Source: Ectocarpus siliculosus
Lineage: Eukaryota > Sar > Phaeophyceae > Ectocarpales > Ectocarpaceae
Reading direction: 5' to 3'
Assembly (NCBI GenBank): GCA_000310025.1
Contig: FN648568.1
Coordinates: forward strand, 109,190-150,307
DNA: 41,118 nt
A program made the position numbers and the translations under genes. The notes beneath the pieces are model-generated. The model saw only the letters and a list, made by a program, of their open reading frames with translations, was not told the origin of the DNA and did no database searches. Within the stretch, counting starts at the first letter, position 1. Every line of letters begins with the position of its first letter. This document shows positions 1-41,118 of the stretch, one piece after another.

Positions 1-41
1 GCCCCCGGCCCCATTGGGGGACGGGGGGTCAATCCAGTACT
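1..41 (+). repeat. Partial hairpin end of a dispersed repeat, cut by window edge
   Basis: The first 32 bases form the same G/C hairpin (CCCCC...CCATTGGGG...GGGG ending in TCAA) that closes the two Helitron-like copies ending at 3614 and 17027. Here the expected CTAG terminus 9 bases after the hairpin is not present, so this is either a mutated or a different subfamily member. The element body lies outside the window. Confidence 0.45.
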
Positions 42-290
42 TACTACAGTACGTAATGCGCTGGCTTTAGTCTAGTATAAGTTGAGTATTTGTGAAACAC
101 TTACTCAGGGATTTTTTCAAGGTTGAGTAATAATACTCGAGTAGCCGAGTACGCATGATGAGTAGATTTTGAAGTACTTACTAAATCATCTGAATATCAA
201 TGAGCATTTTGAAATACTTACTCAAAGGCTTTAGTATTTTGTTGAGTATTTTGGAAAAACTCAACGGATCAAGTTGAACGGATGAGTAAA
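36..290. repeat. AT-rich patch of short direct and inverted TACTTACT / TTGAGTATTT repeats
   Basis: TTGAGTATTT occurs at about 82 and 242, and ACTTACT variants at about 39, 99, 174 and 219. Because AAATACTTACTCAA is nearly the reverse complement of TTGAGTATTT, neighbouring copies can pair as imperfect hairpins (for example about 81-107 and 215-252). Related GAGTA words fill the space between. No coding potential is seen. The origin is unknown; it may be the decayed end of a repeat. Confidence 0.5.
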
Positions 291-3188
291 ATTCTTTCCT
301 AAACACACCCTGGCAGAGAATCCACACACCCATAGTCAGAGCACCCTTGCAATATCTAGAGGGATGCGGTAAGACCCAAGAAACTGTCTGTGGGATAATA
401 ATAGCGGCACCCGGCATACATATATATAGCAGCCAACAGACAAACCCATCATGTGTATGTGAGTGTGCAGCGGGCGTCATGTGAAATAACCGCACCGCCG
501 TAACGGTAGTCACAGAAAAAAAAAACGGTGCGTGTGTTCCGCAGCTACCACCGTAGAGGGCGGAATCATGGACGGGCAACGTACATTACATATGTATGCG
601 GTAACCAAGTAATCATTCGAGCAGTCCACACCGTGTGTGCCACAGCGGTGCAAGCTTGTGTAACAAGCAGCGGCGTGTGTGTGCACAAGCGTGCAATTGG
701 AACAAAAAAAAATGTGTGTGTGTATGCAGTAGCGTGCAAGTGCAACGAGGCGGTTGACGGATTTGAATTTGACTACAACTAAATAAGGTATGGCATACAC
801 GTACTTCCATGATGTGGACCGGGCAACAGCGGCAGGCCTTCATCAATAGAGTGTCAGCTAGATACGTGAAACACCAAATAGCCAGGTTGGTTGTTGTGGA
901 CACACCCGTGTAACAGTTGGTTGCCGACAAGAACCGTCTGTTGTTGGTTATTTTTTTTTTTATTTATTTTAATATGACACAACGAATCCATCTCTATCAT
1001 AGAAAGAAGTCGGAGACAGATCAGCAATGAATTCATAGCGTCAGAAAGTACCTGTATGTCTACGGTTTCCCAGACAGCATATAGGGACATCTCCCCTGTG
1101 GGTAATAGGCTCAACACGACAGTTTGGTACCTGTTTTGTGTGTCTCATATATGTTATGTTGGGAAGGTGCATCGGAAATGTGTTAGGTACTGGTCGGTCG
1201 GGCGTTTTGTGTGTGGCACCCTTTTATTTTTTTGTTGCCAAGAAGCAACTAGTCACCTGTGCCACAGAAACCATGAGACCGTACATGAAGCAATCAGTCA
1301 CCTGTGCCACAGAAAACATGAGACCGTACATATATATGCATAGTCTAAGTGTCCGCAGAATACATGTAAAGAGGACTGCGGAACATCTTCCGACATCCAT
1401 ACGGTACACATGCCCGCCGACATCGCTGCGAAACGTATGGTACGACCAGACCCCCCTCGTAGTCTTCTAAAGAGAAGCGCGCATAGCTGCACAGCCATCA
1501 AGACGTAAGAGTCAGGGTGCTGACCACACCATCAGCGCGTGTGCACCAGCGATCAGCAGTCGACCCGTCCAAATCGAACAAAACAGTCGTGTAAACAACA
1601 GCAAATGAACCCTGTACAACAGCAAGGTGAAACTGTTGTATCGATAACAACCAAGGGCAAAGGCAACGGAAAAAGACAGTCGTGAGCACGGTGAGGACAC
1701 GGCGTGTGCAAGAGGGATCGGAGAGCGCCACAACGGTTTGCAATAGTTTGCAACATCCAACGAGACGTAACTAACTGTGAAGCGTCTGACAGCAACATCG
1801 GCGTCTTATGTGCAACAACAGCTGTACCGTATCAGTGCAAAACGAACAAGACCGTCATCAGAGAACAAGCTGTCTGTGTCCGGCGACCCGCAGTCAAACG
1901 AATTAATTGTGTTGATTGCGCGACCTTCATGGGAAGAACGTCAACACAACGAACGGTGCGGGCACCGAATTGTATAAAACGAGAGTGTAGCTGAAGCAAT
2001 AACCACACAACAACAAGGAGGCACTCCTTCGTGGTGCGACCCCAGGCTGCCTCATCAGTGTGTATGGTAGACGTACATGTGTGAGACCAAGCAGCCATGT
2101 GCGCCCCAGAGTTGTGGACAAAACGAACAACGAGGAGGTGTTCCACGGGACATTCGTGCGTGTGTCAACAGTGCTGCATCGTTCGCAACGGAACCATACA
2201 GCAGACACACGACGCGCGTGCATGTCTCCGCGCGGACAGACAGCCTAGCCTGGGCATGACACGTCAACTTGGAGTACGACGTCATACCCCGAAGAAAACT
2301 CGCACGCGAACCAACGGATGCAGATGTCGGCAAGAAACATTCGTGTGTCTGCATTTTTGTTTTTTTTTCTAGAACTACTAGCAAGCCATTATGTTCCGCA
2401 GAAATCAATAATGCATGTCCGCACATAAGACCACCATGGTTGCAGTGTCCACGTCAAGAATACCGCCAAACACCATCCTGCACGCGGTACCCGGACGGAC
2501 ACCGATATGGCGGTGCAGACAAGACGGTTAGACTGTAGTGTGGCGAGACCTACCAGCGTAGTCTATATATTTCGAAGGGCGTGGAGGAGGAAAACTCGCA
2601 CCACAAAGATTGGCACACAGCTTGTACATGTGTTTTGTTTTTTTTCATTCCATTGGCACGAAGCGGGCATCGCACCTCTGGTTTGTTGTGTGCCCAGTGA
2701 GCAGCGCTGTTGGAAGAGGCGGCACTCAGATGTGGGCACCCCCCCCGAACGCATTAGCACGTCCTCTAACAACGAGCCCTGATCGCTCAACTCATGTGGT
2801 TCCGGTCAAAGACCCCCCCAAGGTTCAACGTGCCCCCCCCCCGTGCCCGGCACCAGCGCGGTGTAGCACGGCGAAGCAAAGGCCGCGATGGTCGCGTCCA
2901 CGAACGTGGCCGTCTAGCGGTCAGGTTGAGGAGTGAAGGTAAAAGCGGGCCTACCGGTGAGCTCGCAGTCGCTGTGGGGCCGAGGGAGCCACCGCCAAGC
3001 AGTCGCCGAAGCCGCCGCGGCGGAACGCCGCTTGTTGCGAGGCGGACTGTTACTCTCTCAAGTATTTCCTGTCTCCTCGATAGCTGCAGCGTATTTCGGG
3101 AGAGAGAAGGGGGACTGAACAAGGTAGAGTCATTTTCTGACTCTTCTCAATTTTGTTCCGAAATCCGGATTCGTCTCAAATCCGAGAT
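291..3188. other. Stretch without recognisable gene
   Basis: All open frames here are short, overlap on both strands and contain no motif I recognise. The 195-aa frame at 2794-3381 is rich in Arg/Pro/Ser and runs from unique sequence into the Helitron-like repeat, so it is probably chance. Splice-like sites occur but no set of phase-compatible exons with protein-like sequence emerges. The only local structure is the tandem duplication at 1242-1331. Confidence 0.5.
1242..1331. repeat. 45-bp tandem duplication
   Basis: Two adjacent 45-bp units start at 1242 and 1287 (GAAGCAA then AGTCACCTGTGCCACAGAAA and CATGAGACCGTACAT) and differ at only a few positions. The period is a multiple of three, so in one plus frame it gives a 15-residue repeat (VTCATE...MRPY). 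There is no sign that the frame is a gene, and the high identity suggests a recent duplication. Confidence 0.85.
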
Positions 3189-3614
3189 TACGGAAGGATC
3201 GTTCCACGACGCAGACAAACGTCGACGTCTCCTTTCTCTTTTTTTTATCCCCTTCGCACTCCTTCCTTGCCGCGGTTTTCACACCGACTTCGAACGTGGG
3301 GTGCACTTTCCCCTCTCTATACCTTCTCATTGTTATGTACATAATGTATTTCTCGATTGTTTGGCTTTTCGAGTCCGATAGACAAGACTACGGACTGACG
3401 TGTCCCTTTTACCCCCGACGGGACCGCGCGCTCGTCGAGTGCCGAAATTCTTCACAAATTCCTTGCCTCTCCCAACACCGTCCCTTCTTCCCCCCCCTTT
3501 AAATCCTCTCCCCTTCTTCTTCTTCTTCCCTTCCTCCCGGACACTCACTACCATCCGTCCTGGATGTTGGCCCCCAGCCCCGTTGGGGGGTGGGGGGCCA
3601 ATACTTAACCCTAG
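3189..3614 (+). mobile_element. Helitron-like non-autonomous element, copy A
   Basis: This 426-bp stretch is homologous along its whole length to 16605-17027. Shared landmarks in order are GAAGGATCG, CCACGACGCA, CTTGCCGCGGTTTT, GTCGAGTGCCGAAATTCTTCAC and GGACACTCAC. It ends with a hairpin at 3567-3601 (TTGGCCCCC...GGGGGCCAA), a 9-base spacer and CTAG at 3611-3614 followed by T. A 3' hairpin roughly 10 bases before CTRR with insertion before T is the known hallmark of Helitrons. No Rep/helicase is encoded. The 5' boundary is set only by where the two copies stop matching, and the expected TC start is not proven. Confidence 0.6.
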
Positions 3615-3622
3615 TACTGTAA

Positions 3623-4680
3623 TCATGCTTGCCTTGCCCCACTCAGACATAGAATGCAGTTAACTTTGCCCTGGCCTGCATCATAAATGCCACGGTTTGT
3701 GCGCTTTTTACCTTTCCTGTAGGGCCTCAATGGGCGGGAGAGACTGTAGTCGCCTCCATAAACTGTGTAGACGCATAGTGTTGGGCTTAACTTGAAAAGA
3801 GGTATCAAAGCGTTTTCATGCAAACTGACGTCAGGACGTCCGCTTTTCACACTGTGATTGACTCGCGTTTTCTCTCCTTTTGGGTCGTTTTGGGTTGGGT
3901 TGTACCCTTGGGCGTCAAAAGCTTTTTTCGTGCGTACAATATCCTCCATCGTTGAACTCGATGGCTTGCCACAGCAGAGAGTTCCTTGACAATCTTCGGC
4001 TTCGCCGCTCCCTGAGTGAAGCAGTCTTTATCGTCGTGAGAAGTAGTCTTTGGCATGGTGTACCCTTTTCCCGAACCTCCTCGTCACCCAGGCTTCCCTT
4101 TAGCCGCAGGATCGTTGTTAGTCCTGAGGATAGCACATCATCTCTCGTAGTGCCCAGGTAGGCCGCAGTTGTAGCACTGCTCGTTTCAGCTTGGACGCCT
4201 CAACATCGCCTCTCCACGCCCAGCGATTATGCCTGTATTGTAGCGATAAAGGTGGTCCAAATATCGAAGTTTGAATCCTTCCCGGTCATCAGCCCCTCGT
4301 GGATGTCCAGTTGTCCTGGCCTCGTCCCGAAGACATGCTGGTGGTCGCTAGTGCCCCCTGCGTGGCGCGGAAGGTCTCGTCGGTGATCATCAATTACTTG
4401 GCCTCGAGCTCTTGCAGTACCGCCTGTCTCTTGTGTCTTGTGCCGTGGATGCCTTCCGCGTACTTTGTCACCAGCAGCGCCGTCGGTTTCTCCGTGAGGT
4501 GGCAGATAGTGCCATACAAGTCCTGGTTGGTTTTGCCGTACTCAGACTACAACCCAGTAGAAACGGTGTCTCCTTCCGTCGCGGTATTCGCCTCGACCGT
4601 CGTGCCGTTCTTGTCCCTCAATGATCTCGAGCATGTTCAGGCGTTTGATGCTGACGACAACATAAACTGAACTTCTTCAC
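3623..4680 (-). pseudogene. Eroded Ty1/copia-type Gag with zinc knuckle
   Basis: Read on the minus strand, pieces of a retrotransposon Gag appear in different frames. About 4340-4530 encodes a copia Gag-like segment (LYGTICHL, then TKYAEG, then RQAVLQELEAK) resembling the UBN2/gag family region with Trp/Tyr-rich start and basic helix. About 4142-4190 encodes a CCHC zinc knuckle, CYNCGLPGHYER followed by a stop and Cys (C-x2-C-x4-H-x4-C), which in the family binds RNA in the particle. A stop lies two codons upstream of the knuckle, one lies inside it, and TAA follows ELEAK. Further downstream (about 3850-4060) the frame KGYTMPKTTSHDDKD continues. No protease, integrase or RT is seen, so this is a truncated, dead fragment. 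It abuts the Helitron-like copy A. Confidence 0.55.
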
Positions 4681-5400
4681 TCAACCCTCGAGTGTCTCAA
4701 TGCTCTCAAGCTGTTGATGATGTCGGTTTTGCGATTGTCTTCAATGTTTCCGCAGCACAGAGTCCTCGAACAGCACAGTGAAACTGGTTCTAATTTTACG
4801 CGAAGTTTCGCCTCGAGGAACGATTAGCCAAACAAATGGTTCTCCTCCAAACCGTTCAGTTCGTTGCAGCAGGTCCAGATGTAGATGATTGCGACCGCTC
4901 TGTGTGTTGAACGTGTGTCGACCTTGTATTCTTGAATCTTGGAAGGATTCTCGAAGATCAGGGTATACAGCAGGAGTAGCGGTGTCCATGACATACCCGC
5001 TTGGTGATGAGCTTGCAGCGGTAGCTCATCCGGCTTGATCGCTTTGGAAACTTCACCGCAGATAGTCGCTGGGAAGCAAGATAACGGACTGTGCGAGAGG
5101 TGGAACACTGCTGAGAGATACAATGTGTCGTGGAGACTTGACACAACCAAGACATGAAACGTCTTTGACCAGGCTGGCCCTGCTACCCCCAAACATGTCC
5201 AGTTAAAACGCTCATCATACACAATTGATGAGGCGAAACCTGCCGCCCCAAAGAACCCATACGAAACGTTCATCACGCATGTTGCCGGGGAGAGAATGTT
5301 TTTCTTACCACGACCGTCCGGAAGACTGACACTGCAAAACCTTGGCAGTCTCTGCCTTGCACTATGTCGCACTATTCCCCGATATAACGGCACCCTGAAT
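4681..5400 (-). other. Possible 5' part of the eroded retroelement, unassigned
   Basis: A minus-strand open frame of 189 codons (4824-5393) lies upstream of the Gag remnant in the same orientation. I see no family motif in it, and its composition (Leu/Ser/His-rich) does not resemble a Gag N-terminus. It may be the leader or LTR region of the retroelement, or unrelated. No matching long terminal repeat was found by eye. Confidence 0.25.
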
Positions 5401-7290
5401 TGTGGAAATCTTTAGCTTTAGCTCCAGCGTCTGAAATCCAATGTCCGTGGAGTTTTGATTCGATTCGAAATACTAAATCTCGAGCTACACTGCGAACCTT
5501 GTGGAGTCTCGAGTATGGTTCGGTGGGGAATCGCAGATCCTGTAGCCGACAAGGGTCGGACGGGGGTGGCCACCCGAATGAGGCGGTTGAACAGACAAAG
5601 TGGGTTTGTCGGGTGCACCACAAATATGTTTTTTTTCGTATTGCTGACGGCGCGGGGCTTCGAATTGTTGATGTTTTGTGTCCCTCAGACAGCTGTTGTG
5701 ATGCACCACAGCGGGCATCTCGGAGGCATATTGTTTCCCTGTCTGTTAGTGTTGGACCCACACCCGTATGCGTCACTCATTCGCTAGCGTGCGTGGACAG
5801 CAAGACCCATCCTTGGTCTCGTTCGAGAGCACGACGCATGTTCAAGAAAAACATCTGAGAGCTTTTTTGTGTCTCTTCCATGCGCTGTTTTTTCTCTCGT
5901 TTTTTTGTGGACTTAGCATATTTGCTTTGAGCAGTGTTCCCGCATGTCAACTGCCGCGATCCTACCCCCGGTCTTGCTGTAGTACATGGTTCCGTGGTGT
6001 GCATCTACGCGGCAACACACGTCTACATCGAAATATGACGAGGACATTCAAGTTGACTTTGTTGCAACTCCGTATCCATTCTCTCAAACAAGAAAGTTAA
6101 TTTTGTCCGTGTGTGCCGTGAATGCGAGTGAGCCGCAGGCCAGCAACTGATGCTTTCCATGTCACAAAAGAGTGCAGTTAACTAGGCAACCTCCACCGCG
6201 GAAAAAACGCTCACTACATCAATCTCCTTTCACCCCTCTTTCCGACCCTTCCCTTTCCGACTGGGGTACAGCAGTGGACGATTAAAATTTACGCACTACT
6301 CAATAGTATGGCCAACTCTTTGGTAACTCTATTGAGAGTATAGAGACTACCTCGAGGAGCATAACCCGAACCGAAGGCGTTGATGGCGGGCAAAGAACTT
6401 CCCCTCTGTGTGTGTGAAAATATGCTGCTCTCTCCCCTATTCCCAAGTCTTGTATTTCGTCTATCGTAGCAACTTTCGTCCCTGTCGGTCCCTCTCCGCA
6501 TATATATTTCAGTGTGTTGTGGTCCTATGCCGCCCCCCCAACTAAAATCCATTTCGCTTTCATTGGACGGGTATATATCCTTCTTTGCACAGGTGGCAGA
6601 CTCCACAAGGCAAAATCGTCGTCCTTCCACATATCCTTGCAACACCCCTTCCACATACACCAGTACGCCATCCGAGACAACATCCAAAATGTGGGGGTTA
6701 TCGTTGATGAGCATTAATACCAACCCCCGCCAACGGCCTTAATTCACGTAAGACGACGCTTTGTTTGTTTAGTTGTTTGTGGGGTTTTGTTTCCTTGTTA
6801 TATCCTGTCACTCATCTGGTCGAGACCACAAACAGGTGTTTCACCCTCTCCATCCATTCGTTCATAGACGCACCGCTTACGCACGGCACATCCCTAGCCC
6901 AACGTGTAGGCCAGGATCATCATGGCTGAGATTTTTCATCTTTTCTTTCGCTCAAAATTATGTCGTTCGTGGTCTCCACGTGCTTTCTTGTACTGCAATT
7001 ATCAGCTACTGCATCCATGTGCTTCACAAAATAAAACCGTTCGACCATTCCGATGTCTCTACCCAGTATTCGGGTACAAGAACAAACAAGAGAGCGGCTT
7101 CTACTAGTGGTGGTCTTCTGGGTGAGCTGATCATCTAGAGAGAGGCTACTACACCCGTTCACCAGGCTCCCATTACTGCTACCGTTCAATACAAGAACAG
7201 ATCTATCCCATGTTCGGCCGGGGCAAAACACAAATTATACGTCCTCTGCCCCCCCCCCCCTCGCGTCAATCTCCCGTGGGTCTCATCTTG
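5401..7290. other. Stretch without recognisable gene
   Basis: Open frames reach 152 codons (5400-5858 plus) and 144 codons (6289-6723 minus) but overlap on both strands and carry no recognisable domain. A poly-C run sits at about 7249-7260. I see no RNA gene or repeat otherwise. Confidence 0.45.
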
Positions 7291-7293
7291 TGG

Positions 7294-7408
7294 GAAAAAA
7301 AAAACTTGGCTGGGGTCCCCTCGCATGCCAAAAATTTGTAAAGCGCGCTCTGGAAAAAACTAGGCTGGGGTTCCCTCCCATGCCACGAAATAATAAAACG
7401 CGCTCTGG
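7294..7408. repeat. Tandem duplication, about 57 bp, A-run plus GGCTGGGG
   Basis: Two adjacent units each begin with an A-run, then ACTTGGCTGGGG or ACTAGGCTGGGG, CCCTC, CATGCCA, an AT-rich middle and end with GCGCGCTCTGG or ACGCGCTCTGG. The units span about 7294-7353 and 7354-7408. A third degenerate start (AAGAAAATTTGACTGGG) follows at 7421. No gene is associated. Confidence 0.75.
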
Positions 7409-7827
7409 ATAAACCCATGTAAGAAAATTTGACTGGGTTCGTGCGGAATAAGAATTCCTCCCCCGGAGTAATGCATACACCTGGGGGCCTGGGAGTGGAA
7501 AATGTGCTTTTTATTGTCCACTCGGTGCCTCTCGTTGGCTGTTCTTTCTCAGGCGGGGCTCGGGTCATTCCTTTGCGCAGAAACGCTCTCGACAGGAGCC
7601 CGCGAGCGTAATATTAAAGTTCACGCGCCGACGCCCAACGACGATATCGGTTCGGCTAGACCCCTACGTTGCAGACGTCACCTTGTACGGCTGCTGACCA
7701 CTCACCGTCTGCCGGGTTGGCCCATGGCGTGCGGTAACCCAGTCTACTCTCCGTCACCAACGTCACGGTAACCCCTCCTGTCGTCGCCGCTTCCATCACC
7801 GGTGCCGCTGGTCCGTTCGCGATGGCG

Positions 7828-8080
7828 TGCGTCCCGGCCGGCCGCCGCCGCGACGAAGACATGACTGCCGGTGGTCCTTACTTTTACCGCCGGTGCTGGT
7901 ACCGGTGGTACCGCTCTAGCGGCGAGTGCCTGCAACCCGGCCGTCCCCCCGGCCGGCGTCGCGGACAACACATGACTCCCGGTGGTCCCCACTCTGGCCG
8001 CTGGTTCTGCTACCGATGGTGTCACCCACTTTGCGAGTGCCTGCGCTCCGGCCGTCTCTCCCGCCACCGCCGCCAGTGCG
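7828..8080. repeat. GC-rich 111-bp tandem repeat, possibly ex-coding
   Basis: Two full units and a partial third begin at about 7831, 7943 and 8054 (GTCCCGGCCGGC, GTCCCCCCGGCCGGC, GTCTCTCCC). Shared blocks are ACATGACT, CCGGTGGTCC, CTGGT, CGGTGGT/CGATGGTGT, GCGAGTGCCTGC and CCGGCC. The period is divisible by three. One plus frame reads as Ala/Pro/Val-rich repeats but is interrupted by TGA in each unit (within ACATGA), while other frames on both strands are open across it. It could be a decayed low-complexity protein repeat or a minisatellite. Confidence 0.65.
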
Positions 8081-8099
8081 AGGGAAATTGTGCCGCCAG

Positions 8100-9428
8100 G
8101 TCACCCGTTCGCCGCCGTTGCCGCTGCAGCCCATCTGGTAGCCTGTCGCCAGACGACCAATTTTCAGTCCCTGTAAGCCCAGCCGGGAGAAGTGCTTGAA
8201 GGGTTTCTTCGAACGTTGTTCTTTGGCCGTGTCAACGTCGGCTCTAAGTGTCACGTGGTCTGGACGTCTCCATTCTTAGGTCAACCTGTTCTTGCTGTCT
8301 CTTGTGCTCGAGAGGGTTGCCGTAGTAAGGAGTCGCGACTTGCCGTAGAAAAACGAAGAGAAGCTGAGACAGGCAACGCCGACGATACACGTGGAGGAGT
8401 TGCACGCTATGGTGGCATCATGTCCGCGTGTTTTGTCGTGTGGCATTGGTGAGGCCGCGCGGTTCGTCGTGTGGCGTGGTCGAGGCCGGGCATTTTCTTC
8501 GTAAGGCAAAGACGGAATTCTTCCCGGCACACGCCGCTATATGTTTATTTTGCCTTTTCCCAGATGGAATTGTGCGCAGGGGTTGCGAGTGTTCGACGTC
8601 TCCAACATGGTTGCTTTGGTTGGTTGTGCGTACTCTGCTGTTGTAACATACATGTGTGTTTTGCTTGTGTTGCACCCAATCATGGCCCACAGGCAAAAAA
8701 ACAGTTTGTGTGAATTTGCTGCTGTGCTTTTGGACACTGTTTCTGGAGGCCGCCTGCGCACAAAGGTAGGTTGCGACCGTAGAAGGCCTCGTTGTCATTT
8801 GGACGATCCAGTGTAATATCCCATGTGATGGGCAGACATCTGCATTTTCACGTGGATTCTGCTGCACACAACGAAGGAGTAACACTCACTTTACCACCAC
8901 GAACTCCACTACAACCCCATCTCTAACAACGCATGTTAGTGTAGATCTAACGAAAAACTGTCGGTAGCGTCAACATCTCGATCACAATTTCTCAATTTTC
9001 GCAATATTACCAGTATTGGCTATTAAAAAAAGTGATACTATTGCCACTACAGTATATCGATTAGACCAGTGGCACTACCCGTGACTACATTATTAGTGGC
9101 ATGTTTTGCACTTGCCCCTATATGCCACATAGACGCAAGCAAGCATCGTTATCAGGGATTTTACGTGTCCATGTAGACAGTAGCCAAGTTCCATCCCTTC
9201 GGTGTCCGCTGTAGGCAACACCAACAGTAGTAGTAGTACCCATGCTAGACAGCATTAAGTGCATCGGTCAGCAAGCAATACTAGTAGAGCAGAGACCACC
9301 TGCTGTGTGACGCGTTCCCTTACAGGACTGTCCCCGACACGTCAAAATAGTTTCGCGGGACCCCGACATACATAGCCTGATTGACTATGCGGAGTGCCCA
9401 ACGTAGATATTGTTGTTTATTGTTTCAG
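8100..9428. other. Stretch without recognisable gene
   Basis: There are only short overlapping frames and no domain I can name. The part from 8880 to 9380 is AT-richer and has almost no open frame on either strand. Nothing structural was seen. Confidence 0.5.
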
Positions 9429-9601
9429 GAGATGGAGAGCTGGCCCGCGCGCCTTTTTCTCTTACTCTCATCTTTTACCATCAGTATCTGCTCTTGGAGT
9501 CAGCCAGTAACAACGACATCAACGACAGATTGTATCTCATCGTTTCGAGATTCACCGAGTTGCGCAACAGCACTCAGCAGTATGTCACCGGTCACATATA
9601 G
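9429..9601 (+). CDS. Candidate terminal exon of an unknown protein
   Basis: A good acceptor (TTGTTTATTGTTTCAG) ends at 9428. In one frame the following 173 bp read as a helix-like sequence (contains SASNNDINDRLYLIVSRF and ends QQYVTGHI) and stop at 9599-9601. A second frame starts MESWPARLFLLLSS at 9432 and looks like a signal peptide followed by Ser/Thr, ending at 9638; both cannot be right. No upstream exon was identified and no family is recognised. Treat it as a weak splice-signal-based call. Confidence 0.22.
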
Positions 9602-10011
9602 CAGGCTGTTTATCGCGTGTTTCCTGCGTTCGTGCTGATATAGGCCTCACGCAGCGATGGAGCTTTCGTCGTGGGCGCTTGGCGCTACTGACATCACGCT
9701 CGTACAGGGGACTGGAATCCATCCTTTCTGCCTGGTATTGCAAGGTAGGCAAGGAATGTTGGAATGGTAAGAGGTCGACGAGGAACTCAAACGACAATTA
9801 ATGTGTGTGTACAATTGTAGAATGTCTGCCAGGCAGAAGTCAGCGAAGACAAGAAGAAAACGACGAAATCCTTGATCCGCAAAATGCTGATTCCGGGTTC
9901 GGCGTCTTCGGTTGCCGCCTCCCAGAACGTCGCGCAGAATTCAGGATGGCGCCCCGCCCGATTTTCGGTCCCATCAAGTTGACCGCTTGTGAACCCACAG
10001 TCCACAGAATG

Positions 10012-10785
10012 GGCGAGTGCGCCCTGAGTTCTTGACGAATTGCTCCCATCCAGGGCTCCGAGCAACCCTACACTGAAGGGTTTGCTATTCTGCACGCTAG
10101 ATATTTTTGGTCGCTCGGTGCGCGTACGTAAAGAATTTCGCATTACACCCAACAGGAGACAGCAAAACGAGCCGCTTTGTCAGAGACGGGAGGACACCGC
10201 ACTTGATTTTTTTATTCCCTGGGCCACCGATCGAAGCCAGACCGGCCAGGATGTTCTCTCTGTTTCTTGCTCTCGTTGGAGAAGATTTGCTCACTCTCAA
10301 CCGACGGAGAGAGGCATGCGGGTAGTGTCTGTTGTTTCTTCGAACCTAATTGTTTTAATTGTTTCTGCTTCACTTACGAATAGAGGGATGTGTTCAAGAC
10401 CTGAACACAATTTTTCAACAGATAGGTTGTGCACACGCATACGACAATTTAAAATGATTGGATCAACGAGCTCCTGAGACAATCTACTCCGACAGAGGGT
10501 AAGGAACAGAGAGCACATCCTGGCCTATCTGGCTTCGATCGTGGCCTAGGGAGCCAGACGTCGGTTACGGTGTCTTCCCGTCTCTGACTAAAAGCGGCTC
10601 GTTTGCTGTCTGGTGTCGTGTTGGCCGGCTGCGCCCTCTCCATGTTTGGTGTGATGCGATTTTTTTGACGTACGAGTACCGAGCGACTATCAACAATCAG
10701 CGTGCAGCATAGCAAACCCTTCAGCGTAGGGTTGCTCGGAGTCCTTGATGGGAGCGATACGTCAAGAACTCAGGTCGCACTCGCC
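10012..10785. mobile_element. Foldback-like element with about 285-bp inverted arms
   Basis: The left arm (about 10012-10295) reappears reverse-complemented as the right arm (about 10474-10785). Matching blocks outside to inside are GGCGAGTGC, CTGAGTTCTTGACG, GCTCCCATC, CTCCGAGCAACCCTAC, GAAGGGTTTGCTAT, CTGCACGCT, GTCGCTCGGT, ACGAGCCGCTTT, GTCAGAGACGGGA, GATCGAAGCCAGA and GCCAGGATGT. Identity looks to be about 80 percent with small indels (the right arm has an extra stretch near 10620-10650). The spacer is 10296-10473. Both arms can be read as related peptides (RITPN..., QRREDT), so they may derive from a duplicated coding fragment, or from a Foldback/long-TIR transposon. Target duplications were not found. 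Confidence 0.8.
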
Positions 10786-13394
10786 GATTATGTCGCCTCG
10801 ATTCGGTCTACACTCACCCCCCAAGAATTCGCCTGATAATAGGGTTTATGGTAAGAACGGTTGTACTGTTTCCAGCCGGAATATTATCGATCTTGGATCT
10901 TGATGATTTGATTGGGTTAGGATCTTGCTGTGTAAGAATCAGTCTAACACTTTGCCGGATAGGTTTTTGGCTACATGCAGTTGGTCTTGATCATCGTTTG
11001 AAGCAACTTGATTGGATTAGGAAAACAGCCCGTGAAGTCATGTACAGACTCCTCTCTTTCCAAGGATCTTCAGAAATATTGCCCGTATTTCATATTTCAA
11101 ATATTTGTACGGCGGAAGGCATTTACTCGTCATCACCAACTGACTCTTAGAACGTCCTGAGAACAATTGGCCGGCCGTCGTGGAACGAACTGCCTATTTG
11201 ACCTTGATGTTACCCGCTTCCTTGTGTCCCTGCTGTGCTGATACACCACATTATAGCCCTGGGCAACACAAAAAAAACTGGTTGCAGGTCCTACGATGAA
11301 AGCCTCTGCGCACTGCTCGAGGGAGGCATGCGCCTAAGGCAACCAACTTTTCGTATCATCTGGCGGCATTTATCCCGTCCTCCGCCTGTCACGTCCCTGT
11401 TGACGTTCTCTCGTTTTCGTCACAGATTGTTTCGCCATCAATCGGAAGGAAATCCCTTGTTCCCGATCATTCAGCCCTTGCGGGCTGCCCGAATGTAAAA
11501 AGATAAGTTTGAAATGATGCCTAGACTACGTCGCTCGTGGTGATGATGTTGACTTGACTTGGGACAGGTGTCGAACGCCCACAGACAGCACGATTTCCGG
11601 CATGGTACGGATGCCGTGAAGGCGGCGAGAACGGCACGGTCGTTTGTTCTATGGCAGAACGATTGCAAGAACATCGTACGTCCTTCTCTGAAGAAGGTTG
11701 GGTACCCCGCTTCTCGACAAGGAATTTGCGGCTCAAGACGGTGCGCATGGTGGCTTGGAGATTCGGTAGGCCCGTGTCCATGTTTGAATGTATGCCTTCT
11801 CGGGCATCAGCGGTGATTCGTGTTCTCATGAACCCCCCTACACATGCACCTCAGAGAAACATTGTCTTACATCGTACAAATCGTGAAGTGGTTTCCAGGC
11901 ATTGGTACCGTACCCTTTGGACGCGTGGAACTATAGATTTTCCAGCTTGCTTGGTGTTGGTTGCCGTCCCCCGCAGTCTCTACCCCTGGTCTTGAACCGA
12001 CGAGAAAAGAGCCTCCTGGATCTCGAGTCGTGAGAAGAGTCGTTCAGCAGCTTATTCTTTCACACCTATTTGACGGCATGGGGAGCAGAATATAACTCAG
12101 ATGCAATTTAACGTTCCGACTCAAATATCAACAGTTGTCTCTAAGATGCTGACTTAACCCTGGAGCCATCGGAAAAACCAGGCCATTGCCTGCACGTCTA
12201 GCCAACACAACGTTCGTTTTAACTCTAACTCAATTGCAACAATGGAACATTCTCATGTGCAAGGACCCGACAATCTCGAGCGCGTGGTGGGCATTCGAAG
12301 GCCAACGCGAGTCACCTCGTGACGAAAGCAGCGTCAAGGGGCCCGGGTGGATCGACTGCAACGGATGTACGTGCCACACATGTTGGTAGACCGTTCGATC
12401 TAGAGCAGCTAACAGGGTGTAGAGACGGTCAAGATCTTTTGAGCTGCAGAAGTCAATGTTGTAGGATTTGCTTGAAGACCACCAGCTCGGTGGTTGCTGA
12501 CGTTGTCTCAGGAACCAACCAAAACTACTGTCTTCGGAACCGAGCAGATTACGCATTTGGTGGTGAGGTGCAAAGCGACAGTAAACATCACGGAAACATG
12601 CGAAGGGCCTCGGAGGACGAGGACGTTCCCAGGTGAAACCGTCTCGTCTTCTTATGTTTGCGTTCGTAGGTGCCATGAGAGGCAGCAGCGCTGGGTTTCC
12701 GGTTCCACGATTGGCTATAGATGCGCATGCATACAGTACAAGATATCATTCGAACGTCTTGAGGGCGGTGTCAACGTACATGTCTATTAGGCTGTATCGC
12801 ATCCACAAGCAGCAACAATGCAGGACGACTGTACTATGGCAATTGCGGTGTATATCCCAGCATATGGTAGCATACGATGGTACACAGGACAGCAGTAGTC
12901 CCGGCAGGACGGTGGTGATAGGATCCGAGGGATGGTAAGGATTGTGGAGATACCCAAACCGACCATTGTATCACAGCTAGAGATGACAACAATAAAGAAA
13001 AATATGTCCATACACGTTCGAGATATAGCCATAGTCGAACGGGATGTGTTGGAGTCTTTGTAGTGAGTGGAGGGAAACCGGCAGGGTGCTGGGCATCTGG
13101 GCATTTTTCGAGTCTATGCAGCCGCAGTATTTCCCCCGCATTTGTTACATTCCAACCGACATATATCACGCCGACTACATACTGAACATTGCATGAACGG
13201 AAAGAAACTAGGTATTTCCATAACAGACTGCGGAATATGAAGGTCAGCACCGCTGGTGCCATCGATGATATTTCACCTCTTCATTATGCACGACTTCATC
13301 ATCCGGCTTTCGGCCATGCTGTGAAAAACGGTATTATTATTTTTCCACAGCGCTTGATTCAACTAGAACATTTACACCGCTCAATTTTTTTTCA
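10786..13394. other. Stretch without recognisable gene
   Basis: Open frames reach 148 codons (12230-12676 minus), overlapped by plus-strand frames of similar length, and none shows a known motif. A 100-codon ATG frame lies at 10848-11150 just outside the foldback element. It contains a short direct repeat (TTGATTGG, one base, TTAGGA at about 10907 and 11010). I cannot support a gene here. Confidence 0.45.
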
Positions 13395-13600
13395 GCGAAA
13401 TGTACACGTTCAGTCACGCTAAACTTTTCATGATGAACAGCGGTGCACGTCGGCCGTACTTGTAGACCTGCCGCAAGCCAACGATGGGTGGCGCAGTAGC
13501 CCGCACGCATCCACCCCATTCACGCTTCTTTCACACAGGTAGGCCACAGCAACATATTTGGTTTTCCTGTGAAACACAAACACACACGTTCAATCACCCC
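13395..13600. repeat. Diverged dispersed repeat, related to 36668-36890
   Basis: Ordered matches to 36668-36890 include TTCAGTCACGC, ACTTGTAGACCTGCCG versus ACTTGTGGACCTACCG, GTAGCCCGCA and CACACGTTCAATCA. The spacing is broadly preserved but there are many substitutions and indels, so this is an old repeat. No protein or structural hallmark identifies its type. Confidence 0.4.
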
Positions 13601-14099
13601 CACCGTGGGAACTTCAATACATAGAACTTCGCCACGGCATACGAACGTCGAACGTGGCCACCTGCACACCAACAACCTAGAACTTGGCAACCAGCGCAAA
13701 CCTAGCACGTGTCAGGTAGGCTTGGGGTAAGGGTTACAGTGAACGTTAGGGTTATTAGCTTATATTGTGCCGGTTCCGAAGGAGACAATCTATTGTTCAG
13801 GAGTACACTGGTTCGGTTGAAGGGCGGCCGATGGGTGACCCATGGGTCGTTTCGGAAAACTGTAGAACGTGGCAGCACCGAATTTTGCGTTGTACGCGCG
13901 GTAATTTACTTTCCGCATGAAACGAGACAAAATCACCCTAGCAATAGTCTAGTGCGTTTCCCTCTCCATCACCACAAAAGCAGGAGGGGTTGCGGCAGCT
14001 GTCGTGCACCCGGAAATCTGCAAACAAAGTACACACCCGCCCTGGAAATTGATACGCTCACGGTTGTTCGAAATGCTTGCAGTGTGGACGATGGAACTC
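13601..14099. other. Stretch without recognisable gene
   Basis: A plus-strand frame of 143 codons beginning at a GTG (13709-14140) shows no known domain. A single GGGTTACAG/TTAGGG at about 13727-13755 is not a telomeric array. Nothing further was seen. Confidence 0.45.
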
Positions 14100-14285
14100 C
14101 ATGGAATCTCCGTGGTTGCAATTACATGGAAATTCCGTGAAGTAAAAAAAAACACAGCATGCAAACAAAAGAAAGCATGTAGGAAACAAGGCAAAAAAGC
14201 AAACAAAGACGATGCGGAAGAGGGACTCGAGCCAGACCCCGAGTGAAGGAAAACTACAGTCGACCACATGGGCTGCAGGTCGCCA
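14087..14285 (-). repeat. Possible tRNA-derived short repeat (SINE-like remnant)
   Basis: On the minus strand GGCTCGAGTCC (about 14228-14238) is one mismatch from the pol III B box GGTTCGANTCC. It is preceded by a tRNA-Glu-like stretch (GTTTTCCTTCACTCGGGGTCT). It is followed by a T-rich region and then by CACGGAATTTCCATGTA. The same order (B box-like, T-rich, CGGAATTTCGATGTA) occurs at 24313-24402 on the minus strand. No clean cloverleaf can be folded, so it is not a functional tRNA gene. Confidence 0.35.
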
Positions 14286-15314
14286 AAAAATTGGTGGGTG
14301 AGGGCGAATGCCTGCCTTTATATATGTAGCGCTCACGGATATTTTCCTTTGTAATCGTTCCGATAATTGCCCAAGCCAAAGTTATAAGGCGAAAAATCTG
14401 ATGATATTGTGTTTTTGTGGTTCCCACGGTTCTGATCATTTTGTGGTTCTCCCTCGCTTGGTTCTGTCGTCTCCACTCGGTCGAAAGACCACCAAATCGA
14501 TTCTAAGTGCTGTTTGGAGCCACTTGGATTTTCGGCGCCGCCACCAAAGCGCAACAAAAACACTATCTACCGCGAACATAAAAAGCTAGGAACGCGTATT
14601 GATCTTGTGATCATTTTGAGTATAATCCTAGCTTTTGTTTCAGTTCCTTAGTCACACAGGTAGGTTTCTTGTCATGGACAAGCCTGTTCCACTTGGTTCT
14701 AACCATGGCTTCGATGTTCACGATTGGAAGTTCGTTTGGGTGGGAAGGTTGATATCTACGTTGACTTTCTTCCTGCGCATAAGTGACCCGGCTTGATGAC
14801 TAGAAAAATACATGCGCTAGCAATCATACAGGAAGGCTTAAGACACGTATGTACCAAGTAGTACCTGACGCTGAACACCTCCCGCCCAGCCTCAAGAAAC
14901 CCACGGGAGATGGTGAAAAGATCTTTCCCCTCCCCGCCTTTTTTAACTCGGTGTACCCTTCACTTACCCCGAGTCTCAAAAGAAAGACGAAGAAGCGCCA
15001 AGCTCTACATTTCCCCATTAACTTACAGCCAGCAACATACGAATCCTCTGCCCCCCGCCCCGTCAAGTTCTCAAACAAACATCTCCTTTCATCTCTGAAC
15101 TGTGTTTTGATCAGCCTTGGTTGTACTTCCAGTGAGCACGAGCGAGACTATTCACCTGACACATTGAAGAATAGTATGCTACGAACTCCCAGACAAGTTT
15201 TTCCTTTGGGTTGTCGGTGCAGACAATACCGTCCCCACTTTCTTTCTTGAACTGCATTGATTTTCTTCACTCAACACAGGAAAATCTCACCGATGACCCC
15301 GTGTTTCAGGCCCA
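14286..15314. other. Stretch without recognisable gene; one small hairpin
   Basis: An 11-bp perfect inverted repeat, AAAAGCTAGGA at 14581-14591 and TCCTAGCTTTT at 14626-14636, could form a hairpin with a 34-base loop. The open frames (for example 14849-15250 plus, 133 codons) are Ser/Pro-rich and unrecognised. No host gene is supported. Confidence 0.45.
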
Positions 15315-15743
15315 ACATATCATGTTATCATGTTATATATATACTTACAGGATGGTCGTCGTGACGTGATACATTTCTTGTTATTAGTATGGAAATAAAT
15401 AAAAAAAAGATGGCTCGATTTTTCAATCTCTTCAGCAGTATGGACCAGATGCCGACTTTACATGGAAGTCGTACGAGTGTCGACTTGGTTGTGCTATCAC
15501 AGCATCTTCCACGCACTTCTGCCAGTGCTGGTTTGTTGATTGGAGTCTTGTAGGTCGAGATACAGCAGTGGGATTCTCGGGTTGTGGAGGCAAAAGTGAA
15601 CCAGAGCAAAAATGTCATGCATAGCTCGATTACTGCTGTGTTTTTGCTACAGCAGTATGGACTAGACGCCGAACGACGTCCGCGTGCTACAAGTACCGCA
15701 ACGACCTAACTGAATGGGATACTTCCTGCCACGGCGAACCATA
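15315..15743. repeat. Dispersed repeat family R, copy 1
   Basis: The stretch is homologous to 17028-17419 with high identity and to the fragment 36519-36660. Landmarks are ACATATCATG, CTTACAGGATGGTCGTCGTG, ACATTTCTTG, AGATGGCTCGATTTTT, CAGCAGTATGGACCAGA, GATTGGAGTCTTGTAGG, TTCTCGGGTTGTGGAGGCAAAAG, GTATGGACTAGACGCCGAACG and CTGAATGGGATACTTCCTGCC. Internally, CAGCAGTATGGAC recurs at about 15435 and 15651, hinting at a composite of monomers. No ORF is conserved between copies, so it appears non-coding. Confidence 0.85.
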
Positions 15744-15879
15744 GTACAATGCGATGCAAACATCCGTTCGTGTGTCGCGCGGCTGCCACATGTGTCGACG
15801 ACAGATACACGCAGAGCTCTCGCCATGTTGTCGTTACCGCGCAGGAGGACCCCTCGGAGATGTTCCACATGGTGCTACA

Positions 15880-16035
15880 ACGACAGCAGTACTACTGTAC
15901 ATAGATGTCGTAGGAGAGTGGAGTTGTGCTGTCACGGCATCTCCCACGCACTCTCCTACCGGTGCTTGTGTCGATTGGAGTCTTGTAGGCCGAAGTACTA
16001 GAGTGGGTTGGGCTCCCGGGTTGTGGAAGCAAACC
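15880..16035. repeat. Diverged extra monomer of repeat family R
   Basis: This region repeats the middle of copy 1 in the same orientation: GTTGTGCTGTCACGGCATCT, CCCACGCACT, GATTGGAGTCTTGTAGG, then CTCCCGGGTTGTGGAAGCAAA. It is more divergent from copy 1 than copy 2 is, so it represents an older duplication event. Confidence 0.65.
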
Positions 16036-16604
16036 TGCTTGCAACAACAGAGAAGGCGGTGTTCTATTTACTAGAGTATCCCGCTCAACTTTTTTTTTTT
16101 CGCGGCATGTGGTCGCATATATATTTCTTTGCCACTGCCGAAAAAGACCACTGGATCTTTACGCAGTACCAATACATCTTTTGCATTTATCATTTTACAC
16201 CGAACGACGCAGGACGGGTCGACCTTCATCGTTGTTGTTGTTATTTTTGTGTCTCCACATAAAAAACCGTTCCGACGTCCTCCTCAATACTTGTGGACTA
16301 CCTGTTGGAAATTGTGGGAATCCCTTCATGTCGAGAGAGAGAGCCATAGGTCGCCATCCGGCATTTTCTTTTTTTGTATGTATGCACTTTTCTTCTTGTG
16401 AAGTTTTGACGTTGCGCTTGCCATCGTCGCCGCGTAAGTGTTTGTTTGTGTCTTCAAACCTTCTCAGCCGGCCTACAAACTTCTTGTTGATAAGTCTCCG
16501 TGGTAACTTCTCCGCGCATGAGTCATATGCAGCTATGACCTGCGCTTTGACTTTCACGATGGGTATTTTACCTCCCCGTCTTGCGTTGGTGAGTACCTGC
16601 GATA

Positions 16605-17027
16605 TACAGAAGGATCGCTCCACGACGCAAACGTCGACGTCTCCGTTTTTTTTTTGTTCCCTTCACACGCCATCCTTGCCGCGGTTTTTACACCGAGTTC
16701 GAATTTCGAACATGGGGTACAATTTCCTCGCTTCGTACCTTCCTCGTCGGCCGTCTCCATCGATTTTTCGGCTTTTCGATTCCGATAGACAAAACTACAG
16801 ACTGACTTGTCCGTTTCACCCCCGACGGGACAGGGCGCTCGCTCGTCGAGTGCCGAAATTCTTCACCACTTCCTTGCTTCTCCGAACACCGCGTCCCTTC
16901 TTCCCGCCCCTACAAATCCTCTCCCCTTCTTCTCCTTCTTCCCTCCCTGCCGGACACTCACCACCATCGGTCCTGGATGTTGGCCCCCAGCCCCATTGGG
17001 GGGCGGGGGGCCAATCGTTGACCCTAG
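16605..17027 (+). mobile_element. Helitron-like non-autonomous element, copy B
   Basis: This is the full-length counterpart of 3189-3614 (423 bp). It ends with the hairpin at 16980-17014 (TTGGCCCCC...GGGGGCCAA), a 9-base spacer and CTAG at 17024-17027 followed by T. The sequence immediately after, TATATATACTCACAGG, is the start of repeat family R, whose copies at 15315 and 36519 carry an extra upstream ACATATCATG block missing here. The junction therefore marks an insertion precisely at the CTAG/T end, the known Helitron target behaviour. A 315-codon plus frame across it (16109-17056) is considered spurious. Confidence 0.65.
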
Positions 17028-17419
17028 TATATATACTCACAGGATGGTCGTCGTGACGTGATACATTTCTTGCTGTTAGTATGGGGAAAACAAAAAAAAG
17101 ATGGCTCGATTTTTGTATTTCTACAGCAGTATGGACCAGACGCCGACTGTACATGGATATCGTACGAGTGTCAACTTAGTATTTCTTCCACGCACTTTTG
17201 CCAGTGCTGGTTTGTTGATTGGAGTCTTGTAGGTCGAGATACAGCAGTGGGGATTCTCGGGTTGTGGAGGCAAAAGTGAGTCAGAGCACAAAATTTCATG
17301 CATAGCATGATTACTTCTGTGTTTTTGCAACAACAGTATGGACTAGACGCCGAACGACGTCCGTGTACTACCGCAACGACCTAACTGAATGGGATACTTC
17401 CTGCCACGGGGAACCATAT
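17028..17419. repeat. Dispersed repeat family R, copy 2, truncated at its 5' side
   Basis: The copy matches copy 1 at 15345-15743 almost throughout, with small deletions (the sequence around 17185 lacks a block present in copy 1). Its 5' flank is replaced by the Helitron-like end. Together with copy 1 it brackets 15744-17027, but the bracketing repeats lack TG...CA ends and primer-binding or polypurine sites, so they do not look like LTRs. Confidence 0.8.
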
Positions 17420-18896
17420 ATATATATTGTATCCCACATTTAGTGATGCCGATGCCATGCGATGCCGCAGGAAAGTATTGGTTGGATGATGTTCAAAACA
17501 GCATGCCAGGTTATTGCCAAAGCGAATCGATCCCTCGTATGGCCTGCTTGTCTCTTGTCGCCCGCGGCAGCACGCGACGCCACTTACCAGCTCTCCGTCT
17601 TTTTATTTTTCTCCAAAGCGCCGCACAAGTAGCTGAGAAGCAATTTGCCGTTGGGTAATTTTTCTTGTGTGCATTTGTAGACTACCCGACCACATTCCAA
17701 AAAAAACACTTTTTCAACTTCTCTGGTTTGCGGTGTTGAGTGTGAGAGTGTGCCCGACTATGAGGAGTGTTTCCATGGGCGGCAAGTGTTTCAAGCGGCG
17801 GGAGGGGGAGGGGGGGTGTACTCTGGTTCGTTCGCCATCCGCACGCTTCCAAGCATGGATTCCCCATTGCTTCAGTTGTACCTTATTGGCACTTGCCTCA
17901 AGTATATGGCAAGGGATGGCAAGCTGTACACGCGTACTCCCTCATTCACTGCACAAAATGTACACCCGAGGAATTCACCAACATCGAGACATGAAAGCAT
18001 AATGCACGTTCCCAACTGGTATACCCAGTCAAGAGAAAAGCAAGGAAGTTCATTTAACGCACCACTCACCAGTTGAAAAGGAAGCAACCAACTCGCACAA
18101 AGAAAAACACGAACCCCCGAAGGAGTTCATGCCATCTCCGGGGTACGTCGTTCTTCGGTAAGCGTGGCCGCGTCAGAAAGGATGAGTTCGCGGTAGACTT
18201 TCAGCTCATTCTACCACCTGGCTGTTTCCGAAAACATTTGAACGTGCACGGCGAGCGTCAACGAGAATGTCCCAAGTTGTTTGTTCCTCCTATTTATCTG
18301 AACGATTGTACTGGAACACGGGCGTATCGGTGAGGTTTAGGCCCCCTTGGGCGTAGCAGACTGCAACAAAATTGTCAACATACCAGACAATAAGTTGCAC
18401 CGGGCTTCACACAATCCCGCTCATGCCCCCCCACCCCCCTTCCGCCCTACAGTACTCGTGTAGGGTGGGGAGCCTGAGGTTTCAGGGGAACGGCGTAATT
18501 TCATACGAAGCGTATTTCCTGCACTCGGTAGTACGTATCCACAGTCGCGACTATCGACAGCGCACTGGGGCTTCACAATCTACACGTCTTATTGTGATGC
18601 GGGCGAGGGTTCAAGCTGGCAAGACACGCACGGACATTCCGTAAGCATGGCCCTTCGCACAGTGGTTATGAGGGTCGACTGAGTACGAGCCCCGGCAGAC
18701 GGCCCTTAGTTGTGCTTTATTTGTATTGCCGGCATTTCGTGGTACACATGTGCACCAGACACTCACCTCATGCTTGATATGAGGTGCATCACAGCCCAAA
18801 AAAACAACGACCCCGGGGCGTTTCGACCCCTCCACCGCTGTGTGCAACCCAGCCCCGGGCTGTGTGTTTTATTGAAGCCCCGATCCCCCCCGCGGG
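17420..18896. other. Stretch without recognisable gene
   Basis: Several plus-strand frames of 75-111 codons overlap between 17667 and 18333, some protein-like (for example near 18140-18250), but no chain of phase-compatible exons or family motif emerged. A C-rich run sits at about 18426-18440. Confidence 0.4.
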
Positions 18897-19120
18897 TCAA
18901 TGACAGAGGTAACTACAGTCAGCGTACCTTGTTGACGTTACCCTGGAGCACCCGTCGTGGGTATTGGTGACAGACAGGGAGATACGACCAAGACCACGCA
19001 ATCCGGAGGCCTTCATACGCTCGCTTGCATCCACGAATATGATGAGCGTGCCTATGGTGGGATTGCGATTCGCTCCCATGGCTTCGATGCAGGCATCATA
19101 CTGGTCCAATTCCGGGTCCG
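18897..19120 (-). CDS. Candidate terminal exon of an unknown protein
   Basis: On the minus strand a pyrimidine-containing acceptor (CGTTTACTATCTGCAG) is followed from 19120 by an open frame beginning DPELDQYDACIEAMG. It continues with TIGTLIIFVDASERMK and stops at 18897-18899. The sequence is protein-like and the frame stays open through the acceptor, but I do not recognise a family and found no upstream exon between here and the transposon at 19502. It could be a fragment of a gene interrupted or displaced by transposition. Confidence 0.25.
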
Positions 19121-19499
19121 CTGCAGATAGTAAACGTGTGTTCGGGCACGAAGTGCAGGGGGATATCTTTCACCGACAGAATAAATGTATGCTTAGGTCC
19201 GGGTTTAACCTATTTAATACATAAGCTAGCGCCCCGGCCCCTCGCGGGGGGGGTCGGTGAGGGTTACCCGCCCCCGTCTATGCTCCTGTTCTTTAACGCA
19301 GCGTACGGCGGACTGCCTCAACGTAAAAAGCAAAGGGGCCCTTTGAGGAGGGGTGGGGGTCCCCCAGCGCTCGTGATGTCGACCCAAACCTACAATGTGT
19401 TGCACTGTTGCTTGAAAGCAATTCGGCAATCAACGGCAAAGTATCAAGCAGTGGTGAAGGACATTTCGTACACAATGTGTGTGCATGAACGTAATGAAA

Positions 19500-19501
19500 T
19501 A
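19500..19501. repeat. TA target-site duplication, left
   Basis: The dinucleotide TA immediately precedes the left TIR and is matched by TA at 23179-23180 immediately after the right TIR. TA duplication is the fixed target signature of the Tc1/mariner/pogo superfamily. Confidence 0.85.
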
Positions 19502-19528
19502 CAGTGGGGGGCCCTCTATAGTGCCGGT
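19502..19528 (+). repeat. Left terminal inverted repeat of pogo-like element
   Basis: The repeat starts CAGTGGGGGG and ends CCCTCTATAGTGCCGGT. It matches the reverse complement of 23152-23178 with a single mismatch at base 6. Confidence 0.95.
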
Positions 19529-19676
19529 TGAATAGTGCCAACTGCCGGTATAGTGCCGGTAAAATCTCTCCACACAGAAAGCGCCCTCAATAGTGCCAAA
19601 CGGCACTATTGAGGGCGGGCCTGGTATAGTGCCGGTTGGGCACCACGTCAGCCCGCAATAGTGCCGGTTCACACAC
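19518..19676. promoter_or_regulatory. Left subterminal TAGTGCC array with 16-bp palindrome
   Basis: Between the TIR and the transposase start, TAGTGCC occurs six times in direct orientation, mostly as TATAGTGCCGGT or AATAGTGCC, plus one inverted copy. The inverted copy belongs to a perfect palindrome: CGCCCTCAATAGTGCC (19582-19597), loop AAAC, and its complement to 19617. Repeated subterminal motifs are typically transposase-binding sites in DNA transposons; that role is inferred here. The array also sits where the transposase promoter should be, so binding could feed back on transcription. Confidence 0.6.
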
Positions 19677-19757
19677 GCACGCACACACACCACCACACTC
19701 CCAAAATACAGACACCGTGCTGCTGCAGTCCAACACAGCTCTACGCAGAGGCGCACC

Positions 19758-22643
19758 ATGCCGTGTGCGGAAGGTGAACTGTGCCTTCAACAGAACAGAA
19801 CGCCGAAGGCCCCTCATGGCCACGTCTGCAAGGGAGGATGTGGCGGGCGGCTCCATGGCACTTGCGGCAGCGTGGAGGGTGACTTCGAAACATCCCGCAC
19901 CTGCAGTTCTTGCGTCGCTGCTAAGACTGGCAAGCGCAAAGCGACCGCAGCTGGGGTTGATGCTGGGGCGGGACCATCTAAACGTCCGACAGAGAAAGGG
20001 GGGGGGAAGAAGGCTTCTCGCGCGCGGCTGAGCAACGCTGACAAGGTTGAGGTCCTCAAGCTGCTGGATGCCAAGATTTCTCATGAGCAGATAGCAGATC
20101 GCTTTAAGTGCTCGGAACGGCTGGTCCGCAAGGTGAAAGCTGAACGGAAGGAAGTGGAGGCTAAGGCAGCTGCAGGCGACGGAAGCCAGAAAACCGCACG
20201 CAGAGGAGACTTTCCGGAGGTAGGAAGAGTACACGACATGCCTGGCAATTTCCTCTCGAACGTTGTTTTTCCCCGCCATTTTTCAAAAATGCCCTCATGT
20301 CGCCGATTTCTACTGCTGTACCTTTTTTTTTTTTGCCCTTCCTTGTTTCTTTGCCTTTCCCTTTTCGTCTTTTCGTATGTATCATATGGTGTTTTTTTTT
20401 TTCATGTCACCTCCTTTTTTTCTTTCTCTTTGCCTTTTTTTGTTATGTCTTTGGCCTTTGAGGTCCTCGATGTCCACACTCATAGACCTTCCGATTATTT
20501 GTCCTTGAAAATGAAAGAGCACTGTTGTGTACATATTCGCACCCGCTTTTTTTTCAAAACAAACAAGCAGATGTAAGCAGATGTAAGCAGATGTAGCCTG
20601 TACGAGCGTCTCCTCGCAACTTTCCCTTTCCCCTCCCGCAATTTTTTCTTTCCGGGTGTAGTGGCACTTAAACAACATCAGCTTTGTTTACGGTGTACCG
20701 CGGCGTCGTCCCTCGTATCTGCGCCGCGCAGTGTAGATGCTTACGTTTGAAACTAATCGTTGGTCGTTTGAACCTCTGCATTGTATACTCTTTTTCGCCG
20801 GCAGGTGGATGAGATAGTTATTGATCTGCTCGATAAAGCCCGGAAGGCCAAGATGCCCGTCACACGGGACGTACTTCGAAGCTTCGGCCGTTCCACCGTG
20901 GCAACCCTGCTCGCTGAGCCCGCTACTTCTGCAGCAGTGAGGGCGAGGGTCGAGGACTTCAAGGCCGGTGAAAAGTGGGCCAAGAACTTCGTGAAGCGCA
21001 ACAAGGTGCTGAGTGCGAGACTTCATGGCGAGGCTGGTAGTGTCGACCCAGCGGCCATCGAGAAGGGCATGGAGGAAGTCAGGAGCCTTTGCGCGAAGTA
21101 CCCAGCTAGGTTCATCTTCAACGTGGACGAGACAGGCATCCAGTGGAAGGTTATGCCCAGGCGCACGTGTCTTTCCTCCTCGGACGACCGCAAGAAGGCG
21201 CGGGGCTCCAAGAGCATGTACTTCAAGGATCGGATGTCTGCCATCATGTGCAGCAACGCCGACGGCACTGCAAAGGTGGACATGACCATCATCGGGAGGT
21301 CGAAGGTGCCTCGCTGCTTCACGGACGCGCTTTCACCTCTGAAGTACTTCTCGCAGGCCAACGCGTGGTCTGACTCCGCGACGTTCCTCAAGTGGTGGCT
21401 TGAAGTCTTCCTCCCGTTCATTCGGCGCTTCACTCACGAAAAGGTGCTGCACCTGATGGACGGCTGCTCCTCTCACGGCGATCTCGTTGATGATCGTGGG
21501 CAAGTTACCATCAAGTTCTATCCTCCGAACTGCACCAGCCTGCACCAGCCCATGGACATGGGGATCATCGCGAAGACGAAGGTCCTCTACAGGAAGGAGC
21601 TGCTCGACGTGAAGGCATCCACAATGTTGGTCGCTGAGACCCTTCGCGCCCAGGCCAAATCCAGTAAGATGAAGGCCGGGACGATGGGGCTGGCGCAGGG
21701 GCACCAACCTCACCTACGGGACGCCGCTGAACTTCTTCAGAAAGCATGGGGCAGCGTCACTCCCCAGGACATCGCCAGGTCAGGTTTGAACATGTTCTGT
21801 TGCTATGTAGATGCTTCAACTCGGGCGGTGGTGCTAGCACAATAGCTTTGGTGGCACGTTTCGTGGCAGAGGTGGTACGGATTTTTTTGAGAAAGTTTCC
21901 TGCAGGGGCATCCCTCGTTTGCAATAAAAATTTCCTCTTTTTTTGCATGCGGATGAGTCAACTTCTGCCGCTGGGTCCGTCTAATATCTGCGTTGCACTC
22001 AAAAACGGATGCGGTTCGTATTCTCGGCAACCCCGCGACCAGGTGCTTTGTCAAAGCCGACACGCTTCCGCAGGAGATGGCGGCTGAGCTCACCAACCTC
22101 CACGGGAAAACCCAGGCCCGCATCCACGAGCCTGCGTTGAGGTCCCTCACGAAGAGTGTCCACTCGTTGAGCACGAGCGTGCACGACGCGCAGCAGCAGG
22201 GGTCTCGCATCGAAGACGAGGACCTGAGTGAAATGTTCGCAGAACTCAACGTCTCACCCGGAGAGCCTGCCCCGGAGGAGGCGGTGGACTTAGTTCAGGC
22301 GTGGGCTACCATCGAGGATGACGATGACGTGGTGGAGGCTTTTCGACAGGATGCAGCGGACGAAATGACGGCACAGCTAGCGGGAACGCGCCTATCTACC
22401 TGCCGCGAGGAGGAATCCGAAGATGAGGCAGACGGTGATCATGAGGACACCGGGGGCGGCCGCCGCGCCCCACCGGCTTACGGTGAACTGTCTTCTCACT
22501 TCGGCGTCCTGGAGGTGGCCGCGCGGGAGAGTGGAAACGGGGACGCTGCGTTCCACCTATCGAAAGCGAAGATGGCGATGATCGCGGCGCATGCCGCTAA
22601 GGGCGTGCGCCAGACAGACATGAGAGAGTTTGTTGATGAGTGA
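19758..22643 (+). CDS. Pogo/Tigger-like transposase (three exons, 678 aa)
   Basis: The predicted exons are 19758-20219, 20805-21778 and 22043-22643; introns of 585 and 264 bp start GT and end AG, and all phases agree. Residues 22-52 form a Cys/His cluster (C24, C28, H33, C36, C49, C52), a likely zinc-binding module. About 88-140 is a CENP-B/psq-type helix-turn-helix (KISHEQIADRFKCSERLVRKV) for DNA binding. About 180-245 matches the second CENP-B-like DNA-binding part (KWAKNFVKRN). The DDE_1 catalytic core follows with D262 (FNVDETG), D373 (LMDGCSSH) and D405 (LHQPMDMG), a DD31D arrangement. The C-terminal exon is acidic (EDEDLSEMF, IEDDDDVVE), as in Tigger proteins. The join TPQDIAR/CFVKAD across intron 2 restores the conserved post-catalytic stretch. 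The enzyme should cut and paste the surrounding element at TA sites in the nucleus. Retaining intron 2 would stop at 21845 and remove the tail. Intron 1 is T-rich and contains a short tandem ATGTAAGCAG near 20571. Confidence 0.88.
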
Positions 22644-23022
22644 GGGGGGGACAGCTATACCGCAGTTTTTTCTTTTTGTTTTGTTTTATTTTTGTCCGCT
22701 TCGTTGCTGGCGCGTTTATTGGTTTTGTTGGCGTGTCTCATCACGCAACATCGTAGGGAGGCAGCGAGGAACGTGATATTTTTTCAAGTATACTAAGTTG
22801 CACGGACGGGAGCTGTACACGGGGTTTGGCTCCGAAGGTGAATTCTGCGCGTGCATGCGGGAATGATTTCGCGGCAAACTCAGCTATCAGAGTGGAACCC
22901 ACATTTGTCTCAGAAAAGGCTGCCCCTGCCGCCCACAAAGTATATTCACCACACTCGATCCACATGCTACTCTGTTGGCCTCGCAAATGGTAAGCGATAC
23001 ACCATGAACTCAAACAGCAGTG

Positions 23023-23160
23023 CCTCAGTAGTGCCAGACCGGCACTACTGAGGGATATCGATCATCCGAATAGTGCCGTTTGGCACTATTGAGGCACTAT
23101 TCCCAGTTGTGCCGGTGCCCGCTATAGTGCCGGTGAACGCCCTGCGCACGTACCGGCACT
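23023..23160. promoter_or_regulatory. Right subterminal TAGTGCC array with two hairpins
   Basis: The right end mirrors the left. A 13-bp stem CCTCAGTAGTGCC (23023-23035) pairs with 23041-23053 across a 5-base loop. AATAGTGCC (23069-23077) pairs with GGCACTATT (23082-23090) across GTTT. Further inverted and direct TAGTGCC copies lie at about 23093, 23123 and 23155. These are probably transposase-binding and end-synapsis sites (inference). Confidence 0.6.
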
Positions 23161-23178
23161 ATAGAGGGCCCCACACTG
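23152..23178 (-). repeat. Right terminal inverted repeat of pogo-like element
   Basis: The sequence starts ACCGGCACTATAGAGGG and ends CACTG. It is the inverse of 19502-19528 with one mismatch and is followed by the TA duplication at 23179-23180. Confidence 0.95.
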
Positions 23179-23194
23179 TAGTGGTACAACCGAA

Positions 23195-23196
<2 letters not shown>

Positions 23197-23229
<33 letters not shown>
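23197..23229. repeat. (TC)n microsatellite, 33 bp
   Basis: An uninterrupted run of TC dinucleotides begins 16 bp beyond the right TA duplication of the transposon. It is host sequence flanking the insertion. Confidence 0.95.
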
Positions 23230-23233
<4 letters not shown>

Positions 23234-24290
23234 GCATGCACGCTGTCTCTCTTGCGTTCGTTTTTGTAGGATGCACGAAACCCTGCGTATCTGCGTATTC
23301 CACAATATCAGGCGGGGGGGTAGTACACCTTGGGGTGCAAATTGCAGTTCGTCTTACCCTGGGCGGGTTTGCGTCGAAGATCAAAGATTCCAAGGTGGTG
23401 CAAACAAGTCATGCTCGACATAGTCACCAGGCACACGACTTTGATTTGCCTAGGTTGCATGTGAAAACAAGGTTTTCAGCAAGTCTCTAGAAAAATCTAC
23501 TTGGAGTGATTACGTTCACGGGGCAGGTCGGTCGAGATTGCCCGCTATCAACATGTACATGCAACGTAAGCTCAACGCACGGCGGGGAGGTGGGGGTAGT
23601 GGAGAATTCCAAAAGATGAAAAAAAAAGGAATTCTCACACGGCGGAGCAGGTGGAGTCGGCAGAAACGTAAAAGCCGTGGGCTCAACCTGCATGGGTACG
23701 TCCATCTGCCAACGGGAGACACGACGAAGAGTGGGGATATTGAAGTAGACTTATCATCGGCTGGTTTTCCGTAGGCGTTTAAGTAACAGTCGGCCCCGCG
23801 GGGGATATATAGATTATTCGGGAACCCTGAACCCTTCCCTTACGTCGGGAAATCATGCTATATATACAAGGGCTCCGGACTTCCGGCGCAGAGGCGCCCT
23901 CGTCCTCAGTAGTAGGCTTAAACGGAAGTTGTGAAGGCCGCGCACAGCATACCGAGGGCATGAAGCCGCAGGGTGATCGAATGAAGGGTGTGAAGATGTT
24001 CGCGTTGTATTTGAGAAATGTGCCGTTCCCGGTGTAACATGAAGCCAAAAGAGTCGCGTGTACGTGAATTTTGTCTAGGTTTGCCCGGTGCGAACGAAAA
24101 AGAGATGAAGAAGACGCACATGCAGATCCCTTCGCTCTACTATGCATACTTCTGGTGACCTCTTCGTTTCGCATCAGCGGCGCGGCATGGGGGGACCCGC
24201 TGCGACCGCCTTTTCTCAGTTGTTGTTGTTGTTGTTGTCTTGACATCGAAAGAAAAAACCTTCCCGATCTCTGACACGTCATTTTTCTGT
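23230..24290. other. Stretch without recognisable gene
   Basis: The longest frame is a 257-codon minus frame (23779-24552) that runs into the tRNA-like repeats and includes homopolymeric stretches from a GTT run at about 24221-24238. It has no domain and is probably chance. Nothing else is supported. Confidence 0.45.
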
Positions 24291-24292
24291 AT

Positions 24293-24465
24293 TTTACGGC
24301 CAAAAATGTTTCCAAAGCGGTACATCGAAATTCCGAAGGAAAAAGAAAGAGAAAAAAAAGGGTGGTGGGAAGAAAAAATGTGGCGCAGAGGAGAATCGAA
24401 TCCACTGATCTCACAGCGCAGCAGTTGGTTGCATAACATACCACGCCCCCTGGACCAACTTCCAA
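24293..24465 (-). repeat. tRNA-like SINE remnant with A and B box
   Basis: On the minus strand TGGTCCAGGGGG (24446-24457) fits the pol III A-box pattern TRGYNNARNNGG. GATTCGATTCT (24392-24402) is a near B box about 55 bases downstream. A T-rich body and CGGAATTTCGATGTA follow, as in the 14.1-14.3 kb repeat. The acceptor stem cannot be paired convincingly, so this is a tRNA-derived repeat rather than a tRNA gene. Confidence 0.45.
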
Positions 24466-24612
24466 AGCCTGATTATTCCACACCAGAAGGAGTGGCGAGG
24501 CCGGAATTTGCTGCATTGGAACTGTCTCGTCGAGAGCTTTTCGAAAAAGCATCGTTTGATTTTCGGATCGTTTGATTTTCGGAATTGTCTTCGTCGTAGA
24601 ACATGATAGGGT

Positions 24613-24655
24613 GAAACTTGGTCAAGGGGGTGTGGTATATTGTGCAACTGACGGT
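24613..24655 (+). repeat. Inverted partner copy of the tRNA-like head
   Basis: GAAACTTGGTCAAGGGGGTGTGGTAT and the following TTGTGCAAC match, in opposite orientation, the sequence at 24424-24462 (roughly 33 of 40 bases). The A-box pattern is retained at 24619-24630, but no B box follows. The two heads therefore face each other across about 150 bp, either as two insertions or as one inverted duplication. Confidence 0.5.
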
Positions 24656-25690
24656 TACCGTCAATTCCTGCTTTGAAGACGATATATTTTGCATGCGTGT
24701 GAACGACCTGTGTTAATCGAACAACCCATGTAAAACAATCGGGTGTTATTAGCGCTGGGCGTTGGTTGAAGCATGTGGATGGTCGACGCGGTCGATGCTA
24801 TGCATGTGTGTGGACAGGTCAGATACAGCAGAAATGCGGAGTTGTGACTGTACGTTGCTACTGCTGTTGAAGAAAACGAGCGCCCCCCGAAAAACAAATG
24901 AACCATTGAAAATGACGAAGTCTCCGAAAAGCTTTTTTATGAGGCAGGGTGCTTATCGACGCCTCCGGGATAATCCCCGCTCTGTATATGGCGAGGAAGA
25001 GCCGCATACACGCAGTAGACCGCGAGCCGTTGGGTGTGCAGGACCAACTGCTGGTGTCTGAGCGCACATGCATCTACAGCACGGGGAGACTTCGCGCCCT
25101 TCCTAACGGGAACGTATGCATAGAGATACACAACTACACAAACACACAATATTCCCTCAATTCATCTTTCTATTGCTGTGCCCCCGAGTCCGAGCATTTA
25201 GAGATAGCATAGCTGTTTGCCTTGGTTACGGAAAGAATGACACCAGCTTGGTCGCTATTCGTCGTGGCATGCTGCGGCCTCTGGTCGGCTGCGTCAAGGC
25301 CTCCTACTGTAGCTCGTCACACGGGGGCGATGCAGGGCCAAACAAAGCCATGCAAATGCAATAGGGGCTCGATGGTTCGGATGCCCCCCACCCCCTCTTC
25401 CCATCTGTCTGGTGGGATCTGTAACGGGATCTGATCTGATGGGAGCTTGTTGTACCCTGCACGATGTAGCTGGTACGCACATAGCACTCGTGAATCTCCG
25501 CACACACTCACACAAAGGCCCAAATTGAAAGGTATATTCGTTCATTAGTACGCATTGTGCCAACGTATCCTGGGCTCTTATATCTTCATATCTGTGTTGG
25601 AGACGTTGCGTTTTGTCCAGCCGGAAAAAAAAGAAATTCTAGTACACTAAGGCCAGTTAACCCGGACCGTCGAACCGACACAATCTACAG
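24656..25690. other. Stretch without recognisable gene
   Basis: There are only short overlapping frames (up to 99 codons at 24762-25061) without identifiable motifs. I see no repeat or RNA gene. Confidence 0.45.
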
Positions 25691-25691
25691 T

Positions 25692-25980
25692 CAGGAGGTC
25701 TGGCCTTCGGTTGTGACTGCCTCCCAACCTGTATCATCGGTGCTTTCACAACCAGGAGGTTTGGCCTAAGGTTGTGGCTGCCCCCCAACCTGTGTGATCG
25801 GTGCTTGCACAACTAAGTGGTATGGCCAACGTTGTGGCTGCCTCCCAACCTGGCTGTGTGACCGGTTCTTGCACAACCAAGAGGTGTGGCCTAACGTTGT
25901 GGCTGACTCCCAACCTCCCGCATCCGTCCTTGTACAACCAAGCCGTTTGGCCAAGGTTGGGGCCTCCTCCCAACACCCCT
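25692..25980. repeat. Five-copy minisatellite, about 61-bp unit
   Basis: Units start at about 25692, 25753, 25813, 25878 and 25939 (spacings 61, 60, 65, 61). The core reads CAGGAGGTTTGGCCTAAG, GTTGTGGCTGCC, CCCAACCTG, TGTGATCGGTGCTTGCACAA. Later units diverge progressively toward the 3' end. Units are contiguous with no unique spacers, so this is not CRISPR-like. Frames on both strands are open across it because the repeat is stop-poor. Confidence 0.85.
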
Positions 25981-26020
25981 CTAAACTTACCCCTACCTTC
26001 TGGGTGCCCACAACCCACCC

Positions 26021-26299
26021 ACAACCTGCCCTCTGGCCATCCGTGCACGTGGGACCCTGCACAAAAGGCTATCCCACGATCGCTGTTGCTTGAGACCTAT
26101 ATCTTCGCGGGGAGTCCGCACAGACGCCGGAGTTGATATTGAAGGCATGACACGAGCATGCGAGCATCAGACCATAAAAAAATCCCCGACTTGCCACACA
26201 TCCTGCGAGTAGCAACATACAGCTTCTTCACATACTATGTGCTTGCTAGCTTCGTTCAAGATTGAGATCGCATACAACCTGCCCTCGGGCCACCCATGC
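26021..26299. repeat. Short direct repeat pair around ACAACCTGCCCTC
   Basis: ACAACCTGCCCTCTGGCCAT at about 26021 recurs as ACAACCTGCCCTCGGGCCAC at about 26274, followed by CCGTGC or CCATGC. The first copy directly follows the minisatellite. Origin is unknown. Confidence 0.55.
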
Positions 26300-27570
26300 T
26301 GGTACAACGGCGCCAGAATAGATGGGAAGAACAGACAGATACGTAGCTTTCGCCGCCATACCCTACGAGATCTATATATCTCCGGAATTGTGGTACCGAA
26401 ACCTTCGCAGTCCGTACGCGTCTTGCGCGTTTGGAAGCTTGCCGTGTAAGCTTCCGCTCTCATCTCGGTACGACATCATCAATCTGCGCCATTGTCGTAC
26501 CGTTGTTGCCACCCGCAAGCGTCTTCCACATTTATTTGTAAAACTCGCCATTACACCACATGCTTCGACGTTTGTGTGTTGCTTGCTGTCTTCTACGCGT
26601 ACCTCGGGTGTAGTCTTCAAACAAGGGCCTTCAAACAAAGTATCATGTTCGTGGAAGTTTATCTTTTTCCAGCAAAACAACAATTACAGTACGGCTTCAA
26701 TCCTCTCCTTTCAAAACTCAACCCGCATACACTTGCCATCGCCATGCAACCTACGAGCGCAGCGGCGACCCCCGATAGCGGTCGCCCGCGAAGCGGCGTT
26801 GTATTCTACTACAACTACTGCTGTTCCTTTAGTACCTCGTGGTTTATCGTAGCAAGCCGGAATCGGCGGCGAGGGTAGACCGAACAAACCCAATGCCGAC
26901 CAACGATCAACGCACTACACGTGCAAATGTACATACGTAGAAAGGTCATATCTTGCGCACGCTGCACATTCAAGCTCGTTACATTGCTTCCACTTTGCTG
27001 TACGGGAGGTGCTTGCCGTTCCGAAGATGGTCGCTTTGTTCAGCGGCGGCGGCAGGCGGCAAGCGGCAAGCGGCAGTCTATTTTACGTATGCGTTGTAGC
27101 ACGGCGGTACCATCAGCAGCAGCAGGTACATGCGGCACAAGCAAGCACCTAGCAGATGGCCGAGGAAGAAGTTCGCTTGCTTCCTTCCCCTCCACCCCTC
27201 CAAGAATCCAAAGAGACCCCATTGCGGTCGTCCTTCTACGTGTGACTGTTGTGCGCAACATGCAATGCACGCTGTGTGTGTGCTACAGCGGTACTGTCAT
27301 CATGCGTTGGCCAATGAGAATAAGGCCCCCAAACCGCATAAAAATGCTGATGGATCTATATAGACGGCGTTGCCAGTTGAGTGCACCAGGTCACGCTGTG
27401 CCGCTGCTGCTGGTGCTGTTGCGAGTAAGGTTAGGGCTATACAGTTTACACCCATCACGGGACATACGCGACAGAATCAACCAGGGTGCGGGCTGTCAAG
27501 TCCTACCCGTTATTCATGCGGGTTGACATTTTCCACGAGAGTCCACCCTCGACATGAAGCTTTGGAATTT
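26300..27570. other. Stretch without recognisable gene
   Basis: Plus frames of 176 codons (26322-26852) and 201 codons (26921-27526) are present, but both lack recognisable domains, overlap other open frames and have Arg/Cys-rich composition. No splice chain supports them. Confidence 0.4.
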
Positions 27571-27574
27571 TTGC

Positions 27575-27796
27575 CATGGAAACCACGGAAACGTTCCATG
27601 GAGGGCCATGGAACTTGCCCTGGAAATCTCCGTGGAAATGCCATGGAATATTTCACGGAGTCCATGGAGTCCATGGGCCTCCATGGAGTAATCCACAGAG
27701 CCCCATGGAATTCCATGGAGCTCCATAAGGTGCTATGTAACGTTTCATGAAACTCCATGGAACTCAACCATATTCCATGGAGTTCCATGGAATTGA
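27575..27796. repeat. CCATGG-dense palindromic tract
   Basis: About twelve CCATGG palindromes fall within roughly 220 bp, embedded in variants of TTCCATGGAGT, TTCCATGGAAT and CTCCATGGAAC. Near-matches such as CCGTGG, CACGGA and CCTGGAA also occur. There is no fixed period, so this is not a classical minisatellite; nested inverted repeats could form many alternative hairpins. A single similar cluster (GGAACTCCATGGAATCTCC) lies at 14094-14112. The overlapping frames read Met/Glu/His-rich and are considered accidental. Confidence 0.8.
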
Positions 27797-28356
27797 TAAA
27801 TCATGTGGACGATTGGCTGAGACACATTTATGCCTGGCAGTGTGGCCACAGCTCTGATTGAAATTCTGGCCACGACCATTTCCAAAAATCGTTTTTTTTT
27901 TCAAAGCGTCTTTAACGCGAGGAACATGTCTTTAAAATTCCGGGGACGATAACCTACCATGCCCGGGGTCAATGGAGTTGTACCATACGTCAAATGACGC
28001 CCCGTTGCAGCAGGGATACATAGCACGAAACGAGAACACCGTACACTTGGCGATCACATCGTGGCAGTGGGTGAAATCCGGATGTCCTATATAACCGAGT
28101 TTGAAGTACTTAATATTTAGCAGTCACAGCGTGGTCTCTATGCGTTGTTGAAAACCTTGCCGACAGCTTTGTCACACCGAACCAGCCCGCTGTTCCAACT
28201 TAAGCACGGAACACGTGCTATGCCACGCGCTACCTACCCGACAGGGACAAAACGACGAACATTAACCAGAAATTATCGGTAAAAGACAGACAGCACTAGA
28301 AACAAAAACAAGACAAACTTGAAAGAAGAAAGAGATTTCATCACTTTACGCTTGAC
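27797..28356. other. Stretch without recognisable gene
   Basis: No open frame of 60 codons or more is found on either strand and no repeat was noticed, apart from a T-run at about 27891-27901. Confidence 0.55.
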
Positions 28357-28965
28357 TTAAGTTTCATGGATATACGAATGCACAGCCCTCGCAAGAAGGT
28401 CTAGTGCTTCGCTGTACTTCCCGTCCTTCCCCTTCGCGTTCAAGAAGGAGCGGCAGTCCTCGAGACGAGAGCGGACGTCGGCCTCTCTCTGTAAGCGACA
28501 TTGTCATGCACGACCCTGGCCTACCGTCGCCGTCTTCCTATGCACTGGACACATCGTCATTGAGGTCTATGTTGTCAAGGTCCTCCTTTACACCCGGCAG
28601 CTTTACTTCTATCTCTTCCTCCAACACCTCTGGGGCATCCTCTACACGAAGCTACGTCTTCACTACCTCACGGACTTGAACCTCAGTGAGGCCTGCGGGC
28701 TTCTCGACGAACAAGTTGTCCGTCAACACTCGCGCCATAGACCTAAAGTCCATGACGCTGGCTGGCATAGACATCTCCGCGACCATGTCGCAGAGGTTGT
28801 CGACTTCATCGTGCACGTTGGTTCACCACGTACTGTCAAGCCGGCGGTGGACGAGCCGCCGGCAGACGAGAAGAATCTCTCCATACCAACACCAAGTAGT
28901 AGCGCCAGCAGCAGCAGACAGCTTTCTGTGCTGTCTACACGGGCGTGCTGGTGTGCTGCATCACG
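28357..28965 (-). pseudogene. Eroded unknown ORF with three substitution-type stops
   Basis: Read on the minus strand from about 28965, one frame gives a convincing protein-like sequence (LVCRRLVHRRLDSTW, then TNVHDEVDNLCDMVAEMSM, FRSMARVLTDNLFVEKPAGL, VREVVKT, LRVEDAPEVLEEEIEVKLPG). It is broken by TGA at 28823-28825, TAG at 28652-28654 and TAG at 28538-28540. A frameshift follows, and the end (DVRSRLEDCRSFLNAKGKDG ... YIHET) stops at 28357-28359. Each stop is one transition away from Trp or Gln. It lies just downstream of, and parallel to, the LINE remnant but does not look like RT. I do not recognise the family; it may come from another mobile element or a dead host gene. Confidence 0.5.
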
Positions 28966-29130
28966 AGTTTTGGGGGGGCGCGCTGTAAAAATACCCCCCC
29001 CCTATGTTATATGTCTGCGGGGCACCCTGGTTCAGATTTGTTTCCGTCTTCATCGCGGGGAGTTGACTTAGAGCGAGCGTCTTTACAGCGGGGATGACTG
29101 CAAATATATTTTGGACCAAGAAAACAACGC

Positions 29131-29230
29131 GCGTGGTGAACCCAGCCCTGTGGTGGTGGACCAAGTATACCTCGCGTTGGTGAGGGGGGGTTTACCCCTC
29201 CCGGCACTGTGGTGGTGGACCAAGCCAACT
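29131..29230. repeat. Short repeats of GTGGTGGTGGACCAAG in the LINE 3' flank
   Basis: CTGTGGTGGTGGACCAAG occurs at about 29149 and 29208, with related GGACCAAG at 29112, each followed by similar sequence (TATACCTCGCG, CCAACTAC). On the minus strand this lies just after the C-terminal coding remains of the LINE, so it may be its 3' untranslated repeat. Confidence 0.5.
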
Positions 29231-29234
29231 ACTG

Positions 29235-31060
29235 CTACACCCCTGCTGCTGTTGGTGCACGAGTTTGTATCTCACAGCTGTCCGTGTGCGTCTCACGTTG
29301 TGTGCCCTGCACCTGTCTTCATCCTCGTCGATGTGTAATCCCTTCCATACGTCCTGTACAACCTTGACTCATGCCGTGGGTTGTCTACCCCTCTTTTTTT
29401 TCGCCCACTTCGCCTCCCACACTATTCTCGGCAACCTCTCTTGTCCCGTCCCGCATATACGATACTGCCATGTCAGCTTCCTTGCGTCTCTTTCCCACCG
29501 TAGGGATTGGATCCCCAATTCTGCCCTGAGAGCTGCACTACTTGTGCGCTTGGAGCATCCTAGAATGATTTTCGCTGCTTGCATCTGCGCCGCCTCGATT
29601 TCTTTCACTACCTTCTCATTTCCTTCCCGTACTTCTCCGGCGTACTCTAGCGGCGGTATGATTACGCTCTTCAAAACCGTCAAGTTGGTGCGTGTATCGA
29701 CGTGCCGGTTTGCGAGTATTGAGTGCAGTTTCCCTGCTCGTGCTTTGCTCTTTTCCGCTACCTTGGACATGTGTGCATTCCACGAGCAGTCGTTTGCGAT
29801 CTCTACTCCGAGGTATGTGTACTGGTCCACTACCACAATCTCCTCGATCCCCCACTTCCGTCTATGTTCTACTGTTTCCTCCCTGACTTCGTAGCATACC
29901 ATGACGGCACTCTTATTAACGTTGGCAGACAATCTCCACATATCAATTTGTAGTTGCATGCAGTTCCTCAGGGGTGTTTGACATACCAACAAAATCATCC
30001 GCGAACAGCATTCCTGACACCGAAGTTTCCGTGTCCCCTACTTCTACCCCCTTTCGGACTGCCTCTACGACTTCCAACTGATCGTTGATGAACACCTAAA
30101 CCAAAGTTGGGGACAGCCTGCAACCTTGTGGGACCCCCTGCCCAACGTCGAAGAATTTTGACAGTTCTCCTTCTAGCACGACCGCGCTTTTCGTACACTT
30201 TGCCATCTTCTTCGGCGCTCTCCACTTTTCCCCCTTGATCCGGTACGTGGACAAGTGTATCCATAGCCCATTTCTCCATATGGTGTCGTATGCCTTTTTC
30301 ACGTCCAGGAAAAGGGAGTAGGTCGGCTTGCCCGCCCTCTTCCTACCTTGGATAATCCTCCCTACCGTGAATGCGTGGGCTACGCACCCCCCCTTCTGTC
30401 GGAAACCTGCCTGGCCCTCACTAATGCTACGTTCCTTCTCCAATACTCCCACTATTCTATTGTTCAGCAGGTTACAAAACACCCCTGTGTTCAACAGTGT
30501 GATATCCCTGGAGTTTCCTGGGTCAGTCTTGTTTCCTTTCTTAAACAAGTTCACAACCACTCCTTCCCTCCATTTACTTGGCTCATACTTATTTTTCCAC
30601 ACCCAGTTGGATCATCCCCTTCCCCCCAAACTTCATGAACTCGTTGTTGACTATCCCATCCGCCCCTGCTGCTGCTTTGTGGCACTGCAGCTTGTTCACA
30701 CACGCCTCAACCTCGTCCGAGGTAAACTCCTTTTCTAGTTCTACGTTCCTAACGTCTGCCTTCGATATCTGTTCTTCTTTCTGGGCCCATGCGTCCACCT
30801 CCTTCTGAAACACTTGGTTAAAAGATTCATTCTCCGAAGGAACTTCAAGTTTTTTGTGGTGTCCTGCTAGACCTTCCCTTTTTCCATCCCCACTGGTGAC
30901 TAGTCCACCGTTCACACCTTGCAAAGTTGCTACCCCTGAGTTGTTGAACTCTGTCCTCGTCCTGTCCCTTGGAATCCCAAACAGCGACAGCTCCAACATG
31001 TCTCCCTTCCACAGTTTCAGCTTCCATCCTCCCGGCTTCTTCGCCATCCTCATGATCTCT
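29235..31060 (-). pseudogene. LINE (non-LTR retrotransposon) reverse transcriptase, broken
   Basis: The minus strand carries an ordered non-LTR RT in several frames. About 31053-30612 covers the pre-fingers region (KLQCHKAAAGADGIVNNEF). A frameshift leads to 30602-30099: WREGVVVNLFKKGNKTDPGN, GQAGFRQKGGC, FLDVKKAYD and GVPQGCRLSPTL. An in-frame TAG at 30096-30098 follows, then VFINDQLE and the catalytic FADD box at 29995-30006. A second frameshift leads to 29970-29369 with the thumb and C-terminal part (VVDQYTYLGVEI, EYAGEV, AAKIILGCS). A TGA near 29367 is followed by a still-readable end (VVQDVWKGLHIDEDED) to about 29235. In the family, this enzyme primes cDNA synthesis on nicked target DNA. 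At least two frameshifts and two stops make the copy dead. Endonuclease motifs were not recognised; the 5' side is at or beyond 31.1-31.3 kb. Confidence 0.8.
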
Positions 31061-31098
31061 ACAGAAACTGGACCGTGGCCACTTGTTTTCGTGATTTT

Positions 31099-31399
31099 TC
31101 AGGAAGGTATACGCAATACTCGGCCTTTCCAATCCGAGTGTCTGGTGGAGGTTGTGGTTCCTTTCAGTTCTTTTGCCGGCTCACCGACGCTAAATAGCGC
31201 CTCCAACATAGGCTCGTAGTCTAGATCTGAGCTCACACGTCCCGGCACAAGTACCCCAGTCTTGGGCCGGGTGTTCTGCTTGAAAAACACCCAGACGTCC
31301 CCCGATCACCCAATATATCATCTCCGAAGTCCCGCGGTACAAGCTACTTTCCTCCTGGGAGGTCATTTTCACCACAATAAGTTCAGCGACGACTTGCAT
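31099..31399 (-). pseudogene. Possible upstream part of the LINE ORF, unassigned
   Basis: Two overlapping minus-strand frames (31099-31290 and 31190-31399) lie directly upstream of the RT remains in the same orientation. They contain peptide stretches such as VFFKQNTRPKTGV and LDYEPMLEALFSVGE that could belong to the inter-domain region of the LINE. No motif confirms this. The stretch ends at the inverted repeat starting at 31415. Confidence 0.3.
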
Positions 31400-31414
31400 A
31401 GCCTAAGATCCTAC

Positions 31415-31872
31415 TACTCATAGTCGTGCATGCCGTAGTCGTTAGACCATTGACCTCGCATCCCTACAAAGCCGGGACGTTTTTCACACGTCGGGATAGA
31501 ACGTACACCAACGTCCAGCGTCTCTTGTAGCTTCACCATGGATTGCTACCCCACTGACGCTCCCGAGCAGAGCTATCTGCCGAAGGTTCGGCCAATTCCC
31601 TTCTGCTTTGTACTCGCCTCTCTCCAATCGAGAGCAATGCATTGTGCGTACCGCACATCTAGCTCCGCAGTTTTTGCGTTGGTGAGGTCGTTCAGCTTGC
31701 TCGACGTGAGTAATAAGCTTTGCTTTGATGGCTCTATGTTTGATTGGTCCACTTCAAGCAAATAACACCCCCCTCCTCCGCCCCCTCGGCCTTGTTTGCC
31801 ATCGGGGTTTGGGTTTTCGTCGCTTGGCAATGACGTTATAACTAATGACTACGGCATGCACGACTATGAGTA
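31415..31872. repeat. 31-bp inverted repeats flanking 396 bp (MITE-like?)
   Basis: TACTCATAGTCGTGCATGCC and the following GTAGTCGTTAG (31415-31445) reappear inverted at 31842-31872 with one mismatch. The intervening 396 bp hold no recognisable gene. No obvious target duplication flanks the pair: a C-run follows the right arm. The arrangement could be a non-autonomous DNA element, or two insertions of one short sequence. The arms are not tRNA genes, since no B box follows. Confidence 0.7.
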
Positions 31873-32831
31873 CCCCCCCCCCCCCTCCACCGTCCCATCC
31901 ATTTTGGATCTCACGTCGGAAAGTTTTGGGGTGTCTTAACTCGAAATCCTCCACCGCCCGTTGGGGCACTTTGGTATTTTGTTTTTCATGGGTTCCATTA
32001 GGCATTAACCTTAAGTGAGCTTGTACTTCCTTTGGACTGTACCCTCATCCTCTGGCGGAAGTAAAGGGGGTGGGGGGGCGCATGGCCTCTATTTTTCCCG
32101 GGGGGGTCGGGTACGGGTTGGGGATTGGGTCTATGTGTACTGCATTCTGGAAGTGTCCCCTCACTAGGGCTACTGTGGATTTTCAGTATACAGCAATCCT
32201 TACTCAACGCGTCTATGTGTCCGAATTCAAACGGTCTGCCGGACCACACCATAGCAGTGCCTTCTCCGGCAACACTCTTCTCCTCCTGCCCGGCCGCTCC
32301 CTGCCGCCGCCGCCGCTCGTGCGTATAGCCGGCTGTTTGTATCACACCGGTGTGTCGACGAAGCAAACAACGAGTGATTTCTTCCGAGAGGGGGGACATC
32401 ACATTGCCTGCGCATGATAAACTGCCTTTGAGTACAAGTCACATGCAGCAGGTGGTCTATGTGCACTACTGTGACCACACACTGCACCACGCCCGAAACA
32501 CCGCGCGGTGCCTGCGAGCGAGGCGAGTTGCGATGCTACACTCGCATTCACTCCACACCGATTGCATCAACAACTAAACCACTCTCTCTATGCCTTCTCC
32601 CCCTTGCTGATAGGGATCCAAGCGAACAACATCTGTCATTATTATGTACATATTTCATCTGGCAGCTGTGGTCGATGAATTTGGGTTCATTTCCGTGAAC
32701 CAGCTTGTAACGACAACAGTGGCATCATTAGAAACTGTTGACATTCCCTCTCGAACATTCTTGTAACAGCTCTTCGTGGCATTCTCCTGTGCTAGCACAG
32801 AAATCTAATCTGCACCACCAAGGTTGGTTGA
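31873..32831. other. Stretch without recognisable gene
   Basis: A C-run follows the inverted repeat. A 134-codon minus frame (31998-32402) overlaps a 115-codon plus frame with no known motif. The promoter and any first exon of the glycosyltransferase gene may lie in this stretch, but I cannot point to them. Confidence 0.4.
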
Positions 32832-35800
32832 ACCGTATGTTCCTTGCAAATCTCAAACAACGTTGACGTGTCTGCCGGGTATATCAGCGCTGAGCTGCAG
32901 GTGAAGCTGATGGCCCAGCAGAATTCTACCGAGTTCGTCGCGTCGGTCAACGTTACGCTCGAGGAAGAAACCGAGGAACGGACGGATCAATTCGTCCACA
33001 CCACGGACAACGATTGCAACTCCAGGTGGACGTCTTGGCCTGCGGTTCAAGAGGCGGCCATCGCCAGTGGCACGGTGCTAGTGTTCGACGTTTTTGCGTC
33101 TATCGGCAACTTATTCGTCACTCTTCATTGCCTCATCAAGGTGATGCTGTGTCGTGTAAGCACTGTGAGACATCCTGTAGCTCATTCAGGATGACACTAG
33201 CACAAACTAAGCAAGTACTCTCGCGCGTGTTGACACTGAAATATATATGAACGTGGAGTCCGACAAAAAGTTGATTTACGGACAATCCTTTGCGGCGAGA
33301 CAGGATGGTGTACACCACGTTCGTTTGTCCAGAGTTTCAGTGTCTTCCTCCAATAACCTGGGTGAATACGTGGGCTTGCTTGCGGCAGTAGTTGTTCAAC
33401 CTGAGTGGGTTCCAGATGAAGTCAACCACCCTCGGTTTGGTTTCGTCCCAATAACTTACCAAGATAGGAACGTTGATTTGTTCGACATGTTGAGCGTTCC
33501 ATCCAGGCGACCCTGAAAATGCTCGTCTGTCGCTTACACAATCTACAAGTGCATCACATGTTGCCCAACGTAAACGATGATGGATATCTTTCCTCCTAAA
33601 GAAACGAAAACGTTGCATGGTTGTTTGATTTTCTTGGGACGGGCACATTCAATGCGGAAATGCTTGTGAGACGGTGACGGAAAAATAGGGACTACACACC
33701 TTGGGTACGAATTTGGACAACGTCAACCAACATTTACCATGACCTTCACTGGCCTTAGACACAATCACCTGAAAACATAACGGGTCGCTTGTCTCCGGTC
33801 AATTTATATTGGCGGATGTTGGAGGCAGGTGTTTCTTGATTGATAGCGCCACCATCAATTGGGCAATCGTGATCTTCCCTGCATGAGCTATGACTGTGAG
33901 CCCGACCCTGGGAGGAACGCGATGCTGTCCTCATCGCAACCTTTACTACTAGGTTCATGTCGGGGCCATTGTTCAAGCAGAAAATTCGACTATTCGGGCT
34001 TGGTCTCGTCGCAAACTTCCTTACCACTAATTTTTGTTGCCTCTCTGTAGGCCGCCCGGCTCCTCGAAGTGGCACTGCTTCTCAAATGGGAGAAATTTCA
34101 AGGATTTCGAGCGGCGTTCGACCCGGCATCAATCAAGTGGGACGTGGATTCGACGACGCTTGTTCAACAGGCAGAAGGGTTGACTCTAGGTTTGTTGCCT
34201 GCGAAAGTGTGGGTGAACTACCAACCGATCCGTCAACCGTACGGTCGCTCAGCGTTTGTGGCCAAGCCGAGGCAAACAATGTTTGGCGTAACAACTGAAT
34301 GTTTTGACGACGCGGCAAATGTCTCGTGTTGGTCGGTCGTTTGCTGTGATGGAAAAATATCGCCGTGTGTGTGTTTCATTACCTATATGCTCGTGAATCA
34401 GGTGCTGAAGTCGAACAGGTTTACCCTTTCGAGTTTCCGGATGGACATTTGGTACTCTCGTCCCGGCAGTTAGAAACCCTTGCACAACGGACGGGTATCC
34501 CTGAGACAAGCTCGGCAGAAATGGCCGCTGCAGTTAAAGAAGGCTGGGCCAGACTGCGACATCTTTCCAAAGATATCGGAAGTTTTGAGCATGGCTCTCC
34601 CGAACCATGTGCCTGGAACATGTTCCTGCGCCGCAGGTGGGTCAATTATACGCTCGTGTACGGTAAAACGCATGCCACTTAATGGTGTCTGCCTTCAGGA
34701 AATCGTGTCTTGAGGGTTCGTGTGTAGTTGGAAATTTTGTGCAGTCGCCCATGGATGGATTCGATTTTGTAGGGTGTGTTGTCCCGTCGGTAGCCCTCGG
34801 ACTGACTTGTCTGTTGCCGCGAAGTTGGCGGGTAGCTGTCTGTCGGCTACGTTTCCAGAATTTTAGTGTTTGTATGACCACATGCCCACTTCTCGCATGT
34901 TCCCAACAATGATTGGCATCCGTTTTACCAAGATGAGCCGTCAGTATCGGACAGAGGCCTTTGTTCCCTCCAAAACGTATCCGGATCGCTCTCCGCGAGC
35001 ATTGCTTACCCGCCTGTTCTAACGATACTCGTGGCTCAGGTAGTGGCACCCCTGCATTGAATATTGCCTTGCAAACAATCCTGGAAAGAAATCAACCCCG
35101 GTCAACTGTAGGTCAAGATCCCTCTCTTTCACCCATGACCACCTGAAAACAAACATTGCTGGCGCAGCCCTTCCATGATGGCCAGCCTAGAGGCTCACAA
35201 CCCGTGGACGCATTCTGGGTTCGACCCTCGCCCAAAGGACTACGTGGCGTGGCATATCCGGACTTCGAATGGGGAGAGCAAGAAATCGTTCAATCCAGAT
35301 GTGAATACATATGTTTTCCATGGGCAGTCACCAACTACTGTGTTGCCGAATTTTCTGTCTGGCACCGACATCGCGGGGAAGATGTGCCCGAAGATGTTTG
35401 CCGAAGACACTCCGAAAATGCCGGTTTACATATCGTCCAACAGGTGTGTACGATATCCTATCGTAGCGATCTACGAAACGGTGTAACTGCCGTCACCCTG
35501 TGTCTCTGTTTCGATCGTTTTAGCTTCCAACCATTGGGAGTCCTTGCCGTGCTTAACCTAGCCATTCACAGCTGCCGCCACAGGCCATTTTTTCTAATTT
35601 TTTGCATTGTATTTTTTGCCGCTCCTCCGTTGCTTCTCGCCTGCCTTCATCTTTCCTGTCTTTTCGACATTGTTGCGCTGTCGCGGTTGCAGCAAAACCA
35701 TGGCGCGCAACTGCTCCGCCCTTGCTGCTGAGCACGAGATTCGGGCAGGGTTCGTTGATATCGGTATAGAAGATCTGAATGCCCATACCTATTTCAGCAA

Positions 35801-35993
35801 GAATCCCAATGCGACGGCCTTGAACGCGTTCATCGACTACCTGTTTCTGATGGATTCTTCTATCATTGTTCAAACAGGATCGTCGTTCTCCACGACTGTT
35901 GCAAGAATAAAGGGTTTGAGGTGTAGGCCAGTAGAACACCCTCAAGACCTCCCTGTCGACAGATTGAGGGTCTGCTTGCCGGCTGGCTGCTAA
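32832..35993 (+). CDS. Fucosyltransferase-like glycosyltransferase (five or more exons)
   Basis: The phase-consistent exons are 32832/32910-33140, 34051-34189, 34402-34636, 35168-35443 and 35693-35993, with GT...AG introns of 910, 211, 531 and 249 bp. From Met at 32910 this gives 393 aa. The key join (33140 to 34051) yields FASIGNLFVTLHCLIK plus AARLLEVALLLKW, resembling the N-terminal GxGN...A..L of GDP-fucose-dependent fucosyltransferases. Exon 4 carries the nucleotide-sugar HxR motif (YVAWHIRTSNGE, H231/R233). The last exon has RAGFVDIG and the C-terminal TGSSFS (355-360). In the O-FucT/alpha-1,6-FucT (GT23/65/68-like) superfamily these motifs bind GDP-fucose; enzymes act in the ER/Golgi lumen on glycans or proteins. 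A role in cell-wall fucan or glycoprotein fucosylation is inference. The frame is open upstream to 32832, so a signal-anchor exon may be missing. A donor at 34328 instead of 34190 is phase-compatible and would add 46 residues. Exact acceptor specificity cannot be told. Confidence 0.68.
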
Positions 35994-36518
35994 GTGTTCG
36001 TAGTGGAATCCCGGAACTTGTCGTTTTCGTCGCGTCTGCTTGTTCACAGTCGTAGCGTCCAATTGGAAATTGCCCTTCATGGCCTTACGACCGACAAATC
36101 AAGCAACGGTGATACTGTGTCTCAGCCGTGGCCATACGTGGACTATGCATACGGCGTGTGTCTTGTCGGCGACACGCGTTTCTGCAGCGATGGGGGTGTT
36201 CTTTATTTCGCGATCGGTTCGTGGGCTGCGCTTGGTACAGCAGCCTACAACAAAGGGTACGCTTCAAGTGCGGTTGCAACTCGTTGTGTGACTTGGAACG
36301 AACAACGAAAAAACGTTGATTACTGACGTATTCCTGGGTCGAGTTTTGATGGTGCTGAGGTGGAGTGAGAGGAGGGGGCGAGCACGCGCTTATCCTCGAA
36401 ATCATGGAAGTACACAAACCCAGCAACGTCAACCAAGCACACGCCTTCAGAGTATGGCACTGGTAAGCCAAGATACCCCACTGGCTAATGCTGACGTCGT
36501 GTTCTCGAATTTGCAATG
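35994..36518. other. 3' flank of the glycosyltransferase gene
   Basis: The frame 35994-36326 begins directly after the TAA stop with a GTG and shows no known domain. The stretch probably contains the 3' UTR and terminator, but no clear AATAAA signal was found within it. Confidence 0.4.
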
Positions 36519-36660
36519 ACATATCATGCTATCATGCTGTGTGTATACTTGAAGGATGGTCGACGTGTCGTGACACATTTCTTACTTTTAGTACAGGGAA
36601 AAAAAACTTAGATCGCATTTGTTTTTATTACACAGCATTAGTCTATGGACCAGACACCGG
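36519..36660. repeat. Dispersed repeat family R, copy 3 (fragment)
   Basis: The fragment matches the first ~140 bp of copy 1 (15315 onward): ACATATCATGCTATCATG, TATACTT, AAGGATGGTCGACGTG, ACATTTCTTAC and TATGGACCAGACACCG. It is more diverged than copies 1 and 2. It keeps the upstream ACATATCATG block that copy 2 lacks. Confidence 0.7.
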
Positions 36661-36667
36661 AGAAGGT

Positions 36668-36890
36668 TCACCTTCAGTCACGCGCAACCGCATGACAAAG
36701 ACCGACACTCGTCGAAAATGATTGACAACACGGAGCATAGACGCGAACGCGTCAGCCGCACTTGTGGACCTACCGTAAGTCATTCAGAGGTAACGCAGCT
36801 TTGGTAGCCCGCATGTGTATCGACACCACCCTGTTTTACGCCGCAGCAGCACGCACAGCAACAGATACACACGTTCAATCATGTACAGAT
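36668..36890. repeat. Diverged dispersed repeat, related to 13395-13600
   Basis: Shared ordered blocks with 13395-13600 are TTCAGTCACGC, ACTTGTGGACCTACCG, GGTAGCCCGCA and ACACACGTTCAATCA. It abuts repeat copy 3, so the two repeat types may belong to one larger element. Confidence 0.4.
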
Positions 36891-37169
36891 AAAAGACCGA
36901 CACACGTCGCAACTGATTGACATCACAGAATAGATGCGCGGCACGGGTCGGCGCATGACACGAGACGAAGCACTCTACTGCAGTCTGGTGCGTGCCCCTA
37001 TCGATTCCAACGTAGGTAGAGGGAGTTGCGGCCGCTGTCTTGCGCCAAGGACACCAATCAACCTGGAACCTGCTGTGCACCCGCCCTTACAGCGTTGTTC
37101 GCTGCTGTGCATTTATGTCCGCATATTTTGTTTTCTTTAGAATTGCTTCATTATTTCGTCGGTTTCTAG

Positions 37170-37318
37170 GCTACGTGTTGGGGAGAGAGACGCACGAAAT
37201 GCTCATCGTCTCTCCGGCCGCGTTAGCTGCGAAGGCCGGCGTCGATTTTTACAAAACTCTCTCCCCACAAATACTAGCCGGGGGACTACGACTGCAACGG
37301 CAGGAGTCCCGAAACTAA
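37170..37318 (+). CDS. Candidate terminal exon of an unknown protein
   Basis: The acceptor TTATTTCGTCGGTTTCTAG ends at 37169. The next 149 bp encode a protein-like sequence, YVLGRETHEMLIVSPAALAA then AKAGVDFYKTLSPQILAGGL and LRLQRQESRN, ending at TAA 37316-37318. No upstream exon or family is identified. It could be the end of a gene whose other exons were lost to insertions of the dispersed repeats just upstream. Confidence 0.3.
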
Positions 37319-37649
37319 CCAAGTTCTCAAATGGTACACACCATTCTACAACACCCGACTAGATACGCACCCCTTTTCAAGCTCATGCAAAACCTACCCC
37401 CCCCCTCGTATGACGCCCCCGACGAAGCCACCGTGGCACCGGTATCTCTTGTTCCTTCTTTGCTGAGCTCAAGTGGTCCATGCCCAGCCCACAGATAACC
37501 CCATCAGGTACGGTTGGATCCTCTGCCACATCCTCTACCGTTGTGAACGGGCGCATAGAGACACTCCGAAAGAAGTAGTATTATTTTTTTTTTGCCTGTC
37601 GGGTGTGACGTATGAAGCACAATGCGCAAGGGCGTGCGGCGGGATAGGT

Positions 37650-38122
37650 AGGTGTGGTTGCGGTGCTTCTTGTCCCATTATCATGATGCATATCGATATG
37701 CACAATGCACAGCAGGGGTGCGAAGTTCTGGCGGAGCGGCCCAATTATTGTGGGCGACCCGGCCATGTACATACCCCTTCATCGAATTCCGATCAGTTGA
37801 GCCCCGGCCCGTTGGCATCCGCTGGCATCTCGGGTGCGACACCCAACAGCCAGCCCAAGCCACACCACTACTATGCAACACACACGCACGACCAACTATG
37901 CCAAGCCCATGGAGATGCCATGGTCAAGCGGCCAAGCCCAGGGGCTCCTTCAGCTTGGGCTACAAACATGGGCGCACCAGCTTGCGCTATAATAGCGCTC
38001 GATCCACGGAGAACACGGAGAACTGGGCGGCATGACGATCTCCTCCTTCAACTCGAGATTGCACATACATGTATTGGCGAGCACCGGGAGAGCGCTCTCA
38101 AGACGCGAGCCTTCCGAAGATG
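37650..38122 (+). CDS. Candidate exon ending at a consensus donor
   Basis: The sequence CGAAGATG/GTAAGTGC at 38115-38130 is a near-perfect 5' splice site (exon end 38122). Upstream, two plus frames stay open for a long way (37473-38126 and 37652-38035), Ala/Pro/His-rich and without recognisable domains, so the coding frame is uncertain. No acceptor or partner exon could be fixed. Confidence 0.2.
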
Positions 38123-39297
38123 GTAAGTGCTGTAGGGTTTGTCCAGATCCCGACATCGAGGAAACGCTGCTTGGCATTATTTCGTGTGCAGCACAGCAGC
38201 AGCCGTGCAGATAAAGTGAAAGTTCTCCCTACAGCTTGTACAATTACCAAAGCTGGTGCTGGTAGCAAGCACACCTACGACACACATGCAGCTGCAGCAC
38301 CTACCGAGGCAGGGAAGCAAGTGTACTATATCAGTACTGCATTGGTGTTACTAGCGTTGTGTGACTCCATCGCACCTTGCGTCGTCCGTAGCACCTATCT
38401 GCCGCTCTCCCGACGAAAACAGCACAAGCAGTAGAAAAAACCAAACGGCCACCCGAGTCTCTGTGCTGTGTACTTGAGTATACCACACCAACAATTCTCC
38501 GGGACCCCTCTATCGTTGTTCGATTTTTAATTGTTTGCAAGAGTCGACCCCATGCCCTTAGCCAACCCTGACACTCATTGCATAAACCTCGACCTGTAGT
38601 GCAACCCGCGAGATGCCTCGAGACAGCAGTAATTTTGTGTCTCCACTATTTTAATAGCTGTGATATGCCGTGACGTTGGATCAAGCTGTGCCACGAACTG
38701 AACGAATCATTTTTTTTGTATTGCTCCCTATTTGTAGCCCTCTCTGCGTACTCTCGGGAGGCAACCTGCGCTTAGCTGTCAGACCCCCGTAAATTTTTCC
38801 GAATTGCCCGGCCGCCACCCTTGTGATAAAAAAGAGCGCAATAGAGTTGAAAAACCACATGACAACTGTCTTATCGGCACTACTACATGCATGAATGAAT
38901 TTACCACGAATTTACGCATGTTCAGTTAATGGTCATGTGGTCGGCCAAGGGTCGGCCTCCAAAAATTGTCATAACGTACTCGTTCCAGATATGTACAAAA
39001 TCTCCAAACAACCCCAAAACCGATATTATATCCACCTCCAACACGTAAAAAAAACGCGGCTACCTCCGAACGTATCGTCAGAGAGGGGATTTGGCGATTA
39101 GACCAACTTTTCGGTCCTACATGTCGTTTCACCATCTTGTTTCTACGCCTTTCGCAGCTTGCTGCACTCCACACATTTTTTTTTCCATGATTATGTTTGT
39201 CCTCTAACGTCTTTCAGTTTCACTTCATAACATGCTGTCTTACAACATCTCCCTGATGTCCCTTCCTCGGTTATTTTGCCCACAATGTGCATCACAG
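38123..39297. other. Stretch without recognisable gene
   Basis: Beyond the candidate donor at 38123 only short frames occur. The part from about 38540 to 38890 has no open frame on either strand. No repeat was noticed. Confidence 0.45.
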
Positions 39298-39512
39298 ATC
39301 AAGGCCGCCTTCGCCACTTCTCGGCGGCGGCGGCAGCTCATCATCGGTCGCGGCGATTCTCCGGGAGAGGCGCAGTTCAGGGAGGCAGGGCAACCGGAGG
39401 CGCGGTACGAGGCTTTACGGCTGGAGCTTCGCCATCATCGAACCCTCAAGAACACGAGTGCGCACGAGCGCGTTCTGGGAGCCCGCGGATCTCGGCTACG
39501 CGGCCTTCATGA
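39298..39512 (+). CDS. Candidate internal exon, GC-rich, strong donor
   Basis: An AG at 39297 (CATCACAG) and a consensus donor TTCATGA/GTAAGT at 39513 bound 215 bp. One frame reads GGGGSSSSVAAILRERRSS then LYGWSFAIIEPSRTR and FWEPADLGYAAFM; a second frame is also open (IKAAFATSRRRRQLIIGRGD...). The first looks more like a folded protein. No family is recognised. It may be linked to the candidate exons at 40059 and 40499, but the phases could not be reconciled. Confidence 0.3.
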
Positions 39513-40058
39513 GTAAGTGCTGTCATTGGTTTGTTTCTGTCTTCGTGGCGTACCAGAAAAACCGTGACGGTGTAAATAATTTCTAATCCTTGACGGGGCA
39601 GCTGCGGTGATCGTGTCCTCTCTCTCCAACAGAATTACGGTAGCTTGTGCAGCTTCGTCTGTTCAGTGCGTAGTTGAGTTTGGACATACAGCAGAGTTGA
39701 TCGGGCGTCGCACACCAAGTTGTAGAAAATGCGTGGTGTTTTGCGTTGGAATCGGGCGAACAACCTGTCTCGTTGGCCGTGTGCACCAGTCGCTTCCCGA
39801 ACGCGTGTGGACAGGCTGATTACTCTTGGTCTGCCTTGGAGAGTGATTACTTTTTCTTTATCGCTGCAGTGATACTGCACCCAGTAAACGCACGTTCCCG
39901 CCACGTACATCGATCCGTCTGTTCGCAAGATATTGATGCATCTACCTAGGTTTTCGATGGTTCCTTCGTTGAGTTTAAATATCTCATCCTCTATCTATGT
40001 GTACCTGAACGTCCGTTCGAATCGTCGTTTATTCGTTTTCTCGCCGCTCAAAACACAG

Positions 40059-40175
40059 AATTATTTCGCGCACCACTGCAATCTTCGCGTGCCCAGTTGC
40101 ACAAGGCCGTCGGGCTGCCGTGGTCGAGTTCGTGTTCAAGAAGCCTGCGTACGGACTGATGAGGGTCGTGGCCGC
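40059..40175 (+). CDS. Candidate internal exon, frame uncertain
   Basis: A pyrimidine-rich acceptor (CGTTTTCTCGCCGCTCAAAACACAG) ends at 40058. In one frame the following sequence reads FACPVAQGRRAAVVEFVF then KKPAYGLMR, which is protein-like, before a TGA at about 40177. The best donor (GGC/GTAAGA at 40187) lies past that stop. The call is tentative and no family is recognised. Confidence 0.2.
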
Positions 40176-40498
40176 GGGCTGATGGCGTAAGATACCGAGA
40201 CTCTCACGTAGTGCGACGTGAGTATGTATATCATGTATTGTAGTGCCCAAGCGGAGGGAGCATGGGTGGGTCCTGTCGCGCGTTGGGTATCGTACACGAG
40301 ACAGAGCAGCACGAGCACCAACAGCTAGTTTGCAGCAACCACACCTGGATTGTGCAGTTTTATGGGGGTGGACGAGAGGTCGTCAGCCTGCGGAGAGGGG
40401 AAGCTCATGCGTATCTACGCAAGTGATAATGTGACGTTGCCCCCTATTGAGCAACCTGCTCCCGTCGATCCTCTCGTCTCGTTTGCTCCCGCACACAG

Positions 40499-40823
40499 GA
40501 TATGATGGAGTTTGTCGGCTGTACGCTCGAGCTGCACCTTGAGGCCCACGGTTCGGGAGGCTGGGATGCCCTGGACCCGTCCGGCACTTGGAGGATCTGG
40601 GGGGGGCATGAGACCCTTGTTCATCTGAGTGCGGCTGGCGTGACCGCGGTAAGCCTGCCACGAGGTAGGCCTGCACAGAGGCTGAGATCCGCTGTTCTCT
40701 TGAGCAATTCAGGCGGTCCTAGATTTAACTGCATGGCGAATACCGGGAAACTCGGTGCCGAACCCCCATTTCAGTAATATTATCACTTTGACGTCATTTT
40801 GTACACCAAAACTCGAGGAATGA
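40499..40823 (+). CDS. Candidate terminal exon pair of an unknown protein
   Basis: Acceptor CGCACACAG ends at 40498. The frame DMMEFVGCTLELHLEAHGSG then WDALDPSGTWRIWGGHETL runs to a donor ACCGCG/GTAAGC at 40649. Splicing to 40713 (acceptor GAGCAATTCAG) stays in phase and reads AVLDLTAWRIPGNS...PKLEE to TGA 40821-40823; the intron would be only 64 bp. Without splicing the frame ends at 40777. The sequence is protein-like but unassigned. Confidence 0.33.
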
Positions 40824-41118
40824 CATCGACCTGACCTTGAGTTTACTTAGCTATCGGCTCGTTCCGTGCCACCTTGAGTTCCTTTTCGAGAGCTAGCTAT
40901 GCGTACAATAGAGGGATGGGCGAGGGGAGATGCATGCAACGCTTCGCGACTTCGTGGAAGGCAAACTTACTATGTTCGCTTCGGTGGCAGTCTTGACTGT
41001 ATGCTTGGTGCATGGGTTGATAGCGTGCCATCGTGAATCAGGCTAGCGTTCTAGCTCAAAAGTTTCACGATAAACTTACGTCTAAGAAATAAAGAACATT
41101 TTCGGCACGTCCACGACG
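40824..41118. other. Right window edge, possible 3' UTR
   Basis: No open frame is seen. AATAAAGAACA at about 41086-41096 contains a canonical AATAAA polyadenylation hexamer on the plus strand, which would suit the 3' end of the candidate gene ending at 40823. This link is inference. Confidence 0.35.

Follow-up and report, generated by a model that had tools for sequence, protein, structure and literature searches.

A decaying pogo-type transposon of a recently mobile family, with a probable excision footprint at a second version of its locus in Ectocarpus

How much do an open transposase frame and near-perfect ends reveal about the age and activity of a single transposon? The question is raised by a TA-flanked element of 3,681 bp (positions 19500–23180, both TA copies included) in the 41,118-bp stretch of Ectocarpus DNA analysed here (the window), which was originally predicted, from its sequence alone, to be an intact, possibly active and recently moved pogo/Tigger-like transposon. 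The TA duplication and the 27-bp terminal inverted repeats (TIRs) with one mismatch were both re-read in the window sequence, and the TIRs are identical at 26 of 27 positions (Table 1). According to the excerpted text of PMC7386202, most families of the pogo superfamily have TIRs of no more than 40 bp, total lengths of 1.2–5.2 kb and a catalytic spacing printed as DD29-59D; the TIRs, the length and the DD31D spacing of the window element fall within these ranges. TA, the target of the superfamily, is present on both sides of 27 of 28 copies compared (L017 has CA on its left) and stands singly at outgroup empty sites. The predicted pogo-type identity is thus borne out, as TA, TIRs, DDE_1 domain and DD31D all agree, and by these sequence features the 3.68-kb element is a member of the pogo superfamily within the IS630-Tc1-mariner group. 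It is nested in an older repeat (18999–19499 and 23181–23680) with relatives on contigs C3, C11, C189, C230, C200 and C10, and in ten other open reading frames of the window no Pfam family was matched at E of 0.01 or below.

Table 1. Features of the transposon in the window (positions in the 41,118-bp stretch).
Feature	Position	Strand	Remarks
Left target-site duplication, TA	19500..19501	.	Outgroup empty relatives have a single TA
Left terminal inverted repeat, 27 bp	19502..19528	+	
Left subterminal array	19519..19666	.	7 sites with at most 1 mismatch from TAGTGCCG, 6 direct and 1 inverted
Transposase exon 1	19758..20219	+	Conserved Cys/His-rich N-terminus, then helix-turn-helix (residues 93–128)
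Intron 1 (GT-AG)	20220..20804	+	Position kept in sister subfamily
Transposase exon 2	20805..21778	+	Tc5-type helix-turn-helix (below cut-off) and DDE_1 catalytic domain
Catalytic D262 codon	21126..21128	+	
Y276C codon	21168..21170	+	Private change of window copy
L370H codon	21450..21452	+	Private change of window copy, in predicted strand before D373
Catalytic D373 codon	21459..21461	+	
Catalytic D405 codon	21555..21557	+	
Intron 2 (GT-AG)	21779..22042	+	Position kept in sister subfamily
Transposase exon 3	22043..22643	+	C-terminal part and stop codon; without Pfam match
Right subterminal array	23029..23161	.	8 sites with at most 1 mismatch from TAGTGCCG, 4 direct and 4 inverted
Right terminal inverted repeat, 27 bp	23152..23178	-	Private mismatch at 23173
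Right target-site duplication, TA	23179..23180	.	

The transposase was predicted to be encoded by three exons that join, at 20219/20805 and 21778/22043, into a protein of 678 aa with three catalytic aspartates. D262, D373 and D405 are all present, with 31 residues between D373 and D405. Several alternative GT-AG combinations likewise leave the frame open, so that an open frame alone is no proof of the chosen joins. These do, however, match boundaries conserved in a sister subfamily (six copies aligned, 77–80% identity over the central part): coding similarity breaks off and restarts at both joins, and at the splice sites of the six copies 23 of 24 dinucleotides, counted by eye, are GT or AG, the exception being the first donor of L036 (CT). 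Other joins were dropped, as a single set agrees with the conserved boundaries, and comparison of the subfamilies therefore favours the three predicted exons.

Exon 2 matches Pfam DDE_1 (6.5e-27), and below the cut-off the window copy matches HTH_Tnp_Tc5 (0.0016), HTH_23 (0.00015) and CENP-B_N (0.091); three relatives show HTH_Tnp_Tc5, two of them above the cut-off (L043 and L044) and one below (L041). In the predicted structure the helices at residues 93–128 have a pLDDT of about 90. Exon 2 was modelled by AlphaFold2 with modest confidence (pLDDT 63.7). The best PDB neighbours of this model, with E of 6e-4 to 4e-3 and low TM-scores (0.30–0.37 by query length, first 12 rows), are Mos1, Sleeping Beauty and SETMAR, which all belong to the IS630-Tc1-mariner group. 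No credible relative of either exon 2 or exon 1 emerged from sequence searches of the PDB, and a search of IMG/VR gave none of exon 2. The N-terminus contains seven Cys and three His residues that are conserved in sister copy L035; this region has no accepted Pfam family, and exon 1 has no Pfam match to EsV_1_7 at E up to 1.

A search of the host assembly (189.5 Mb, 492 contigs) reveals both full-length and deleted relatives: ten near-full-length copies including that of the window, the other nine at 98.7–99.3% identity, together with many deleted copies and the sister subfamily. The left end is found at 97% or more in at least 32 places, one of them partial (best 40 of 285 candidates scored), and the right end in at least 31 (best 40 of 202). 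The 28 copies compared are the window copy, the nine other near-full-length copies and 18 deleted ones; these counts exclude copies on C21 (L029/L030) and C368 (L031, at a contig end) and two copies of L010. No two of the 28 have 200-bp flanks that resemble each other, although the two flanks of L009 are like one another. The transposase frame is intact in six of the ten near-full-length copies (window, L001, L002, L004, L005 and L006).

Deleted copies fall into groups that retain 1–172 and 1597–3681 (four copies), 1–1609 and 2941–3681 (three copies), or 1–1071 and 2927–3681 (seven copies), and as their transposase is incomplete they presumably moved in trans. L019 matches L020 without a difference over 2,340 bp, as L022 does L024 over 1,805 bp, each pair at unrelated sites, which argues for recent movement of the family. 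The deleted groups are not all young: L013 differs from others of its group by 18–22 substitutions, and L016 from L017 by 16. At least four non-autonomous relatives (L054–L057, on C33, C26, C2 and C27) are 1.05–1.87 kb long, have TA-CAGT ends and align to both ends of the element at 69–84%.

On C455, two copies with intact frames (298058–301740 and 332085–335758) share an orientation and are separated by about 30 kb, possibly reflecting local hopping, and on C2 (L010) a head-to-head pair is broken by a run of N. A deleted copy on C21 is split, with its ends in L029 and L030, by an insert of ~9.9 kb (770787–780710) that has TTAA flanks and CCCTTTCGTGAC / GTCACGTAAGGG ends; it looks like a piggyBac-type element.

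Empty relatives are found for at least five of 15 copies tested (window, L001, L002, L008 and L013), a lower bound because the batch searches (best 40 of 4,378 and best 40 of 1,846 candidates scored) were swamped by repeats. Those of L001, L002 and L013 contain a single TA (two relatives aligned per copy), and the flanks of L008 contain four bases (TATA) more than its two aligned empty relatives. The full-length and deleted copies, together with the empty TA sites, uphold recent mobility at the level of the family. The joined flanks of the window copy span the junction at six places, C397 (95%), C230 (91%), C3 and C11 (87% each), and C189 and C200 (81% each); the C230 match stops 25 bp past the junction, and the junction sequence was read at C397, C3, C11, C189 and C230.

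Contig C397 (16,108 bp) is a second version of the locus. It is collinear end to end with window 6079–25805 and has no element, and it differs further in having 482 bp extra near its position 3546 and in the absence of window 17447–17824. The two versions differ by 92 substitutions in 12,022 aligned columns (0.77%, three stretches) and by 47 mismatches in 3,560 columns of a fourth stretch (6079–9609), by arithmetic about 0.89% overall. C173 picks up at the end of C397: over its first 1,200 bases it is identical to window 25518–26717, the two contig ends overlap at 99.3% over 288 bp, and C173 matches window 25900–33900 at 99%. C441 is a further version of window 31873–33900, so that the transposon locus is present in two versions and its neighbourhood in up to three. 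C397 is likelier to be the other haplotype than a recent segmental duplicate; it might be the latter, in that the assembly contains more than two versions of part of the region, as C173 and C441 show, and what follows about its junction holds for either. The assembled versions also differ beside the transposon site in the length of a (CT)n tract and in small indels.

The insertion point reads AATGAAATGTAGTGG in C397, AATGAAATAGTGG in C3, C189 and C230, and AATAAAATAGTGG in C11; C397 thus has a TG beside the TA where these four outgroup repeats have TA alone, and the element itself ends in TG before its right TA. Elements of the Tc1/mariner group leave a few bases behind on excision. For Passer, of the pogo superfamily, footprints of 0–4 bp are given in the excerpted text of PMC9976928. 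The TG in C397 is most likely a footprint left when the element was excised, although only one such case was found and a random indel of 2 bp may account for it instead. In that event C397 would never have held the element, being a pre-insertion allele or duplicate. The two versions do differ by eight other indels of up to 4 bp in the 12,022 columns, but at this density the chance of an indel at the three slots of the TA is about 0.2% by arithmetic, and a chance indel must also have matched the terminal dinucleotide of the element at a site where the four outgroup repeats are plain. The scar is not of simple form: a simple footprint would keep both TA copies, and one is gone here. The divergence of the window copy leaves room for an insertion about as old as the split of the two versions: the private divergence of the window copy (0.43%, an upper bound on insertion age) is close to half of the divergence between the two versions (0.38%, or 0.45% with the fourth stretch), and the insertion may therefore be old enough to have been present on both. 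We consider a chance indel in a version that never held the element to be unlikely.

The same divergence bears on whether the window copy itself is intact, active and recently moved, as its open 678-aa frame, catalytic triad, TA duplication and near-perfect TIRs had suggested. It has 16 private substitutions, as against none in L004, one each in L001, L002 and L006, and two in L005, the five other copies with intact frames; L003 has eight, L007 16, L009 18 and L008 19, these counts concealing changes common to close sisters (L001 with L002, and L004 with L005 and L006). The nearest copy is 23 differences away from the window copy, 21 from L007, 22 from L009, 25 from L008 and 12 from L003, and one to five from the remaining five. 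Nine of the private coding changes of the window copy are missense and two are silent, which fits drift. Residue 370, three residues before D373 in a modelled strand that ends beside it, is Leu in 16 of the 17 readable rows of an 18-sequence alignment (rows not all independent), the window copy alone having His; in a separate comparison L003 has Ile. Residue 276 is Cys in the window copy but Tyr in L041–L046, sister L035 and three other aligned copies (Gly and Leu in the distant L050 and L053). The DDE_1 score of the window copy is 96.3 bits, compared with 103.1–103.9 in the other five with intact frames, and its right-TIR mismatch is also private. With missense changes at conserved residues including L370H and Y276C, the transposase of the window copy is probably impaired, though its ends are probably still usable in trans.

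Recent movement of this particular copy, predicted from its frame and TIRs, is not supported, and an intact and active window copy is a decidedly improbable reading. Judged by its sequence, the window copy was inserted longer ago, and its transposase frame, though still open, is decaying, in a family that has itself been recently mobile. The window frame compared with L035 gives an overall dN/dS of 0.40 (0.32 for exon 2 by itself), suggesting past selection on the protein; this comparison uses a single sister copy, the only one of six with an unbroken frame (L033, L034, L036 and L037 have broken frames and L032 a run of N). Purifying selection between subfamilies could also point to a domesticated host gene with incidental ends, a notion of practically no remaining probability and already refuted by the many copies with TIRs and TA at unrelated sites and by the broken frames of four of the ten near-full-length copies.

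Both ends of the element contain arrays of short sites resembling TAGTGCCG. With at most one mismatch there are seven in the left 180 bp and eight in the right 180 bp, but two in the 3.3 kb between; nine of the 15 array sites are exactly TAGTGCCG and four are TAGTGCCA, and in 500 shuffles the sites numbered 0.5 on average and five at most. As judged by eye, site positions are kept in the ends of L033, L034, L036 and L040, and sites are kept in the right end of L038, where the outermost bases differ. The arrays are probably binding sites for the transposase. The spliced 678-aa protein would bind these sites, cut at the CAGT/TA boundary and insert the element at another TA; the family would have spread as full copies and, in trans, as deleted ones; and the element would have been excised from the other assembled version of the locus with TG left behind. 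We hold it to be highly probable, taking these points as one account, that the window contains a pogo element of a recently mobile family, itself older and decaying, that was excised on the other version.

Ends of the En/Spm type have many short sites in both orientations near the termini. They are array-like as in the window element, but the En/Spm transposase is unrelated and its target duplication differs in length. The window element may represent a pogo-group transposon with En/Spm-like ends, each end having seven or eight putative transposase sites, in both orientations, to which a helix-turn-helix module related to that of the array-binding CENP-B presumably binds, and with its locus forming a natural occupied and excised pair; this fuller reading is tentative, possible rather than probable. 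If it is true, the pair would show that a DNA transposon has actually been excised in a brown-algal genome, and the end arrays make the recognition site of a pogo-type transposase directly testable. A literature search gave no paper joining pogo, Tigger and subterminal repeats, although some titles touch on subterminal transposase binding in pogo or Tc1-mariner elements, and none of the titles listed in the searches dealt with a pogo element of brown algae or with the movement of one.

The closest known system is the pogo superfamily of PMC7386202, putatively its Tigger/pogoR type by described features; a Cys/His-rich N-terminus and subterminal arrays of 15 sites are unmentioned in the excerpted text on pogo. 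Passer is likewise a cut-and-paste element of the pogo superfamily (PMC9976928, excerpt) but is almost all DD35D (PMC7386202, excerpt), whereas the window element is DD31D. TcMar-2_Ec32 of Ectocarpus, as described in the excerpt of PMC12477816, is also an autonomous Mariner-Tc1-type element that has non-autonomous relatives and carries an additional domain at its N-terminus, in its case possibly a zinc finger; it differs in being 4.4 kb long with an EsV-1-7 domain, while the window element is 3.68 kb and its exon 1 lacks an EsV_1_7 match. The Ectocarpus library that includes TcMar-2_Ec32 contains 17 Mariner-Tc1 families (PMC12477816, excerpt), compared here by description. The window element belongs to a known kind and may match one of the families in that library, and the most useful part of the locus is its pairing of occupied and apparently excised versions.

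Two further gene sets are found in the host genome. A second, distant set of DDE_1 genes (on C340, C94, C17, C33 and others) has a longer insert between the catalytic strands, and some of its frames are open (341–569 aa). EsV_1_7 cysteine-rich repeats are greatly expanded, with at least 150 over the cut-off (best 150 of 880 candidates scored), an expansion that points to a brown alga as the probable host. The excerpted text of PMC12477816 supports a link of EsV-1-7 with brown algae and names giant viruses too.
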